DNA of 64,000 nucleotides from Microbacterium murale (GTDB lineage Bacteria; Actinomycetota; Actinomycetes; Actinomycetales; Microbacteriaceae), in NCBI RefSeq assembly GCF_030815955.1, contig NZ_JAUSXK010000001.1, forward strand, positions 3,906,001-3,970,000. The letters run 5' to 3'. The translations under genes and the position numbers were made by a program. The notes under the pieces were generated by a model. That model did no database searches and had not been told where the DNA came from. It was given only the letters and a program-made list of their open reading frames with translations. Of the stretch, positions 1-64,000 are shown piece after piece (position 1 is the first letter of the stretch; each line of letters opens with the position of its first letter).

Positions 1-631
1 TGTTGTCGGCCATGGTGAGCGCGTCCGCGTACCGCAGATCGATCTCGTTCTGGCCGGGACCGCCCTCATGATGGCTGTACTCGACCGAGATGCCCAGGTC
101 TTCCAGCATCCGCACCGAACGTCGGCGGAAATCGTGCGCCGTCCCGCCCGGCACATTGTCGAAGTAACCTGCGGAGTCCACCGGGACGGGGCCCTCCGGC
201 CCGATCAAGGACGACTTGAGCAGGTAGAACTCGATCTCGGGGTGCGTGTAGAAGGTGAAGCCGGCATCGGCGGCCTTCGCGAGCGTGCGCTTGAGCACGT
301 GGCGCGGGTCGGCGACGGCGGGCTGCCCGTCCGGAGTCGTGAGGTCGCAGAACATGCGGGCGGTCGGGTCGATCTCGCCCCGCCACGGCAGCGTCTGGAA
401 CGTCGTCGGGTCGGGCTGCGCGAGCAGATCCGACTCGTAGGTACGCGTCAGCCCCTCGATTGCCGAGCCGTCGAATCCGATGCCCTCCGCGAATGCGCCC
501 TCGACCTCTGCCGGGGCGATCGCGACGGACTTCAGAGTGCCGATCACGTCGGTGAACCAGAGCCGTACGAACTTGACGCCGCGTTCTTCGATCGTGCGCA
601 GCACGAAGTCTCGCTGCTTGTCCATTCCCAT
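1..631 (-). CDS. glnA2: Glutamine synthetase, GlnA2-like (C-terminus cut by window edge)
   Basis: Type I glutamine synthetase, which makes glutamine from glutamate, ammonia and ATP in the cytoplasm. About 210 N-terminal residues are visible. They include FVRLWFTDV near the start, GFDGSAIEG, the PDPTTF segment, HPEIEFYLL and the active-site stretch HHEGGPGQNEIDLR. The pattern resembles M. tuberculosis GlnA2 more than GlnA1. Two in-frame ATGs lie at 631 and 625; the second gives the family-typical MDKQRDF start. It sits 7 bp after a small SPOR-like gene, so the two are probably cotranscribed. The C-terminal half lies outside the window. Confidence 0.95.
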   Translation of the reverse strand, partial: MGMDKQRDFVLRTIEERGVKFVRLWFTDVIGTLKSVAIAPAEVEGAFAEGIGFDGSAIEGLTRTYESDLLAQPDPTTFQTLPWRGEIDPTARMFCDLTTPDGQPAVADPRHVLKRTLAKAADAGFTFYTHPEIEFYLLKSSLIGPEGPVPVDSAGYFDNVPGGTAHDFRRRSVRMLEDLGISVEYSHHEGGPGQNEIDLRYADALTMADN

Positions 632-638
632 GTGTCTT

Positions 639-854
639 CTACTTCCCGTCGGCGTCGGTCGACTTGCGCCAGTCTTCGTCGACGGCCTCCTCGGCGGCCC
701 ACGCCTCTGAGCGCTCGCGAAGAGTGTTGAGGGCGTTCGAGGCTGCTTCCTCGGTGTCGAAGGGGCCGACCCTGTCGACAGCAGGCGACGCGTAGCCGAA
801 CTCCACCTGGTTGGTGGTGGTGTTGTACCAGTACTTGTTCTCGCCGTCAGACAT
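639..854 (-). CDS. Small SPOR-like conserved protein
   Basis: A 71-residue acidic protein with KYWYNTTTNQVEFG near the N-terminus and VGPFDTEEAASNAL after it. This is the short pattern found in actinobacterial proteins often annotated as SPOR domain-containing. A biochemical function is not established. It lies directly upstream of glnA2 on the same strand with a 7-bp gap, suggesting one transcription unit. The acidic C-terminus (EEAVDEDW) is typical of soluble cytoplasmic proteins. An AAGGGAGC ribosome binding site precedes the ATG at 854. Confidence 0.8.
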   Translation of the reverse strand: MSDGENKYWYNTTTNQVEFGYASPAVDRVGPFDTEEAASNALNTLRERSEAWAAEEAVDEDWRKSTDADGK

Positions 855-909
855 GGCAGCTCCCTTCGTAAGCTTCTGTCACGATCCTACTGTCGTCGCG
901 GGCGCTCGC

Positions 910-915
910 TAGGCT
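910..915 (+). promoter_or_regulatory. -10 element for leaderless ppgK
   Basis: TAGGCT matches the actinobacterial TANNNT -10 hexamer and ends 7 nt before the ppgK ATG. No Shine-Dalgarno sequence is present, so the transcript probably begins at or next to the start codon. Confidence 0.5.
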
Positions 916-922
916 ATTACGC

Positions 923-1681
923 ATGGCACAAGCGATCGGCGTCGACATCGGCGGCACAGGCATCAAAGCAGGCATTGTCAACCTCAAGAAGGGTGCGCTC
1001 GATTCGGATCGCGTCCGGGTGGACACCCCCAAGGGGGCGTCGCCTGAAGACGTCCTCAAGGCTGTCAACGAGGTGCTCGACACGCTCGAAGTCCGGGACT
1101 CTGATCTCCCCCTCGGCGTGGCCTTCCCCGCGATCGTGAAGAACGGCAAGACGCTTTCTGCTGCGAACGTGTCCGACAAGTGGATCGGCTTCGAGGCCGA
1201 GAAGTTCTTCGAGGACGGTCTGGGTCGTCACATCACGTTCGTGAACGATGCGGATGCCGCCGGCGTCGCCGAGGTGCGACACGGTGCCGCGCGTGACGTC
1301 TCCGGCCTGACGATCCTGGCTACCCTCGGCACGGGCATCGGCTCGGCGTTCCTGTACGATGGCGTGCTGCTGCCGAACACGGAGCTGGGGCACCTTCTGT
1401 ACAACGGCACGACGGTCGGGGACGCCTCCATCGAGAAGTGGACGGCGTACTCCGCGATGGAGCGCGAGAAGCTCTCCTGGGAGGAGTGGTCGGCTCGCCT
1501 CCAGGTGTTCTTCTCGCACGTCGAGTTCCTGTTCAGCCCCGACCTCTTCGTCGTCGGCGGCGGTGTCTCCAAGCACCCTGAGAAGTTCATCCCGCTGCTC
1601 GAGCTGAACACGCCGATCATTCCGGCAATCCACCGCAACTCGTCCGGAATCATCGGCGCCGCGTCTCTCGCAGCCGACTGA
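923..1681 (+). CDS. ppgK: Polyphosphate glucokinase (ROK family)
   Basis: Phosphorylates glucose to glucose-6-phosphate using inorganic polyphosphate or ATP, feeding glycolysis in the cytoplasm. At 252 residues it is close to the normal PPGK length. It has the phosphate motif VDIGGTGIKAG at residues 8-18, the catalytic FVNDADAAG segment, the TLGTGIGSA phosphate-2 motif and ELGHL. The start follows a -10 hexamer by 7 nt with no ribosome binding site, consistent with a leaderless mRNA. A strong hairpin follows the stop, so it appears to be a single-gene unit. Confidence 0.93.
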   Translation: MAQAIGVDIGGTGIKAGIVNLKKGALDSDRVRVDTPKGASPEDVLKAVNEVLDTLEVRDSDLPLGVAFPAIVKNGKTLSAANVSDKWIGFEAEKFFEDGLGRHITFVNDADAAGVAEVRHGAARDVSGLTILATLGTGIGSAFLYDGVLLPNTELGHLLYNGTTVGDASIEKWTAYSAMEREKLSWEEWSARLQVFFSHVEFLFSPDLFVVGGGVSKHPEKFIPLLELNTPIIPAIHRNSSGIIGAASLAAD

Positions 1682-1699
1682 TCACGACCCTCTGACAAG

Positions 1700-1738
1700 C
1701 GAAGGGCTCGGCGACCACTACGGTCTCCGAGCCCTTCG
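1700..1738. terminator. Hairpin terminator after ppgK
   Basis: Inverted repeat CGAAGGGCTCGG (1700-1711) and CCGAGCCCTTCG (1727-1738), a perfect 12-bp stem with a 15-nt loop, placed 19 bp after the ppgK stop. No long T-tract follows, as is common in actinobacterial terminators. Confidence 0.7.
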
Positions 1739-1761
1739 CCGTGGTGGTATGGGCTGGGGAC

Positions 1762-1767
1762 TATAGT
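1762..1767 (+). promoter_or_regulatory. -10 element for leaderless membrane-protein gene
   Basis: TATAGT is a near-consensus -10 hexamer whose end is 6 nt from the ATG at 1774. That places transcription initiation on the start codon itself. Confidence 0.55.
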
Positions 1768-1773
1768 CTTCTC

Positions 1774-2256
1774 ATGAAGCCCGACGAGCTTTGGCTGGCG
1801 CAAGACGGCAACTTCGCCCAGGTACGCGTCAAAGGCCCTGTGGCGCGGTTCGCGAGTTACGTCGGCGGTGTGATCGAACTGCTCATCGGCCCCGCGTTGA
1901 TGATCACCCTCGCAGTCGTCGGGGCGTTCGAGTTGCCCACGCTGATCGGCGGGGTGGCGATCATCATCGTCGTGGGCGGGCTCGGACTGGCAACGATCGT
2001 CTCCACCGCCCGCATGCAGCGACGTGTGCGCCGCCTCGAGATGCACGGTCGTCCCGCGACGGCCGAGGTGCAGGATCCGAGATCTGTGAGTCTCGGAGAA
2101 GAGACGGGTGTCGAAGTCACCCTGCGCATCAGCGGACCTGGCGTTCCTGCGTTCGAGGCGACGCACCGAGGGAGTGACAGTGCCATCGAGCGATTGGGAC
2201 GGTCGTTCCCCGTCATCGTCGATCCGTCCGATGGCGCCTACATGATCGTGCGCTGA
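1774..2256 (+). CDS. Small two-helix membrane protein, unknown function
   Basis: 160 residues. A short soluble N-terminus (MKPDELWLAQDG) is followed by two hydrophobic segments around residues 27-50 and 53-75. A cytoplasmic-looking domain comes next, with basic RMQRRVRRLEMHG and then a beta-rich region. The family is not recognised. The ATG at 1774 is preferred over the upstream GTG at 1741 because the -10 TATAGT ends 6 nt before it and the product then starts with a natural soluble N-terminus. It stands alone between the ppgK terminator and the rnpB-linked element. Confidence 0.75.
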   Translation: MKPDELWLAQDGNFAQVRVKGPVARFASYVGGVIELLIGPALMITLAVVGAFELPTLIGGVAIIIVVGGLGLATIVSTARMQRRVRRLEMHGRPATAEVQDPRSVSLGEETGVEVTLRISGPGVPAFEATHRGSDSAIERLGRSFPVIVDPSDGAYMIVR

Positions 2257-2347
2257 AAGGGGCTGGCCCTTACCTGGACTGTGGGCCCACTTGACGACCG
2301 GACTGGGGAAGCCCTTGACCCGCACTCTGCATGGGCGGTCTAAGAGA

Positions 2348-2363
2348 AGACCTGGTCAAGTCT
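2348..2363 (-). terminator. Probable original rnpB terminator, now displaced
   Basis: On the minus strand, AGACTTGACCAGGTCT forms a short hairpin followed by TTCTCTTA. It lies just past the displaced copy of the rnpB 3' end. This is where the rnpB terminator would have been before the element inserted. The 2257-2596 stretch holds no gene: only this hairpin, the displaced attachment-site copy and a pair of short repeats. Confidence 0.4.
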
Positions 2364-2370
2364 GATTAAA

Positions 2371-2400
2371 CGAATGGGTCGGCCTGTACGCCGGGTTCTG
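2371..2400 (-). repeat. Displaced copy of the rnpB 3' end (attachment-site repeat)
   Basis: 30 bp matching the 3' end of the rnpB gene at 5188-5217 in 29 of 30 positions; the only difference is T versus C at repeat position 9. It is in the same orientation and 2817 bp away. Such a duplicated 3' end is the usual footprint of site-specific integration into a small RNA gene. Its version pairs perfectly with the 5' strand of the rnpB P1 helix, which suggests it is the ancestral host end. Confidence 0.85.
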
Positions 2401-2515
2401 AGCGTGCCCTCATCGTCCCTAAACGGCGAAAGTGGTACTTGATTGTTTACCCTGTTCAGGCACAAGTTTAGAAGTTGACGATGAATGTAGCCGATTGAGA
2501 ACAATCGGGACTTTC

Positions 2516-2533
2516 GCGGACTTTTTGCGGACT
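2516..2533. repeat. Left pair of GCGGACT repeats
   Basis: GCGGACT at 2516-2522 and 2527-2533, an 11-bp period. The same pair with the same period occurs at the right end (5125-5142). They could be arm-type integrase sites or relics of the integrase gene end. Confidence 0.55.
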
Positions 2534-2596
2534 GAAACCGTCACGCATGGGAGTGATTTAGGGCTGATCCTTCGTCGTGACGATGGAGCTCTCCAC

Positions 2597-2788
2597 TCAC
2601 GCGCGGACGTCCGCCTCCGCGTAGATGATGACCTTCCCGAACTCGCCTGTCGGCTTGCGGTATCGCGGGCCACTGCCCTTCTTCCGCAGCTCTTGCAGAT
2701 TCGCAATGGTCAACCCCGGGACCAAGTCGCAGACTTGTTCTGGCGAAAGATAGCGGTGCTCGATGCCGGGTTTTGAAGGTCCGCTCAC
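2597..2788 (-). CDS. Excisionase-like helix-turn-helix protein
   Basis: 63 residues. The core YLSPEQVCDLVPGLTIANLQ is followed by LRKKGSGPRYRKP and a beta hairpin ending VIIYAEADV. This is the pattern of AlpA/Xis-type winged HTH proteins encoded by integrative elements. It starts at GTG 2788, and a -10-like TAGGAT (2802-2797) lies 8 nt upstream inside the end of the GNAT gene. In intact elements such a protein directs excision together with an integrase, but no intact integrase is present here. The C-terminus stops right after ADVRA, somewhat shorter than usual. Confidence 0.7.
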   Translation of the reverse strand: MSGPSKPGIEHRYLSPEQVCDLVPGLTIANLQELRKKGSGPRYRKPTGEFGKVIIYAEADVRA

Positions 2789-2799
2789 GATTGCCGATC

Positions 2800-3639
2800 C
2801 TAGACGGGCGGGGATTTCGGCGGCCAGTTTTCCTCGATCCAGGCTGCCGCTGCTTCAGGCTCGAGGGCTGATACCTGGAGCATCATGGCGGAGTGCGAGG
2901 GGATCTTCGCACGCGCGCCGCTGTCATCGTTGAGGGCTTTGATCAGGGACTGCGCTGCTCGTCTCCCATTCGCAATCGCGTCGTCTGTGGCCTCATAGAA
3001 CGATGCTGCGATGATGCGCATGCTCGCATCGGGAAAGCGGAAAGCGATCGTGGTGTTGCCGTGGATTTGCATCGGGGGCTGATGCATCAGTGGAGTATGA
3101 GTCGCAACCGCATTGTCCGGCGCTTCAGCAGGCAGTATGCGGCGATTCAGGACAGACGGCGGCTCGATCCACGCGACGCCGAAATGTTCGGGGAGCACTG
3201 TCCACCCCATGCGCTCGTACCAGCGCCGCAGCTCGGGTCGAATGTGTGCGAGCGCGATCGAGAAATCTGCTGGTCCCAGCGCTTCGTGTAGATGGTCTAG
3301 CAGCGAGGTGGCGATCCCCAACCCTCGAGCCGTCGGAATGACCGCCACCTGCGGTATGACGGCGACCGGGCTGTCAGGGCTCATTAGATCGTCACCATCG
3401 ACGAACGGCGCGTATGGCTGCGCGCAGGCATATCCGACTACCTTGCCATCGCTTTCAGCGACAAAGAACGGAGCGCGAGCGTTGCCCTGTGCCTGCTCCA
3501 TCGCGCGAAACAGCGTCCGGGTGGCGTCGACGGGCCTCCGCGGCAGCGCCCAAGGGAACTCGGCGCGCTGAATGCGAACGACCACAGTGGAATCTTTCTC
3601 GGCGGGGCGTCGGATTATGGTCGAGTCGCCAGTCTGCAT
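2800..3639 (-). CDS. GNAT family N-acetyltransferase
   Basis: 279 residues. An acetyl-CoA dependent acetyltransferase fold occupies roughly residues 10-180, with FFVAESDGKVVGYA and the acetyl-CoA loop VIPTARGLGIATSLL. An extra ~100-residue C-terminal region (MRIIAASFYEATDDAIANGRR) follows and has no obvious family. The substrate is unknown. The ATG at 3639 is chosen because a TACTGT -10 (3651-3646) ends 6 nt upstream, implying a leaderless transcript. It is cargo of the rnpB-linked element; the excisionase-like gene follows on the same strand. Confidence 0.8.
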   Translation of the reverse strand: MQTGDSTIIRRPAEKDSTVVVRIQRAEFPWALPRRPVDATRTLFRAMEQAQGNARAPFFVAESDGKVVGYACAQPYAPFVDGDDLMSPDSPVAVIPQVAVIPTARGLGIATSLLDHLHEALGPADFSIALAHIRPELRRWYERMGWTVLPEHFGVAWIEPPSVLNRRILPAEAPDNAVATHTPLMHQPPMQIHGNTTIAFRFPDASMRIIAASFYEATDDAIANGRRAAQSLIKALNDDSGARAKIPSHSAMMLQVSALEPEAAAAWIEENWPPKSPPV

Positions 3640-3884
3640 GCCAAGACAGTAGCGCGGTATCGGCGGCTCGGAAGAGCCATGATCTGTGCTGATCCAATTC
3701 CCCCACATCGTGTATTTACACACGGAGAGAAGCGCCAGGACCGCGCGGGAGGTGGGCAGTGGTCGGGCATGTCTGGATTTTCTGACGATCTGGGATCAGG
3801 CTCGAATCGGGCTGAACGGTGCGAGGTTCGCCTCTGCGTGCCTCTTTGTGTGCGAGCGTGCTCCGGACGGTCGCACGTGCGCGC

Positions 3885-3890
3885 TATTGT
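3885..3890 (+). promoter_or_regulatory. -10 element for the gene at 3897
   Basis: TATTGT ends 6 nt before ATG 3897, the leaderless geometry seen repeatedly in this window. The remaining 3640-3880 intergenic DNA between the two divergent genes shows nothing else that can be named. Confidence 0.5.
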
Positions 3891-3896
3891 CAGCGC

Positions 3897-4286
3897 ATGA
3901 GCAACCAGCCGCTGCCTCGATACGTCACGTCCGCACTCATCGAAGTGGAAGGCGGGTCGATCACGGTCACTTGGGGGCTCGGCGAAGTCATCCCCGGCGA
4001 GATCGAGTACTTCGGATATGGGATCGACTACTACGGCGTCGATGGCAACGGTGGCAAGCGATACGGCGTCCGGTTCCACGAGCAGGCAACGGCGCACGTG
4101 TTCGAATGGTCGAGCGCTACTCAGGCGAACTACACCAGCGCCAGCATCACGCACACCGATGAGCGGATCGTGGTCTTCTACCCTGATGCGAGCATCGGCC
4201 TCGAGGATGTCGGGACGATCCAGGCCTTCAGCCACGTCAACGGTGCGGACATCCAGACCGGAATCCCCGTCACGCTGATGCGCTAA
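3897..4286 (+). CDS. Hypothetical protein in the rnpB-linked element
   Basis: 129 residues, acidic and rich in aromatic residues, with an EIEYFGYGIDYYGVDGNGG segment and a probable all-beta fold. There is no signal peptide or membrane helix, and no family is recognised. The ATG at 3897 is preferred over upstream starts because it follows a TATTGT -10 hexamer by 6 nt and gives a natural N-terminus (MSNQPLPRYVTSAL). It converges with, and overlaps by 4 bp, the gene on the other strand at 4283. The divergent neighbour is the GNAT gene. Confidence 0.65.
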   Translation: MSNQPLPRYVTSALIEVEGGSITVTWGLGEVIPGEIEYFGYGIDYYGVDGNGGKRYGVRFHEQATAHVFEWSSATQANYTSASITHTDERIVVFYPDASIGLEDVGTIQAFSHVNGADIQTGIPVTLMR

Positions 4287-4816
4287 CTGGTGGGACGGGG
4301 CGTGAGTCGCAGCAGCTGTGATGCGTAGTGCGACCAAAACGACTGGGTGTGCTCAGTCGTCCCGAGATCTTGCCACACGATGACGTCGTCCTGCAGTTGT
4401 GCTGCCGCAGAGAGAAGGCCTCCAAGGCGCGGGCCGATCTTGTTCTCGACGCGGTCCCGCTGCATGTCGCCCGAAACCACGTATTGGACCGACTCCTCCT
4501 GCAGAGCGAAGGACTGGTCTGCGAAGAAACGCACGACGCGATCGTCCCGGCGTTGGGCGGACATGCCGGCCATAGCCGCAAGCGCTTCGATGTGGTGCAG
4601 GTTCGCGGCCGTCGCCGTGACCGAGGTCCATGTTGGATCGGTCAAGGGTGCGGTTCGAGCCTGGATAAGCCGGGTGAGCGCCTTTGCGCACTCTGCTCTC
4701 GATGCCAGATCTCGGTGCCGCTGGTCGCGCGTCCATCCCCAGCGAGCGATCACGACCGACACGACGACCGTGCTGGCGGCGATGATGAGGCTGGCGATGG
4801 TTAACGCTTCGGTCAC
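4283..4816 (-). CDS. Membrane-anchored hypothetical protein
   Basis: 177 residues. One N-terminal hydrophobic helix (about residues 4-24, LTIASLIIAASTVVVSVVIA) is followed by a basic stop (RWGWTRDQRHRD) and a mainly alpha-helical cytoplasmic domain. This is the common layout of small actinobacterial proteins of unknown role found on mobile DNA. It starts at GTG 4816, with TACGAT (4829-4824) ending 7 nt upstream, again a leaderless geometry. It converges with the gene at 3897. Function cannot be assigned. Confidence 0.65.
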   Translation of the reverse strand: MTEALTIASLIIAASTVVVSVVIARWGWTRDQRHRDLASRAECAKALTRLIQARTAPLTDPTWTSVTATAANLHHIEALAAMAGMSAQRRDDRVVRFFADQSFALQEESVQYVVSGDMQRDRVENKIGPRLGGLLSAAAQLQDDVIVWQDLGTTEHTQSFWSHYASQLLRLTPRPTS

Positions 4817-4858
4817 GAGTGCGATCGTATCGGCAGGATGCGGCTCTGGGACAAGATG

Positions 4859-4889
4859 AGGGGTCCCAGTGTGTGACTCTGGGACCCCT
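4859..4889. terminator. Hairpin, possible terminator inside the element
   Basis: AGGGGTCCCAG (4859-4869) and CTGGGACCCCT (4879-4889) form an 11-bp perfect stem with a 9-nt loop. It lies upstream of the minus-strand gene at 4816. It could stop transcription entering from the right, including read-through from rnpB. Confidence 0.5.
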
Positions 4890-5039
4890 CTGCGCTGAGA
4901 GCCTCGCGGAGCGAGTAACCGGTCCCCTCAGCGCTGGTGTGGTGCCAACCGTGGTTCACGGCCGCACCAGTCTGTTAGCGGGCGATCGAGACGAGTCCCG
5001 CAGACATTCGGGCGTTCGCGTCGGCGAGGAACGCTGCAT

Positions 5040-5157
5040 GCTGCGCTTTGGCCTGCGCTGGGCAGACTCTGATGACCGCACGAGGGATGCCGTGGACTCG
5101 GTTCTGGGCGTTTCGCGCGATTCTGCGGACTCTCTGCGGACTAAGAAACCCATCTAA
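5040..5157 (+). pseudogene. Possible C-terminal scrap of a tyrosine integrase
   Basis: The plus-strand reading frame ends WADSDDRTRDAVDSV then SADSLRTKKPI and a stop at 5155-5157. This resembles the tail of actinobacterial phage integrases (a YADLFDDDLD...VAD-like stretch followed by ADSLRT). It points at the rnpB attachment site, the normal position for the integrase 3' end. Upstream sequence does not show the catalytic R/H/Y region, so if real the gene is deleted or decayed. This is a weak call from memory of family tails. Confidence 0.3.
5125..5142. repeat. Right pair of GCGGACT repeats
   Basis: GCGGACT at 5125-5131 and 5136-5142 with an 11-bp period, matching the left-end pair at 2516-2533 in sequence, spacing and orientation. 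It also codes for ADSLRT in the putative integrase tail. Confidence 0.55.
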
Positions 5158-5183
5158 CCAAGGAATCCCCGATCAGATGGGTT
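5147..5183 (-). terminator. Terminator after rnpB
   Basis: Inverted repeat AACCCATCT (5147-5155) and AGATGGGTT (5175-5183), 9 bp with a 19-nt loop. On the minus strand it starts 5 nt after the rnpB 3' end and is followed by TCTTAG. It was brought in by the integrated element and replaces the original terminator now near 2348. Confidence 0.5.
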
Positions 5184-5187
5184 AATG

Positions 5188-5560
5188 CGAATGGGCCGGC
5201 CTGTACGCCGGGTTCTGTTCCGGGGCCTCTCTCAAGGGATCCCTTCGACGGCCATCTCTCTCGGCGACACGTTGCCGTGCCGCTCCAGCGGTCTACCCGA
5301 GGACTCGGCGAGCCGCGTCAACATCCTCTGTCTGACCTTGCTCCGGACGAGGTTTACCTGGCGGGTCATGTCACCATGACCCCCGGTGGTCTCTTACACC
5401 ACCCTTTCACCCTTACCGGGGCATGCCCCGGCGGTCTACTCTCTGTGGCACTTTCTCGCGGATTGCTCCGGGTGGGTGTTACCCACCATCCTGCCCTGTG
5501 GAGCCCGGACGTTCCTCGGTGCGGTCTCCCGCAACGCGGCCGTCCAGCCGACCCATTCGC
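5188..5560 (-). ncRNA. rnpB: RNase P RNA (type A)
   Basis: Catalytic RNA of RNase P, which trims tRNA 5' leaders. The 5' end GCGAATGGGTCGGC pairs with the 3' end GCCGGCCCATTCGC to form P1. Conserved pieces are visible in order on the minus strand: GAGGAACGTCCGGGCTCCA, CAGGGTG-type P4 flanks (GGGTAACACCC, AAGGGTGAAAGGGTG), and the 3' segment ACAGAACCCGGCGTACAGG. Length about 373 nt is typical. The P1 helix contains one G-U pair where the displaced copy at 2371 would give G-A-C pairing, so the present 3' end was probably donated by the element. Confidence 0.95.
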
Positions 5561-5569
5561 CCCCTCAGT

Positions 5570-7264
5570 CTACTTCTCCGCGGTCTGCACGATTCGCAGA
5601 TCAAGAGGCACATCGATCGGAAAGGCGCCGAACAGTCGTCGGGTCGCGACGGCAGCGGCTTCCCGAACCGCGTCCGCTGCCGCATCCGCCGACTCGGCCG
5701 GGACGTGCAGGATCACTTCGTCGTGGAGGAAGAACGCAAGATGCGCATTGCGGGCGAAAGGACCGGATGGCGTGGCCGGCATCGCCGCCTCCGGAAGGTT
5801 CCGCAATCGATGACGGATCTCTGCGAGCCAGATGAGCGCCCACTCGGCAGCAGTCCCCTGCACCACGAAGTTGCGGGTGAAGCGGCCGCGCTCCCGCGCG
5901 CTCTGCCGGGCGCGCTTCACCTCGATCGGATCAGCGTCGGCGCCGCTCGCATCGCTCTGATGCGCCTGCCACGCGGTATCGGGGCGAGGTGACGAACGGC
6001 CGAGGTTCGTCGATACGACCCCGCCATCCTCCCCGGTGCGCGCAGCCTCGTCGACGAGGCGCATTGCCCGCGGATACACCTTACGGAGCCGTGGAACCAG
6101 GCGCCCGCTGTCACCTGTCGTGGCTCCGTACATCGCGCCGAGCACGGCGTACTTCGCCTCCTCACGGGTGGAGACGGCCCCGGATGCGACGACACCGGCG
6201 TAGAGGTCGCGGCCACGCGCCGCCTCTGCCATCGCCTTGTCTCCGGCCATCGCCGCCAGCATGCGTGGCTCGAGCTGAGCGACGTCCGCGACGATGAGCA
6301 TCCACCCTGGGTCGGCCTGCACCGCGGGGCGGAGGATCCGTGGGATCTGCAGCGCTCCCCCGCCTGAGGATGCCCAGCGGCCCGTGACGACGCCTCCCGG
6401 AATGTACACGGGGCGGAAGCGGCCGTCGTGAACCCAGTCCGCCAGCCACGCCCAGCCATTCGCACTGAGCAGGCGCGAGAGCTTCTTGTAGGCGAGCAGC
6501 GGCTCGATCACCGGATGAGCGACCTCGCTCAACTCCCACTGACTCGTCGATTCGACGTTCACCCCGACGCGGTGCAGCGCGCGCAGCAGCTTCACGTGAC
6601 TGTCGAGGTGAAGCTGTTCATCCCCCAGATGGAAACGCACTTTCTCGCCGAGCTCAGTCATGCGCGCGGGCAGGCCACCTCCCGCCGGTCGCGGACCGAG
6701 GATGTCGACGAGGATGCTGTCGTGCGCAACCGCGTTCCAAGGCACGCCGGCCGCACGCATCTCCTCGGCGATCAATCCTCCGGCGGATTCTGCCGCGCAC
6801 AGCAACGACAGTCGCCCGGTCTTGTCGGAGGCGATGACGCGGCACTGCTCCTGATACTGCTCGAGGAGGTCTTCGGCCGAGTCACCCGTGGGTCGCTCGA
6901 GCAGGTCGAACAACGCGGGCGCTCCGGCATCCGGCTCTCGCGGAAGCCAGTCCGCCGATGGTGCGAGCGGGCGAGCGACACGATCCGTGTCGCGGAGGAT
7001 CGCATGGCACAGCAGAAGATCATGCGCTCTGGTCAGCAGCACCCCAGCAGACAGCAGCCGCGGATAGACCTCTCTCGCGCTGCGGATGACCCAACGCGGT
7101 GATCTCTTCTGCTCGACATCGCGCACCCAATCGGTGACCTCGGCGCCGGCCAGTGCGACTCGGCTCTGTTCTTCGCCATCGGCGTCGATCTCGACGGCGA
7201 AGAAGTCACCGCTACCGGCGGAGGCCAGCAGGATTCTCGCGTCCGAAGCGGACGCGGGCTTCAC
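5570..7264 (-). CDS. PolA-like DNA polymerase (bifunctional 3'-5' exonuclease/polymerase)
   Basis: 564-residue family A DNA polymerase of the type annotated in actinobacteria as bifunctional 3'-5' exonuclease/DNA polymerase. It lacks the 5'-nuclease domain of PolI. Motif A is seen as VADVAQLEPRMLAAMAGD, the O-helix/motif B region as AKYAVLGAMYG, and motif C as FFLHDEVILHVP. The N-terminal ~200 residues would hold the exonuclease-like domain. GTG 7264 is the start because it overlaps the upstream stop in a GTGA junction, indicating translational coupling with the zinc-ribbon gene. The stop lies 10 bp from the rnpB 5' end. Confidence 0.85.
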   Translation of the reverse strand: MKPASASDARILLASAGSGDFFAVEIDADGEEQSRVALAGAEVTDWVRDVEQKRSPRWVIRSAREVYPRLLSAGVLLTRAHDLLLCHAILRDTDRVARPLAPSADWLPREPDAGAPALFDLLERPTGDSAEDLLEQYQEQCRVIASDKTGRLSLLCAAESAGGLIAEEMRAAGVPWNAVAHDSILVDILGPRPAGGGLPARMTELGEKVRFHLGDEQLHLDSHVKLLRALHRVGVNVESTSQWELSEVAHPVIEPLLAYKKLSRLLSANGWAWLADWVHDGRFRPVYIPGGVVTGRWASSGGGALQIPRILRPAVQADPGWMLIVADVAQLEPRMLAAMAGDKAMAEAARGRDLYAGVVASGAVSTREEAKYAVLGAMYGATTGDSGRLVPRLRKVYPRAMRLVDEAARTGEDGGVVSTNLGRSSPRPDTAWQAHQSDASGADADPIEVKRARQSARERGRFTRNFVVQGTAAEWALIWLAEIRHRLRNLPEAAMPATPSGPFARNAHLAFFLHDEVILHVPAESADAAADAVREAAAVATRRLFGAFPIDVPLDLRIVQTAEK

Positions 7265-7992
7265 AGGCCGGATTCGTCGGTGCGCACCAGGATGGCGCCG
7301 CACTCAGGGCAGGTCAGCACAGCGTCTGGCGCGGCCCGGCGGACCTCGTTGAGGTGGGTTCCGGAAAGCATCATGCGGCAACCCTCGCAGGTGCCGCCGC
7401 GCAGCAGACCGACGCCGATTCCGCGTGACGCGCGGCGCTCATAATCGGCGAGCAGTTCGGCCGGAATGCCCGCGGAGATCGCGGCCCGATCGCGGGTCAG
7501 GTGCTCGCCCTCGGTCGTGGCCGCCGCCACAGCGGCCTTCGCCTGCGTGGTGAGTTCGGTGCCCTCGGCGGTGGTCACATCGATGAGAGCCTGTTGCGCT
7601 GCGACTGCGGCCTCGGCCTCTTCCACTCGCGACATGACCTCGAGTTCCATGTCTTCCAAGTCGCTGACCCGCCTGGCAAGACTGGCGAGCTCGTGCTCGA
7701 AGGCCTGGGCATCCTTCGAGTTGGTGCTGGCGGCCAGCCGTTCCGTGTCGCGCGTTCGCCGCTGCTCGACGAGCTTCACGTCTGATTCCAGACGTGCGAG
7801 TTCCGTGCGGGCATCGTCGCGGGCACCGGTCAGAGTGGTCAATTCGCGCAGCTGCTCCTGTCGCTCTTTGGAGAGCTCATTGATGCGCGGACCCTGCACC
7901 GGCGTGGTGCGCGCACGCTCGGCCTGCTGGATGCGGCGATCCAGTTCGGCGACGTCGAGAAGGAGGCGCTGTTGCTCGGGGCTGGCATTCAC
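7261..7992 (-). CDS. Coiled-coil C4 zinc-ribbon protein
   Basis: 243 residues. A long helical hairpin occupies residues ~1-170 (rich in E, R, A, Q; AELDRRIQQAERAR, LARLESDVKLVEQRR). A C-terminal zinc ribbon with two Cys pairs (CEGC and CPEC) follows. This is the zf-RING_7/DR0291 family, whose mycobacterial member is Rv2229c. Members are thought to bind nucleic acid, but a firm role is not established. It is coupled by a 4-bp overlap to the polymerase gene downstream. The start ATG 7992 gives the family-typical short N-terminus (MNASPEQQRLLLDV). Confidence 0.85.
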   Translation of the reverse strand: MNASPEQQRLLLDVAELDRRIQQAERARTTPVQGPRINELSKERQEQLRELTTLTGARDDARTELARLESDVKLVEQRRTRDTERLAASTNSKDAQAFEHELASLARRVSDLEDMELEVMSRVEEAEAAVAAQQALIDVTTAEGTELTTQAKAAVAAATTEGEHLTRDRAAISAGIPAELLADYERRASRGIGVGLLRGGTCEGCRMMLSGTHLNEVRRAAPDAVLTCPECGAILVRTDESGL

Positions 7993-8112
7993 ATCTCCAA
8001 CCTACCCGCAGCGAGCGAGGCCGCGACACGAGTGTCCCGTGCCGAGCGAGCAAGGGTTGCAGGCGCACAGCGCCGATCACTCGCGGTCTTGGACGACCGA
8101 CGAGCGGATCGA

Positions 8113-8487
8113 TCAGCCGGGCACGCCATCGAGATAGGTCCAGACCTTGTCTTCGCGGACGAAACGACTTCGTTCCTTCAGAGATGTCTGTACGCGGTTC
8201 TCGCGGTAGAACGCCTCGAATGTCACGAAACCGGTGGTGTCGAACGGTCCGCCCGCCTCGGTACCGAGGATGTCGAGTCGCGTCCAGCGGACATCGGGGT
8301 CGAGATCGACGTCGTTCGGTCTGGTCGACGGATGCCATGACCGCAGAAGATACGCGGCATCTCCGACCGCGAAAGCGGTGAACCGCGATCGCATGAGCCG
8401 CTCGGCAGTCGGCGCCGCCGCCGCTCCCGTCAGCAGAGGACCGCAGCACGACTCGTATGTGTCGCCGGATAGACAGGGACAGCGCAT
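8113..8487 (-). CDS. YchJ-like SEC-C protein
   Basis: 124 residues. The N-terminal metal-binding motif CPCLSGDTYESCCGPLL resembles SEC-C zinc sites, and an NTF2-like domain follows (LMRSRFTAFAVGDAAYLLRSWHPSTRP). This is the UPF0225/YchJ family, of unknown function. Length agrees with the family. It lies 120 bp upstream of the zinc-ribbon gene on the same strand; the gap shows no clear terminator. The gene is divergent from the aldo/keto reductase at 8538. Confidence 0.88.
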   Translation of the reverse strand: MRCPCLSGDTYESCCGPLLTGAAAAPTAERLMRSRFTAFAVGDAAYLLRSWHPSTRPNDVDLDPDVRWTRLDILGTEAGGPFDTTGFVTFEAFYRENRVQTSLKERSRFVREDKVWTYLDGVPG

Positions 8488-8537
8488 GAGTCCATTGTGC
8501 CGCGTACGCTGAATTCGAGACCACGAAGGAGACCACG

Positions 8538-9377
8538 ATGACTGCTCTGCCCACTCGCACCGCTCACAACGGCTTCACTCTTCCCGCGATCGGATTGGGA
8601 ACCTATCGCCTCAACGGCGCGGAAGGAGCGGCAGCGATCGCAGCCGGCATCGACTCCGGCTATCGTCTGATCGACTCGGCGTTCAACTACGAGAACGAGG
8701 GCACTGTGGGACGCGGAGTGGCGGATGCCGCGACGGATCGCAGCGAGGTCATCGTCACCACGAAGCTACCCGGTCGACACCACCCGATCGAGAAGGCGCG
8801 TACGAGCATCGAGGAGAGCAGGTTCCGACTGGGACTCGATGCCACCGACCTGCACCTCATCCACTGGCCGAACCCGATTCAGGACGAGTACGTCCAGGCG
8901 TGGACTGCGCTCGTCGACGCACAGCAGCGCGGCGTGGTGCGTCAGATCGGCGTGTCGAACTTTCTCCCTGAGCACCTCGAACGCCTCGAACATGAGACCG
9001 GCGTGCGCCCTGTGGTGAACCAGATCGAGTTGCACCCGTACTTCCCGCAAGAGGAGCAGCTCGCCTACCACCGCGAGCACGGCATCATCACGGAAGCATG
9101 GAGCCCCATCGGGCGGGCGAAAGCGCTGCTGGAGGAGCCGGTGATCGTCGAGGTCGCGGCGGCTCACGAGATCTCGCCCGCGCAGGCCGTTCTCGCCTGG
9201 CATGTCGCACGGGAGAGCGTCGCCATCCCGAAGGCGTCCTCCCTGGAGCACCAGCGCGCCAACCTCGCCGCAGCATCCGTCGTTCTCGGGGACGACGAGG
9301 TCGCGGCGATCACTGCGCTGGGCCGGGCCGACGGCCGTCTCTTCGATGCCGACCCGAGGACGCACGAGGAGTCCTGA
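8538..9377 (+). CDS. Aldo/keto reductase (AKR5-like)
   Basis: 279-residue NADPH-dependent oxidoreductase with a TIM-barrel fold, similar to 2,5-diketo-D-gluconate reductases. The catalytic tetrad is visible: Asp and Tyr in LIDSAFNYENE, Lys in VTTKLPG and His in LHLIHWPNP. VRQIGVSNF and the cofactor-binding IPKASS segment are also present. The start ATG 8538 is supported by a GAAGGAG ribosome binding site 7 bp upstream. The physiological substrate cannot be read from sequence. It converges with the SDR gene at 9404. Confidence 0.9.
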   Translation: MTALPTRTAHNGFTLPAIGLGTYRLNGAEGAAAIAAGIDSGYRLIDSAFNYENEGTVGRGVADAATDRSEVIVTTKLPGRHHPIEKARTSIEESRFRLGLDATDLHLIHWPNPIQDEYVQAWTALVDAQQRGVVRQIGVSNFLPEHLERLEHETGVRPVVNQIELHPYFPQEEQLAYHREHGIITEAWSPIGRAKALLEEPVIVEVAAAHEISPAQAVLAWHVARESVAIPKASSLEHQRANLAAASVVLGDDEVAAITALGRADGRLFDADPRTHEES

Positions 9378-9403
9378 CCCGCAACCCGCCGGTCCACCCA
9401 AGA

Positions 9404-10195
9404 TCAGATCATCGTCGTCAGCACGCCCCCATCAGCACGCATCGCCGCCCCGTTGGTCGCCGACGAGAGTGGGCTCGCCAGGTACAGCGCCAAGTTGGCG
9501 ACCTCTTCGGGGTCGATGAACCGCTCCAGCAGAGATGTGGTGTTTGCAGCGATGATGGCTGCTTTTAGCGCGTCCGTCGACGTGTCTTGGGCCCGCGAGA
9601 TCGTGCGTACGGTTTCAGCGACGCCATCCGAGTACGTCGGACCGCCGACGATCGTGTTCACCGTCACTTCGGTGCCCCGAGTGAGCTTGGCGAGGCCGTT
9701 GCTGAGTGCGAGCATCGCCGCTTTCGTCACGCCGTAGTGCACCATGTCTGCAGGGATGTTCACGCCGGATTCGCTGCCGATGAAGATGATGCGCCCCCAT
9801 CCCTTTTCGAGCATGCTCGGCATTGCCGCGCGTGACAGTCGCACACCGCTCATGACGTTGATGTCGAAGTACCGCTGCCAGTCGTCGTCGCCGATGTCGC
9901 CGAACGGTGCGAGTTCGAAGAGTCCGACGTTGTTGACCAGGATGTCGACGTCTCCGAGCTCTTCGATCAGCTGCGCGACCTGTTGTGGGTCTTCGAAGTC
10001 GGCGACGATTCCCGAGACAGGCGCGTCGAGATCTCCCGCCTTCAATTCGCGTACAGCGTGGTCGACCCTGCCATGGCTCCGCCCGTTGATGACGACGGAT
10101 GCTCCTTCAGAGAGGAGTCCCCTCGCGATCGCGTATCCGATCCCCTGCGTCGACCCGCTCACGAACGCTCTTCTGCCGTCCAGTTTCAATTCCAT
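9404..10195 (-). CDS. Short-chain dehydrogenase/reductase
   Basis: 263 residues with the classical SDR layout: nucleotide motif SGSTQGIG near residue 14, NNVG, catalytic Ser in GSESG and YGVTK as the YxxxK motif. NADPH preference is suggested by the NGRS segment after beta-2. Substrate unknown. The start ATG 10195 has an AAAGGAG ribosome binding site. It is divergent from a MarR gene, with two matching palindromes between them, so it is very probably the repressor's target and may act in a stress or xenobiotic response. Confidence 0.9.
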   Translation of the reverse strand: MELKLDGRRAFVSGSTQGIGYAIARGLLSEGASVVINGRSHGRVDHAVRELKAGDLDAPVSGIVADFEDPQQVAQLIEELGDVDILVNNVGLFELAPFGDIGDDDWQRYFDINVMSGVRLSRAAMPSMLEKGWGRIIFIGSESGVNIPADMVHYGVTKAAMLALSNGLAKLTRGTEVTVNTIVGGPTYSDGVAETVRTISRAQDTSTDALKAAIIAANTTSLLERFIDPEEVANLALYLASPLSSATNGAAMRADGGVLTTMI

Positions 10196-10205
10196 TTCAC
10201 TCCTT

Positions 10206-10225
10206 TTACTTGCTCAGTCAAGTCA
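10206..10225. promoter_or_regulatory. MarR-type operator, SDR-proximal copy
   Basis: TTACTTG-6 nt-CAAGTCA, a 7-6-7 palindrome with one mismatch, just upstream of the SDR ribosome binding site. Same half-site and spacer as the second palindrome, whose centre is 32 bp away. Confidence 0.7.
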
Positions 10226-10236
10226 TTTTGCATCAT

Positions 10237-10258
10237 TTGACTTGACCGGGCAAGTCAA
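10237..10258. promoter_or_regulatory. MarR-type operator, regulator-proximal copy
   Basis: TTGACTTG-6 nt-CAAGTCAA, a perfect palindrome. It overlaps a TTGACC -35 box (10242-10247) that lies 16 bp from the TACTCT -10 (10264-10269) of the MarR gene. Binding here would block the regulator's own promoter. Confidence 0.75.
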
Positions 10259-10275
10259 TCGCGTACTCTGATCTC

Positions 10276-10776
10276 ATGTCCGATCCTTCTGATCCTGCGG
10301 TTCTCGACAGCGGTGAGCTGGAGACGTGGGCCTCTCTGGCAACGCTCCTGGAGTGGCTGCCCGCCGCACTCGACGCACAGCTGCTCAGCGACTCGCAGGT
10401 GACACATTTCGAGTACGGAATCCTCTACGCCCTCGCCAGCGCACCGGAGAGAACGCTCCGGATGAGCGTGCTCGCCGGCTACGCGAACAGTTCACTGTCC
10501 CGGCTGTCCCGCGCGGCCGCGCGCCTGGAGAAACGCGGATGGATGCACCGGACTCCCGATCCCGCCGACGGTCGTTTCACGCTCGCGATCATCACGGATG
10601 CCGGGCTGGCGAAGGTCGACCAGGCAAGCCCCGGCCATGTGAGCACCGTCAGACGACTGGTGATCGATCCGCTGACGACGTCGCAGATGAAGCAGTTGAA
10701 GGAGATCAGTCGGCGAATCCTCGGTGCCGTCCGGGAAGAAGAGGGCTGGCGACCCGGCACAGCAGCGAGTCGCTGA
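10276..10776 (+). CDS. MarR family transcriptional regulator
   Basis: 166 residues with a winged HTH core: MSVLAGYANSSLSRLSRAAARLEKRGWMHR followed by the wing DPADGRFTLAIITDAG. MarR proteins are usually repressors that release DNA on binding small aromatic or phenolic ligands. The ATG 10276 is 6 nt after the TACTCT -10 box, so the mRNA is probably leaderless. It is divergent from the SDR gene, with twin operators in between; the quinone reductase and LysE genes follow downstream on the same strand and may belong to the same regulon. Confidence 0.88.
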   Translation: MSDPSDPAVLDSGELETWASLATLLEWLPAALDAQLLSDSQVTHFEYGILYALASAPERTLRMSVLAGYANSSLSRLSRAAARLEKRGWMHRTPDPADGRFTLAIITDAGLAKVDQASPGHVSTVRRLVIDPLTTSQMKQLKEISRRILGAVREEEGWRPGTAASR

Positions 10777-10843
10777 AGACTCACCCCGTCACATCGATGC
10801 CCGGACGAGGAATACCCGCAGGCGACTGCGCCTTGCATCCGGC

Positions 10844-11872
10844 ATGAGAGCAATCGTGTACACAGACAAGGGCGGCTCAGACACGCTCACGTTGATCGAG
10901 CGTGAAGCGGGGCAGCCTGGTCCCGGTGAGGTGCGCGTCCGCATCCACGCATCGGGAGTGAATCCCACCGATTGGAAGGCTCGTGCCTCGTCTGAGGCAC
11001 CGATGCCCTTCGATCAGGTCGTCCCGAACCAGGACGGCGCTGGTGTCGTGGATGCCGTCGGTGACGGGGTCGCTGACCTCCGCGTGGGAGATCGTGTGTG
11101 GGTGTACCTCGCGGCTCACCAGCGCCCTACCGGAACCGCTCAGGATGTGACGATCATTCCGGCCCTGCGCGCCGTGAGACTTCCGGAAGGGGTCGGTTTC
11201 GATGTGGCTGCAAGCCTTGGCGTACCCGCGATGACTGCACATCGCGCGCTGACAGTGCACGAGCACGGTCCGTCGCGGCTCGCTCCTGGCGCTCTCTCCG
11301 ATCGGACCGTCCTCGTTCAGGGCGGAGCCGGCGCGGTGGGTCACGCGGCGATCCAACTCGCGGTCTGGGCCGGCGCCAGAGTTCTCGCGACGGTCAGCAG
11401 CGACGAGAAGGAGAACCTCGCCCGCGCAGCAGGAGCGCACCACGTGTTCCGCTATCCCGATGATCGGCTGGCCGAACGAATCCTCGAAGTCGCCCCGTCG
11501 GGAGTCGACCACATCGTCGAGGTCTCGCCCGCGATGAACGCCGCACTGGATGTCGCAGTGGTGGCCAATCACGGCTCCATCGCGTTCTACGCGAACGACA
11601 AGGGCGACACATTCGCCGTCCCGATCATCCCCACATTCGCGAAGAACGCGCGCTGGCAGGGACTGCTGTTGTACACGGTCGGCGAGGATGCTCTCGCCAC
11701 AGCGGTCGCGGACATCACGGCTGCGCTGGAGGATGACGCGCTTCCGGTCGGAAAGGCGGACGGGCTTCCCCTCACGTGGTTTCCCCTAGAGGAGACGGCC
11801 GCCGCGCACGACGCGGTGCAACAGGGCACGATCGGAAAGGTTCTCATCCGCGTCGTGGACGACGGGGACTGA
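10844..11872 (+). CDS. Zinc-independent quinone oxidoreductase (MDR family)
   Basis: 342 residues, NADPH:quinone reductase type. GroES-like N-terminal domain (GEVRVRIHASGVNPTDWKAR), then a Rossmann domain with GGAGAVGHAAIQLA. The structural and catalytic zinc Cys ligands are absent, as in the QOR subfamily. The ATG 10844 (MRAIVYTDKGG) is the family-typical start; longer upstream reading is not conserved-looking. It lies 67 bp after the MarR gene on the same strand and may be controlled by it. Likely role is reduction of quinones or reactive carbonyls. Confidence 0.88.
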   Translation: MRAIVYTDKGGSDTLTLIEREAGQPGPGEVRVRIHASGVNPTDWKARASSEAPMPFDQVVPNQDGAGVVDAVGDGVADLRVGDRVWVYLAAHQRPTGTAQDVTIIPALRAVRLPEGVGFDVAASLGVPAMTAHRALTVHEHGPSRLAPGALSDRTVLVQGGAGAVGHAAIQLAVWAGARVLATVSSDEKENLARAAGAHHVFRYPDDRLAERILEVAPSGVDHIVEVSPAMNAALDVAVVANHGSIAFYANDKGDTFAVPIIPTFAKNARWQGLLLYTVGEDALATAVADITAALEDDALPVGKADGLPLTWFPLEETAAAHDAVQQGTIGKVLIRVVDDGD

Positions 11873-11900
11873 GATCCCGCGCGAGTCGTACGATGAGGGC

Positions 11901-12542
11901 ATGCTCTCCTGGGAAGCCCTGCTCGCGTTCACATTCGCGTCCTTCATCTTGATCGCGATCCCTGGACCCAGCGTCCTGTTCGTGATCGGCCGGTCGCTCG
12001 CACTGGGCCGGCGCGGCGGCATCCTCAGCGTTCTGGGCAACGAAGTCGGCGCCCTCCCGCTGGTGATCGCCGTCTCGCTCGGCATCGGGACGATCGTCGC
12101 GGAATCGATTGTCGTGTTCACCGTCATCAAGATCGTCGGCGCTTCGTACCTGGTCTATCTCGGCATCCAGGCGATTCGCCACAGACGCGAGGGGCTCGAG
12201 GCGGGTGGCCGCGCGGGTCGGCCGGGAGTCTCCGGATGGGTGACGTTTCGACAGGGAGTGATCGTCGGTGCAACGAACCCGAAGACGATCGTGTTCTTCG
12301 TCGCCGTACTGCCTCAGTTCGTGAACTACAGCGCGGGGAACGTGGCGCTGCAGATGATGTTGTTGGGACTCGTGTTCACGATCGTCGCACTCCTGTGCGA
12401 CTCCGTCTGGGCGATCGCGGCCGGGACGGCGCGCCAGTGGTTTTCAACGTCGCCCAAACGACTGTCGGCGATACGTGCGGCCGGTGGCGGCATGATGATC
12501 GGACTCGGTGGAACGCTGGCCCTCACAGGGAACAAAGCATGA
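11901..12542 (+). CDS. LysE/RhtB family exporter
   Basis: 213-residue inner-membrane protein with about six hydrophobic segments, starting with the signature AIPGPSVLFVIGRSLALGRRGG and containing GATNPKTIVFFVAVLPQF. The family exports amino acids and related metabolites; the substrate is not predictable. The ATG 11901 comes 6 nt after a TACGAT -10 box (11889-11894), so it probably has its own leaderless promoter. It follows the quinone reductase by 28 bp and precedes tRNA-Val on the other strand. Confidence 0.9.
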   Translation: MLSWEALLAFTFASFILIAIPGPSVLFVIGRSLALGRRGGILSVLGNEVGALPLVIAVSLGIGTIVAESIVVFTVIKIVGASYLVYLGIQAIRHRREGLEAGGRAGRPGVSGWVTFRQGVIVGATNPKTIVFFVAVLPQFVNYSAGNVALQMMLLGLVFTIVALLCDSVWAIAAGTARQWFSTSPKRLSAIRAAGGGMMIGLGGTLALTGNKA

Positions 12543-12560
12543 TCACTGGCGTTCGTGCTG

Positions 12561-12633
12561 TGGGCCCTGCCGGGATCGAACCGACGACATCCACGGTGTA
12601 AACGTGGCGCTCTACCAGCTGAGCTAAAGGCCC
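12561..12633 (-). tRNA. tRNA-Val (anticodon TAC)
   Basis: 73-nt cloverleaf on the minus strand. Acceptor GGGCCTT pairs with AGGGCCC, the D-arm region is TAGCTCAGCTGGTAGAGC, the anticodon arm is CCACG-TTTACAC-CGTGG, and the T-loop is GGTTCGATCC. The discriminator is A, and the 3' CCA is not encoded. Confidence 0.95.
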
Positions 12634-12786
12634 TGGTGCGTTCAGTCTATCCATGTCACGGATGCGCGACGCAGTCTGTGAAGAGGGCTAGGCTAAATGC
12701 GGCGCGCGTTGTGCCGAGCCGACAAGGCTCCCCGCGTCGCTTCCCGTTTCCTTGGCAAGACCTGCCAGCTTGACGAAAGGCTCCTT

Positions 12787-15513
12787 GTGACCGTTCACGA
12801 CCAGGATCCGTACTCCCAGGGCCCCCTCGACAGCGATCCGGAGGAGACCGGCGAGTGGCAGCAGTCACTTGACGGGCTGGTCGATGCCAAGGGTCACGGC
12901 CGCGGCCGCGAGATCATGCTCAGCATGCTCAAGCGTTCGAAGGAGCTGCACCTCAACGTGCCGATGGTTCCGACGACGGACTACATCAACACGATCGCCT
13001 CCGAGAACGAGCCGGACTTCCCCGGCGACGAGGAGCTTGAGCGCCGTTACCGCCACTGGATCCGCTGGAACGCCGCGATCACAGTGCACCGCGCGCAGCG
13101 TCCGGGCATCGGCGTGGGTGGTCACATCTCCACGTACGCGTCCGCAGCCTCGCTGTATGAGGTCGGCCACAACCACTTCTTCCGCGGGCAGGACGACTCG
13201 TCCGGCGGAGACCAGATCTTCTACCAGGGCCACGCCTCACCCGGCATGTACGCCCGCGCCTTCCTCGAAGGACGCCTGACCGAGGCGCAGCTCGATGCAT
13301 TCCGCCAGGAGAAGTCCGGCGCGCCCAACGGCATCCCGTCGTACCCGCACCCGCGCATGATGCGTGAGTTCTGGCAGTTCCCGACCGTCTCGATGGGCCT
13401 CGGCCCGATCAATGCGGTCTACCAGGCGATGGCGAACAAGTATCTCGAGAATCGCGGTATCAAGAGCGTCGCAGACTCCCACGTGTGGGCGTTCCTGGGC
13501 GACGGCGAGATGGACGAGGTCGAATCGCGCGGTCAGCTCCAGGTCGCGGCCAACGAAGGCCTCGACAACCTGACCTTCGTGATCAACTGCAACCTGCAGC
13601 GTCTCGACGGACCGGTGCGCGGCAACGGAAAGATCATCCAGGAGCTGGAGTCCTACTTCCGCGGCGCCGGCTGGAACGTCATCAAGGTCGTCTGGGGCCG
13701 CGAATGGGACGACCTTCTCGCCCGCGACACCGAAGGCGCGCTGCTCAACCTCATGAATGTCACCCCCGATGGTGACTACCAGACGTACAAGGCCGAGAGC
13801 GGCGCCTTCGTGCGCGAGAACTTCTTCGGTCGCGACGAGCGCACCGCCGCCCTGGTCAAGGACTACACCGACGACCAGATCTGGAAGCTCCGCCGCGGTG
13901 GCCACGACTACCGCAAGGTGTACGCGGCGTACAAGGCTGCGACGGAGCACAAGGGCCAGCCGACCGTCATCCTCGCCAAGACGGTGAAGGGCTACGGCCT
14001 CGGCCCGCACTTCGAGGGGCGCAACGCGACGCACCAGATGAAGAAGATGACGCTGGAAGACCTCAAGCTCTTCCGCGACACCATGCAGATCCCGATCACG
14101 GATGCTCAGCTCGAGGAGAACCCGTACCAGCCGCCGTACTTCCACCCCGGCGCCCAGGACGAGACGATCCAGTACATGCTGGACCGCCGCCGTGACCTCG
14201 GCGGCTTCCTGCCGGAGCGTCGCACCACCCACGTGGGTCTCACGCTCCCCGAGGACAAGGACTACGCGTTCCCGAAGAAGGGCTCGGGCAACCAGGAGGT
14301 CGCCACGACGATGGCCTTCGTCCGCATGCTCAAGGACCTCATGAAGGTCAAGGGCTTCGGCGAGCGAGTCGTACCGATCATCCCCGATGAGGCGCGCACG
14401 TTCGGAATGGACGCGTACTTCCCGACAGCGAAGATCTACAACCCCAACGGCCAGAACTACACTGCGGTCGACCGCGAGCTGCTCCTTGCCTACAAGGAGA
14501 GCCCGCAGGGCCAGATCATGCACGTCGGCATCAACGAGGCCGGCGCCACCGCGGCGTTCACCGCCACCGGCACGTCGTACTCTACGCATGGCGAACCGCT
14601 GATCCCGATCTACATCTTCTACTCGATGTTCGGCTACCAGCGCACCGGCGACGCATTCTGGGCCGCCGCTGACCAGATGGCCCGCGGGTTCGTGATCGGC
14701 GCGACCGCCGGCCGCACGACGCTCACCGGAGAGGGCACGCAGCACGCTGACGGCCACTCGCCGCTGCTCGCATCGACCAACCCGGCGACGGTGACCTATG
14801 ACCCGGCCTACGGGTACGAGGTCGCGCACATCGTGCAGGCGGGCATCGAGCGCATGTACGGCGGAACCCATCCCGACCCTGATGTCATGTACTACCTCAC
14901 GGTCTACAACGAGCCGTTCAAGCAGCCCGCCGAGCCGGAGAACGTCGACGTCGAGGGCATCCTCAAGGGTCTGCACCGCATCTCCGAGGGCCAGGGCGAC
15001 GGACCCCGCGTCCAGCTGCTGGCCTCCGGCGTCGGTGTGCCATGGGCGCTCGAGGCGCAGGAGCTGCTGGCCAACGACTGGGGCGTCGCCGCCGATGTGT
15101 GGTCCGTCACCAGCTGGACAGAGCTGCGCCGCGACGGTCTCGCCGCCGACGAGCACAACTTCCTCCACCCCGAGGAAGAGCCGCGGGTTGCGTACATCAC
15201 GCAGAAGCTGCAGGGCGCCGAAGGTCCGTTCGTCGCGACCAGCGACTTCATGCACGCGGTGCAGGACCAGATCCGCCAGTGGGTTCCGGGCGACTACTAC
15301 ACACTCGGCGCCGACGGCTTCGGCTTCGCGGACACCCGTGCAGCGGCACGTCGCTTCTTCAAGATCGACGGCCCCTCCATGGTGGTCCGCGCGCTCCAGG
15401 GTCTCGCGGACAAGGGGCAGGTCGAGCGCTCCGTGATCGCACAGGCGATCTCGAAGTACGACCTGCACAACGTCAACGCCGGCACGAGCGGAAACGCCGG
15501 CGGCGAGAGCTGA
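12787..15513 (+). CDS. aceE: Pyruvate dehydrogenase E1 component, homodimeric type
   Basis: 908-residue thiamine diphosphate enzyme that decarboxylates pyruvate and passes the acetyl group to E2 lipoyl domains. Motifs include [20 protein letters not shown] near the N-terminus and the ThDP fold GDGEMDE followed by NCNLQ. The length matches AceE proteins (~900 residues). GTG 12787 is chosen because it has a GAAAGG ribosome binding site and gives the usual N-terminus. A TAGGCT -10 at 12689-12694 implies a leader of about 85 nt. fasR and the fatty-acid genes follow, linking acetyl-CoA supply to lipid synthesis. Confidence 0.97.
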
Positions 15514-15520
15514 GCCCGGT

Positions 15521-16738
15521 GTGACCGGATCGCCTGTGGCATCGATGGACAAGGCAACGACGCTCGCCTGGCTGCGCCGGATCTCCGGTGACCTCGCCAC
15601 GGCGACGATTCAGCGTCTTGACGACACGCTGCCCTGGTATGCCGACATGCCACCGGCCCGCCGCTCTGCGGTCGGGCTGGTGGCGCAGGCGGGCATCAGC
15701 TCGTTCATCCAGTGGTTCGACGATCCGACCTCCACTCCGTGGATCGCGGCGGACGTCTTCGCGGCTGCGCCCAGGGAGCTTCTGCGAAGTGTCAGTCTGA
15801 CCCAGACCCTGCAGCTCATCCGCGTGACCGTCGAGGTCACGGAGGAACGGGTCGCAGGCAAGGGCGAAGATCTGCGTGAGGCCATCCTGCTGTTCTCGCG
15901 CGAGGTCGCCTTCGCCGCTGCAGATGTATACGCGCGGGCCGCCGAGGCGCGTGGTCTGTGGGATGCACGGCTCGAAGCGCTGGTGGTCGACTCCATCCTC
16001 ACCGGTGAGGCCGATGAGGAGCTGCCGAGCCGAATCGCCGCACTGGGCTGGCACGGCCACGGCGAGGTATGCGTCCTGGTGGGTACGACTCCCCCGCAGT
16101 TCGACGTGGACCATGTACGTCGCACAGCACGCAAGCTCTCGGTCGATGTGCTCATCGGAGTGCAGGGCTCAAGGCTCGTCCTCGTGCTCGGCCGCGCCCA
16201 GGTCGCCGGTCGTGAAGACGCAGATGATGACCTGGCGTTCGAGGACATCGCCGCACGTCTGGAGCCGTCCTTCGGCCCCGGCTACGTCGTGCTCGGCCCG
16301 CCGGTGGCTGCGCTTGTAGATGCCGGGCAGAGCGCACGCGCAGCTCTCGCCGGATTCGCCGTCGCCCGCGCATGGCGCACCGCTCCGCGTCCCGTAGAAG
16401 CCGACGATCTGCTGCCCGAGCGCGCACTCGCCGGTGACCCGCTGGCGAAGCAGACGCTCATCGAACGCATCTACCGCCCGTTGCAGGCGCACTCCACAGA
16501 CCTGGTCACGACCCTGTGGAGCTATCTCGACAACGGCCGCTCACTCGAGGCGACCGCACGAGAGCTGTTCGTGCACCCGAATACAGTCCGCTACCGCCTC
16601 AAGCGGGTGAGCGAGGTCATCGGGTGGGATGCGACGGGGCCACGTGAAGCCCTTATCCTGCAGACGGCACTGATCATCGGTTCCATCGGCGCCACGGATC
16701 CGGTGCGTCGCCGTCCCACCAATCGCCGCACGCGCTGA
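15521..16738 (+). CDS. fasR: PucR-type regulator, FasR-like
   Basis: 405 residues. The C-terminal PucR HTH region is clear (SLEATARELFVHPNTVRYRLKRVSEVIGWD), with a GGDEF-like/CdaR central region and an N-terminal helical domain. In Streptomyces coelicolor the homologue FasR sits directly before fabD and activates the fatty-acid operon; position and domain order here are the same. GTG 15521 is 8 bp after the aceE stop; ATG 15545 is an equally possible start because neither has a clear ribosome binding site. Confidence 0.88.
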   Translation: MTGSPVASMDKATTLAWLRRISGDLATATIQRLDDTLPWYADMPPARRSAVGLVAQAGISSFIQWFDDPTSTPWIAADVFAAAPRELLRSVSLTQTLQLIRVTVEVTEERVAGKGEDLREAILLFSREVAFAAADVYARAAEARGLWDARLEALVVDSILTGEADEELPSRIAALGWHGHGEVCVLVGTTPPQFDVDHVRRTARKLSVDVLIGVQGSRLVLVLGRAQVAGREDADDDLAFEDIAARLEPSFGPGYVVLGPPVAALVDAGQSARAALAGFAVARAWRTAPRPVEADDLLPERALAGDPLAKQTLIERIYRPLQAHSTDLVTTLWSYLDNGRSLEATARELFVHPNTVRYRLKRVSEVIGWDATGPREALILQTALIIGSIGATDPVRRRPTNRRTR

Positions 16739-16834
16739 GCCGACGACGCACGCTGTACGCCACACACAAGGGAATCTCGGAATCTTGTGAGGGTTCATCC
16801 ACCGTTCTGGCGCGAAGGTTGGCAGACTGAGTAG

Positions 16835-17755
16835 GTGATTGTCGTCGCCTGCCCTGGACAGGGCTCACAGACCCCCGGCTTCCTCTCCCCCTGGCTCGAA
16901 CTGGACGGAGTCGCCGACAGCCTCGCAGCATACTCCGAGGCCGCCGAAGTCGATCTCCTCCTCCACGGTACGAAGTCCGACGCAGATACGATCCGTGACA
17001 CGCGCATCGCGCAGCCGCTCATCGTCGCCGCCTCGCTGATCGCCTCCGCTGCGCTGACAGCGCGCGCCGGACGTGGCCCTGACGGCACGGCAGGGCACTC
17101 GGTCGGAGAGCTCGCTGCGCTGGTCGGCGCCGGCGTCATCTCCGCAGAGCAGGCGATGCGTCTTGTCGGCGTTCGTGGACGTGCGATGGCGGATGCCGCG
17201 GCACAGACCCCGACGGGCATGAGCGCCGTGATCGGGGGTGACGAGCAGTCAGTGCTCGATCGCCTCGCCGAGATCGAGTTGTCACCGGCCAACTACAACG
17301 GCGGCGGCCAGATCGTCGTCGCAGGCGCTCTTCCCGCCCTGGCAGCACTCGCCGAGGCGCCCGTGAAGGGAACTCGAGTGATTCCACTGCAGGTCGCCGG
17401 CGCCTTCCACACCTCGTACATGGCACCGGCCGTCGAGGCGCTCCGCGTCGCCGTCGACGAGCTCGTGCCCAGCGACCCGCAGATCATGCTCTGGACCAAC
17501 AAGGACGGCTCGATCGTCACGTCCGGCTCAGCGGCACTCGACCTGATCGTCAACCAGGTCTCCTCCCCCGTTCGCTGGGATCTCTGCATGAGCTCCTTCT
17601 CCGACCTCGGCATCACCGGACTCATCGAGCTCGCCCCCGCCGGCGCCCTCACCGGTCTCGCCAAGCGCGGCCTCCGCGGCACGCCCGCAGTGGCCGTCAA
17701 GACACCAGAAGATCTCGACGCAGCGGTTCAGCTGCTGAACGGAGCAGCAGCATGA
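16835..17755 (+). CDS. fabD: Malonyl-CoA:ACP transacylase
   Basis: 306 residues. Loads malonate onto ACP, the first committed step of type II fatty acid synthesis. Motifs: GQGSQTPGFL at the N-terminus, nucleophile elbow GHSVGELAAL and the catalytic His in GAFHTSYM. Start GTG 16835 lacks a ribosome binding site. A CAGACT -10-like hexamer (16823-16828) ends 6 nt upstream, suggesting a leaderless transcript starting at fabD. The ~95-bp gap after fasR would be the place for FasR binding. It overlaps fabH by 4 bp. Confidence 0.95.
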   Translation: MIVVACPGQGSQTPGFLSPWLELDGVADSLAAYSEAAEVDLLLHGTKSDADTIRDTRIAQPLIVAASLIASAALTARAGRGPDGTAGHSVGELAALVGAGVISAEQAMRLVGVRGRAMADAAAQTPTGMSAVIGGDEQSVLDRLAEIELSPANYNGGGQIVVAGALPALAALAEAPVKGTRVIPLQVAGAFHTSYMAPAVEALRVAVDELVPSDPQIMLWTNKDGSIVTSGSAALDLIVNQVSSPVRWDLCMSSFSDLGITGLIELAPAGALTGLAKRGLRGTPAVAVKTPEDLDAAVQLLNGAAA

Positions 17756-18753
17756 CCGCAACGCTGAAGCAGGCGACCGGCCCGCAGTTCACTCGAATTC
17801 TTTCGTTCGGCGCTGCGCGCGGCGAGAATGCCGTGCCGAACGACGACCTCATCGGGCCGATCGATTCCAGCGACGAGTGGATCCGCCAGCGCACCGGCAT
17901 CATCACACGTGCACGCGCGGTCAAGGAGACCGACGCGATCGACCTCGCCGCTATCGCTGGGGCCGAAGCCATCGAGAAGTCAGGTGTCGCGGCATCCGAC
18001 GTAGACCTCGTGATCGTGGCGACCATCAGCAACCCCAAGCAGTCGCCATCAGTGTCCGCCATCGTCGCCGACCGCGTCGGCTCGAACCCTGCCGCAGCGT
18101 ACGACATCAATGCCGCATGCGCGGGCTACGCCTATGCGATCGCTCAGGCCGACGCGCTCATCCGCGCCGGTGCCGCGCGCTACGCCCTCGTGATCGGCAC
18201 CGAGAAGCTCTCCGATGTCGTCGACCCGGCCGACCGAAGCATCTCGTTCCTCCTCGGCGACGGCGCAGGCGCGGCACTGATCGGTCCGAGCGAGACGCCT
18301 GGTATCGCACCCGCCGTCTGGGGATCAGATGGTTCGAAAGCGGATGCCGTCGGCATGAACGGCACACTCACCCAGTTCCGCGACGGCGAAGTGCCGTGGC
18401 CGACACTCCGCCAGGAAGGGCCGACGGTGTTCCGCTGGGCCGTCTGGGAGATGGCCAAGGTCGCGCGCGAGGCCCTCGAAGTCGCAGGAGTCGAAGCAGC
18501 GGACCTCGCCGCCTTCATCCCGCATCAGGCCAACATGCGCATCATCGACGAATTCGCGAAGCAGCTGAAGCTGCCGGAGACGACGGTCATCGCGCGTGAC
18601 ATCGAGACCACGGGCAACACTTCGGCGGCATCGATCCCGCTCGCGAGCCATCGTCTGATGGCCGAGCATCCCGAGCTGTCCGGCGGACTCGCACTGCAGA
18701 TCGGCTTCGGCGCCGGCCTGGTGTTCGCCGCGCAGGTCGTCGTCCTCCCCTGA
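17752..18753 (+). CDS. fabH: Beta-ketoacyl-ACP synthase III
   Basis: 333 residues. Condenses an acyl-CoA primer with malonyl-ACP to start chains; in actinobacteria the enzyme usually accepts branched primers. The Cys-His-Asn triad is visible in DINAACAGYAYA, PHQANMRI and ETTGNTSAAS. The ATG overlaps the fabD stop (ATGA), so translation is coupled. The next gene, acpP, appears to have its own promoter in the 68-bp gap. Confidence 0.95.
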   Translation: MTATLKQATGPQFTRILSFGAARGENAVPNDDLIGPIDSSDEWIRQRTGIITRARAVKETDAIDLAAIAGAEAIEKSGVAASDVDLVIVATISNPKQSPSVSAIVADRVGSNPAAAYDINAACAGYAYAIAQADALIRAGAARYALVIGTEKLSDVVDPADRSISFLLGDGAGAALIGPSETPGIAPAVWGSDGSKADAVGMNGTLTQFRDGEVPWPTLRQEGPTVFRWAVWEMAKVAREALEVAGVEAADLAAFIPHQANMRIIDEFAKQLKLPETTVIARDIETTGNTSAASIPLASHRLMAEHPELSGGLALQIGFGAGLVFAAQVVVLP

Positions 18754-18771
18754 TCACGTCCGCCGATTGCC

Positions 18772-18777
18772 TAAACT
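18772..18777 (+). promoter_or_regulatory. -10 element upstream of acpP
   Basis: TAAACT is a good -10 hexamer 44 nt before the acpP start and would give a ~38-nt leader with the strong site AAGAGGAAAA. An extra promoter fits the high ACP demand of the cell. Confidence 0.5.
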
Positions 18778-18821
18778 GTTCATCGGTTCCGAATACAACC
18801 CGCAAGAAAGAGGAAAACCAC

Positions 18822-19070
18822 ATGGCTTTCACCAACGATGAGGTCCTCGCCGGCCTCTCCGAGCTGATCACCGACGAGACCGGCATCGACGGCTCCGAGG
18901 TCGCGCTCGAGAAGTCCTTCACGGACGACCTCGACATCGACTCGATCTCGATGATGACGATCGTCGTCAACGCCGAGGAGAAGTTCGGCGTCACCATCCC
19001 CGACGACGAGGTCAAGAACCTCAAGACCGTCGGCGACGCCGTCAACTTCATCGTCGCCGGCCAGGCGTAA
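18822..19070 (+). CDS. acpP: Acyl carrier protein
   Basis: 82-residue acidic four-helix protein that carries growing fatty acyl chains on a phosphopantetheine arm. The attachment site is DDLDIDSISMM, so the modified serine lies in a DSI rather than the commoner DSL motif. GGKK-type features are absent, as expected. A strong AGAGGAAAA ribosome binding site precedes ATG 18822, and a separate -10 box (TAAACT) lies upstream. It sits between fabH and fabF, the standard actinobacterial order. Confidence 0.96.
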   Translation: MAFTNDEVLAGLSELITDETGIDGSEVALEKSFTDDLDIDSISMMTIVVNAEEKFGVTIPDDEVKNLKTVGDAVNFIVAGQA

Positions 19071-19169
19071 GACCTGACGGATGCCACCCTCGCGTTCAGC
19101 GGGGCGTGGCATCCTCTGCCTTCCCCCTCCCGAGACCGCTCTCGTCCCTTTCGACAGGAACCACACCCA

Positions 19170-20405
19170 ATGACCAAGCGCATCGTCGTCACCGGTATCG
19201 GCGCCACTTCCGCCATCGGCGGCACAGCTCCCGAGAACTGGACCAACCTGCTGGCCGGCATGTCCGGAGGCCGCACTCTCGAACATGAGTGGGTCGCAGA
19301 GCTCGAGCTGCCGGTCACCTTCGCCGCAGAGGCGATCGTCCGTCCCGAAGAAGTTCTCGCACGACCAGTTGCCAAGCGCCTCGATCCTTCCTCGCAGTTC
19401 GCGCTGATCGCGGCCATGGAGGCGTGGGAGGACGCCGGCTCTCCCGATGTCGATCCAGAACGCCTCGGCGTCGACTTCGCCACCGGCATCGGCGGCGTGT
19501 GGACACTGTTGGATGCCTGGGACACGCTTCGCGAGAAGGGCCCGCGCCGTGTCATGCCGATGACGGTGCCGATGCTCATGCCGAACTCGGCCGCCGGCAA
19601 CCTGTCCCTCCACTTCACCGCGCGCGCCTTCGCCCGCACCGTCGCCTCCGCCTGCGCATCGAGCACTGAATCGCTCGTGAACGCATACGAACACCTGCAG
19701 TCGGGGCTCGCCGATGTCGTGATCGCCGGCGGAACCGAATCGGCAATCCACCCGATCACGATCGCGTCGTTCACGTCGATGCAGGCGCTGTCGCGTCGCA
19801 ACGATGATCCCGCCACCGCTTCCCGCCCGTACTCGGAGGACCGTGACGGCTTCGTGATGGGCGAAGGCGCGGCAGTGCTCATCCTCGAGACCGAGGAGCA
19901 CGCCAAGGCCCGCGGCGCGAAGATCTACGCCGAACTCGTCGGCGGTGGCGTCACCGCAGACGCCTTCCACATCACCGCCAACGCACCAGAAGGCGCCGCA
20001 CGTGCCGTGAAGCTCGCGCTGGAAGCAGCCGGACGCACACCGGACGAAATCACCCATATCAACGCACACGCGACGTCGACCCCGGTCGGCGACCCAAATG
20101 AGTACGCCGCGCTGAAGAGCGTCATCGGTGACCGCGTGCATGACATCCCGGTGTCGGCGACCAAGGCATCCACCGGCCACCTGCTCGGTGGCACCGGCGC
20201 GCTCGAGGCGATCTTCACGATCCTCGCGATCCAGAACCGCGTCGCTCCCCCGACGATCAACCTCACCACGCAGGACCCGGAGATCCCCCTGCACGTGTCC
20301 GGAGACGCACAGTCGCTGGGCGACGGACCGCAGCTGGCGATCAGCAACTCGTTCGGCTTCGGCGGACACAACGCGGTCGCCGCTTTCGCCTCCTACGACG
20401 ACTGA
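19170..20405 (+). CDS. fabF: Beta-ketoacyl-ACP synthase II
   Basis: 411 residues. Performs the elongation condensations of fatty acid synthesis. The Cys-His-His triad is visible in VASACASSTES, INAHATSTPVGD and KASTGHLLGGTGA; the C-terminal SNSFGFGGHN motif is intact. The start ATG 19170 has an AGGAA site upstream. The ASCH-domain gene begins at the fabF stop (TGATG), an addition to the normal operon. Many actinobacteria have DUF3145 next; here that gene is about 2.8 kb away. Confidence 0.96.
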   Translation: MTKRIVVTGIGATSAIGGTAPENWTNLLAGMSGGRTLEHEWVAELELPVTFAAEAIVRPEEVLARPVAKRLDPSSQFALIAAMEAWEDAGSPDVDPERLGVDFATGIGGVWTLLDAWDTLREKGPRRVMPMTVPMLMPNSAAGNLSLHFTARAFARTVASACASSTESLVNAYEHLQSGLADVVIAGGTESAIHPITIASFTSMQALSRRNDDPATASRPYSEDRDGFVMGEGAAVLILETEEHAKARGAKIYAELVGGGVTADAFHITANAPEGAARAVKLALEAAGRTPDEITHINAHATSTPVGDPNEYAALKSVIGDRVHDIPVSATKASTGHLLGGTGALEAIFTILAIQNRVAPPTINLTTQDPEIPLHVSGDAQSLGDGPQLAISNSFGFGGHNAVAAFASYDD

Positions 20406-20866
20406 TGAGCGGTTCCGGCACCCTGTCCGCATTCTGGACGGAGGTGCGAGCGGTTCATCGCGACCTGCCGACATCGATTCCGCTCGCGTGGGCGTTCGGG
20501 GCGACCCCCGCCCACGCCGATGATCTGTTGGCGCTCGTACTCGCCGGAACCAAGACAGGCACCGCCTCCTCGCTGTGGGATTACGAAGCCAGTGGGGACG
20601 CGATCCCCGAAGTCGGTGAGCTGAGCGTGATCCTCGACGGGGCCGGTGAACCACGGGCGGTCATCGAAACGACCGATGTGCGCATCGTGCCGTTCGATCA
20701 GGTCACCGCAGCGCATGCGCACGCGGAGGGCGAGGGCGATCGGACGCTCGCGCATTGGCGTGAGGTCCACGAGCAGTACTGGCGGAGACACTCGGAGAAC
20801 CCTCGCGGCTATGCAATCGATATGCCCGTCGTCTGCGAACAGTTCCGCCTCATCCACCCGAGGTGA
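20405..20866 (+). CDS. ASCH domain protein
   Basis: 153 residues. ASCH proteins have a PUA-like beta barrel and are thought to bind RNA or act on nucleotides; some are amidohydrolases for modified cytidine. Recognisable elements are LVLAGTKTGTASSLWDYE, GELSVILDGAGEPRAVIET and the Trp-rich HWREVHEQYW. The start codon overlaps the fabF stop by one base, so it is probably translated from the fab operon mRNA, although a functional link to lipid synthesis is not evident. Confidence 0.82.
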   Translation: MSGSGTLSAFWTEVRAVHRDLPTSIPLAWAFGATPAHADDLLALVLAGTKTGTASSLWDYEASGDAIPEVGELSVILDGAGEPRAVIETTDVRIVPFDQVTAAHAHAEGEGDRTLAHWREVHEQYWRRHSENPRGYAIDMPVVCEQFRLIHPR

Positions 20867-20911
20867 CCCGGCGGCGGCGCACCGGCTCGGCCGTGATCCG
20901 CAGCGCGTCGA

Positions 20912-21577
20912 TCAGTCGGCAGCGACCGCGGCGAGGCGACGTGAGCGCTCCTCGCGTCGACGGCTGATGCGCGGTAGGAACCAGCCGACGAGCGGCCCGA
21001 CACCCAACGCGAAAAGTACCGTGCCCGCTCCGAGCGGTCCTCCCAGCAGGAAGCCGATGATGAGCACGCTGCCCTCGATGAGGGTGCGCACGATCCATAC
21101 CTTCCAGCCGGTGATGCGCACGAGACCGGTCATCAGACCATCGCGCGGACCGGGGCCGAAACTCGCCGCGATGTAAAGACCTGTGGCGAATGAGAGCAGT
21201 ACGAGACCGAGCACGAACATTGTCGCTCCGGCCCACACCGAGTTCGGCGCGGGGATGATCGCGAGCGCCGCATCGGCGCTAGGGCCCACCAGAAGCGCAT
21301 TCAGCAACGTGCCGACGCCGACGCGTTGACGCAGCGGGATCCACAGCAGCAGCACGACCACGGCGACGAGATTGGTCACCGTCCCGTATCCGAGTCCGGA
21401 CCGCCCTGAGACGCCCAGTGCGAGTACATCCCATGGCGAGACGCCGATGCCGCCGCGCACCATCAGCCCGAGCGCCACTCCGTAGAGGAAGAGGCCGATT
21501 AGCAACTGCACGAGGCGCTCGACGAGGTCGCGCCGACTCGAGGCTGTGAACGGAAGAAAGACGGAGCGGAGCAGCAT
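20912..21577 (-). CDS. YczE-like integral membrane protein
   Basis: 221 residues with about five or six membrane helices, including GLMVRGGIGVSPWDVLALG and GLYIAASFGPGPRDGLMTGL. These Gly/Pro-rich signatures recall the YczE/YyaS family of unknown transport function. The C-terminus is basic (RISRRREERSRR) and cytoplasmic. It is divergent from a MocR-type regulator, a pairing seen widely (yczE with yczR), so the regulator most likely controls it. Confidence 0.83.
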   Translation of the reverse strand: MLLRSVFLPFTASSRRDLVERLVQLLIGLFLYGVALGLMVRGGIGVSPWDVLALGVSGRSGLGYGTVTNLVAVVVLLLWIPLRQRVGVGTLLNALLVGPSADAALAIIPAPNSVWAGATMFVLGLVLLSFATGLYIAASFGPGPRDGLMTGLVRITGWKVWIVRTLIEGSVLIIGFLLGGPLGAGTVLFALGVGPLVGWFLPRISRRREERSRRLAAVAAD

Positions 21578-21615
21578 GCCTCTATCGTGGACGTCATCGG
21601 ACGGGGGATCTCGAG

Positions 21616-21656
21616 TCCACTACTCGAAAAGTGGCCTGCATAAGTGACGCCACTTT
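21616..21656. promoter_or_regulatory. Cluster of CCACT/AGTGG half-sites between yczE and mocR genes
   Basis: CCACT at 21616, AAAGTGGC at 21628-21635, AAGTGAC at 21642-21648 and GCCACTTT at 21649-21656. The second and last form an inverted repeat with a 13-nt spacer; the second and third form a direct repeat 13 bp apart. Mixed direct and inverted repeats are typical MocR operators. Confidence 0.55.
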
Positions 21657-21672
21657 GCGGCATGCTGGAATC

Positions 21673-23076
21673 ATGACCTCTCGCCTGGTGGAACAGCTCG
21701 GTGCGCAGAATGCGGCAGGATCCACCGCGGCTGCGCTTGCAGGGCAGATCCGCGCACTGATCCTCGACGGCAGGTTGACCGTAGGTGAGCGCCTGCCGAG
21801 CGAGCGCGCCCTTGCGCTGGAGCTGCGCCGTTCCCGATCCACCATGACCCGCACGTACAGCCTGCTCGAAGGCGACGGATTGGTCACTCGCCTTCACGGC
21901 GGGAGCACTCGCGTCGCGCTCCCCCACGCCGGCGCAGGCCCACGGGCCGAGCAGGACCACAATGCCATCGACTTCTCGATCGCGTCGATGGACTCCACAC
22001 CGGGCCTCTACGACGCAACGGTCCGGTCGCTCCCCCGACTCGCAGCGCTGCGCAGCACAAGCGGCTACTCGCTGCGCGGTCTCCCCGGGCTTCGGGATGC
22101 CGTCGCCCAGCACTTCACTCGGCGCGGTGTCGAAACATCGGCGGACGAGATCATCATCACTTCGGGAGCGATGAGCGCATTGAACCTCGTCCTCGCAACG
22201 ATCGGGCGGCGCGGGGAACGCGCGGTCGTGGAGCAGCCGACCTTCCCGCACGCTCTCGATGCGCTGCGCCGCAACGGCTACCGACTGGTGCCGACGCCCG
22301 TCGGCGTCGATGGGTGGGATGTCAGCCACCTGACCGACCTGCTGCTGCACGGCCGTCCTCACCTCGCGTATCTGATCCCCGATTTTCACAACCCCACCGG
22401 TGCGACGATGTCGGATGCGGATCGCGCCCGTGTCGTCAGCGCAGCCCGCAACTCCGCCACGCAACTGATCGTCGATGAGACCACGACCGAACTCGACATC
22501 GATCGCGGATGGTCGCCGCTCCCCATGTCGGCGTTCGGCCCCGACGTCATGACGATCGGATCGATGTCCAAGATCGCGTGGGGCGGCCTGCGTCTCGGAT
22601 GGATCAGGGCCGAACGATCACTCATCTCGCGGTTGCTCGCCACGCGTCCGTCGTTCGAACTCGGGACGGCCCTGCTCGAGCAGTGCATCGCTGTCGAGCT
22701 GCTCGATGAGATGCCGTCGCTCACCGCGCACGTACGTTCCCGGCTGCTCGCCGGACGTGCGGCCGTCGCTGCCGGGCTCGAGGGGATCGGGGATCTGCTG
22801 ATGCCGCATTCACCCGGCGGCCTGTCGGCCTGGATAGACCTCGGGGCCCCGATCTCGACGCGTCTCTCCCTCGCTGCCCGAGACCATCAGCTCATCGCCC
22901 CGCCTGGTCCGCGCTTCTCAACGGGAGGCGTGCTCGAGCGATATCTGCGCATCCCCATCACTCACCCGCCCGAACGCACAGCCCAGGCGATGGAGCGTCT
23001 CCGCCTCGCCTGGAATGACGTGCGCGACGGTGCCATCAGCCGCGCGGACGATGTGGCGGACGCCGCTGTCATCTGA
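21673..23076 (+). CDS. MocR-type regulator (GntR HTH fused to aminotransferase fold)
   Basis: 467 residues. GntR-like winged HTH at about residues 15-80 (GERLPSERALALELRRSRSTMTRTYS), then a fold-type I PLP domain. Seen there are LRDAVAQHFTRRG, PDFHNPTGATMSD, the DE pair in VDETTTELD and the PLP lysine in SMSKIAWGGLRLGW. MocR proteins sense PLP-linked ligands and act mainly on adjacent genes. The ATG 21673 is preferred to the upstream ATG 21631 because half-sites occupy the intervening DNA. A perfect terminator hairpin follows. Confidence 0.9.
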   Translation: MTSRLVEQLGAQNAAGSTAAALAGQIRALILDGRLTVGERLPSERALALELRRSRSTMTRTYSLLEGDGLVTRLHGGSTRVALPHAGAGPRAEQDHNAIDFSIASMDSTPGLYDATVRSLPRLAALRSTSGYSLRGLPGLRDAVAQHFTRRGVETSADEIIITSGAMSALNLVLATIGRRGERAVVEQPTFPHALDALRRNGYRLVPTPVGVDGWDVSHLTDLLLHGRPHLAYLIPDFHNPTGATMSDADRARVVSAARNSATQLIVDETTTELDIDRGWSPLPMSAFGPDVMTIGSMSKIAWGGLRLGWIRAERSLISRLLATRPSFELGTALLEQCIAVELLDEMPSLTAHVRSRLLAGRAAVAAGLEGIGDLLMPHSPGGLSAWIDLGAPISTRLSLAARDHQLIAPPGPRFSTGGVLERYLRIPITHPPERTAQAMERLRLAWNDVRDGAISRADDVADAAVI

Positions 23077-23097
23077 CTTCGAAGACAGGTCGCACAC

Positions 23098-23135
23098 GAC
23101 GAGACCCTCCTCTGCACTCAGAGGAGGGTCTCGTC
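23098..23135. terminator. Strong hairpin terminator
   Basis: Perfect 17-bp inverted repeat (GACGAGACCCTCCTCTG and its complement) with a 4-nt loop. It separates the MocR gene from the converging DUF3145 gene and probably serves both strands. Confidence 0.85.
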
Positions 23136-23221
23136 AATTGGAGCGAGGATACGTTTCTCAGCGTCCGGGATGAATCACCGGCATCCGGTACTCGGCCTCC
23201 CGCGCTCCAGGTTTCGGAAGG

Positions 23222-23725
23222 TCAGCCGACCTTGTGAAGCCACACGACGGTGGCGTCGTCGCTCGCGTGCCGGAACGTCTCGAGCTCCTCATCCCAGGCG
23301 GAGCCGAGGGCGACGTCGAGCTCGCGCTGCAGTTCGACCGCGCTTCCGGCCGCGATCTCCATCGCGTAGCGGATGCGATCCTCCCCGATGACGATGTTTC
23401 CGGCCGCGTCGGTCTGCGCGTAGTGGATGCCGAGGTCGGGAGTATGCAGCCAACGTCCACCGTCGCTGCGCGGAGTCGGGTCCTCCGTCACCTCGAAGCG
23501 CAGGTGCTCCCAGCCGCGGATCGCGGTGGCAAGAGCTGCACCGGTGCCCACTGGACCGTCCCAGTAGAACTCGGCACGACGAGAGCCTTCGAGCACCGGC
23601 TGTTCAGCCCACTCGAAGTTCACTGCGCGACCGATAGCGCGTCCGACCGCCCATTCAAGGTGCGGGCAAAGCGCGCGAGGTGCAGAGTGGATGTACACCA
23701 CTCCGCGTGCGTAAGCCGTCGCCAT
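23222..23725 (-). CDS. DUF3145 protein
   Basis: 167-residue conserved actinobacterial protein. Recognisable stretches are GVVYIHSAPRALCPHLEWA at the N-terminus, EFYWDGPVGTG, LRFEVTEDPTP and HKVG at the end. The role is unknown, but in Streptomyces the gene follows fabF, suggesting a link with lipid synthesis. Here it is on the opposite strand, separated from fabF by the ASCH, yczE and mocR genes. Upstream DNA to 23820 is AT-richer and probably holds the promoter. Confidence 0.9.
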   Translation of the reverse strand: MATAYARGVVYIHSAPRALCPHLEWAVGRAIGRAVNFEWAEQPVLEGSRRAEFYWDGPVGTGAALATAIRGWEHLRFEVTEDPTPRSDGGRWLHTPDLGIHYAQTDAAGNIVIGEDRIRYAMEIAAGSAVELQRELDVALGSAWDEELETFRHASDDATVVWLHKVG

Positions 23726-23849
23726 GATCTCTCCGTTTCTTCAGGTGCGTCTTCCCCAACGACCTGAGCCAACGAAGTGTGGCGAGAATATGCGGTTGTA
23801 CGCTGATTATCGCCCAGACTGACGGAAATCACAAGTGTGTGATTACGAG

Positions 23850-23879
23850 GAAAGCCCCGGCCTGCAGGCCGGGGCTTTC
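23850..23879. terminator. Hairpin terminator between 23725 and 23900
   Basis: GAAAGCCCCGGCC (23850-23862), loop TGCA, and its perfect complement (23867-23879). It stands just after the stop of the minus-strand dioxygenase-like gene. Confidence 0.8.
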
Positions 23880-23899
23880 GGGAGCTTCGAACGGGTGGC

Positions 23900-24673
23900 T
23901 TACGCCTCGCTCATCGCCTGCTTGACCTGCTGCCCCTTGGCTGCATAGTAGGCCGCGCGCGCAGCATCCTTGCGCGCCTGCTCCGCATAGCCGGCCTCGA
24001 GAACATCCTGAGGAACTTCGAAGTTCTCGACCTGGTCTGTGCCGTTGTACTTCTCGATGTAGGCGTCGAGCTCGGGGCCCGACGTCCACGACGTGATGAG
24101 GTTGTAACGGGGCTCGGAGCCGACGTGCGTCGCGGCGTGCCACAGACGCTGCGTGTCGATGATGAGCTGGGCGCCGGCGGGAAGCGCGATTCGCACCTCG
24201 CCCGCCGGGTCGGTGCGGTTCTCACGCAGGACGAAGAAGCTGTCCTTGTCATCGGTGAGGTTGAAGAACCCGCGGACGACCCAGCCGGTTCCGTCGGGGT
24301 TCAGGCGGTTGTTGTCGTCCTGATGGAGGTTGTAGAGGCAGTCGCCGTAGGGCGTGGGCTGCAGCTCGATCACACGGCAGCGGCCGACGTTGGCGCCGGG
24401 CTCCTGCGCGCGACGGGTGAGGTTCGGCGCCTTGGCGACCTGAGAGTCGATCCACACGCCGTCCTTGTCGGTACGCGGCGGCTTGTGGTTCCAGAAGCCG
24501 TTGCACTCGATGTCACCGAAGGCGCTGGCGAGCGGAGCGAAGCGGGTGTCACCCGACGACTTCCAGTCGTTGTACTCGATGTCCAGCCACTCTTTGGGGT
24601 CGAGGTCCTGGTTGTAACTGTCGAGGACGACGAAGCCCTTTTCCTCGAGAGCCGCGGATTTGATGTATCCCAT
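23900..24673 (-). CDS. Putative Fe(II)/2-oxoglutarate dioxygenase-like protein
   Basis: 257 residues. A jelly-roll metal site can be read: HxD at His117/Asp119 (in NLHQDDNN), a distal His at 179 or 183 (LWHAATH), and Arg189 followed by YNLITSW, which would bind 2-oxoglutarate. The substrate is unknown and the family is not recognised with certainty. The C-terminus is a helical, Ala/Lys-rich tail. Start ATG 24673 has an AAAGGA site. A DtxR/IdeR-like iron box lies about 55-70 bp upstream, so expression is probably derepressed under low iron. Confidence 0.6.
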   Translation of the reverse strand: MGYIKSAALEEKGFVVLDSYNQDLDPKEWLDIEYNDWKSSGDTRFAPLASAFGDIECNGFWNHKPPRTDKDGVWIDSQVAKAPNLTRRAQEPGANVGRCRVIELQPTPYGDCLYNLHQDDNNRLNPDGTGWVVRGFFNLTDDKDSFFVLRENRTDPAGEVRIALPAGAQLIIDTQRLWHAATHVGSEPRYNLITSWTSGPELDAYIEKYNGTDQVENFEVPQDVLEAGYAEQARKDAARAAYYAAKGQQVKQAMSEA

Positions 24674-24725
24674 GATCTAGGTCATGTCCTTTCATCGGGG
24701 GCCAGCACGTTTTAACAGGCCCTGA

Positions 24726-24744
24726 TAAGGCAAGCCTAACATCG
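24726..24744. promoter_or_regulatory. DtxR/IdeR-like iron box
   Basis: The 19-bp site TAAGGCAAGCCTAACATCG matches the DtxR consensus (TWAGGTTAGSCTWACCTWA) at 14 of 19 positions, including AGG, AGCCTWAC. It lies in the promoter of the dioxygenase-like gene (minus strand) and could also influence the divergent gene at 24851. Confidence 0.6.
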
Positions 24745-24850
24745 TGTTCAGAAGCGCCAGCGTGGCCCGCCGGTGGCGTTTCGACGGCGACTAGACTCTT
24801 TGACGGCGGAGCGCAGGATTCCGCCGTCGTGAGGAGCAAGAGCGAAGAAC

Positions 24851-26848
24851 ATGGCAACCGCCACCAATGTCGAAGCGACCGCCGTCAACACGATCGAGTG
24901 GCTCTCTGCTCCGGATACGACGATCGTCGTCCCGGTCTACCAGCGTCAGTACCGCTGGGACATCGGCGGATGCGAACGCCTGCTCTCCGACATACGTGCC
25001 GTCGCCCGCGAAGGCGCGACCCATCGGCACTTCATCGGCTCCATCCTCTCCGCACAGGATGCATCCGAGATCGACCTCATCCTCATCGACGGCCAGCAGC
25101 GCATCACGACGCTCATGCTTCTCGTCGCCGCTCTGCACCACGCGGTTCGAGAGACCGATCCGAACATGGCGGCAGAGCTCGAGCGCGTGCTGGTGCGCGC
25201 GGACGATTCGTCGCGCACCAAGCTGCGTCCCCATGACGCGTGGGCGGAGCTCTACGAATCAGTCGTGCTCGACAGGCGCGACGATGTCGACCGTGAATCG
25301 CGCTTCGACGACAACTACGCGTTCTTCCGCAGCCAGGTCCACGCCGATGAGGCGCCGCTGATCTGGCGCGGTCTGCGGCGGATCGAGCACGTGTCGATCA
25401 CTCTCGGTCCCGCAGCGAACGCTCAGCAGATCTTCGAGAGCCTGAACTCCACCGGCGAGCCGCTGCGCGATCACGAGCTCATCCACAACTACATCCTGAT
25501 GGGGCTCACTCACGCAGAGCAGCTCGACGTCGAAGAGCGCTACTGGCTGCCGATCGAACGTCACACCGGCGAGACCATCGGCGCATTCTGGCGTCACTAC
25601 CTGGTGATGACGACGGGTCGGGAGATCGCCGCGAACGGCGAGCACGGCGTGTACAGCGCGTTCCGGCATTCGTTCCCCCGCGTCGACGTGGAACGCCTTC
25701 AAGCGGACGCGGACGTCTGGCGCCACTACGCCGAGATCTACGGCACCCTGCTCGATCCGTCATCCGAGAAGGATGCAGAGATCCGCCGACAGCTCGAGTA
25801 CGTCAACACGTTCGGGCGGGCGGCCTATCCGCTGGCGATGAGCGCGTACAGCGATCATGCGCGTGGACTCATCCCGCGCGATGAACTGATCGAGACGCTC
25901 GAATGGATTCAGGCCCTCTATCTGCGTCGCGCGCTCGTCGGCCTGCCCGCAGAGCGCCTGATCGCCCGGCTGTGCCGTGCACGCGCAGAGGGTCGCGGCG
26001 CGCTGATGAGGGCCTTCGCGCGCATCACTCCGTCGGACGAACGTGTCAGCGCTGTGCTGAAGTACGCGGAGCTCCCCCACGCGGCGTACGTGCTCGGACG
26101 CATCGAACAGATCGAGGACACCTCGGACTTCGATGTCGAGCACATCGTGCCGCTGGTTCCCAGCGACGCCTGGTCCGGCGACGGCACGCGGCCATGGATC
26201 GATTACTCGGAGGACGAGCGCAACAGCCACAGGGCTCTCGCGCCGACGCTCGGCAACCTGACGTTGCTGGAGCAGTCACTCACGGAACGGGTCTTCGGCG
26301 CGTCATACGATGACAAGCGGACGGATGCCTACGCCCGCAGCGCCGTCGCGGAGACCCGCGCACTCGTGGCGACGCCGTCCTGGGGCACATCCACGATCTC
26401 GCGGCGCACGGTGCGTCTGACCGCTGAGCTGGTTCGCATCTGGGCCCGCCCCGAACTTCCTGAGATAGACGACGACGCGCTCACCCCCGTGCTCGATGCC
26501 GTGCGCCGACGTGGGTGGCCGGCAGGCTGGGATCGCGAGTTCGACTACGTCGAGTACCGCGGCGAGCATTGGGAGGTCAAGGATGTCCGCGCGCTCTTCA
26601 ATCGTGTGTTCCGCCGCGCATGGACCGATGCTCGCCCGTCAGCGCTCGCGTACAGCACGAATCACGGTGGCCCGATCTATGACGAGATGGCCTGGAAGGG
26701 CCACTGGGATGCGCTGGACGACGAGCACTTCCTCTACATGGGCTGGGACTCGAACTATATGATGAGCGCTCTCCAGGGCGTACTGGAAGAATCAGGAATC
26801 GCCGCCGAAGTGTTCGTGAAATACTCCTACATCGGGAACGTGATGTGA
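24851..26848 (+). CDS. DUF262-DUF1524 protein, putative GmrSD-like nuclease
   Basis: 665 residues. The N-terminal DUF262 domain carries VPVYQRQYRW (residues 27-36) and DGQQRITTL (80-88), the ParB-like nucleotidase signature. The middle region is helical. A DUF1524 His-Asn-His-type motif follows, EHIVPL (430-435) and GNLTLL (468-473). A ~120-residue C-terminal extension ending KYSYIGNVM has no family I can name. Related fused proteins (GmrSD, BrxU) restrict modified phage DNA, so a type IV restriction role is likely but not proven. A small Cys-rich gene overlaps its stop. Confidence 0.82.
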   Translation: MATATNVEATAVNTIEWLSAPDTTIVVPVYQRQYRWDIGGCERLLSDIRAVAREGATHRHFIGSILSAQDASEIDLILIDGQQRITTLMLLVAALHHAVRETDPNMAAELERVLVRADDSSRTKLRPHDAWAELYESVVLDRRDDVDRESRFDDNYAFFRSQVHADEAPLIWRGLRRIEHVSITLGPAANAQQIFESLNSTGEPLRDHELIHNYILMGLTHAEQLDVEERYWLPIERHTGETIGAFWRHYLVMTTGREIAANGEHGVYSAFRHSFPRVDVERLQADADVWRHYAEIYGTLLDPSSEKDAEIRRQLEYVNTFGRAAYPLAMSAYSDHARGLIPRDELIETLEWIQALYLRRALVGLPAERLIARLCRARAEGRGALMRAFARITPSDERVSAVLKYAELPHAAYVLGRIEQIEDTSDFDVEHIVPLVPSDAWSGDGTRPWIDYSEDERNSHRALAPTLGNLTLLEQSLTERVFGASYDDKRTDAYARSAVAETRALVATPSWGTSTISRRTVRLTAELVRIWARPELPEIDDDALTPVLDAVRRRGWPAGWDREFDYVEYRGEHWEVKDVRALFNRVFRRAWTDARPSALAYSTNHGGPIYDEMAWKGHWDALDDEHFLYMGWDSNYMMSALQGVLEESGIAAEVFVKYSYIGNVM

Positions 26849-27144
26849 TGCGACACAAGACTCATACAGACGCACCGGCTGCGCCGACGGACGCCGATCC
26901 GATCGATCAGGCCTTCGAGGACATCTCGCTCGGATGGGACGCGGATGTTCCGTTGGAGTGCGAGTGCGACCACGGTGACGAAGAGGCCTATGCACCGTGC
27001 GGTCGCCGCGCCAAATGGCGTGTGACGATCGACTGCACCTGCGGAGAGAACCACCCCCGCACCGTGGAGCTGCTCTGCACGAAGTGCCTTCGCACCGCCC
27101 GGAAGGATCTCGGCGCAGAGTCGATCACCGCGCGCCCGCTGTGA
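26848..27144 (+). CDS. Small Cys-rich, probably zinc-binding protein
   Basis: 98 residues. Acidic N-terminus, then several cysteines in pairs: CECDH, PCGRRAKW, DCTCGENH and LLCTKCLR, suggesting one or two zinc sites. The start ATG 26848 shares its A with the last base of the preceding stop (TGATG), so it is translationally coupled to the DUF262 gene. Function unknown; it may be an accessory factor or simply a conserved neighbour. It converges with the cyclodeaminase gene at 27172. Confidence 0.7.
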   Translation: MRHKTHTDAPAAPTDADPIDQAFEDISLGWDADVPLECECDHGDEEAYAPCGRRAKWRVTIDCTCGENHPRTVELLCTKCLRTARKDLGAESITARPL

Positions 27145-27171
27145 CGTCGGCCGAGTGAGCGCGTCGCGTCG

Positions 27172-27795
27172 TCACTCGTCGAAGTTCGCCGAAGCGTCGA
27201 CGGAGATCTTCGTAGCGGCATCCCGATCCACTACCAGGCGCCGCACCTCGGCTTGAAGTCCTGTCAGCCCAGTCTGAGACGCACCGTGTTTGCGCGCCGT
27301 CTGCAGGTTCGCGCGCAGGTTGATGGAGGCGCCGCCTATGCCTGCGGCCAGCGCCACCGCCGCGACCGCGACGTCCGCCGCCAGCTGCGGCTTCCCGATC
27401 TCCGCGATCAATCGCAGCTCAGTGAGCAGACCGCGACCGACTTCACCGATCTGTAAAGAGGCACGCGCAGCCGCAAGTGCTGCATGGCGCACTCGCGCGT
27501 CCCGTTCCGGAGCGTCGGCGGGCAGGCCGAGGGCCGCGCCGAAATCGACTGATCTGACTCCATCGGATTCGGCAGCTTCCAGCGCCTCCTGGCGTCGGCT
27601 GACGAGGCGCTTGGCGCACTCAGATGACCGTGAATCGTCGGGTGTGTATTCGGCGACCATGCGCAACAAGGCTGCAGACGTCGCAAACATCACTCCGGAC
27701 GCGGCCCCGCCGCCCGGCGCGCCGGTTGGCTGAGCCAGCTCCGTCAACCAAACAGACAGCGGTGTGGTTGCGGACACGGGGATGTTCTCACTCAT
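27172..27795 (-). CDS. Cyclodeaminase/cyclohydrolase family protein
   Basis: 207 residues of the FTCD_C/FchA family, all-helical enzymes that act on formimino- or methenyl-tetrahydrofolate. Typical features: PTGAPGGGAASGVMFATSAALLRMV near the N-terminus and the repeated Ala-rich helices (AADVAVAAVALAAGIGGASINLRANL). Start ATG 27795 gives the normal family N-terminus; longer readings are not conserved-looking. No other folate genes are adjacent, so the precise reaction is uncertain. Confidence 0.85.
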   Translation of the reverse strand: MSENIPVSATTPLSVWLTELAQPTGAPGGGAASGVMFATSAALLRMVAEYTPDDSRSSECAKRLVSRRQEALEAAESDGVRSVDFGAALGLPADAPERDARVRHAALAAARASLQIGEVGRGLLTELRLIAEIGKPQLAADVAVAAVALAAGIGGASINLRANLQTARKHGASQTGLTGLQAEVRRLVVDRDAATKISVDASANFDE

Positions 27796-27948
27796 GGGCG
27801 TCACCCTACCGGCCGATGCCGTCTCTGCGCCGCGGCCGGTATCGGGTCTGGTCTTGGACCAGAGTCGCCTCGAACGCAACCCCCTCGGAGCAAGGCAGGC
27901 CATGACCATATGGTCAGAAGAAGAGTCCGATTCAGACGAAGGAGCCTC

Positions 27949-28845
27949 ATGTCGCAAGATCAGTACACGTTTGCCGACCCGACCAAGCTGTACAGCGATA
28001 AGCAGCCCCAGAAACAGCATCAATCCGAGCCAGGCCTCGATGCGGAACTCACGCCCAAAGCGGACCTCGGAGAGGAGACCTACCGAGGCACCGAACGCCT
28101 GAAGGGACGTAAGGCGCTGATCACCGGAGCTGACTCGGGGATCGGAGCCGCCACGGCGATCGCTTTCGCTCGAGAGGGCGCCGACGTCGTGCTCTCATAC
28201 CTGCCGAGCGAAGAGAAGGACGCCAAGCGCATCGCAGGATTGATTGAGGATGCCGACCAAAAGGCCATCACCGTACCGGGTGACTTGCGTGATGACGCCT
28301 ATTGCCGTGATCTCGTCGATAAAGCCGTCGAAGCACTCGGCGGCATCGACATCCTGGTGAACAACGGTGGGAAGCAGATCTTCAACGAAGATCTCACGAC
28401 GTTGAGTGACGAGCAGTTCGATGACACTTTCAAGACGAACGTCTACGCGATGTTCTGGATCACCAAGGCCGCGCTGCCGCACCTGAAGCCGGGATCGACC
28501 ATCATCAACACGACATCGCACCAGGCATACACGCCATCGGAGATCCTGGTCGACTACGCCACGACGAAGGCCGCGATCAACACCTTCACGAAGGCGCTCG
28601 CTCAGCAGGTGGCACCGAAGGGCATTCGCGTCAACGCCGTTGCCCCCGGTCCGGTCTGGACCCCGCTCCAAGTGACGGACGGACAACCACAGGCGAAGAT
28701 CGCCGAGTTCGGTGAACAGACTCCACTCGGGCGTATGGGCCAGCCCGCCGAACTCGCACCGGTGTACGTCTTCCTTGCGTCTGCGGAGTCCAGTTTCGTC
28801 GCAGGTGAGACGCTCAACGCCAACGGCGGATCGCCCACGCCATAG
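27949..28845 (+). CDS. SDR family oxidoreductase (YghA-like)
   Basis: 298 residues. An N-terminal ~45-residue extension (YTFADPTKLYSDKQPQ) is typical of the YghA/general-stress SDR group. The Rossmann core has GADSGIGAATAIAFAREGADV, NNGGKQ in place of NNAG, Ser in NTTSHQAY and YATTK as YxxxK. An alcohol or aldehyde substrate is likely. A GAAGGAG ribosome binding site 5 bp upstream fixes ATG 27949. It converges with the small gene at 28853. Confidence 0.9.
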   Translation: MSQDQYTFADPTKLYSDKQPQKQHQSEPGLDAELTPKADLGEETYRGTERLKGRKALITGADSGIGAATAIAFAREGADVVLSYLPSEEKDAKRIAGLIEDADQKAITVPGDLRDDAYCRDLVDKAVEALGGIDILVNNGGKQIFNEDLTTLSDEQFDDTFKTNVYAMFWITKAALPHLKPGSTIINTTSHQAYTPSEILVDYATTKAAINTFTKALAQQVAPKGIRVNAVAPGPVWTPLQVTDGQPQAKIAEFGEQTPLGRMGQPAELAPVYVFLASAESSFVAGETLNANGGSPTP

Positions 28846-28852
28846 CGGGGGG

Positions 28853-29140
28853 TCAGGCCGTTGCGGCCATCGGCGGCATGTGCGGGATCAGTACAGGCCG
28901 CTGCCACCGATGCCGTGTGTAGAACCGTTCTACATCTTCAAGAACATCGAATGCGCCCGTGTAGCGTTCCGCCAGAGGAAGGTCGCGGAGCCAGACCACC
29001 TCCACGTCGGTCTGCTCCAGCTGGTAGATGCAGGCGACAGTCCGGCGCGCATCGCTTGCGACGTACCGATGGTCGAGGACGAGCCACTCCGTGTCGGTGA
29101 TCTTCTTCAACTCGAACCGGGGATCGGGCATCGGGGACAT
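28853..29140 (-). CDS. Conserved-looking hypothetical protein
   Basis: 95 residues, soluble, with FELKKITDTEWLVLDHRY and VVWLRDLPLAERYTGAFDVLED, suggesting a small alpha/beta fold. No family is recognised. ATG 29140 is chosen over the longer frame because a GGAG site lies about 8 bp upstream and the extra N-terminal residues look random. It is the only protein gene between the SDR and tRNA-Met. Upstream lies a long intergenic stretch with an inverted repeat. Confidence 0.6.
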   Translation of the reverse strand: MSPMPDPRFELKKITDTEWLVLDHRYVASDARRTVACIYQLEQTDVEVVWLRDLPLAERYTGAFDVLEDVERFYTRHRWQRPVLIPHMPPMAATA

Positions 29141-29191
29141 ATCAACACTCCAATCAGTCAGTACCAGTGTGGGTCTGACGGGGTCGGAGGC

Positions 29192-29237
29192 GCCGGCCGT
29201 GATTACTGCGTATTGCAATGTTGCATTATCGGCCGGC
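29192..29237. repeat. Inverted repeat in a 412-bp gene-free stretch
   Basis: GCCGGCCG (29192-29199) and CGGCCGGC (29230-29237) flank a 30-nt AT-rich loop that itself contains the palindrome TGCAATGTTGCA region (29214-29225). The rest of 29141-29552 shows no supportable gene. Short frames exist on both strands without codon bias or ribosome binding sites. Confidence 0.4.
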
Positions 29238-29552
29238 GGCGAAGTCACACACGGTCGAGCAGGACGAAGGCGAGCGAAGAACTTCAGATGCTCGATGAGT
29301 GCGACACCCATCAGACGTCACCGCAATTATATGAAATCCTCGCTGAAGGTCTCAATGCGCTTTATCGAGCACTTCATCGATGAGAGCGCGGCAGAATGCG
29401 CGCCCTGTACGCTCAGGAATCTCGTTGGTATTGAGAGTCGGGTGGAGGCTCCCCTGAAAACTGCGCGACGACCGCAGCGGCCAGTCTCAGCTTCCGGCCG
29501 GCGAAAGCACGAATAGATTCCTGATCGGGCATGAGCCATTCAGGGATGAGAG

Positions 29553-29627
29553 TAGGGCGGGTGGGACTTGAACCCACGAATCGTCGGGTTATGAGCCCGC
29601 TGCCTTAACCAACTTGGCCACCGCCCC
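29553..29627 (-). tRNA. tRNA-Met (anticodon CAT)
   Basis: 75-nt cloverleaf on the minus strand. Acceptor GGGGCGG pairs with CCGCCCT, the anticodon loop is CTCATAA with anticodon CAT, the T-arm is GTGGG-TTCAAGT-CCCAC, and the discriminator is A with no encoded CCA. An elongator Met identity is most likely; a lysidine-modified Ile tRNA is less likely. Confidence 0.88.
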
Positions 29628-29660
29628 GCAGGGTTAATAGCCTAGCGGTGCTCGTCGGCG

Positions 29661-30197
29661 TCAGAGCGCCGTGGCGCTCCGGTGCGTCTCCAGGTGCGAG
29701 TGATAGATCTGGGCGTTCGCGATGAGTCCTGCACGCTCTTCATCGCTGAGCTCGCGTCGCACCTTCGCCGGTACGCCGGCGACCAGCGATCCATCCGGAA
29801 TCTCGGTGCCCCCGAGGATGACGGCACCACCGGCGACAAGGCAGCCTCTGCCGATCACGGCGCCGCTGAGGATCACAGCACCCATCCCGATCAATGAACC
29901 ATCTCCGATGGTGCAGCCGTGCACGACGGCATTGTGACCGATCGACACGTTCTCGCCGATCACGACGGGATGGCCGCTGTCGACGTGCACGGACACGTTG
30001 TCCTGCACGTTGCTGCCGACGCCCACCGTGATCTCGGCCGAATCCGCACGCAGCACCGCGTTGTACCAGACGCTCGCACCGGCTTCGAGCACGACCGCTC
30101 CGATGAGTCGCGCACCGTCAGCGACGAAGGAGTCATCGGCGATGTGTGGAATCTTGCTCTGGAGGGCGAGGACGGATGCTGACGACGAGATGCTCAT
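29661..30197 (-). CDS. Gamma-carbonic anhydrase family protein
   Basis: 178 residues folding as a left-handed beta-helix of hexapeptide repeats. The family metal-site residues are visible: His in DNVSVHVDSGHP and in IGHNAVVHGCTIG. Members hydrate CO2 or act as related acyltransferase-like proteins (YrdA/PaaY). The RAD motif WYNAVLRADSAEITVG is conserved. It is divergent from dps, with a palindrome in the intergenic DNA. A GATAGT hexamer (30211-30206) upstream of ATG 30197 could be its -10. Confidence 0.88.
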   Translation of the reverse strand: MSISSSASVLALQSKIPHIADDSFVADGARLIGAVVLEAGASVWYNAVLRADSAEITVGVGSNVQDNVSVHVDSGHPVVIGENVSIGHNAVVHGCTIGDGSLIGMGAVILSGAVIGRGCLVAGGAVILGGTEIPDGSLVAGVPAKVRRELSDEERAGLIANAQIYHSHLETHRSATAL

Positions 30198-30212
30198 GAG
30201 GCGAGACTATCC

Positions 30213-30240
30213 TCACTTCCGCGTGATTCCGCGGAAGTGA
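30213..30240. promoter_or_regulatory. Palindrome between gamma-CA and dps genes
   Basis: TCACTTCCGCG-6 nt-CGCGGAAGTGA, a perfect 11-bp inverted repeat centred between the two divergent genes. It could be an operator for either promoter or a hairpin in the leader. Confidence 0.5.
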
Positions 30241-30328
30241 GCCGAGCCTCAGCTTGCTTGCGGAATGTTTCAGGGTGAGTAGCGTTGTCTGCATCAGGTT
30301 CGAAATCGCCGTTTCTGGAGGAAGAATA

Positions 30329-30814
30329 ATGAGCAAGGCACAGACCATCTCCACCACCGCCAGCGACCCGACGGTCGCTGCTGCCGCGGCACAGTTCCTC
30401 TCCCCCGTTGTTCTCGGGCTTCAGGCTCTGACAGTCAACGGCAAGCAGGCCCACTGGCACGTGCGTGGCGCCAACTTCATCGGAGTGCACGAACTGCTCG
30501 ATACCGTCGTCGCCCATGCAGGCGACTTCGCCGACACCGCTGCAGAGCGCATTGTCGCTCTCGGCCTTCCGATCGACGCACGCCTCAGCACCGTCGCCGA
30601 CAAGGTCGCAGCATCGTCCGTACCGGCAGGATTCACGCAGTCGACCGAGCTGATCCGCAACATCGTCGCCGACATCGATGCGATCCTCGTCGACACGAAG
30701 GCCGCGATCGACGGCCTCGACGAGATCGACCTCACGAGCCAGGACGTCGCGATCGAGATCATGCGCGGCCTCGAGAAGGACCGTTGGTTCCTCGTCGCGC
30801 ACGTCGCGGAGTAA
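30329..30814 (+). CDS. dps: Dps family DNA-protecting ferritin
   Basis: 161 residues. Forms dodecamers that oxidise and store iron and can coat DNA under stress. The inter-subunit ferroxidase site is visible as HWHVRGANFIGVHELLDTV and the acidic DFADTAAERI segment. The short N-terminal tail (MSKAQTISTTASDP) is only weakly basic. ATG 30329 has a GGAGGAA site; a strong terminator follows the gene. The iron-storage role pairs with other iron-related hints in the window, though no DtxR box was found here. Confidence 0.92.
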   Translation: MSKAQTISTTASDPTVAAAAAQFLSPVVLGLQALTVNGKQAHWHVRGANFIGVHELLDTVVAHAGDFADTAAERIVALGLPIDARLSTVADKVAASSVPAGFTQSTELIRNIVADIDAILVDTKAAIDGLDEIDLTSQDVAIEIMRGLEKDRWFLVAHVAE

Positions 30815-30830
30815 CAAGCACCTCACACAT

Positions 30831-30866
30831 GCAGAAGGGCACCGGATCCGTCCGGTGCCCTTCTGC
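30831..30866. terminator. Bidirectional hairpin terminator
   Basis: Perfect 16-bp stem GCAGAAGGGCACCGGA with its complement and a 4-nt loop, between the converging dps and acyltransferase genes. It carries no long T-run but is strong enough to serve both strands. Confidence 0.85.
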
Positions 30867-30890
30867 GTGTCTTCGTGAGAACGCGGAGGA

Positions 30891-33008
30891 TCAGCCGGCG
30901 GCTGCCGCCATCGCGTCTTTCAACGCCTTTGTGTACTGCGGTGCCAACGTGTCGACGAACGTCACCGTCAGGTGGTCCTGATCGCGGTACACGTTGGCCC
31001 CGCCGATCACCGTCTTGCAGGTGTCCTCGTCGCAGAACACATCGGTGAAGTCGAGCAGCGTCACATCCTGTGCACCCTCGGCCGCGTCCCGCAGCGGATC
31101 GTCCTCGAGGAGGACGTCTGCACGCGCGCCGGAGCATTCCGCCTGATCACGGGTGCGGAGGCACTTGTTCGGGTCGGTCTCGAAGACCGGGTTGTCGACG
31201 ACGGTCACCACAGGGATGCCACGCTCGGTCATGGTCGACCATGCCTTCTGGTAACCGGCCACCGCAGCGTCGTGAGAGGAGTCGAACCCGGCAGAAGAGT
31301 AGGGCGTATTCGAGATCGCAGAGGTGAACACGACATCGAACTCACGGTCGGCGAGCTGCGCGTCGACTCCTGTGCGCCAGTCGGAACATGCAGCGCCGAA
31401 TGAGCCGCCGGTGGCCAAGGGCGTCGCATTCCACGGGCACGCACCCTTGAAGAACGTCGTGAGGTGCCAGCCCTCCCTGTCGGCGATGCTCTCGAACGTC
31501 GGAAGCAGCTGGTACGCGTGGCTGTCGCCGACCAACGCCACCTGAGGTGCGTCCGGGTCGTCGGATCCGAACTCGCAGGACACCGGCCGCGAGTCGTTGA
31601 GCTGGATGAAGCACTGCTCGTCGGTAGGTCGGTCGACTCCGGCGAAGCCAGGAGCCGGAAGGATCGTGTCGAGGTCGGTGCCCGCGCACGATTCGTCCAG
31701 GATAGATGCTGCGCCGAAGCACTCAGGCGGATTCTCACGCACATCCTCGATCGCCTGCACGCCCTGCTGATACGCCGGAGCATTGACCGCCCAGCCACCG
31801 GCCGCAACCGCGCCGACCAGGATCATGGCCGCAAGCGCCGACCACAGCGTCACTTTCGGCGGCCGCGACGTGAGGGGCTTCCATGACCGCGCAGGGTCCT
31901 CGACGAAGCGCTTGGTGAGCCACGCGAGCACGAAGCAGATGACCAGCAGCGCGACGCGGTGGTAGATCGTGAGTCCCCAGAACGGCACCGAGGGCGCGAT
32001 GATGATCAGCGGCCAGTGCCAGAGGTACAGGCTGTAGGAGATGTCGCCGGTGAAGCGCATCGGCGGCACCGAGAGCAGGCGTGTCGGGTACCACCAGCGA
32101 TCCGTGTTCGACGCAGCGATGATCGCCGCAGCGCCCAACGTCGGAACCAATGCCATGTAACCAGGAAACGGCGTCTGGCCGTCGAAGCGGAATGCGGTGT
32201 ACAGCAGGGCGATGATTCCCGCCCATCCCAGCACGAAGCTCACGACGGCGTTGCGCACTCGCAGCACCGGCACGAGGGCGATGATCGCTCCCACTCCGAA
32301 CTGCCACATCCGCCCCATGGTGATGAAGTACGCCGGCGCAGGATCCGAGATGGTGTACACCACGCAGAAGACGAACGACGCGACGGAGACGATTCCGATC
32401 GCGACTGCCGCGGCGCGCAGCCGGGCGCCGCGGAACCACTTGACCGCAATCCATGCTGCCAGCAGCATGATCAGCGGCCAGAGTACGTAGAACTGCTCCT
32501 CGAGTGAGAGTGACCAGTAGTGCTGGACGGTCGTCGGATCTCCGGCGTGGGCCAGGTAGTCGGCCGAGTTGAACACGAGGTACCAGTTCTCCACGTAGAA
32601 CGTGGAGGCGATGATCTCCTTGACCTCTGCCGGAAGGGCAGAGGTCGGCGTGAGGAATGGGATCGCCGCGACGATCGCGCAGAACAGCAGAACGAGGAGT
32701 GAGGCCGGCAGCAGACGACGCGCGCGCCGCGCCCAGAACTGCCCGAGTTTGACCGTTCCGGTCGAGGTGAGCTCGCGAGCCAGGTGCGAGGTGATCAGGA
32801 ACCCGGAGATGACGAAGAAGATGTCGACGCCGACGTAGCCGCCGCTCAGGCGCGCAGGCCAGAAGTGGTACAGCACGACGAAGAGGACGGCGATCGCCCT
32901 GAGCCCCTGAACGTGAGGGATGAACCGGGATGATGCCGCATGCTCCGGTGAGCGGTCACGGCGAAGCTGGGACCGGGTGGCTGGCGGAGTCTGCGCTGTG
33001 GAGTTCAC
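30891..33008 (-). CDS. OafA/YrhL-type membrane acyltransferase with SGNH domain
   Basis: 705 residues. The N-terminal ~400 residues hold about ten membrane helices of the acyltransferase-3 family, including YHFWPARLSGGYVGVDIFFVISGF and YSLYLWHWPL. After a further helix comes an extracytoplasmic SGNH domain with LVGDSHAYQLLP and the catalytic DxxH in DQDHLTV. Such proteins O-acetylate peptidoglycan, teichoic acids or surface glycans. Start GTG 33008 gives a basic cytoplasmic N-terminus. It stands alone, so the acceptor cannot be inferred. Confidence 0.92.
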   Translation of the reverse strand: MNSTAQTPPATRSQLRRDRSPEHAASSRFIPHVQGLRAIAVLFVVLYHFWPARLSGGYVGVDIFFVISGFLITSHLARELTSTGTVKLGQFWARRARRLLPASLLVLLFCAIVAAIPFLTPTSALPAEVKEIIASTFYVENWYLVFNSADYLAHAGDPTTVQHYWSLSLEEQFYVLWPLIMLLAAWIAVKWFRGARLRAAAVAIGIVSVASFVFCVVYTISDPAPAYFITMGRMWQFGVGAIIALVPVLRVRNAVVSFVLGWAGIIALLYTAFRFDGQTPFPGYMALVPTLGAAAIIAASNTDRWWYPTRLLSVPPMRFTGDISYSLYLWHWPLIIIAPSVPFWGLTIYHRVALLVICFVLAWLTKRFVEDPARSWKPLTSRPPKVTLWSALAAMILVGAVAAGGWAVNAPAYQQGVQAIEDVRENPPECFGAASILDESCAGTDLDTILPAPGFAGVDRPTDEQCFIQLNDSRPVSCEFGSDDPDAPQVALVGDSHAYQLLPTFESIADREGWHLTTFFKGACPWNATPLATGGSFGAACSDWRTGVDAQLADREFDVVFTSAISNTPYSSAGFDSSHDAAVAGYQKAWSTMTERGIPVVTVVDNPVFETDPNKCLRTRDQAECSGARADVLLEDDPLRDAAEGAQDVTLLDFTDVFCDEDTCKTVIGGANVYRDQDHLTVTFVDTLAPQYTKALKDAMAAAAG

Positions 33009-33075
33009 GGCTACAACGGTAGCGTGCGCGTACCGCGCTCACGCGCAACGCCGAGCCCGACCGAACCCGCGTCGG

Positions 33076-34554
33076 TCATCCGAGGTGCGTGACGCGTCCG
33101 CCGAGCAGCGTCGCCAGCACAGGCATCGTCCGCAGCGCCCGTCCATCGACAACGTGCGGGTTCGTGCCGCACAGCACCATGTCTGCGAGTTCACCAGGAC
33201 GAATCGCGTTGCGGACGCTCGCGCTCAGCGCCTCGTCGAGGCTCAGTCGTTCGTCCGGGTGCCACGGCTGCCGCTCGTCGTCCGTCCGTCCCACCGCCGC
33301 GCCGATCGCCCGCCATGGGTCCAACGGCGCCACCGGCGCGTCTGAGCCCAGCCGCAGCGTCGCACCGGCGCGGAGCAGCGAAGCCATCGGATAGCCGACG
33401 GCCGTCTGCGCCGCCCAGTACCCATCGACCAGGTCACGATCGTCGAGCGCGTGCTGGGGCTGCACGCTCGCCACGAGGCCGAGACGCGCGAGGCGTGCGA
33501 GGTCGGCGTGCCGCACGAGCTGCGCGTGCTCGATCGTCCCCGATGCTCCGGTCGCCGCGACGGCATCGAGCGCGGATGACACGGCTCGATCGCCGATCGC
33601 GTGAACGGCGACGCCGAGCCCTGAGCCGGCCGCCTCGGTCAGAAGGTCGATCAGCGCACCCGGCGAGATGTTCAGCACGCCGAAGTCCGCATCATCGCCG
33701 GGATAGGAATGCGAGCACGCCGCGGTGCGGGTGCCGAGCGATCCGTCAGTGATGATCTTGAGCGGTCCGACGTGCACAAGCCCGTCGGTACCGGCCAGCG
33801 AATCGCCCGTTCGGAGTCCGATGGCGACGGCTCGCGCCAGATCCGCCGGATACACCGCGAACTCCACACGTTGCGTATGGAATCCACCGCTCACACGACG
33901 ACTCCAGGCATCCGCGTTCCACGCCATGTCGAAGTCCACGATCCCGGTCACTCCGCGCGCTGCGGCAGCTTCTCCAGCGGCCCGCACCGCACGGTCACCA
34001 TGCTCCGGTTCGACGGCGTTCACGCGCTTCGAGATCTCGAACGCATCCTCTTCGCGCAGCATCCCGTCCACAGCGGAGTATCCCTCTCGCGCAAGCGCGG
34101 CGGAGTTCAACCAGACACTGTGGACATCGGCGTTTATCAAGTACGTCGGCACCGCTCCGGTCGCGGCGTCGAGCACCTCGAGCGAGGGGGAATCGACCCA
34201 GAGTGCGTCACGGAATCCCGTACCCACACGGCGACCGTCGGCCAGCGGCGCGATGCCGGACATCCGTGAAGCAGCATCGACGGCAGTGACCGCATCACCG
34301 AGCTGTTCGCGTTCCGAGGCCAGAGCCCACTGCACGGTGTGGACATGGTTGTCCCACAATCCGGGAACGATCCACGTGCCGCCGGCGTCGAGAACTTCAC
34401 CGGGCGCGGGCAGCGCGCCGACGGGGGCGATGTCGCTGATGCGCCCATCCACCACATGGATGTCGACGGGCTCATCGTCGCTGAGGAACTCGCGTCCTGG
34501 CCCGGCGATCCGCGCACCGCGGACCACGGCGACCTGATCGCCGACGAAAGTCAT
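33076..34554 (-). CDS. Amidohydrolase (YtcJ-like)
   Basis: 492-residue metal-dependent hydrolase. The N-terminal beta-sandwich includes GTWIVPGLWDNHVHTVQW with the HxH metal motif. Further ligands are His in VAVHAIGDRAV and IEHAQLV, and the terminal Asp is in LGSDAPVAPLDPW. The YtcJ group hydrolyses amides such as formamides of aryl or sugar compounds; the substrate is not predictable. Its start overlaps the PaiB-like stop by 4 bp, so the two genes form an operon. Confidence 0.88.
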   Translation of the reverse strand: MTFVGDQVAVVRGARIAGPGREFLSDDEPVDIHVVDGRISDIAPVGALPAPGEVLDAGGTWIVPGLWDNHVHTVQWALASEREQLGDAVTAVDAASRMSGIAPLADGRRVGTGFRDALWVDSPSLEVLDAATGAVPTYLINADVHSVWLNSAALAREGYSAVDGMLREEDAFEISKRVNAVEPEHGDRAVRAAGEAAAARGVTGIVDFDMAWNADAWSRRVSGGFHTQRVEFAVYPADLARAVAIGLRTGDSLAGTDGLVHVGPLKIITDGSLGTRTAACSHSYPGDDADFGVLNISPGALIDLLTEAAGSGLGVAVHAIGDRAVSSALDAVAATGASGTIEHAQLVRHADLARLARLGLVASVQPQHALDDRDLVDGYWAAQTAVGYPMASLLRAGATLRLGSDAPVAPLDPWRAIGAAVGRTDDERQPWHPDERLSLDEALSASVRNAIRPGELADMVLCGTNPHVVDGRALRTMPVLATLLGGRVTHLG

Positions 34555-35195
34555 GCCGTGCGACCGGGTCGGGCATCCTGCGCTCTGCGCATCTCCCCTG
34601 CCAGCGCCACGTTCGAGTAGACGCCGTCGCTCTGCAGCTCGGCGATCACACGCTCGACCGTTTCAGCGTCTTTGTTCTGGCTGAGCTTGCGCTTGGCCAC
34701 CACTCGAGTCGGCGTCAGGCGGAATCCGACCGTCCCAGACGCCAGACGGTGCACAAAAGCCTCGTCGTTCGGCCGTTCCCACATGAGCCGCGGATCCGGC
34801 AACCGCCCTTCGAAACGCTCCACGAGCCGATCCAGGACGCGCAGATTCTCTTCATCGCTGAGTATCTCCGGCACACCGGAGAGATGCACGGCGATGTAGT
34901 TCCAGGTCGGCACTGCCTGGGTGCCGGCGCCGTACCAACCGGGCGATACGTAGCCGTGCGGCCCTTGGAACACGACCAGCAGCTCACGCCCGCCCATGCC
35001 GTGGATCCGATCGTCAGGGCGACCGACGTGCCCCACGATCGTGAGGTCGTCGCGTCCCTCTTCGAGCATCATCACGTAGTGCGACGCGACCTGGCCGTCT
35101 TCCGATGCGCTGACGATCGTCGCCCATGGATTCTGCTCGATCACACGCCGCATCTCCGTGACATCGGCAAGAGTGAAGCTGGGATTCTGACGCAT
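34551..35195 (-). CDS. FMN-binding PaiB-like protein
   Basis: 214 residues of the PaiB/FMN-binding split-barrel family, annotated as negative transcriptional regulators in Bacillus. Motifs: NPWATIVSASEDGQVASHYVMML, GHVGRPDDR, the family hallmark WYG in SPGWYGAGTQAVPTWNYIAVHL, and LMWERPND. It may bind flavin or heme rather than DNA. It begins at ATG 35195 and is translationally coupled to the amidohydrolase, suggesting a shared metabolic role. Confidence 0.88.
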   Translation of the reverse strand: MRQNPSFTLADVTEMRRVIEQNPWATIVSASEDGQVASHYVMMLEEGRDDLTIVGHVGRPDDRIHGMGGRELLVVFQGPHGYVSPGWYGAGTQAVPTWNYIAVHLSGVPEILSDEENLRVLDRLVERFEGRLPDPRLMWERPNDEAFVHRLASGTVGFRLTPTRVVAKRKLSQNKDAETVERVIAELQSDGVYSNVALAGEMRRAQDARPGRTA

Positions 35196-35222
35196 GCTCT
35201 CAGCCTATGGCCGTCGACAGGC

Positions 35223-36716
35223 TCACGTCTTGCGCAGAGCCTGCGGCGCGACAGCCGTCGCCTCCTCAGCCTTCCATGCCTCCCACCCTGGGTCCCCGGC
35301 CATGAACACCTCGATCTCCTCACGGCTTGCTCGCAGCTTCGGATCGTGCGTCAGGTACTTCTTCGTCTCACGCGCCACCAGGCCGGAGAGCACCAGGAGA
35401 CCGATCAGGTTCGGGAACGCCATCAAGCCGTTCATCGCATCGGAGAAGGCCCACACCACACCGAGCTGCACCGTGCATCCGATGAACACCACGAGCGAGA
35501 AGATGATCCGGAACGGCATCACCGCGCGCCGCCCGAACAGTCGCTCCACGTTGCGCTCGCCGTAGTACGACCAGCCGAGGATCGTGGAGCCCGCGAACAT
35601 CACCAACCCCAGAGTCACGATGATGTGCCCCCAGTCCCCCGGGAGCCCGTGTGAGAACGCCTCTCCAGTCATGAGCGCTGGACTGATCTGCTCACCCGTC
35701 TCCGGATCGATCTTGCTCCAGGTCCCCGTGGCGATGATGACGAGCCCGGTGCACGAGACCACGATGATCGTGTCGATGAACGTCTGCGTCATGGACACCA
35801 GACCCTGGCGCACGGGATGGCTGGTCTGCGCCGCCGCAGCTGCGATGGCTGCCGAGCCCATGCCGGACTCGTTGGAGAAGATGCCGCGGGCCACGCCGAA
35901 CTGCACGGCGATGATGATCGCGGAACCGGCGAAGCCGCCCACCGCGCTGGTTCCCGTGAACGCCTCAGTGAAGATCTGTGCGAATGCCGCCGGGAGGGCA
36001 CCGACGTTGGCGATCAGGATGTAGATCGCGCCGAGCACGTAGAACACGATCATGATCGGCACGAGTCCTGCTGTCACGCGGCCGATCGACTTGATGCCGC
36101 CCACGAGGACGACCAGGGCGAACGCCGTCAGCACGAGCCCGGTCACCCATGTCGGCACGCTGAAGCTCGAGTCGAGATTCTGCGCGATCGAGTTGCCCTG
36201 AGTCATGTTGCCGATCCCGAAGCAGGCGATCACCGCGAAGATCGAGAACGACAGGCCGAGAACCTTCCCGATCGGTCCCTTGATGCCGCGCTCGAGATAC
36301 TGCTGCGGACCGCCATTCTTCTCGCCGGCCGAGTCCGTCGTTCGGAAACGCACGCCGAGGAACGCCTCGGAGTATTTCGACGCCATGCCGAGCAGGCCCG
36401 TCACCCACATCCAGAACAGCGCACCAGGGCCGCCGATGCCGATCGCCGTCGCAACGCCGACGATGTTGCCCGTCCCGACTGTCGCGGCCAGCGCCGTCGT
36501 CAATGCCTGGAACTGCGAGATGTCACCGGAGGACCCAGGGTCCTTCCGGGTGAAAAGACCCAGCCTTAGGGCAGGACCAAGGCGGAGGAACTGCAATCCG
36601 CCGAGACGGATCGTGAGATACAAACCGGTACCGAGAAGGAGCGGTATGAGGAACCACGGCCCCCAGATCCAACCGCTGAATGTCTCAAGCGCGCTCTGCA
36701 AGCCTGCGAGGTCCAT
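35223..36716 (-). CDS. Alanine/glycine:cation symporter (AGCS family)
   Basis: 497-residue membrane transporter with about eleven helices that takes up alanine or glycine with sodium or protons. Family signatures: TVGTGNIVGVATAIGIGGPGALFWMWVTG, the GIGNMTQGNS segment and GWSYYGERNVERLFG. Start ATG 36716 follows a GGGAG site; the TTG at 36719 is less likely. An imperfect 12-bp inverted repeat lies upstream at 36735-36767. It is a single gene ending 28 bp before the PaiB-like gene. Confidence 0.93.
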   Translation of the reverse strand: MDLAGLQSALETFSGWIWGPWFLIPLLLGTGLYLTIRLGGLQFLRLGPALRLGLFTRKDPGSSGDISQFQALTTALAATVGTGNIVGVATAIGIGGPGALFWMWVTGLLGMASKYSEAFLGVRFRTTDSAGEKNGGPQQYLERGIKGPIGKVLGLSFSIFAVIACFGIGNMTQGNSIAQNLDSSFSVPTWVTGLVLTAFALVVLVGGIKSIGRVTAGLVPIMIVFYVLGAIYILIANVGALPAAFAQIFTEAFTGTSAVGGFAGSAIIIAVQFGVARGIFSNESGMGSAAIAAAAAQTSHPVRQGLVSMTQTFIDTIIVVSCTGLVIIATGTWSKIDPETGEQISPALMTGEAFSHGLPGDWGHIIVTLGLVMFAGSTILGWSYYGERNVERLFGRRAVMPFRIIFSLVVFIGCTVQLGVVWAFSDAMNGLMAFPNLIGLLVLSGLVARETKKYLTHDPKLRASREEIEVFMAGDPGWEAWKAEEATAVAPQALRKT

Positions 36717-36734
36717 CAATGCTCCCGTCTATGC

Positions 36735-36767
36735 GTCCTGCAACTGAAAGTTCTGCAGTTGAAGGAC
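36735..36767. promoter_or_regulatory. Inverted repeat upstream of the AGCS symporter gene
   Basis: GTCCTGCAACTG (36735-36746) and CAGTTGAAGGAC (36756-36767) pair at 11 of 12 positions around a 9-nt loop. It sits between the nei stop and the symporter start, so it may be the nei terminator, an operator, or both. Confidence 0.4.
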
Positions 36768-36775
36768 CACACTAG

Positions 36776-37792
36776 TCAGGCCTGGCACCTCGGGCACCAG
36801 TAGAGCTTGCGCGCGCCGATCTCCTCGAGCGCGATCTCGGTGCCGCAGACGCGGCACGGGAGGCCGGCCCGGTGGTACACCCAGTGCCGATCGTCCCGGC
36901 TCGCCATCGCTGCACGGTAGTCGGTCGGCGACAGGTCATCCATGGTCATCATCTGACCGGTTTCGACCCCGATGGCCAACAGGCGCACCCAGTCGTGCCA
37001 GAGCTGTCGCACGATCTCCTCTGGCACGTCCCTGCCGGGCGTGTGCGGGTTCAGGCGGGCCCGGTAGAGCATCTCTGCGCGATACACGTTGCCGATCCCG
37101 CTGACCACGGACTGATCCATCAGCAGCAGCGCGATCGGCGTCGACTTCTTGCGCACGGCCAGGACGAAGCGCTCCTCGTTCGCGGTCGGGTCGCCGACGA
37201 GCGGATCCGGGCCGAGCTTGGCGACGGTCTGGAGCATCTCGTCAGGAGTCTGGAGTACACAGGCCGTCGGTCCGCGCAGGTCCGCCGCGGTGATGTCGGT
37301 CATCAGGCGCAATCGCACCTGACCGACGATCGGGGGTGGCCATTCCGCGCTCTCATCGGCGAGACCCTTGGTCTGCTCAGACATGCGCACGTGCACGCGT
37401 GCTCGCCTGGGCGCACCGATCGAGGCCAGCGAGTTCTCGCCGGCATCGTCCAGGATCGGGACAGCGCTCAGGTCCGACGCATCCAGATCCGTGCCGCGCT
37501 GATTCGTCTGACCCATCCGCCCGTTGGCCGAGGCGATGGTCGGATCGATCAGGATCTCGCCGGCGAAGTCCCATGCGCCGTAGAGGCCGAGATGCACCCG
37601 CAGCCAGAGGTCGCCCTCGGTCTCGAGGAACATCTGCTTGCCGACGGCCTTGACGCTCACCGCCTCACGACCGTCGAGCATCGCCGCCCCCTCGGCGAAC
37701 CGCCCCTGAGGGCTGGATGCCTGCAGCCGCTTGCCGATGAAGTTGCGCTCGAACTGCCGAGCGATCCGGTGGACGGAGTGACCCTCGGGCAT
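36776..37792 (-). CDS. nei: Fpg/Nei family DNA glycosylase (Nei1-like)
   Basis: 338-residue base-excision repair glycosylase/AP lyase for oxidised bases. The catalytic N-terminus MPEGHSVHRIARQ has Pro2 and Glu3 intact. The H2TH region includes SVVSGIGNVYRAEMLYRARL, and the C-terminal zinc finger has CRVCG and CPRCQ. At 338 residues it is longer than Fpg, owing to an insert around residues 80-150. The MPEGH start fixes ATG 37792. It is followed, as in M. tuberculosis (Rv2464c-Rv2465c), by rpiB one base away upstream in the same operon. Confidence 0.93.
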   Translation of the reverse strand: MPEGHSVHRIARQFERNFIGKRLQASSPQGRFAEGAAMLDGREAVSVKAVGKQMFLETEGDLWLRVHLGLYGAWDFAGEILIDPTIASANGRMGQTNQRGTDLDASDLSAVPILDDAGENSLASIGAPRRARVHVRMSEQTKGLADESAEWPPPIVGQVRLRLMTDITAADLRGPTACVLQTPDEMLQTVAKLGPDPLVGDPTANEERFVLAVRKKSTPIALLLMDQSVVSGIGNVYRAEMLYRARLNPHTPGRDVPEEIVRQLWHDWVRLLAIGVETGQMMTMDDLSPTDYRAAMASRDDRHWVYHRAGLPCRVCGTEIALEEIGARKLYWCPRCQA

Positions 37793-37793
37793 C

Positions 37794-38279
37794 TCAGGCC
37801 CGCGGATCGGGAAGGAGCGAGCCGTCGCGTTCGAAATCCGCGATCTGGCCGATGCGACGCACGTGGCGCTCTTCGTCTGAGAACGGAGTGGAGATGAAGC
37901 GGTCGATGAACGAGGTGACCTCTTCGAACGTGTGCTGGCGTGCACCGATCGAGATCACGTTCGCATCGTTGTGCTCACGAGCCAGCTCAGCTGTCGAGAG
38001 GTTCCACACCAGTGCCGCGCGGACGCCCTGAACCTTGTTCGCCGCAATCTGTTCGCCGTTGCCCGAGCCGCCGAACACGACGCCCAGGGCATCGACGCCC
38101 GCCGTCTGATCGGCGACGACGCCCTGCGCTGCACGGATGCAGAAGGCCGGGTAATCGTCGACGGCGTCGTACTCGAGCGGACCGTGGTCGATGACGTCGT
38201 GCCTCGCGGCGCGCAGGTGCTCCTGCAGCTTCGTGGAGAATTCCAGTCCCGCGTGGTCTGTGGCGATATGGATGCGCAT
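37794..38279 (-). CDS. rpiB: Ribose-5-phosphate isomerase B
   Basis: 161 residues. Interconverts ribose-5-phosphate and ribulose-5-phosphate in the pentose phosphate pathway. Motifs: IATDHAGLEFSTKLQEHL, DHGPLEYDAVDDYP, and the substrate loop GVVFGGSGNGEQIAANKV. Actinobacterial RpiB uses Glu instead of the E. coli Cys as base; GEQ in GNGEQ fits. It precedes nei on the same strand with almost no gap, so they are cotranscribed. Confidence 0.95.
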   Translation of the reverse strand: MRIHIATDHAGLEFSTKLQEHLRAARHDVIDHGPLEYDAVDDYPAFCIRAAQGVVADQTAGVDALGVVFGGSGNGEQIAANKVQGVRAALVWNLSTAELAREHNDANVISIGARQHTFEEVTSFIDRFISTPFSDEERHVRRIGQIADFERDGSLLPDPRA

Positions 38280-38316
38280 GCTCACCATCCTAGAAGCGTC
38301 GGTGTGCCCGCCCGCG

Positions 38317-39498
38317 TCAGGGCACCAGACCGGCGGCAGCGGGCTTGAAGCCCAGCCGCACGTTTTCGCAATCACCGGCGCGCGACACGTCGTACCAGGG
38401 GCCGAGGTCGGTCAGGTGCGGGCGGTCGGCCGCCGGCGTGCCCTCCAGCCGCTCGATCACGAGGTCTACCAGGCCGGCGACGAACGCCGGATGGACGCCG
38501 GGCGTCTGGGTGCGAGTCGCGAGAAGACCTGCCTGGACAGCGGACTCCATCGCCTCGGTGTCCAGATCCCACATGACCTCCATATGGTCGCTGACGAATC
38601 CAAGTGGCACGATCACGACGGCCTTCGCCCCGGATGCAGGCAGCTCGGCGATCACATCGTTGATGTCGGGCTCGAGCCATGGCTGCGTCGGAGGACCCGA
38701 ACGCGACTGGAACACCAGCTGCCACGGCACCGTCCGGCCACCCGTGACGGCGGCGAGGTTCTCGATGATGTGCGCGGCGACGGCCCGGTGCTGTGCGACA
38801 TACGCGCCGCCCTCACCCCACTCGACAGTCCGTGGTCCTGAGCGCTCGGCGTCGGCGGTGGGGATGGAGTGGGTGGAGAAGAGCACATGGATGTCGGATG
38901 CCGGGATCCCCTGCTCCAGGAACGCCACGACTGCGGCATCCACACCCTCCTGGAACGGCTGAACGAAGCCGGGATGGTCGAAGTAGAGGCGCACCTTGTC
39001 CGCGGTCACGCGCTCTTCGAGGCCCGCATCGGTGATGGCGCGTGCGATGTCCTCGCGGTACTGCCGATCACTGGAATACGAGCTGTAGGCACTGGTCGCG
39101 AGCACCAGCAGCGTCGCGTGTCCGTCGTCGGCGGCGGCTGTGAAGGCCTCGTCGAGATACGGTTCCGAGTTCCGGTTGCCCCAATACACCGGCAGATCGA
39201 GGCCTCGGCCTGCGATCTCTGCTTCGAGAGCGGCCTTGAGCGCGCGATTCTGAGCGTTGATCGGGCTGACGCCGCCGAAATGGCGGTAGTGATGCGCCAC
39301 CTCTTCCAGCCGCTCGTCCGGGATTCCTCGGCCCCTCGTCACGTTGCGCAGGAACGGAATCACTTCGTCCTGACCTTCCGGCCCGCCGAAACTGGCGAGC
39401 ACCAGAGCGTCGTACGCCACCGGCGTCTCGACGAACTCGGGGCCGCCCGCGGCGGCGGATGATGCGAAGGGTACGAGGTTCGGATCGGGTGCAGTCAC
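38317..39498 (-). CDS. hemH: Ferrochelatase (coproporphyrin type)
   Basis: 393 residues. Inserts Fe(II) into a porphyrin; actinobacteria use the coproporphyrin-dependent pathway, so coproporphyrin III is the likely substrate. Signatures: YDALVLASFGGPEGQDEVIPFLRNV at the start, HYRHFGGVSPIN, the catalytic His in LFSTHSIP and the Glu-containing PLGFVSDHMEVMWDLD. It is divergent from pepN and upstream of rpiB-nei. Other heme genes are not in the window. Confidence 0.94.
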   Translation of the reverse strand: MTAPDPNLVPFASSAAAGGPEFVETPVAYDALVLASFGGPEGQDEVIPFLRNVTRGRGIPDERLEEVAHHYRHFGGVSPINAQNRALKAALEAEIAGRGLDLPVYWGNRNSEPYLDEAFTAAADDGHATLLVLATSAYSSYSSDRQYREDIARAITDAGLEERVTADKVRLYFDHPGFVQPFQEGVDAAVVAFLEQGIPASDIHVLFSTHSIPTADAERSGPRTVEWGEGGAYVAQHRAVAAHIIENLAAVTGGRTVPWQLVFQSRSGPPTQPWLEPDINDVIAELPASGAKAVVIVPLGFVSDHMEVMWDLDTEAMESAVQAGLLATRTQTPGVHPAFVAGLVDLVIERLEGTPAADRPHLTDLGPWYDVSRAGDCENVRLGFKPAAAGLVP

Positions 39499-39621
39499 TC
39501 TTCCATCTTTCCACCACTGCGCACCGACAACGCCCGGGTCCTGGCGTAGGCTGTCATGGTTGCCGTCGGCGCCAGCCGCGTCGGATCTCGGCGCCGACCC
39601 GAACCCCTGGGAGAATCAGCT

Positions 39622-42189
39622 GTGCCTGGAGAGAACCTCACCCGAATCGAAGCTCAGGAGCGTCGTGCTCTCATCGACACCCAGTCGTACGGAATCTCGC
39701 TCGATCTGACGAAGGGCGCAGAGGTCTTCGGATCGCGCAGCGTCGTGCACTTCCGGGCGACACCGGGAAGCTTCACCTTCATCGACCTGATCGCGCGCGA
39801 CGTGCGCGAGATCTCCCTCAACGGCGAACAGCTCGATCCGGACGAGGTCTTCGACGACTCCCGCATCGCGCTGTCGGGCCTCCAGGAGGAGAACGTCCTC
39901 GTCGTCGACGCCGACTGCCTGTACACCAACACCGGCGAAGGGCTGCATCGTTTCGTCGATCCGGTGGACGGCGAGGTGTACCTCTACTCGCAGTTCGAGG
40001 TGCCCGATTCGCGCCGCGTCTTCGCAGTGTTCGAGCAGCCTGACCTGAAGGCGACGTTCCAGTTCACGATCACGGCACCCGAGGCCTGGAAGGTCATCTC
40101 CAACTCCCCGACTCCGGAGCCGATCAAGCACGACGAGAACGAGACCGCCACGTGGGGATTCGAACCCACTCCGCGCATCTCCTCCTACATCACCGCTCTC
40201 ATCGCCGGGCCGTACGAGTCCACATTCTCCGAGCTGACGAGCGCGTCCGGCAACGTCATCCCGCTCGGCGTCTACGGTCGCAAGAGCCTGTGGCAGCACC
40301 TCGACGCCGACTACATCTTCGACAAGACGCGCGAGGGTTTCGCGTACTACGAGGAGAAGTTCGGTGTCCCGTACCCGTTCGCGAAGTACGACCAGCTGTT
40401 CGTCCCTGAGTTCAACGCCGGAGCCATGGAGAACGCGGGCGCGGTCACTTTCACCGAGACGTACGTATTCCGCAGCAAGGTGACGGATGCCGTCAAGGAG
40501 CGCCGCGTCGTCACGATCCTGCACGAGCTCGCGCACATGTGGTTCGGTGACCTCGTCACCATGAAGTGGTGGAACGACCTGTGGCTGAATGAGTCGTTCG
40601 CCGAATGGGCGTCTACCATCGCCACCGCAGAGGCCACCGAGTGGACCGAGGCGTGGACGACGTTCAATGCCATGGAGAAGACCTGGGCCTATCGTCAGGA
40701 CCAGCTGCCCTCCACGCACCCGATCGTCGCCGAGATCAACGACCTCGAGGACGTCCAGGTCAACTTCGACGGCATCACGTACGCCAAGGGCGGATCGGTG
40801 CTCAAGCAGCTCGCGGCCTGGGTCGGCATCGAGGCGTTCTTCGCCGGCGTCGGACAGTACTTCCAGAAGCACGCGTGGGGCAACACCGAGGTGACCGACC
40901 TGCTGACAGAGCTCGAAGCCACCAGCGGCCGTGACCTCAGCACGTGGTCCAAGAAGTGGCTCGAGACCGCAGGGGTCAACACGCTCTCCCCTGTCATCGC
41001 TGAGGATTCCGACGGAGTCATCACTCGATTCGCGGTCACTCAGACGGCACCCGCTGACTACCCCACGATCCGCCCGCACCGCCTCGGCATCGGTTTCTAC
41101 GACCTCCTCGACGGAGCCCTCACCCGCACGCACTACGCGGAGGTCGACGTCGACGGCGACCGCACCGAGGTCCCAGAGCTGCAGGGCCGCAAGCGCCCCG
41201 ACCTCGTACTGCTCAACGACAACGACCTCGCCTATGCGAAGATCCGCCTCGACGAGCGGTCGCTGTCCACCGCGATCGATCATCTCGGCGCGATCGCCGA
41301 CCCGCTCGCCCGCTCTCTCGTCTGGGGTGCGGCCTGGGATCAGACCCGCGATGCAGAGAGCGCAGCATCCGACTACATCGAGCTCGTGCTGCGCAACATC
41401 GGCAAGGAATCCGAGTCGACCACGGTTCGCACCACGCTCGCGCAGCTGCGCACCGCTGCAACCCTGTACGTTGCACCCTCCGAGCGGGATGCCGCGCGTC
41501 TGAAGATCGCCGACGGCCTGTGGGATCTCGCACATGGAGCCGAAGCCGGAAGCGACAGCCAGCTGCAGTTCGTCACCGCCTTTGCGAACACACTCGTGAA
41601 CACCGAGCATGCAGGCATCGTCGGGCGCCTGCGCTCGGGCGAAGAGACTCTTCCCGGCCTCGAGATCGACACCGACCTCTCATGGCAGCTTCTCGTCGGC
41701 CTGGCCTCGATCGGAGCGACGGACGTCGCCTCCATCGACGCCGCCCTCGCGGCGGACAACACGTCCAAGGGCGCGGAGTTCGCCGCTCAGGCTCGTGCGG
41801 CGCTGCCGACGCAGGCGGACAAGCGCGCGGCCTGGGCCTCGCTGATCGACGACGCCACCCTGCCCAACACGATCGTGCGTTCCGCGGCCCTCGGCTTCGG
41901 ACATCCCAACAGCACGGGAGTGCTCGGCGAGTTCGTGGCGGACTACTTCGACATGCTGGTGCCGGTCTGGGAGTCGCGCACGTATCAGATCGCCAGCTAC
42001 CTCATCGTCGGGCTCTACCCGACGTCGCTCGCGAACGCTGCGCTGCGTGACGCCACGCGCGCCTGGCTCTCGGCGAACGGCGAGGCAGCGCCAGCCCTGC
42101 GACGCCTCGTCAGCGAAGGCCTCGCCGACGTGGAGCGCGCGCTCGCAGCGCAGTCCCGCGATGCCGAAGTGGACGAAAGTCACAACTGA
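39622..42189 (+). CDS. pepN: Aminopeptidase N (M1 family)
   Basis: 855-residue zinc aminopeptidase releasing N-terminal amino acids from peptides in the cytoplasm. The substrate motif AGAMENAG and the zinc site HELAHMWFGDLVTMKWWNDLWLNESFAEW region (HExxH plus Glu 18 residues later) are intact. The C-terminal half is the helical ERAP1-like domain. GTG 39622 has a GGGAG site and gives the normal N-terminus (VPGENLTRIEAQERR). A TAGGCT -10 at 39547-39552 would give a ~60-nt leader. Confidence 0.95.
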   Translation: MPGENLTRIEAQERRALIDTQSYGISLDLTKGAEVFGSRSVVHFRATPGSFTFIDLIARDVREISLNGEQLDPDEVFDDSRIALSGLQEENVLVVDADCLYTNTGEGLHRFVDPVDGEVYLYSQFEVPDSRRVFAVFEQPDLKATFQFTITAPEAWKVISNSPTPEPIKHDENETATWGFEPTPRISSYITALIAGPYESTFSELTSASGNVIPLGVYGRKSLWQHLDADYIFDKTREGFAYYEEKFGVPYPFAKYDQLFVPEFNAGAMENAGAVTFTETYVFRSKVTDAVKERRVVTILHELAHMWFGDLVTMKWWNDLWLNESFAEWASTIATAEATEWTEAWTTFNAMEKTWAYRQDQLPSTHPIVAEINDLEDVQVNFDGITYAKGGSVLKQLAAWVGIEAFFAGVGQYFQKHAWGNTEVTDLLTELEATSGRDLSTWSKKWLETAGVNTLSPVIAEDSDGVITRFAVTQTAPADYPTIRPHRLGIGFYDLLDGALTRTHYAEVDVDGDRTEVPELQGRKRPDLVLLNDNDLAYAKIRLDERSLSTAIDHLGAIADPLARSLVWGAAWDQTRDAESAASDYIELVLRNIGKESESTTVRTTLAQLRTAATLYVAPSERDAARLKIADGLWDLAHGAEAGSDSQLQFVTAFANTLVNTEHAGIVGRLRSGEETLPGLEIDTDLSWQLLVGLASIGATDVASIDAALAADNTSKGAEFAAQARAALPTQADKRAAWASLIDDATLPNTIVRSAALGFGHPNSTGVLGEFVADYFDMLVPVWESRTYQIASYLIVGLYPTSLANAALRDATRAWLSANGEAAPALRRLVSEGLADVERALAAQSRDAEVDESHN

Positions 42190-42252
42190 CGCACCCCGCT
42201 CCGACCGGGCCTCTGCGACGCTGCCATCCAGCTGCCGCAGAGGCCCGATCGC

Positions 42253-42258
42253 TAGGAT
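42253..42258 (+). promoter_or_regulatory. -10 element for leaderless mscS-like gene
   Basis: TAGGAT ends 6 nt before GTG 42265, fixing that codon rather than ATG 42271 as the probable start of a leaderless mRNA. Confidence 0.45.
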
Positions 42259-42264
42259 CGGAGG

Positions 42265-43353
42265 GTGCTGATGCTTCCCTTTGATACGACCCCGACGCCG
42301 GATTCGGCGAACGAGGTGTCGACATCGTTCCTCACGATCCTCAAGGACATCGGCGGCAGGGCGATCGCCATTGCGATCATCGTCGTGGTCGCTTTCCTGA
42401 TCGGGCTCGCGCTCCGATTCGTCGTCCGCAGGGTCGTGCACCGCATCGTCGACGGTGCGAAATCGAAGGCCAATGTCGAAGACACCCAGGCGCTGGAGCG
42501 ATCACCGCTCGCGGACATGCGTCTGATCCAGCGCACCCGCACTCTCGGCAGCATCCTGCAGAACATCATCAATGTGGCTGTCGTGGTCGTCGGGCTGTTG
42601 ATGGTCATGGCGGTGATCGCTCCCGACTTGATCGCGTCGCTCACGCTGCTCACCGCGGCGCTGGGCGCCGGGCTCGGCTTCGGCGCCCAGAACATCGTCA
42701 AGGACGTTCTGAACGGCCTCTTCATCGTGGCCGAGGATCAGATCGGCATCGGCGATGTCGTGGACACCGGGCTCGCCAGCGGCGTCGTCGAGCATGTCAG
42801 CGTGCGCGTCACGCAGGTGCGCGACGTCAACGGCACGCTCTGGTACGTACGCAACGGCGAGATGCTGCGCATCGGAAACATGTCGCAGGGATGGGCGCGC
42901 GCGATCATCGACCTCGGCGTGCCCGTGGATGCCGACGTTCCGGAGGTCGAGGCCGCGCTCCTCGAAGCGGCGCTGGGGCTCTCGAAGGATCCGAAGTGGC
43001 GCACACGCATCATCGAGCGACCGGAGGTGTGGGGCCTTGAATCGATATCAGGCGAGGCCCTCGTCATCCGTGTCGTGCTGAAGACCCGCGCGAATGCGAA
43101 GGATGACGTCGCACGTGAGCTGCGCATGCGGCTCAAGCGCGCGATCGAGGAGCTGGGGCTCACGGTCCCGAGTCTGGAATCCGTCGTCCCGACCGGCCCG
43201 GAGGGCGCACGGCGTGTGCGCGGCGCGAACCCGCCCACCACCAAACCGAACGCCGTCACCGGAGTGCCGCCCGTCTCGCGCGGCATCTGGCGCAAGAAGG
43301 ACACCCGGCCAGCGTCGAAGGACACACGGCCTACCCCCGAGGATGAAGCATGA
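42265..43353 (+). CDS. Mechanosensitive ion channel (MscS family)
   Basis: 362 residues. Opens under membrane tension to release solutes. Helices occur around residues 25-45, 105-125 and the pore helix [22 protein letters not shown], which has the Gly/Ala packing of MscS TM3. A beta-domain follows ([25 protein letters not shown]), and then a charged tail. GTG 42265 follows a -10 box by 6 nt, so a leaderless start there is plausible. The stop overlaps the globin start (ATGA), giving a three-gene coupled set with globin and the flavoprotein. Confidence 0.92.
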
Positions 43354-43802
43354 CGTTCTACGATGAGGTCGGCGGCTACGCCACGTTCGAGAAGATCGTC
43401 GGCACCTTCTATCGTGAGGTCGCACTCGACCCGGTGCTCCGCCGGATGTATCCGGAAGAGGACCTCGGCCCTGCGGCAGAGCGGTTCACGCTCTTCCTCG
43501 CCCAGTACTGGGGCGGTCCCTCCACCTACAGCGAGACCCGCGGACACCCTCGCCTGCGGATGCGCCATATGCCGTTCCACGTCGACCCCGACGCGCGCGA
43601 CCGCTGGCTGCGCTGCATGCGCACATCACTCGATGAAGTGCAGCTGTCCCCGCTGCACGATTCCACGTTGTGGGACTACCTGGAGCGCGCCGCGTATGCC
43701 ATGGTGAACACAATGGAGCCGTCGGGTATTGGCCCCGCACCCGCAGGGCGATCGACGCTCGAGACCCGCAGCAGCAGTCAGGATTCAACGGAGACCCCAT
43801 GA
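43350..43802 (+). CDS. glbO: Truncated haemoglobin, group II (GlbO-like)
   Basis: 150 residues. A small oxygen-binding globin; the group II type is thought to assist respiration or detoxify reactive species. Typical features: [31 protein letters not shown], the G8 Trp in [11 protein letters not shown], and the proximal His in RHMPFHVD. A ~30-residue disordered tail extends beyond the globin fold. It is coupled by ATGA overlaps to the MscS gene before it and the flavoprotein gene after it. M. tuberculosis glbO (Rv2470) is also near pepN. Confidence 0.93.
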
Positions 43803-45457
43803 CCACCACGCCCCTTTCCGCAGATGTTCTGGTCATCGGATGGGGGTTGGCGGGCCTTGTCGCAGCCACCGAGGCCACGGCCGCCGGCAAGCGGGTGATC
43901 CTCATCGATCAAGAACCCCGCTCGAATCTCGGCGGACAGGCATGGTGGTCGTTCGGCGGGCTGTTCCTGATCGACTCCCCCGAGCAGCGACGCCTCGGCA
44001 TCAAGGACTCGTTGGAACTCGCGACCCAGGACTGGTTCGGCAATGCCGGATTCGACCGGGATGAGGACCGCTGGCCTCGCGCCTGGGCCGATGCGTACCT
44101 GCAGTTCGCGGCCGGCGAGAAACGCGCCTGGCTGCGTGAACGCGGCGTCGGGTTCTTCCCTGTGGTGGGTTGGGCGGAGCGCGGCGGATACGGCGCGATC
44201 GGCCCCGGCAACTCGGTGCCCAGATTCCATATCACCTGGGGCACCGGTCCCGGAATCGTCGCTCCGTTCGCGGATGCTGCGCATCGCGCAGAAGAGGCGG
44301 GCACCCTCACGATCCTCCCCCGTCATCGCGTCACAGAGCTGATCGTTACCGGCGGTGCTGTGGTCGGGGCGAGGGGCGAGCTGCTGGCGGATGACGTCGC
44401 TGCGCGAGGGGCGGTGTCATCTCGCGAGGTCGTGGGCGACTTCGAGGTCACCGCTGGTGCCACGGTCGTCTCCTCCGGCGGTATCGGAGGCAACCACGAT
44501 CTGGTGCGTGCAGCGTGGCCGGACCGCCTCGGCACTCCCCCGTCGCACATGCTCTCCGGGGTGCCCGCGTACGTGGACGGCTCGATGCATGCGGTCTCGG
44601 AGGCCGCAGGGGCGCATCTGATCAATGGCGATCGAATGTGGCACTACGTCGAGGGAATCAAGAACTGGGATCCGGTGTGGCCCGCGCACGGCATCCGGAT
44701 CCTTCCCGGTCCCTCGTCGCTCTGGTTCGACGCCACCGGCGCGCGCCTCCCTGTTCCGCTGTTTCCGGGGTTCGACACTCTCGGCACACTCGCGCACCTG
44801 CGCACCACAGGACACGACCATTCCTGGTTCGTCACGTCACGCCAGATCGTCGAGAAGGAGTTCGCTCTGTCCGGCAGCGAGCAGAACCCCGACCTCACGG
44901 GCAAGGATGTCGCTCTGCTGTTGAAGTCGCGGCTCGCGAAAGGTCCGACCGGGCCCGTGCAGGCGTTCCTGGACGAGGGCGAAGATTTCATCGTCGAGAA
45001 CGATCTCGACTCCCTTCTCGAGCAGATGAGCAAGGCCGAGGACGGCGACCTGCTCGATCTGGAGCGCGTACGTCGAGAGGTCATCGCTCGCGACCGGGAG
45101 ATCGACAACGACTTCTCGAAGGACGCGCAGATCGGGATGCTGCGGTCCATGCGCAGCTACCGTGGCGACAAGCTCATCCGCACCGCCAATCCGCACCGGC
45201 TGCAGGACCCGTCCGCCGGCCCGATGATCGCGGTGAAGCTGCACGTGCTCACGCGCAAGTCGCTCGGCGGCATCGAGACAGATCTCGACGGACGCGCACT
45301 CGGTGCAGACGGATCAGTCATTCCCGGTCTCTACGCGGCCGGTGAGGCCAGTGGTTTCGGCGGCGGCGGCATGCACGGATACCGCGCACTGGAGGGAACA
45401 TTCCTCGGTGGCTGCCTCTTCTCCGGGCGGCAGGCGGGTCGCGCGGCTGCGCGCTGA
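43799..45457 (+). CDS. FAD-binding dehydrogenase (KstD-like)
   Basis: 552 residues. The N-terminal dinucleotide motif reads [15 protein letters not shown], a variant with Trp in the GxGxxG box, followed by VILIDQEP. The C-terminal FAD signature is [25 protein letters not shown]. It belongs with ketosteroid dehydrogenase/fumarate reductase flavoproteins, but substrate residues cannot be judged, and there is no steroid gene cluster here. Its ATG overlaps the globin stop, and the three genes probably form one transcript. Confidence 0.88.
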
Positions 45458-45478
45458 CTCGGGACTACCGGCTCGGGA

Positions 45479-46144
45479 TTACTTCTGGGTTCCGGTGCTG
45501 CGCACTGCCGTCAGCCCTGTTGCCATCGGGCCGCGCGCAAGCACGTGGCCACGGCGGAACGCGAGCCGAGTCCAACGACCCGACGTGGTCACCGGCACGC
45601 GCTCCTCACCGGAGATGAAACCGAACGCGTGTGCGGTGAAGGCGACGCCGCGCGCGAGACCCCCTAGATCCTCGTCTGGCTCACCCCAGATCGCCGCTCT
45701 GAGAGCTCGCACCGCTTCTTCGCCCGCACCGGGGGTCGCTCCGCGCGCCACCGCGGATATACCCCACTGCGCGCGTTGCGCGATCGTCGCGGATCCGAGT
45801 TCGCCAGCGGGTTCCCATCCACCGCGCGGCGGCGCCACACCCGCCCAGGCGGGTGAGCGGCCGGTCTCGGGCAGGGTCAGCATCCGCTCGTCCTGATCCT
45901 GGGCGAGCTCGTCGACGACGATGTCGCATTCCAGTTCGGGGTCTGCGTGCACGATCCTCATGGCGAGGATCGTAGGCGTCTGGTCGAACAGTCCCTGTGG
46001 CGCGAGCGCAGACGCGGTCAACGCGAGGACGCCATGCTTCCCCTGCAAGCGGATGCCGTCGTCCGAGACCAGCATCGCGCGACCGAGGAACGTGAGGACA
46101 TCTCGGGCGGTGTCGGAATCGGCGAGGACGAGGCGAGGGGGCAC
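45479..46144 (-). CDS. Hypothetical protein, possibly ESX-1-unrelated regulatory fold
   Basis: 221 residues, soluble. Segments include LVLADSDTARDVLTFLGRAMLVSDDGIRL (N-terminal) and LAMRIVHADPELECDIVVDEL, suggesting mixed alpha/beta structure. No signal peptide or membrane helix. I do not recognise the family, so no function is offered. GTG 46144 is chosen because a TAGTTT -10 (46157-46152) ends 7 nt upstream. The longer frame upstream is rich in Arg/Pro and looks non-coding. It is divergent from the TesB gene. Confidence 0.6.
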   Translation of the reverse strand: MPPRLVLADSDTARDVLTFLGRAMLVSDDGIRLQGKHGVLALTASALAPQGLFDQTPTILAMRIVHADPELECDIVVDELAQDQDERMLTLPETGRSPAWAGVAPPRGGWEPAGELGSATIAQRAQWGISAVARGATPGAGEEAVRALRAAIWGEPDEDLGGLARGVAFTAHAFGFISGEERVPVTTSGRWTRLAFRRGHVLARGPMATGLTAVRSTGTQK

Positions 46145-46194
46145 GCGTTCTAAACTACCAACGAGGCGACCCCATGGTCGCGGGGAGGAGCGCC

Positions 46195-47082
46195 ATGAGC
46201 GCAGATGCACAGGCTCAGGCATCCGTCGACCACCTGCTGGAGGTGCTGGACCTCGACGAGACGCAGGCACGCACCGCGGAAGACATCTTCACCGGGCGAT
46301 CGCACAGCATGCCGACCGGGCGCATCTACGGCGGCCAGGTGCTCGGCCAGACACTCATCGCCGCTGAGCGGACGATGTCGGAGGATCGTGCGGTGCACTC
46401 GATGCACGGGTACTTCCTGCGTCCCGGCGACTCATCTCGCGGACTCACCATCGCGGTGGATCGCATCCATGATGGCCGATCCTTCTCCACCCGACGATCG
46501 CAGGCCTACCAGAACGGGGTTCCGATCTTCTCGATGATCGCGTCGTTCCAGGACGAGGCGCCAGGTGTCGAACACGCGCGACCGATGCCGGAGGGTATTC
46601 CGGCCCCGGATGACATCCCGTCAGATGAACTTCGTGTGGCGGGGGTCCACCCACAGGCGCTGCGGATGCTGACCGATCGCCCGGTCGATATGCGTCACGT
46701 CGAATCGCCGTTGTACGTCGTGGCAGACGGCGAACGCAAGCCTCAGCAAGCGGTCTGGATGCGGATGCGCGCGCCGATGCCGGAGGATCCTCGGTTGCAC
46801 CGGGCCGCCCTCGCCTATCTCAGCGACATGAGCATCCAGGAGTCGATCCTGCGCGCCCACGGAGTGCCGTGGGCGACACCGGGGTTGAAGGTCGCCAGCC
46901 TCGATCACGCGATGTGGTGGCACCGCCCGGCGCGTGTGGACGACTGGCTGCTGTACGTGCAGGAATCCCCGAATGCCCGTGGCGGCCGCGGACTCGCCAC
47001 CGGCCGCATCTACACGCAGGATGGCGTGCTGGCCGCGAGCGTGACGCAGGAGATCATGATCCGGGTGCCCGAGGCGGGCTGA
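46195..47082 (+). CDS. tesB: Acyl-CoA thioesterase II (TesB)
   Basis: 295 residues with two fused hotdog domains. Hydrolyses medium- and long-chain acyl-CoA. Signatures: RIYGGQVLGQTLIAAERTM, HSMHGYFLRPGDSSRGLTIAVDRIHDGRSF, and in the second half SLDHAMWWHRP, where the Asp of the catalytic D-T/S-Q triad lies. The ATG 46195 is preferred over ATG 46174 because a near-perfect GGGGAGGAG site lies 5 bp before it. It converges with the second thioesterase gene. Confidence 0.92.
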   Translation: MSADAQAQASVDHLLEVLDLDETQARTAEDIFTGRSHSMPTGRIYGGQVLGQTLIAAERTMSEDRAVHSMHGYFLRPGDSSRGLTIAVDRIHDGRSFSTRRSQAYQNGVPIFSMIASFQDEAPGVEHARPMPEGIPAPDDIPSDELRVAGVHPQALRMLTDRPVDMRHVESPLYVVADGERKPQQAVWMRMRAPMPEDPRLHRAALAYLSDMSIQESILRAHGVPWATPGLKVASLDHAMWWHRPARVDDWLLYVQESPNARGGRGLATGRIYTQDGVLAASVTQEIMIRVPEAG

Positions 47083-47110
47083 TCCCCGCCCCCGAGGGCA
47101 CCTGCGCGAC

Positions 47111-47597
47111 TCAGCGGTGCGCGTACGTGATCGGCTCGCCGATGTACGGCGACCAAGCATCGCGCATCTCGGGTGTGATGCGTGTGGGGCGCCCGGTCTC
47201 GGCATCCACGAGCACGATGACGGCGGTCGAGCGCGCGTACAGCACGCGCGTCTCGTTCTCCGGGTCGTTGAACACCTCGTAGCAGACCTCGAGGCTCGAC
47301 CCGCCGAGCTTGCCGAACCACATCTGCACTTCGAGCGGCCGCCGCTGATAGGGCACGGGTGCGAGGTACTCGATCTCCTGCCGTGCGATGAGCGTCAGAG
47401 TCCCCGCCTCGATGCCGGAGTTCAGTACGGCCGTCGGCGGGGCTGTCTCCCCCTCCTCCGCCTTCCAGAAGGCACGGACGCGCGCCTCCTCGAGAAGCTT
47501 GAGCATCGAGGTGTTGTTGACGTGATTGAACGCGTCGAGATCCCCCCACCGCAGGTGGATGGGGACATGCAGCCGCGACGTCGCGCCGATGGGGACG

Positions 47598-47605
<8 letters not shown>
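47111..47605 (-). CDS. Hotdog-fold acyl-CoA thioesterase (YbgC/FcbC-like)
   Basis: 164 residues, a single hotdog domain. The catalytic Asp is in LRWGDLDAFNHVNNTSMLKLLEEAR, and RQEIEYLAPVPYQRRPLEVQMW follows. It resembles Rv2475c, which also adjoins an EttA gene in M. tuberculosis. It starts 8 bp inside the ettA 3' end, so both are on one message. Acyl specificity is unknown. Confidence 0.9.
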
Positions 47606-49277
<1,672 letters not shown>

Positions 49278-49335
49278 TGAGAACCGCTCCTTTTGTAGGC
49301 GTCGAAGATCGACACTCCAGCCTACCGGCTATGGA

Positions 49336-49830
49336 TCACCAGTCGATCGGGCGCGTGTTGCCGACGAGGCAGCGGCCTTCGGCGAGTTGATCGACGACCG
49401 CTGTGACCGGCTCGCCCGTGGACGGACCGACCTGCCCGATGAGGCAGTCTTCCTCACCCCACCGTACCGAGAACTGCAGGCTCTCGACCGGGTTGCCCAC
49501 GGTGGTCAAGTCCTGCGTCACCTGCATCGCGGTTCGATCGAATCCGGCCGCGACCAGAGCGTCGACATAGGCACGACCGGAGCCGCGCTGGTCCGATGCC
49601 CATACCTGTCCGGTGACCGCTGAGAAGATCGGCAGGTTCTCATCGGCTGAGCCGTCTGGCTGATAGCGCGGGACCTCCTGCGCTGGAGACGCGGTCGACG
49701 GCGGCTCCGGATTCGCCGACGGCGATACTGCTGGATCCGGCGCACACGCCGCCAGGGCTAAGCCCACGAGAACAATCGCCGAGGCCGCCGGGAGACGCAA
49801 GCGGACGGCGGGGAGTCTACGACGAGGCAC
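49336..49830 (-). CDS. Lipoprotein (DUF6993-like)
   Basis: 164 residues. A basic N-terminus and hydrophobic stretch end in the lipobox LAAC at residue ~29, then a Pro/Ser-rich linker, so it is secreted and lipid-anchored. A small globular domain follows (FSAVTGQVWASDQRGSGRAYVDALVAAGFDRTAMQVTQD and CLIGQVG). The family resembles the DUF6993 proteins of Microbacteriaceae, from memory. Function unknown. It lies between the EttA block and the disrupted ssb gene. Confidence 0.78.
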   Translation of the reverse strand: MPRRRLPAVRLRLPAASAIVLVGLALAACAPDPAVSPSANPEPPSTASPAQEVPRYQPDGSADENLPIFSAVTGQVWASDQRGSGRAYVDALVAAGFDRTAMQVTQDLTTVGNPVESLQFSVRWGEEDCLIGQVGPSTGEPVTAVVDQLAEGRCLVGNTRPIDW

Positions 49831-49920
49831 GCTCCGATTCTATGGGCGCGCCCGCTCTCGCTCCCCGCCGGGGCGCTGCGCCCGCGGATGCTCAGGCACA
49901 GCAGCCGCCGCGTCGGCGCT

Positions 49921-50319
49921 TCAGTCCCCGGTCGACCACGGGGTGCCTCCGAGCGCCATCGCCGGTTCAAGGGACCCGACGCCCTCGTCCTCGGCGCTGT
50001 CATCCATCGCAGGGTCCGACTCCGCATCGAGCACCTCCCCCGTTGCATGGTCGACGCCGACGGGTGCCGAATCCTGCCCGGACGACGGACGACTCGCCTT
50101 CACGAAAGCGCTTGCACCCCAACGCAGGTCATGCCCGATCGCCTCCGCCTCGATATCGGCGCTCATGCCCTTGCGCTCCGCGTTCTCCCACTCGCGCAGC
50201 TTCAGTTTGCCGGTCACGATCACGGCATCTCCCTGGTGCAGCGACGACTTGGCGTGATCGGCGAGCTGGCGGAAGGCGGAGACGTTGTACCAATTGGTGC
50301 CGGCGTAGCGTACATTCAT
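49921..50319 (-). pseudogene. Second single-stranded DNA-binding protein, N-terminus lost to prophage
   Basis: The remaining 132 codons encode the C-terminal two thirds of an OB-fold SSB: TNWYNVSAFRQLADHAKSSLHQGDAVIVTGKL and REWENAERKGMSADIEAEAIGHDL. The first ~45 codons (the ITVTGNIA beta strands) are missing. The sequence upstream of ATG 50319 is prophage. There is no DDDIPF-type tail, so this was an accessory SSB, matching Rv2478c, which also sits beside EttA. The start seen now (MNVRYAG) comes from the junction; the product is probably inactive. Confidence 0.85.
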
Positions 50320-50323
50320 CCAT
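50290..50323. other. Prophage attL junction (approximate)
   Basis: Host ssb codons (TNWY) end around here and the integrase gene starts at 50324. The exact crossover is not resolvable without attR, which lies outside the window. Confidence 0.6.
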
Positions 50324-51874
50324 GTGACTAGGAATCCACGCAGAGCCGCGATCTACGCTCGCATCTCGCAAGATACTGAAGGCGCCGAAGTAGGCGTAAG
50401 CAATCAGGTTGCGTCGGCGCGCGCACTGGCACAAGACCACGGCCTCGAGGTTGTCGCAACGTATCAGGACAACGACACCGGTGCGTCGTCGCTGTCGAAG
50501 AAGGCACGCCCCGACTTCGCCGCGCTCATCGCTGCCGCCGCGCGTGGCGAGTTCGAAGTGATCCTCGCCTATTCGATGAGTCGTCTTACGCGTCGGCCTG
50601 CCGAGTGGGAAACGCTCATCACGCTCGCCCAGACGCACAAGATCGAGTTCATCTATCGAGTCTCACCGCGCTACGACCTCAACACCGCAGACGGGCGCGC
50701 CACGGCTCGCACGGTCGCGGCTTGGGATGCGGCCGAGGCCGAGCGGACAGGCGAGCGCGTGCGCATGGCCAAGACCGCCGCGCTAGCGAAGGGCAAAGAC
50801 CTCGGTGGCCCTCGGCCGTTCGGCTGGGAACCCAGCCGCCGCGAGCACCGCCCCGCCGAAGCCGAGGCTATCCGGTCCGCCGCCGCCGCGATCCTGGCTG
50901 GCGCCTCGGTCAGCTCAGTCGCGAAGGCGTGGACGGCCGCTGGCATCGCTCCCCCGCGCGCTGGACGCCCGAGCCGCAACGGCGGCACAGCATCGCACCA
51001 GTGGCGGCCGCAGGCCGTGCGCCACATCTTGAGCAACCCTCGCCAGATTGGGCGCATGGTCGTCAAAGGCGTCGACTATGGCCGCGTTGCTGAACCGATC
51101 CTCACGGATCACGACCACGCCGCGCTGCTGGCGATTTTCGCGAACCCGGCACGCAAGCCCAAGCGCGGACCCGAACCTCTCACGTCGACCGCGCAACAGC
51201 TGGTCAAGTGCGGCACCTGTGGCGGCAGCATGAGCGCTGGCTACTCGCGCGGCTATCGCTCCATCCGATGCGCCGACGCGAGCTATCGCCCCGGCCCTCA
51301 CCCCGTGATCGCGCTTACGATCGCCGAAGCCCAACTCGGCGCGGCCGCACTCTGGGCCCTTACCTTTCAACAGCCCAAAGAGATCGAGAGCGTCACACCC
51401 GAGGTTGCCACGCTCCAAGTAAAGATCGCCGACGACAAAGCGAAGCTCGAGCGTGTGACCGCCGCATTCATCGGCGGCATCGGGGATCTCGATTATCTCG
51501 GGCGCGAATCAGTCACGCTGAAAGGCGCGATCGCCGACGCGCAGAGTCGTCTGGATGCACTACTGGCTCATAGTGACTCGGCGGGCGCGGTTGCCGTTGC
51601 GCGGCAGTTTGTCACCGGATGGGGTGAGGGTGCCTCGCTAATCGAGATCAGTCCCGAGAAGGCCTTCGGCGGCGCATGGGGTGAGTACTGGCAGAGTCTT
51701 GAGATCCCCGCGCGTCGCCGCCTCTTGCGCGGCCTCTTCCGCGATATCCGCACGGTCGCTGCCGACGATAGCGACCCTGGACGCTTCATCTATGACGGCG
51801 TGCGCCTTCACGTGAGCGCTGCCGAGCCGAGACCCTTTGACCTATCCAACCTCAACCCCGACGACGCATTCTAA
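50324..51874 (+). CDS. Large serine recombinase (phage integrase)
   Basis: 516 residues. Catalytic domain with nucleophile Ser15 in IYARISQDTEG and the conserved YSMSRLTRRPAEWE. Recombinase domain from ~160 (RPFGWEPSRREHRPAEAEAI, SKAWTAAGIAPP). Zinc ribbon CGTCGGSMSAGY with a later Cys in SIRCADASY, then a coiled-coil (LQVKIADDKAKLERVTAAF). Catalyses attP x attB integration. The GTG start lies right next to the attL junction, a normal arrangement for these integrases. Confidence 0.95.
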   Translation: MTRNPRRAAIYARISQDTEGAEVGVSNQVASARALAQDHGLEVVATYQDNDTGASSLSKKARPDFAALIAAAARGEFEVILAYSMSRLTRRPAEWETLITLAQTHKIEFIYRVSPRYDLNTADGRATARTVAAWDAAEAERTGERVRMAKTAALAKGKDLGGPRPFGWEPSRREHRPAEAEAIRSAAAAILAGASVSSVAKAWTAAGIAPPRAGRPSRNGGTASHQWRPQAVRHILSNPRQIGRMVVKGVDYGRVAEPILTDHDHAALLAIFANPARKPKRGPEPLTSTAQQLVKCGTCGGSMSAGYSRGYRSIRCADASYRPGPHPVIALTIAEAQLGAAALWALTFQQPKEIESVTPEVATLQVKIADDKAKLERVTAAFIGGIGDLDYLGRESVTLKGAIADAQSRLDALLAHSDSAGAVAVARQFVTGWGEGASLIEISPEKAFGGAWGEYWQSLEIPARRRLLRGLFRDIRTVAADDSDPGRFIYDGVRLHVSAAEPRPFDLSNLNPDDAF

Positions 51875-51890
51875 GAGAGAAGAGAGAACG

Positions 51891-52220
51891 TTGAATCAGA
51901 TGGCCCCCGACGAGAGGCGAGCAGTAACTCCCCCGCTCCCCAACCAGAACGTACTCATGCTAGAAAACATGAAGCGCGAGAAGGAGAAGACCGACGCATT
52001 CAACGCACTCGCATCGCGTGTGCTCAACGCAACCGAGCGCGCGAAGACGCTCGGCTTCATGCTCGGCGAAGATCGGACAGTCAAGAACGCCGATGCAGTC
52101 AGCGGCCCGTTCAGACTCTCACGACCGGCGCGCAGCATGGCCGACCAAGGCGCAAGTGTCGGGCGTCTGACGCTCGAGCAGGTGGAGCGCAAGCTCGATG
52201 AGATCGGCGCCTCGCGATGA
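51891..52220 (+). CDS. Phage hypothetical protein
   Basis: 109 residues, hydrophilic and mainly helical, with LMLENMKREKEKTDAFNALASRVLNATERAK in the middle, suggestive of a short coiled coil. No family recognised. TTG 51891 follows a purine-rich AAGAGAGAACG site; ATG 51900 is the alternative. Its stop overlaps the next gene start (ATGATG), so translation is coupled. Position right after the integrase suggests an early or lysogeny role. Confidence 0.6.
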   Translation: MNQMAPDERRAVTPPLPNQNVLMLENMKREKEKTDAFNALASRVLNATERAKTLGFMLGEDRTVKNADAVSGPFRLSRPARSMADQGASVGRLTLEQVERKLDEIGASR

Positions 52221-52573
52221 TGGGTCACAGCTTCGACCTATGGCGCGCACTCGATGGCTGGAGCGGCGGGTGCCGCGCGCATGGCGGTCGCACTGCACTC
52301 AACCGCACCCAGCGAGCCGCGAAGGTAGATCTCATCGAGTCGTGCGCCGCGCGGCAGGCAATGAGCTACCTCTCCAACATCGAGAGCATGACGGCGGACC
52401 TAACGCGGCACCCCGACGACAGGTGGACACATATATATCTCAAAAGGGCACTCGTTGAGGCCGATGCGCATGGCATCGGCGCGGCGCATCCCGAGATGCT
52501 CAACGCCCAGTTAGTACTGTCGCGCTGGACTGCGGAACGAGTGATTCCGAGCATGAGTTCATCTGCAGTCTGA
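52217..52573 (+). CDS. Phage hypothetical protein
   Basis: 118 residues; helical, with LWRALDGWSGGCRAHGGRTA at the N-terminus and LKRALVEADAHGIGAAHPEML near the C-terminus. No family recognised and no membrane segments. It overlaps the previous gene by 4 bp (ATGA) and ends 15 bp before the excisionase-like gene. Probably part of an early operon with the integrase. Confidence 0.55.
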   Translation: MMGHSFDLWRALDGWSGGCRAHGGRTALNRTQRAAKVDLIESCAARQAMSYLSNIESMTADLTRHPDDRWTHIYLKRALVEADAHGIGAAHPEMLNAQLVLSRWTAERVIPSMSSSAV

Positions 52574-52588
52574 TCGGAGACATGAACC

Positions 52589-52840
52589 ATGACCGAGGCA
52601 GTTCACACGCTGGAGGAAGCTGCTGAGATCCTCCGCGTGCCGTACCGCACGCTCCGAGATGGTGTCTACGCGGGACGTTGGCCGCACCGCAAGATATCCG
52701 AGCGCAAGAGGCTCATGACAGACGAAGATATTCAGGCGGTGCTCGATCTCACGGCTACCCAGCCATCCCCCACTGCGAACCCGAGCGAGTTCGCCGCCCG
52801 GACGACCAAAGCAAACGTCCTCGCACTCATGGATGGTTGA
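52589..52840 (+). CDS. Excisionase-type HTH protein
   Basis: 83 residues. MerR-like excise HTH: HTLEEAAEILRVPYRTLRDGVYAGRWPHRKISERKR, followed by DEDIQAVLDL. This is the typical excisionase (XisA/AlpA) architecture and could be the recombination directionality factor for the serine integrase or a small repressor. The ATG 52589 lies after a CGGAGACATGAACC leader with a GGAG site 10 bp upstream. Confidence 0.78.
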   Translation: MTEAVHTLEEAAEILRVPYRTLRDGVYAGRWPHRKISERKRLMTDEDIQAVLDLTATQPSPTANPSEFAARTTKANVLALMDG

Positions 52841-52889
52841 ACCATCGCCCCGTAACACCCGCGAACGCCCTGGTGGGTGAAGCCGAACC

Positions 52890-52920
52890 TCGACCCCGAC
52901 GCGATATCAGCACCTAAACT
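52890..52920 (+). promoter_or_regulatory. Repeated phage promoter-like motif, copy 1
   Basis: TCGACC (52890-52895), 19-nt spacer, TAAACT (52915-52920), with CTAGACG just after. It lies in the 252-bp gene-free interval 52841-53092, which otherwise contains only motif copy 2 and a leader. Confidence 0.65.
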
Positions 52921-52993
52921 CCTAGACGCTCCGCTCCATAACCCGCTCATCTGGCTTTCCTCTCTGGGCCAGGTGGGCGGGTTTCTACCTAGC

Positions 52994-53024
52994 TCGACCC
53001 CTTCCGGCGTCCGACTCCTAGACT
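52994..53024 (+). promoter_or_regulatory. Repeated phage promoter-like motif, copy 2
   Basis: TCGACC (52994-52999), 19-nt spacer, TAGACT (53019-53024) then CCGCCGC. Transcription from here would give a ~60-nt leader for the gene at 53093. Copies 1 and 2 are in tandem, 104 bp apart. Confidence 0.7.
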
Positions 53025-53092
53025 CCGCCGCATCAGGGCAGTAAACGCCAAGGCGCGGCTAGAGAGTCGCCACACCTCGAAGGACGGTACGC

Positions 53093-53473
53093 ATGACCAA
53101 TGACCCCTATGCCCCATACGGGCCGAACGTAAAGCTCTACCCCGCCAAGGGCGCAGGCTGGACGGCAACGACGGGCAGGATCGAGCAAACCAACGCTCTC
53201 GGCGTGACGCTCTCCTACTCGAACCCCGTCAATAAGCGCTTCACCACGACTTCGACTTTTCCGCTCTCATCGATCGACAGGATCGAGTACATCGCGGTTA
53301 CCTCGGCCATCGATCACGAGATCGACCGCGAAACCGACGCGAGCATCGCCGAGAAAGCCCGCGAGATCCGGGCGGACGGTCAACTAGAGATCATCGCCAG
53401 CGCCTCGGAAGAACTCGCAGAGCGCAACGGCGAACACACCCGGCGTGGCATTCGCGAGGTGAGCGCAGCGTGA
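53093..53473 (+). CDS. Phage hypothetical protein before the replication gene
   Basis: 126 residues. Beta-rich N-terminal half (KLYPAKGAGWTATTGRIEQTNALGVTLSYSN) and a charged helical C-terminal half (EIDRETDASIAEKAREIRADG). No family recognised. A GAAGGAC site lies ~8 bp before ATG 53093. It is coupled to the primase-polymerase by a GTGA overlap, so it may assist replication. Confidence 0.65.
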   Translation: MTNDPYAPYGPNVKLYPAKGAGWTATTGRIEQTNALGVTLSYSNPVNKRFTTTSTFPLSSIDRIEYIAVTSAIDHEIDRETDASIAEKAREIRADGQLEIIASASEELAERNGEHTRRGIREVSAA

Positions 53474-55317
53474 CTGTTGCCGAGGGCATCACCCCCGACC
53501 CCGTAAGTAAGCCTCTCGCGCTCGCTAGCCGCCTCGGCCTTGCCGTACTCCCCATACGCGACGACGGCTCTAAGCGCCCCGCCGGTCGCCTCGGTGTCTA
53601 TGACGCGACAACCGACCCTCAGCGCATCGTGGATCTCTGGACAGACCACCCCGGCTCGCTCGTCGGCGTCGCATGCGGCGCGAGCGGTCTGCTCGTCGTG
53701 GACATCGACCGACACGAAGGCGGCGCGGATGGATTCGCCAGTCTCGATGCGGCGGCGGTCGATCTTCCCGAGACCTGGCAGCACGCCTCGCTCTCGGGCA
53801 AGGGCTCGCATCTGGTCTATGCCGCGCCCGAAGGTGCCGCAGGCGGCTCGTCGCTCGCTGGCGTCGACCTCAAGGGCGCAGGCGGCTACATCGTATGGAC
53901 TGGCGACGTGCCAGCCTCGCGCGACCTCTTCGCCCCCGCTCCACAGTGGACACTGCGCCCCGCTCGCGAGAACGCCGCGCCGACCCCGGCTCGCGTGGCC
54001 GAGTGGATCACCGAGCACGTAGGCGAGCCTGACGCCAAGCTGGCCGACGCTCTTGCTGCTCTCCCCGCGCACGGCGCGCCCGAGTGGAGCAATGAGAATC
54101 TCGTCCCGCTAGCCCTGCCGCTCGTGCAGGCCGCTCGCTGGAGTCATGGCGGGGCGCAGGCTCGCGAGCGCTTTGTCGAGCGGTACGCGGCTGGCCAGTG
54201 GGCAGACGACGCGCACCGCAGGGATGCCGCGCGCGCGTTCGATCACGCCTTGGCCGAGATTGGCTACCCGGCCGCATTCGCCGCGATCCCCAATATCGAA
54301 GTGAGCGCCGAGACACTCCGCGCCTTCGGTTTCGATGCCGCGATCTCGGCGGAGTCGATCACGACCGCCGCACCCGCGCCCTTCAAGATCCTCACACGCG
54401 CCGACCTCAAGGCGCTCCCCCGCCCTGACTGGCTCATCGAAGGACTCGTGCAGGAATCGGGCATAGTCGTGCTCGCTGGCGAAGGTGGTCTCGGTAAGTC
54501 ATTCCTGGCCATCGACTGGGCATGCCGCCTCGCCACTGGCGAGAATTGGTTCGGCCGCAAGGTGAAGCGCGGCAGAGTGCTCTACGTCGCCGGCGAAGGT
54601 GTCGAGTTCTTCGATGATCGCCTCACCGCGTGGGAAGAGTACAACTCGCTCCGCGTGCCCGATGAGCGCTTGCAGTACGTCCGCGAAGGCTTCACCCTCT
54701 CCGATCCCGCATCGGTCGAGTACATGCGGCAGGCCGTCACCGAGCGCGCTTACGATCTCGTCATCCTCGACACGCTCTCGCAGCTCGCCGAGGTCGAGAA
54801 CGAGAACGACAACGCGCAGTTAGCCGCCATCATGCGCCAGGCCCGCGCGATCCGCCAGGCGCGGCCAGGGTGCTCGGTGCTCATCGTCCACCACACCAAT
54901 AAGGGCGAGCGCGGCAAGGTGCGCGGCGCCTCGGCCATCCGCTCAAACGCAGATGCCGTGATCGTTGCCAGGGCATCCGAGGGCGACACCTTCAAGCTCT
55001 CCACCAAGCTCGAGCACGACGGCAAGCAAAAGAACGGCGTGGCCGAGGTTCTCCCCGGTTTCCATCTGCTCGACGCTGGCCTCTCTGCCGTAGTCGAACG
55101 CCAGGGCGCAGCGGACCCCGACGCGCAGGCGATCGAACAGGTACTGGCCAACCCCGGCGAGCACGCTATCTCAGAGTTCCTGATCGCCCGCGGCGAGAAC
55201 GATCCCGCCACAGCAAAGAGAATCAAACGCAAGCTCGGCGACCTTGCCGAAGCTGGCCGGGTAGTCGTCACTGGATCGACCTCGGCCAGGCGCTGGCAGG
55301 CACTTGGACACGATTGA
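53470..55317 (+). CDS. Bifunctional primase-polymerase with RepA-like ATPase
   Basis: 615 residues. N-terminal Prim-Pol domain with the catalytic acidic pair in LLVVDIDRHEGG (Asp78, Asp80) and GKGSHLVYAAP. A RecA-like helicase domain follows, with Walker A GEGGLGKS (337-344), Walker B DLVILDTLSQL and VHHTNKG. This is the two-part replication initiator found in phages and plasmids: it primes DNA and unwinds or loads. Start GTG 53470 overlaps the previous stop (GTGA). A repeat-rich region follows, possibly the replication origin. Confidence 0.9.
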   Translation: MTVAEGITPDPVSKPLALASRLGLAVLPIRDDGSKRPAGRLGVYDATTDPQRIVDLWTDHPGSLVGVACGASGLLVVDIDRHEGGADGFASLDAAAVDLPETWQHASLSGKGSHLVYAAPEGAAGGSSLAGVDLKGAGGYIVWTGDVPASRDLFAPAPQWTLRPARENAAPTPARVAEWITEHVGEPDAKLADALAALPAHGAPEWSNENLVPLALPLVQAARWSHGGAQARERFVERYAAGQWADDAHRRDAARAFDHALAEIGYPAAFAAIPNIEVSAETLRAFGFDAAISAESITTAAPAPFKILTRADLKALPRPDWLIEGLVQESGIVVLAGEGGLGKSFLAIDWACRLATGENWFGRKVKRGRVLYVAGEGVEFFDDRLTAWEEYNSLRVPDERLQYVREGFTLSDPASVEYMRQAVTERAYDLVILDTLSQLAEVENENDNAQLAAIMRQARAIRQARPGCSVLIVHHTNKGERGKVRGASAIRSNADAVIVARASEGDTFKLSTKLEHDGKQKNGVAEVLPGFHLLDAGLSAVVERQGAADPDAQAIEQVLANPGEHAISEFLIARGENDPATAKRIKRKLGDLAEAGRVVVTGSTSARRWQALGHD

Positions 55318-55448
55318 GTAACCCGATGTCCAAGACGAATCCCCCGGAATCCTTGATTTTCCGGGGGATTCTGTCTTGTCCAAGTCGACTTGGACAACCG
55401 TCGCCGACCTTTAGGGAGGCGTCGGCGTCCAAGAGAGTGAAGTCTAAG
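55303..55448. repeat. CTTGGACA/TGTCCAAG repeat cluster, possible phage origin or operator
   Basis: CTTGGACA (55303-55310), TGTCCAAG (55327-55334), the 22-bp perfect palindrome TTGTCCAAGTCGACTTGGAC AA at 55376-55397, GTCCAAG (55427-55433) and GTCTAAG (55442-55448). The first copy lies inside the end of the replication gene. Such iterons next to a replication protein suggest an origin; the palindrome could also be a repressor site. Confidence 0.55.
55337..55371. terminator. Strong hairpin after the replication gene
   Basis: GAATCCCCCGGAA (55337-55349) and TTCCGGGGGATTC (55359-55371), 13 bp perfect with a 9-nt loop, 20 bp past the stop codon. It may end the early transcript or structure the putative origin. 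Confidence 0.6.
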
Positions 55449-55467
55449 AGGCGTGAGAAGTGCGACC

Positions 55468-55498
55468 TCGACCCCCTAGCACCTCTGACACCTAGACT
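55468..55498 (+). promoter_or_regulatory. Repeated phage promoter-like motif, copy 3
   Basis: TCGACC (55468-55473), 19-nt spacer, TAGACT (55493-55498), then CCGCCGC. The ATG at 55507 comes 8 nt after the TAGACT, so the transcript would be leaderless. Confidence 0.75.
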
Positions 55499-55506
55499 CC
55501 GCCGCT

Positions 55507-56226
55507 ATGGCGAAGGCAACAAACTCCGAACGTGACGCGCTCATCGTGCGCATGTGGCACGAAGGCGCGCCCGCCGTTGAGATCGGCAACGCGCTCGGTA
55601 TTAGTCGTATGGGCGCGTTCTATCACGTCGCTCGGCTCGGACTACAGCGGCGCGACCGAGTGCAGATCTCCAACCCCGTGCGCGCGGAACTTACGAGGCT
55701 ATGGCACGAAGGCGAGACAGTGCAGGCGATCGCCGACAGGCTCGGACTGAAGCACTCCCACGTAAGCACGGTTGCCAGGGCAGATGGCTTGCCACCTCGC
55801 CGCGCATCGAGCACAGGTTCCGCCGAGCGCCATCGAGAGTTGGCGCGGCTATGGGGCGAAGGCGTACCCGCCGCCGAGATCGCCGAACGGTTAGGTCTGG
55901 CAGTAAGCAGTGTGGTCAGCATCCGCATGAGGCTTCAACTCCCGCCAAGAAAGACGAAGTACACGGCTGAGCAACTCGACGCGATCCGCCAGCGTTGGGC
56001 AGAAGGCGTACCCGCCGCCGAGATCGCCGATCAGATCGGCCGCAGCCGAGAAGGGGTGCTCTCCGCCTCGCTTCGCCTCGGCCTTGAGCCTCGCGGCACA
56101 GGCTGGCGACGTGGCGAATTCCCGTCGGAATGCACCCTCCCTGATTGCAGCGCACCCCACCATGCCAGAGGCCTATGTGGTCGGCACTACCAGGCAGCTC
56201 TGCGAGCCGAGAAGAGAGCCGCGTGA
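55507..56226 (+). CDS. Four-repeat helix-turn-helix protein with C-terminal zinc motif
   Basis: 239 residues. Four tandem units of about 40-50 residues each carry the pattern W-x-E-G, A-x-E-I and LG. They are MWHEGAPAVEIGNALGIS, LWHEGETVQAIADRLGL, LWGEGVPAAEIAERLGL and RWAEGVPAAEIADQIGR, each predicting an HTH. The end (CTLPDCSAPHHARGLCGRHY) is a Cys/His zinc motif seen in phage proteins. This looks like a DNA-binding protein; the exact role is unknown. The start follows promoter motif copy 3 without a leader. It is coupled by GTGA to an HNH gene. Confidence 0.75.
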   Translation: MAKATNSERDALIVRMWHEGAPAVEIGNALGISRMGAFYHVARLGLQRRDRVQISNPVRAELTRLWHEGETVQAIADRLGLKHSHVSTVARADGLPPRRASSTGSAERHRELARLWGEGVPAAEIAERLGLAVSSVVSIRMRLQLPPRKTKYTAEQLDAIRQRWAEGVPAAEIADQIGRSREGVLSASLRLGLEPRGTGWRRGEFPSECTLPDCSAPHHARGLCGRHYQAALRAEKRAA

Positions 56227-56510
56227 GCACGCATTCATCCAAAGGCGCAGCGTGGCGACGGTTCCGTGTCGAGATCCTCAACCGCGATGGATGGACATGC
56301 CAAGCATGCGGCAATGAGCTGATCGAAGGTCACGCGCAGCGCGAGCATCAACCGACCGTGGATCACATCGTGCCCAAGGCCAAAGACGGACGCGATGAGC
56401 ACTCAAACGCAGTCGCGATGTGCATGAGATGCAACGGCCTTAAGGGCGACAAGAGCGCACCCCCTCGGATCGACTGGATCAACACCGATTGGCTGGCGCG
56501 CGGCTCATGA
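56223..56510 (+). CDS. HNH endonuclease
   Basis: 95 residues. Core: FRVEILNRDGWTCQACG, then VDHIVPKAKDGRDEHSNAVAMCMRCNGLKGD, giving C-x2-C pairs and the D-H-I-V-P/N/H catalytic set. In HK97-like phages an HNH protein next to the terminase works with it in DNA packaging (cos cleavage). GTG 56223 overlaps the previous stop. Just downstream are two hairpins. Confidence 0.92.
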   Translation: MSTHSSKGAAWRRFRVEILNRDGWTCQACGNELIEGHAQREHQPTVDHIVPKAKDGRDEHSNAVAMCMRCNGLKGDKSAPPRIDWINTDWLARGS

Positions 56511-56540
56511 GCCCTCTCTCTTTTTTAGAGAGCGACCCCT

Positions 56541-56570
56541 AGGAGGCCCCGCCTCCTCTTCTTTCTTCAC
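56541..56570 (+). terminator. Terminator after the HNH gene
   Basis: AGGAGGC (56541-56547), CCC loop, GCCTCCT (56551-56557), followed by pyrimidine-rich CTTCTTTCTT. Just before it a CTCTCT-TTTTTT-AGAGAG hairpin (56513-56532) overlaps the stop region. Confidence 0.65.
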
Positions 56571-56605
56571 AAACAACCCTGAAATATCCGGAGAGGTCAC
56601 ACATC

Positions 56606-56863
56606 ATGACCGATAGCACCGCAGACCGCTTTGCAAGCGCCGTAGAGCGCTTCGAATCGTCCGCGCCGTGGCTGGGAGATCCTCACGCCCCTGCGCTCGT
56701 CACGCTCCACGTACTGGCCGAGACCCTCGACGCTGGCGACCTCACCCCCGCACTGGTCGCGCAGTTCGGTCTGACGTTCCGTAGCCTCGCCAAGCTCGCG
56801 CCGACGGCCAACGCCGCCGAGGATCCACTCGAAAAGGCGCTCAGAGACGCTGGCGCGACGTGA
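56606..56863 (+). CDS. Candidate terminase small subunit
   Basis: 85 residues, all helical and acidic at the start, with ESSAPWLGDPHAPALVTLHVLAETLDAG and a final ~30-residue helix (FGLTFRSLAKLAP). Its size and place just ahead of terL and after HNH suit a small terminase, but no HTH signature is obvious and a hypothetical role is equally possible. A GGAGAGG site lies ~9 bp before ATG 56606. Confidence 0.5.
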   Translation: MTDSTADRFASAVERFESSAPWLGDPHAPALVTLHVLAETLDAGDLTPALVAQFGLTFRSLAKLAPTANAAEDPLEKALRDAGAT

Positions 56864-56871
56864 CGATTCCG

Positions 56872-57252
56872 CTATTCGCTCTCATCATCGGTGCAGTTCG
56901 CTTCAAGGTTCCACATCGCCAAGTCGAAGGGCAAGAATGTCGAGCCCTGAGACTCGGCCCCTCTCGCAATCCATGTGTCGTACCGATCCGCCGTATCGGC
57001 GATAACTTCCTGTGTGTCACCGTTGGCCAACGCCCCCGCATCCGCCATCTGCGATGCGAGCGGCTCATGATCGTCGGCGGTGCCGTCCGAGTTGATCAGG
57101 TCTTGCGAGTCATTGAATGCACTCATGGCCTGAGCGCACGCCCGCTCATTGTCCTGCTCGAGCGCCTCTACCTTTTCAGCCGAAGGCCCGCACGCTGTCA
57201 GCAACAGCATCGACAGGACACCAACACTGGCCACCGGGTATGTGCGCTTCAT
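56872..57252 (-). CDS. Prophage lipoprotein on the opposite strand (moron candidate)
   Basis: 126 residues. Signal peptide MKRTYPVASVGVLSMLLLTAC with a lipobox LTAC at residue ~21, then a helical, acidic domain (KVEALEQDNERACAQAMSAF, two more Cys). Secreted and lipid-anchored. It is transcribed against all neighbours. Its own -10 TAATGT (57265-57260) ends 7 nt before ATG 57252. This layout, a self-promoted surface lipoprotein gene inside a structural block, is typical of lysogenic-conversion genes such as superinfection exclusion lipoproteins. Confidence 0.75.
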   Translation of the reverse strand: MKRTYPVASVGVLSMLLLTACGPSAEKVEALEQDNERACAQAMSAFNDSQDLINSDGTADDHEPLASQMADAGALANGDTQEVIADTADRYDTWIARGAESQGSTFLPFDLAMWNLEANCTDDESE

Positions 57253-57278
57253 ATTTCAGACATTAGCGGCATGGACTC

Positions 57279-58748
57279 ATGACGCCCTCACCGCCCTACG
57301 CCGATATCAAGGCGTGGCCGCCGCCGCGCTACACACCGCCGCTCTCCCCCGACTTCGAAAGCGCCTTCGACCGGCACGCCGCGACCTTCGCGATCGTGTG
57401 GGATGCCGCGTTCGGCTACGCGCTCGAAGAGTGGCAGATCCAACTCATTCGCGCGGTGCTTGAAGTCTTCCCCTCTGGCCATCCGCGCGCAGGCCAACTG
57501 CGCTGGCAGCAAGCAGTCATCTCGCTTGGCCGGCAGAACGGGAAAACCGAGATCGCCGCAGCGCTTGGCCTCTGGCGACTCATCTCGAAGCCGACGACTC
57601 TAGTTATCGGCATCGCCTCGAATGCCGATCAGGCAGGTCTGGTCTATCGCCGCGCCATGCGGGCAGTCAACGGCAACCCCGCACTCTCTAAGCGCTTCAG
57701 GCGCACGACCGAGACGCGCGGCCTGCAGACTGCCGAAGGCGGCCGATACGACATCAAGGCCGCCAAGAGCGCCGCGCTCCAAGGTCTGCCCATCGATCTC
57801 GGTCTAGTCGATGAGTTGCACCTTCTCCGCCGCGCGCTTTGGGGAGACCTTCTCTCCGGTACAGGTGGCCGCCCTGATTGCATCGTGGTCGGTATCTCGA
57901 CCGCTGGCGATTCTGACTCAGAATTGCTCATCGACCTCTATAAGCTCGGCGATCAGGCCATCGAAGACAACGGCGCGGCGCGCGTATTCTTCGCGTGCTG
58001 GGAGTCGCCAGAGGGTCGCGTGCCCGACGATGACGAGACACTGGGCCGATGGCTCGCGATGGCCAACCCCGCCGTGGCCAGCGGGCGCACAGACCTCGAA
58101 GCGCTCATCACGCTCGTGCGCACGAAGCCGCCCCAGGATGCCGTGCGCTATCACCTCAACCGATTCTTGACCTCGACGCGCTCGCCGTACATCGAACCCG
58201 CGCTATGGCTCGGCGCAGCGCGCAAGCCTGGCGCGACATTCCCCCGCGATGCGCGAATCGTCTTCAGCTTCGACGCCGCCCCCGGCCTCGATTTCGTTTC
58301 CATCGTGGCCACCGCCAGCGCCGACGATGGCACCATCCACTCTGAACTTGTCGCCTCACTGCGTGCGCCTTCACTTGACCGGCTCTTCCGTATCGCGCTG
58401 CAGCTCCAGAAATATCGACCGGCGACGTTCGCGATCGATGGCACGTTTCTACGCGCGCTCGGCAAGGATCTCACTAAGCGCGGCTTGCCTGTCATGATCG
58501 GCACTTACTCGGACGCGATCAGCGCAAGCGCCATGCTTTACCGGCTCGTCATCACTGGCCAGCTTGCGCACGGCAGGGATGACCTACGCGCGATGCAGAT
58601 GCAGCGCGCCACGCGTAAGAATGCTGGCGACTCTTTCGTAATCTCGCGCGCCGACTCGTCAACCGAGGTCGATGCCGTCAAGGCCACCGCGCTAGGCGTG
58701 CTCGCTCTCGATGTCGCTCCCGCCCCCGCTGGCGTGCAGGTCTTCTAG
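57279..58748 (+). CDS. Terminase large subunit
   Basis: 489 residues. Packages phage DNA. ATPase motifs: Walker A at residues 84-90 (GRQNGKT, after WQQAVISL), Walker B LGLVDELHLL, coupling motif SGTGGRPDCIVVGISTAG. The nuclease domain has Asp in FSFDAAPGLDF and a final acidic DAVKATALGVLALD. Length fits phage TerL. The ATG at 57279 has no obvious ribosome binding site and is just 26 bp from the divergent lipoprotein gene. A possible minus-strand ORF overlaps its last 57 bp. Confidence 0.94.
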   Translation: MTPSPPYADIKAWPPPRYTPPLSPDFESAFDRHAATFAIVWDAAFGYALEEWQIQLIRAVLEVFPSGHPRAGQLRWQQAVISLGRQNGKTEIAAALGLWRLISKPTTLVIGIASNADQAGLVYRRAMRAVNGNPALSKRFRRTTETRGLQTAEGGRYDIKAAKSAALQGLPIDLGLVDELHLLRRALWGDLLSGTGGRPDCIVVGISTAGDSDSELLIDLYKLGDQAIEDNGAARVFFACWESPEGRVPDDDETLGRWLAMANPAVASGRTDLEALITLVRTKPPQDAVRYHLNRFLTSTRSPYIEPALWLGAARKPGATFPRDARIVFSFDAAPGLDFVSIVATASADDGTIHSELVASLRAPSLDRLFRIALQLQKYRPATFAIDGTFLRALGKDLTKRGLPVMIGTYSDAISASAMLYRLVITGQLAHGRDDLRAMQMQRATRKNAGDSFVISRADSSTEVDAVKATALGVLALDVAPAPAGVQVF

Positions 58749-58862
58749 CTGGACGCCATCGAGGCCCACGAAGACCCCGCACGCCTCGCAGAACCACCAA
58801 GCCGCGCGCGGCTCCATCCGCCTCAGGCACCGAGGGCAGTTCGGCGTATCGAGATCATCCAC
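58692..58862 (-). CDS. Possible small zinc-ribbon protein, antisense to terL end
   Basis: 56 residues starting at GTG 58862. Two Cys pairs (CPRC and CEAC) separated by a basic/aromatic linker (LRRMEPRAAWWF) form a zinc ribbon, then an acidic tail. It fills the 185-bp terL-portal gap and overlaps the terL 3' end by 57 bp on the opposite strand. A GAGG site lies ~5 bp upstream. It may be a real phage gene or chance; the Cys pattern is unlikely by chance. Confidence 0.4.
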   Translation of the reverse strand: MDDLDTPNCPRCLRRMEPRAAWWFCEACGVFVGLDGVQLEDLHASGGGSDIESEHA

Positions 58863-58894
58863 GCCTCGATCATCGCAAAGTCTTCTAGTGAACC

Positions 58895-58925
58895 TCGACC
58901 CCGGTGCACAAGTCATACCTAGACT
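58895..58925 (+). promoter_or_regulatory. Repeated phage promoter-like motif, copy 4
   Basis: TCGACC (58895-58900), 19-nt spacer, TAGACT (58920-58925), then CCGCCGC. ATG 58934 lies 8 nt after TAGACT, identical to copy 3, and defines the portal start. Confidence 0.75.
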
Positions 58926-58933
58926 CCGCCGCG

Positions 58934-60082
58934 ATGCGAGCACCACAGACACCCCTGGCCCGAGCGATGGCTCGACTTTTCAAGCGCGACGACGCGCCGG
59001 TTAGCGATCCGATCACGATCCCGTCACGCTCCGAATCCGCCGCCGAAGTCTCGCCCAACGAAGCGCTCACGCTCGGCGCGGTCTATCGCGCGGTCTCCAT
59101 CCGCGTCGCTGGCCTCTGCCAACTCTCCATCGACGTTGAGCGCGCAGGCAAGACCATTACGACTCCTTCGCTACTCACTCGCCCCGATGTCGATACGTCA
59201 TACCGGGCCTTCATCGAACAAACCGCCGTGAGCCTCTCACTCGCCGGTAACGCCTACTGGCGCATCACCCGCAATGACCGCCTCGAAGTGTCGAGCCTCG
59301 AAGTGCTCAATCCTCACGACGTGACGATTCGCACTAACGCTGCTGGCCGCGTCGTCGGCTTCAGCCATCGCGGCGCTGATCTCAAGACTTCCGAGATCAA
59401 GCATCTCTCTAAGCTCCGCGTGCCTGGCACGCCCTATGGCCTCGGTCCAATCCAAGCCGCTCGCGCCGAGCTTCGCGGCGCTATCGACCTTCGCGACTAC
59501 GCCTCGAAGGTGAGTACCGCGAGCGACGTTCCCACAGGCGTGCTCTCCGCTTCGATGCCTCTCACCGACGAAGAGGCGAAGGCGACCAAAGCCGCGTGGC
59601 AGGAATCCCACGGCGGCAAACGTGGCGTGGCAGTGCTCGGCAGCGGACTCACCTACGCCGCAACCTACCTGACCCCCGCTGACGCGCAGTTCCTCGAGTC
59701 GCAGCGCTTCAGTGTCATCGCAATCGCTCGACTCTTCGGCGTGCCTGCCTCGCTAATGCTCTCTGGTATCGATGGCTCGGCGCTGACCTACGCGAACATC
59801 AGCCAAGAGTGGCTCGGCTTCGTCAAGTTCGGCCTGGCCGACGATATCGCTGAGATCGAAGAGGCCTTCTCCGATCTTCTCCCCCGAGGCCAGCGCGCCC
59901 GTTTCAACCCCGAAGCGCTGCTCCGCCTCGACACCACTGGCCGCTACGCCGCGCATGAGTCCGCTCTACGCGCTGGCTGGCTGCTTCCGAGCGAAGTACG
60001 CGCGATCGAGAACCTCCCTGAGGTCTCGGACATTGATACTCGCGTGCCGCCCGCACGCCCGACCGAGAAGGCGGCCGCATGA
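58934..60082 (+). CDS. HK97-family portal protein
   Basis: 382 residues. Forms the dodecameric DNA entry port of the capsid. Recognisable stretches: LTLGAVYRAVSIRVAGLCQLS, NAYWRITRN, LRVPGTPYGLGPIQAAR and the C-terminal RLFGVPASLML, YANISQEWLGFVKF. ATG 58934 is preferred over ATG 58904 because the repeated promoter motif's -10 ends 8 nt ahead of it; 58904 lies inside the promoter. It overlaps the protease-capsid gene by 4 bp. Confidence 0.93.
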   Translation: MRAPQTPLARAMARLFKRDDAPVSDPITIPSRSESAAEVSPNEALTLGAVYRAVSIRVAGLCQLSIDVERAGKTITTPSLLTRPDVDTSYRAFIEQTAVSLSLAGNAYWRITRNDRLEVSSLEVLNPHDVTIRTNAAGRVVGFSHRGADLKTSEIKHLSKLRVPGTPYGLGPIQAARAELRGAIDLRDYASKVSTASDVPTGVLSASMPLTDEEAKATKAAWQESHGGKRGVAVLGSGLTYAATYLTPADAQFLESQRFSVIAIARLFGVPASLMLSGIDGSALTYANISQEWLGFVKFGLADDIAEIEEAFSDLLPRGQRARFNPEALLRLDTTGRYAAHESALRAGWLLPSEVRAIENLPEVSDIDTRVPPARPTEKAAA

Positions 60083-61650
60083 GCGACCTCGAATACCGCA
60101 GCTTCCAAGTCCGCGAGGCTGGCCCCGAGACACGCACCTTCAGCGGCATCGCTGTGCCGTGGGATACGCCTGCCGACATTGCGGGTCTCTACACCGAGCG
60201 CATCGAGCGCGGCGCCGTCACGATCCCCGCATCCGGCAAGGTGCTGCTCTACTCCCGCCACCGAGATCCCATCGGCCTAGTCACTAAGTGGGAAGACTCC
60301 GACGATGGCTGGCGCGTTGAGGCGCGGATCTCACAGACGCCGACCGGCGACGAGGCGTACACGCTGCTTCGCGATGGCGTGGTCGATGAGCTTTCGATCG
60401 GCTTCGTTCCGATCGAGCATCGCGAGGACGACGAGACCGGCGACATTACCCGTACGCGCATCGAGGTACGCGAGACCTCCCTTGTTCCCTTCGGCGCCTA
60501 CGGCGTCGATGCCGCAGTAACCGACGTTCGCTCGGCGGACAACCCAACCCCATCCAGAGAAAGGGCAGTTATGCCTGAAGACAACACCGCCGCCGAGGTT
60601 ACCGAACTCCGCGCGGCAGTCGATGAGATCGACCGCAAGATCTCCACCCTCGCAGTTCGTACCGACGACGCCCCGAGCGCCGACACGCGCAGCGCTGGCG
60701 AGATCCTTAAGGCCATCGTTTCCGGCGATGAGTCCACCATCCGCGCGTACGAAGCCCTCTACGCAGAGCGCGCCTACACCGGCGGCACGACCGCCGACGC
60801 GATCGCGAAGCCCGAAGGCATCGTCAACCTGGTCCGCATCTTCGACGCATCCTCGGGAGTGCTCGCCGATGTCTTCAGCACCGGCACCGCACCCGCCAAG
60901 GGCAACAACATCGAATTCGCCGAGGTTGGCTCGAACACGATCGACGTGACTGAGCAGGCCGCCGAAGGCGATGACATCACCTTTGGCAAAGTCTCGATCA
61001 CGCGCCGCACTGCGCCGATCAAGACCTACGCAGGCGGTACGCAGCTCACCCGCCAGGAGATCGAGCGCGCAACCGATGTGAACATGCTCACAACCTCGCT
61101 TGAGGCTCTCGCTACCGCCGCAGGCGCTCGCAAGAAGGCAGTACTCCGCGCAGCATTCAACACGCTCGTGACGGCTCGCCGCGCGATCGCCGCAGATGCA
61201 GGCGTCGTCGGCCTCGGCGCAACCCTGGCCGCTGGTACCGCTGGCAATTGGGAAGACGCCCTCATCGATGCCGCTCTCAAGTTCGAGCTTGAGAACCTCT
61301 CCCCCGAAGCGCTCATCGTTTCCGGCACAGTCTTCAAGAAGCTCCGCAGTCTCACCGTTGCCGGTGAGCGCGTCTTCCGCGTAGGTGAGAAGAACAACTC
61401 TGGCACGCTCGACCTGCCTGGCCTCGCTGGCGACTTCGCCGGTATCCCGGTACGGCTCGACTCTGGGCAGACTGGCGATTCGGCAGTGTTTGTCAATGAG
61501 CGCGCGATCCGCGCTTATGACTCGCCGCTGGTCTCGCTTAGTGATGAGTCGCTCGTGAATCTCTCCAAGAGCTTCGCTGTCTACCGTTACGGCGCAGTCG
61601 CCGCCGAGATCCCCTCGGGCGTCGTCCCCGTCAAGCTGGCGGCCGCGTAA
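60079..61650 (+). CDS. Prohead protease fused to major capsid protein
   Basis: 523 residues. Residues 1-~155 form an HK97-type S78 protease, with the catalytic His in LYSRHRDPIGLV and the Ser in DELSIGFVP. From ~165 comes a major capsid protein: helical delta region (EVTELRAAVDEIDRKI), then P-domain/A-domain stretches (GIVNLVRIFDASS, TAPIKTYAGGTQLTRQE). An in-frame ATG 60571 with an AGAAAGGG site starts capsid alone (359 residues), so two products are likely. Overlaps portal stop by 4 bp. Confidence 0.92.
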   Translation: MSDLEYRSFQVREAGPETRTFSGIAVPWDTPADIAGLYTERIERGAVTIPASGKVLLYSRHRDPIGLVTKWEDSDDGWRVEARISQTPTGDEAYTLLRDGVVDELSIGFVPIEHREDDETGDITRTRIEVRETSLVPFGAYGVDAAVTDVRSADNPTPSRERAVMPEDNTAAEVTELRAAVDEIDRKISTLAVRTDDAPSADTRSAGEILKAIVSGDESTIRAYEALYAERAYTGGTTADAIAKPEGIVNLVRIFDASSGVLADVFSTGTAPAKGNNIEFAEVGSNTIDVTEQAAEGDDITFGKVSITRRTAPIKTYAGGTQLTRQEIERATDVNMLTTSLEALATAAGARKKAVLRAAFNTLVTARRAIAADAGVVGLGATLAAGTAGNWEDALIDAALKFELENLSPEALIVSGTVFKKLRSLTVAGERVFRVGEKNNSGTLDLPGLAGDFAGIPVRLDSGQTGDSAVFVNERAIRAYDSPLVSLSDESLVNLSKSFAVYRYGAVAAEIPSGVVPVKLAAA

Positions 61651-61653
61651 GCC

Positions 61654-61974
61654 ATGACCGCCGCCGATCTGCTCGCCTACATCTCTACCGAGGGTCTCGA
61701 TCCGACGTCCTCCGAAGAGACGTTCGCGGGCGCGTGCTGGGAGCAGGCCGCCGCGCTGATCTCCCAGCACATCGGCGCGGCCACAGTGCCCACGATCATT
61801 ACCGAGCGGGCAACCCTCGAAGTGGGCGCCGAACTCTTCCACCGCCGCGATACGAAGAACGGTATTTCGCAGTTCATGAGTACCGACGGCGGGCAGGCGC
61901 TCCGAGTTGCGCGCGACCCAATGGTTGCCGCGTATCCGCTACTCGCCCCTTACGTCGGCCGAGGCATCGCATGA
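61654..61974 (+). CDS. Head-tail connector-like protein
   Basis: 106 residues, mostly helical (LISQHIGAATVPTIITERATLEVGAELFHRRD, then ARDPMVAAYPLLAPYVGRG), the pattern of HK97 gp6-type connectors that stack under the portal. It starts right after the capsid stop and overlaps the next gene (ATGA). Family call is by position and helical pattern, not by strict homology. Confidence 0.65.
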   Translation: MTAADLLAYISTEGLDPTSSEETFAGACWEQAAALISQHIGAATVPTIITERATLEVGAELFHRRDTKNGISQFMSTDGGQALRVARDPMVAAYPLLAPYVGRGIA

Positions 61975-62342
61975 GCCTCGCGGCCGAGCGCAAGGCCGTC
62001 GCCGCGCTGCTCACCGCTGGCGGCATCCGCACCGCTGCGCACGTACCGAGCGACCCTAAGCCTCCCTTGGCCATGGTTACGCCCGGTACGCCCTACCTCG
62101 CCACGCGCGACGACTACACCGGCGACCGCGTAGCTCGCTTTGATATCTGGCTCGTCATCGGCACCGCCATCAGTAACACGGCGCTAGCCGACGCGATGGA
62201 TGAGCGCATCTCTGAAGTGCTCGCGATCCTCGATGGCTCCGACTGGCTCGTTTACGAAGTGAGCGCCGACCAGTGGGAGCCCGCAGGCGGCAGCAAGTTC
62301 GCCGTCGCGATCATCAGCATCTCGAACACCATCACCCCCTAA
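61971..62342 (+). CDS. Head closure or tail terminator-like protein
   Basis: 123 residues with a small alpha/beta layout: helical start (MSLAAERKAVAALL), Pro-rich loop, then strands FDIWLVIGT and LVYEVSADQWEP. Such proteins occur between connectors and tail tube genes in siphoviruses. ATG 61971 overlaps the previous stop (ATGA). Homology not certain. Confidence 0.55.
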   Translation: MSLAAERKAVAALLTAGGIRTAAHVPSDPKPPLAMVTPGTPYLATRDDYTGDRVARFDIWLVIGTAISNTALADAMDERISEVLAILDGSDWLVYEVSADQWEPAGGSKFAVAIISISNTITP

Positions 62343-62362
62343 CCACGATTGGAAAATACCGC

Positions 62363-62773
62363 ATGTCAACACGCATCAAGGGCAAGCGCCTCAGTCTGAC
62401 TCTCGGCGCACCTGGCGTTGAGGTCTGGCAAGACATCAAGGGTCTCACTCTTCAGTCTGAAGACCCCGACGATCCCACCTTCGGAGACATCGCCGATGGC
62501 GTAGCCAAGTGGCTACTCTCCGGCACCGCAGTGCAGTCGACCGACGAGACCTCTTTCTGGTCTTACGTCTGGGAGAACGCTGGCCAGCGCGTCGCGTACA
62601 CCTACGCCGTGCACGGCAACGAAGAGCCGAGCCTAACTCAGCCGCATTTCGTCGGCTTCGTCTACGTCGGCCGCAAGCCTTCACTCGGTGGAGAGGTCAA
62701 CTCTTCCGGCTATGAGTTCGAATTCGAGTGGGAGTGCGACGGCGAGCCGACGAAGGTGACCGGCACGCCATGA
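62363..62773 (+). CDS. Tail tube-like protein, first paralogue
   Basis: 136 residues, beta-rich. Contains KRLSLTLGAPGVEVWQDI, WLLSGTAVQSTD, and the C-terminal part KPSLGGEVNSSGYEFEFEWECDGEPTKV. The shape and place fit a small major tail/tube protein. The next gene encodes a protein with the same pattern (SGTA/EGSA, VGRKP/IGPKP, LGG, FEFEWE/FEFAWE, EPT), so they are tandem paralogues. ATG 62363 gives MSTRIKGKRL. It overlaps the next gene by 4 bp. Confidence 0.7.
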   Translation: MSTRIKGKRLSLTLGAPGVEVWQDIKGLTLQSEDPDDPTFGDIADGVAKWLLSGTAVQSTDETSFWSYVWENAGQRVAYTYAVHGNEEPSLTQPHFVGFVYVGRKPSLGGEVNSSGYEFEFEWECDGEPTKVTGTP

Positions 62774-63171
62774 CCTTCCAGCGGCTCGGTTCACGCTCTC
62801 GCCCGTCGATAACCCTCGACCGCCTTGAGCGTGCAATCGAGCTGCTCGATTACCGGCTCGCGCCGACCCCTGGCGACGACATGACCTACCTCAGCCCATT
62901 TCCTGAATCGGAGTGGACGCTCGAGGGGTCGGCCTATCAGTCGCTCGACGCCGGCAGCCTCTACCGCTACGCACGCGAGCACTCGGGCGAGACCGTGGCG
63001 TTTACGATCCGGCCTCTCGGTAACGCCATGGCGACCGCGTACGCCCCGCACTACACCGGCGAAGTGGTCATCGGTCCGAAGCCCGCACTCGGCGGCTCGG
63101 CCAGCGCCCGATTCTTCGTCTTTGAGTTCGCGTGGGAAGTGCCCGATGAGCCGACGGAGGTGATCGAATGA
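62770..63171 (+). CDS. Tail tube-like protein, second paralogue
   Basis: 133 residues. Related to the preceding gene across most of its length: WTLEGSAYQSLD, GETVAFTIRPLGN, HYTGEVVIGPKPALGG, FVFEFAWEVPDEPTEV. The start differs (MTFQRLGSRSRPSI), and an insert appears around residues 20-45. It is coupled to its neighbours by ATGA overlaps. Possibly one paralogue makes the tube and the other is a minor or assembly component. Confidence 0.65.
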   Translation: MTFQRLGSRSRPSITLDRLERAIELLDYRLAPTPGDDMTYLSPFPESEWTLEGSAYQSLDAGSLYRYAREHSGETVAFTIRPLGNAMATAYAPHYTGEVVIGPKPALGGSASARFFVFEFAWEVPDEPTEVIE

Positions 63172-63536
63172 GCGATCGCATCCGCGTAGAAGGTCTCCGC
63201 GAGGCCGTGCGCGCACTCGACCGCGCAGGCGTAGATGCGCAGGACATGAAAGACGTCATGTTTGCGATCGGGATGCTCGTCGTCAACGCGACGATGCCGC
63301 CCCGCGACTCCGGCACGCTCGCTGGCACGCTCCGCGCTGGCCGAGGCAAGACCAAGGCCGTAGTACGCGCTGGCGGCGCGAGAGCGCCTTACGCGGGCGT
63401 CATTCACTACGGCTGGCCAGGCCACGGCATCCGCCCTCAGCCTTTCCTGTCCGACGCCCTACAGCGCAAGCGCAGCGACATCTTCCGATCGCTCGATCAG
63501 GGCGTCTCCCAGATCCTCAAAGCCAACGACCTGTAG
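63168..63536 (+). CDS. HK97 gp10-family tail completion protein
   Basis: 122 residues. N-terminal helix VEGLREAVRALDRAGVDAQDMKD and the family-typical PRDSGTLAGTLRAGRGKTKAVVRAG, then YAGVIHYGWPGHGIRPQPFLSDAL near the end. These proteins act at the head-tail interface. It overlaps the previous stop (ATGA). Confidence 0.82.
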   Translation: MSDRIRVEGLREAVRALDRAGVDAQDMKDVMFAIGMLVVNATMPPRDSGTLAGTLRAGRGKTKAVVRAGGARAPYAGVIHYGWPGHGIRPQPFLSDALQRKRSDIFRSLDQGVSQILKANDL

Positions 63537-63569
63537 CACCCCAACACCCCTCTGAAAGAGAGACACATC

Positions 63570-63884
63570 ATGGCCAAGGCCACCGCTAACAAGTACGACT
63601 TCCAGACGCTCACGATGCGCGAGATCGCCAAGATCGAAGAGCTCTCCAAGCAGGGTCTCACCGCCCTCAGTGACGACGATCGCCCGAAGGCTCTCGCGCT
63701 CGCCGCGATCGCGTTCGTCTTCCGCTTGCGCGACGACCGCACCTACACCTGGAATCAGGCGCAGGATCTCACGCTCAAGGAGATTGGCGAGATTACGTCG
63801 GCACTCGGCGATCTCAACATCTCAGACGGCGAAGACGAAGAGGCCGAGGTTATCGACCTCGAAGTCATCGCCGACGCCGCGTAA
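63570..63884 (+). CDS. Tail assembly chaperone-like protein
   Basis: 104 residues. Helical, with LTMREIAKIEELSKQGL and an acidic C-terminus (GEDEEAEVIDLEV). In siphoviruses this place holds the gpG-type chaperone. A GAAAGAGAG site precedes ATG 63570. The following frame, starting at 63891, is in the same reading frame after the TAA, so the usual -1 frameshift fusion does not apply here. Confidence 0.7.
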   Translation: MAKATANKYDFQTLTMREIAKIEELSKQGLTALSDDDRPKALALAAIAFVFRLRDDRTYTWNQAQDLTLKEIGEITSALGDLNISDGEDEEAEVIDLEVIADAA

Positions 63885-63890
63885 CCCCCG

Positions 63891-64000
63891 ATGGACGACG
63901 TGACGGCAGAGCGCCTCGAAGATATGGCCTCTTTCGTCGTGGCCTTCCACTGGACGCCCGCCGACTACATGTCGATGACTCTCGCCGAGCGCGAGGCCAT
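63891..64000 (+). CDS. Tail gene start, possible chaperone partner (cut by window edge)
   Basis: 36 codons visible (MDDVTAERLEDMASFVVAFHWTPADYM...), open to the edge. The FHWTPADYMSMTLAERE stretch recalls the second half of tail assembly chaperones. It starts 6 bp after the previous stop with no strong ribosome binding site, so translation is probably coupled. Confidence 0.55.
   Translation, partial: MDDVTAERLEDMASFVVAFHWTPADYMSMTLAEREA

What the first reader, a model, noticed from the sequence alone, without database searches (positions are those of the whole stretch)
52890..58925. Four copies of a fixed-spacing promoter-like motif in prophage intergenic DNA
CTCGACC(CC) and TAGACT/TAAACT are separated by exactly 19 nt at 52890, 52994, 55468 and 58895, usually followed by CCGCCGC. 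At copies 3 and 4 an ATG follows TAGACT by exactly 8 nt, implying leaderless start-linked promoters. The -10 looks standard, but the upstream box is not the usual TTGACA, so a phage activator or altered sigma contact is likely. This resembles start-associated repeats of some mycobacteriophages, but the sequence differs.
Basis: partly seen in the sequence, partly recalled or inferred. Interest (0 to 1): 0.78.

Follow-up and report, generated by a model that had tools for sequence, protein, structure and literature searches.

The report
Shared leaderless promoters of a prophage
Four near-identical switch-like control sequences sit in front of the replication, packaging and capsid gene groups of a small integrated phage-like element and probably start messages right at or near the start codon, so one private regulator could turn the whole element on or off.

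Summary
Four copies of CTCGACCCC-N16-CTARACTCC (copies 2-4 plus GCCGC) lie at 52889, 52993, 55467 and 58894, the only exact ones in the 4.11 Mb genome, far above chance. Boxes are conserved, spacer and flanks are not: selection, not recent copying. They fit actinobacterial sigma-A promoters: -10 TAGACT, 19-nt spacing, ATG 8 nt after the -10 without Shine-Dalgarno at copies 3 and 4. Six of 22 gene starts of the element have TANNNT 6-8 nt upstream, so leaderless starts look general there.

New: the two boxes are a 25-bp direct repeat of one asymmetric unit, ACCTMGACYCC (P=0.0014, post hoc), overlapping -35 and -10. The sites precede only the replication, HTH/packaging and head-tail operons. The motif is private: only isolated, chance-like hits elsewhere. 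The four-HTH protein behind copy 3, with no full-length relative found, is the best candidate regulator, unproven. Copy 1 runs into a strong hairpin and may be an operator only.

The parts
52889..52922 (+). Copy 1: CTCGACCCC-N16-CTAAACTCC; variant -10 (TAAACT), no CCGCCGC, no start codon at +8; extra operator or promoter of a short RNA
52940..52983 (+). 18-bp hairpin with few T after it, just downstream of copy 1; possible terminator closing the int-xis operon
   Evidence: -33 kcal/mol, z -6.1, 0 of 200 shuffles; not listed by the terminator scan, which asks for 5 T in 8
52993..53031 (+). Copy 2: CTCGACCCC-N16-CTAGACTCCGCCGC; inferred promoter of orf126 and the primase/helicase gene, with a leader of about 60 nt and an AAGGA ribosome site
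53093..53473 (+). orf126, unknown function, first gene behind copy 2; one relative found (Microbacterium sp. NPDC087589)
53470..55317 (+). primase-polymerase / AAA helicase
55467..55505 (+). Copy 3: CTCGACCCC-N16-CTAGACTCCGCCGC, 8 nt between TAGACT and ATG 55507, no Shine-Dalgarno: inferred leaderless promoter
55507..56226 (+). HTH4: protein with four helix-turn-helix units and no full-length relative found; candidate regulator of the motif
58894..58932 (+). Copy 4: CTCGACCCC-N16-CTAGACTCCGCCGC, 8 nt between TAGACT and ATG 58934, no Shine-Dalgarno: inferred leaderless promoter of the portal/head/tail operon
58934..60082 (+). portal protein, first gene of the structural operon
50304..64000 (+). 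integrated element, left 13.7 kb in the window (serine integrase at 50324; continues 4.2 kb to the right, L026 1-4236); splits an ssb gene

Best explanation
The four sites are composite promoter-operators of one regulon. Each is a host sigma-A-type promoter (-35-like TCGACC, 19 nt, -10 TAGACT or TAAACT) whose -35 and -10 are each embedded in one copy of an asymmetric 11-bp unit ACCTMGACYCC, 25 bp apart in direct repeat. Copies 2-4 drive replication, HTH/packaging and head-tail genes; at copies 3 and 4 the start codon is placed at the expected transcription start (leaderless). A dedicated DNA-binding protein of the element binds the paired units and switches the three operons together; since the second unit covers the -10, steric repression in the lysogen is the likelier action. 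The best candidate is the four-HTH protein behind copy 3, which would then be autoregulated. Shown: sequence, conservation, uniqueness, position, direct repeat. Inferred: promoter activity, leaderless start, protein binding, its sign, and its identity.
For: Box 1 is 100% and box 2 82% identical between copies (box 2 is 100% among copies 2-4); the 16-nt interior is 36%, flanks 28-32%. 4 of 4 exact genome copies are in the element. Direct repeat at period 25: 27 of 36 matches, P=0.0014 over periods 10-31 by column permutation. All 7 exact CTMGACYCC units of the element lie in the pairs, on the + strand; the eighth unit has one mismatch (18 further one-mismatch units lie elsewhere, 15 on +, 3 on -). 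TANNNT lies 6-8 nt before 6 of 22 gene starts (int, HTH4, lipoprotein, portal, m270, m308) and within 45 nt of none of the other 16. Of those six only HTH4 and portal have the box, so the box does not mark int, the lipoprotein or the right-end genes. Portal genes of 5 of 15 loci, this one included, have TANNNT 6-8 nt before a possible start, in different sequence. C. glutamicum sigma-A data fit. HTH4 found only itself at E<=0.001; its HTH units resemble GcrA and sigma-70 region 4 and weakly a PHROG named transcriptional repressor (E 3.7e-4).
Against: No transcript data. The strict sigma-70 scan found 0 promoter-like sites against 1.7 in shuffles (16-18 nt spacing only). The box pair is absent from every relative scanned, so there is no comparative support for the box itself; 10 of 15 portal loci lack the -10 at 6-8 nt. 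The direct-repeat test is post hoc. HTH4 is not wholly without kin: partial HTH matches exist in Sulfitobacter phages (30% over 47%), one G054 element (27%), L028 and L029 (38-41 aa), the last three elements without the motif. HTH4 was modelled from one sequence (pLDDT 72.9, pTM 0.33) with no Foldseek match below 0.001. Copy 1 would start a transcript into a hairpin. No protein was named an immunity repressor in the scans, and HTH4 lies in a packaging operon, an odd place for a lysogeny repressor.
Confidence: 0.55

Rival explanations
1. One reading: activator-dependent promoters. A phage protein binds CTCGACCCC at the -35 and recruits sigma-A RNA polymerase to the -10; the likeness of the two boxes is a coincidence of sequence.
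For: 9-nt upstream box fully conserved and not TTGACA; 19-nt spacing is at the upper limit of the allowed range; replication and structural genes should be off without a trigger (general knowledge).
Against: Box-to-box direct repeat and conservation through the -10 and CCGCCGC are not expected from a -35 activator site alone.
Confidence: 0.25
2. Ordinary host sigma-A promoters, kept alike by promoter duplication or weak selection only; no dedicated regulator.
For: -10, spacing and leaderless start are within actinobacterial norms (PMC3890552); first genes of other operons also have plain -10s.
Against: Interior and flanks at background identity speak against a recent duplication; 9 of 9 positions (all copies) and 14 of 14 (copies 2-4) identical are more than sigma-A needs, and int, lipoprotein, m270 and m308 lack the box.
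Confidence: 0.15
3. Sites for something other than transcription (replication, packaging or partition iterons).
For: Short asymmetric units, one orientation, intergenic.
Against: Fixed register to a -10-like element and to start codons at 2 of 4; spread in front of three operons rather than clustered.
Confidence: 0.05

Closest known systems
L5-type operators/stoperators of cluster A mycobacteriophages (PMC9283540, abstract and passages seen)
   Same: short asymmetric site, in one orientation to transcription, several per genome, at promoters and in intergenic gaps; bound by a repressor monomer with two DNA-binding domains
   Different: those are more than twenty 13-mers; here 8 units in pairs 25 bp apart inside a promoter; sequence not compared letter by letter; no protein named as such a repressor found
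Cluster EC 18-bp and EI 30-bp intergenic repeats of Microbacterium phages (PMC7302621, passages and section 12 seen)
   Same: repeated intergenic motif in phages of the probable host genus; the EC consensus also starts with TAGaCT; function unknown
   Different: EC sites lie 21-30 bp upstream of starts and upstream of the ribosome site; EC sequence otherwise differs; 12 and 5 copies; the EI sequence was not seen
SAS/ESAS of cluster K mycobacteriophages (PMC3203893, passages seen)
   Same: repeated, start-linked, phage-specific, mostly one orientation
   Different: SAS is GGGATAGGAGCCC at the ribosome-site position, typically 3-7 bp before starts; ESAS are 17-bp inverted repeats; here no ribosome site and direct repeats
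Leaderless sigma-A promoters of actinobacteria (PMC3890552, abstract and passages seen)
   Same: TAnnnT -10 a few nt before a start codon, weak -35
   Different: a strictly conserved 9-nt box and CCGCCGC shared by a set of operons

Membership tests
Actinobacterial sigma-A promoter | -10 hexamer TAnnnT | tested here: met
   4 of 4 copies (TAGACT x3, TAAACT x1)
Actinobacterial sigma-A promoter | -35/-10 spacing 16-19 nt | tested here: met
   19 nt in 4 of 4; range from PMC3890552
Actinobacterial sigma-A promoter | -35 resembling ttgnca | tested here: inconclusive
   TCGACC agrees at 3 of 5 specified positions; strict sigma-70 scan found none
Actinobacterial sigma-A promoter | transcription start mapped downstream | not testable with these tools
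   no RNA data
Leaderless gene start | TAnnnT 6-8 nt before the start codon and no Shine-Dalgarno | tested here: met
   copies 3 and 4; copies 1 and 2 have no start codon there
SAS/ESAS (cluster K) | GGGATAGGAGCCC-like sequence at the ribosome-site position; 17-bp inverted repeats | tested here: not met
   sequence, by eye against PMC3203893
L5-type operator/stoperator | asymmetric site in one orientation to transcription | tested here: met
   all 8 units of the pairs on the + strand, upstream of + strand operons
L5-type operator/stoperator | more than twenty 13-mer sites | tested here: not met
   8 units in 4 pairs
L5-type operator/stoperator | L5-like repressor encoded | tested here: inconclusive
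   no family named immunity repressor among 10 proteins or the two right-end genes; HTH4 weakly matches phrog_6223, transcriptional repressor (3.7e-4)
Cluster EC Microbacterium phage repeat | same consensus and position | tested here: not met
   EC consensus and 21-30 bp distance differ beyond TAGaCT
Cluster EI Microbacterium phage repeat | same consensus | not tested
   its sequence is in a figure not held
Capsid-forming phage satellite (cf-PICI) | own head and packaging genes but tails supplied by a helper | tested here: not met
   head and packaging genes present, but major tail, chaperone and tape measure genes too; definition from PMC10690885, passages; helper dependence not testable

The most novel reading that the evidence does not exclude
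An integrated, satellite-like element of 17.9 kb that has head, packaging and tail-tube genes but no recognisable tail-tip or lysis genes runs its whole lytic programme as a single-switch regulon: replication, packaging and structural operons share one promoter-operator in which a direct repeat of a single asymmetric unit forms both the -35 and the -10, and a private, autoregulated four-HTH protein reads the pair, two HTH units per repeat.
Probability: 0.15. Interest if true: 0.65.

Novelty: new variant of a known kind. Interest (0 to 1): 0.42.

Why it matters
Repeated intergenic motifs are described in several actinophage groups, with function unknown for the Microbacterium EC and EI ones and for SAS. 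Here the register to a -10 and to start codons gives a specific, cheap test of function, and a single small element supplies both sites and a candidate reader. If confirmed it would show a one-switch regulon in place of an early/late cascade.

Tried and rejected
Motif as chance: rejected. Motif as recent duplication: disfavoured by random interior and flanks. Motif as a family-wide phage promoter: rejected. TYGACM-N16-20-TANACT and the box pair are absent from L026, L028, L029, L031-L035, L037, L038 and L103-L111; L036 has one single TTGACA form at 1867 and no box pair. A much looser pattern (one substitution, TANNNT) gives scattered hits in relatives and host DNA alike. Viral scans gave 0 of the full form and 10 of a shorter form, 7 of them one shared sequence context. 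Genus scan, up to 1 mismatch: own genome plus one one-mismatch hit in 294 others, one hit for the reversed control. Family draw, exact: own genome plus one isolated hit in 397 others (8 of these same-genus), two for the reversed control. Other elements having their own motif of this kind: a spaced-dyad search over 13 sequences, 5 shuffles each, found nothing comparable; it was dominated by repeats in the tape measure gene and its top rows did not show this motif either, so it is weak. Relatives of HTH4 or orf126 in viral contigs: none; orf126 in 365 other same-genus genomes: none. Rfam: no match in 50000-64000. Fold search of HTH4: no match below 0.001. A first genome scan used a spacer one base too long and is not used. 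In some searches the row named MTP was out of frame (stops written as X) and is not used; its start is 3 nt early.

Full report
What is there. The window lies at 3906001-3970000 of a single-contig 4.11 Mb genome. The genus is not given; a Microbacterium is inferred from the only other protein found for orf126 and from the best terminase matches, in Microbacterium phages (the 20 listed of 674 records). From about 50304 an integrated element begins: a serine integrase beside a broken ssb gene, whose missing part lies at the far end of the element (Pfam SSB profile positions 47-101 on the left, 3-41 on the right). The element is about 17.9 kb. Its genes are int, two small unknown genes, an excisionase-like gene, orf126, a primase-polymerase/helicase, HTH4, HNH, orf85, a lipoprotein-like gene on the other strand, terminase, portal, protease-capsid fusion, connectors, tail tube, chaperone, tape measure and two unknown leftward genes, m270 and m308.

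The motif. Four copies of CTCGACCCC-N16-CTARACTCC lie at 52889, 52993, 55467 and 58894 on the + strand; copies 2-4 continue GCCGC. They are the only exact matches in the genome for TCGACC-N17-CC-TANACT. Three hundred shuffles of the element gave one TCGACC-N19-TANACT. All four are intergenic, in an element that is 7.2% intergenic by my gene list. The first box is identical in all pairs, the second 82% on average, the 16-nt interior 36% and the flanks 28-32%, so the boxes are held by selection.

Promoter and leaderless start. TAGACT fits TAnnnT. In C. glutamicum about 97% of starts have TAnnnT at 3-11 nt, allowed -35 spacing was 16-19 nt, the -35 was weak, and about 33% of mRNAs were leaderless (PMC3890552, abstract and passages). 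In this element 6 of 22 gene starts have TANNNT 6-8 nt upstream: int, HTH4, lipoprotein, portal, m270 and m308, each apparently first in its operon; the other 16 have none within 45 nt. In the same DNA 12 of 1032 ATG/GTG triplets have it. HTH4 and portal starts have no Shine-Dalgarno, nor have int, lipoprotein and m308, while m270 has AGGA and orf126, behind copy 2, has AAGGA. Among relatives, 5 of 15 portal loci (this one included) have TANNNT 6-8 nt before a possible start, in other sequence contexts; 10 of 15 do not. L036 has TTGACA-N16-TACATT-N7-ATG there. The strict sigma-70 scan found no site.

Direct repeat. CTCGACCCC and CTAGACTCC agree at 7 of 9 positions; with the upstream AC, 9 of 11 in copies 3 and 4. 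Over the four copies the period of 25 gives 27 of 36 matches, and permuting columns reaches this in 0.14% of 5000 trials over periods 10-31. I noticed the repeat before testing it, so this value is generous. CTMGACYCC has 7 exact occurrences in the element, all in these pairs; 19 have one mismatch, one of them the eighth unit. The second unit covers the -10, the first the -35. A protein sitting on both would exclude RNA polymerase, which is why I prefer repression to activation; I cannot show either.

Which operons. Copy 2 precedes orf126 and the primase gene, copy 3 HTH4 and the packaging genes, copy 4 the portal, head and tail genes. Int, lipoprotein, m270 and m308 have plain -10s without the box. 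Copy 1 is 104 bp (9.9 turns of 10.5 bp) before copy 2 and is followed by an 18-bp hairpin (-33 kcal/mol, z -6.1) that may end the int-xis operon; its tail has few T and the terminator scan did not list it. Copy 1 may be an auxiliary operator, or yield a short RNA; both are guesses.

Candidate regulator. HTH4 found only itself among about 5.8 billion proteins at E<=0.001, in a search that needs shared 5-residue words, and nothing in viral contigs. Partial HTH matches exist: six records of Sulfitobacter phages (30% over 47% of the protein), one element of G054 (27%), short pieces in L028 and L029. Pfam sees repeated HTH units, best GcrA N-terminal (57.2 bits), also sigma-70 region 4 and HTH_23; PHROGs give DNA-binding, HNH and unknown families and one weak one named transcriptional repressor. 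The PDB sequence search finds CAP repeat 8vd6, 2lvs (titled CRISPR repeat binding protein) and weakly GcrA. The single-sequence model has four tri-helical units (pLDDT 72.9, pTM 0.33). The motif is private and HTH4 has no full-length relative found, which fits a pair but does not prove it. The L5-type repressor, one chain with two DNA-binding domains on an asymmetric site (PMC9283540, abstract and passages), shows that such reading is possible.

Distribution. Outside this genome: 294 same-genus genomes gave one one-mismatch hit, and one for the reversed control; 397 other genomes of a family draw gave one isolated exact hit against two for the reversed control; IMG/VR gave none of the full form and ten unrelated of a shorter form. 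The nearest elements (portal 57-80%: L028; L029, which gives the same matches as G176; L031; one of two in G054) lack the box pair.

Known kinds. Repeated intergenic motifs are described for Microbacterium phages EC, EF, EG and EI (PMC7302621, passages and section 12) and SAS/ESAS for cluster K (PMC3203893, passages; PMC12699233, passages). I found no description of this motif in the topic searches, which cover only the held open-access library and were not searches for its letters. I file it as a new variant: a promoter-operator with a direct repeat forming -35 and -10.

The element. After the tape measure gene this element and its nearest relatives show no recognisable tail-tip or lysis gene: L028 (3 of 4 ORFs scanned) and L031 (4 of 4) by PHROG and Pfam, L029 with one DUF2510 gene, G054 by reading its ORFs only. 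L033, farther off, has minor tail genes there (2 of 5 ORFs scanned). One gene before the tape measure, 61971-62342, weakly matches a PHROG named minor tail protein (8.5e-6). This could be a satellite-like group or a phage group with unrecognised tail tips and lysis genes; not resolved.

Noticed in passing
window 50304 to L026:4236 (17.9 kb): The element has integrase, replication, packaging, head, tail-tube and tape measure genes but no recognisable tail-tip or lysis genes (one weak 'minor tail' match at 61971-62342); nearest relatives L028, L029, L031 and one G054 element look the same after the tape measure gene, while L033 has minor tail genes there. Possible satellite-like group.
   Followed up: partly
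window 49921-50319 and L026:4212-4553: The element is inserted in an ssb gene: the two pieces match complementary parts of the Pfam SSB profile.
   Followed up: partly
L028:14924-15865 (-): The relative's right end carries a CAP12/Pycsar-type TIR protein, a likely anti-phage defence gene; the window element has two unknown leftward genes at that place (L026:2294-3106, 3198-4124), without PADLOC match.
   Followed up: partly
G054 contig C1, about 2011000-2049000: Two related elements lie about 22 kb apart in one genome (portals at 2018786 and 2041401).
   Followed up: no
window 52889 and 52993: Copies 1 and 2 are 104 bp apart, close to 10 helical turns, with a strong hairpin between them; DNA looping or a short terminated RNA are possible.
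   Followed up: no
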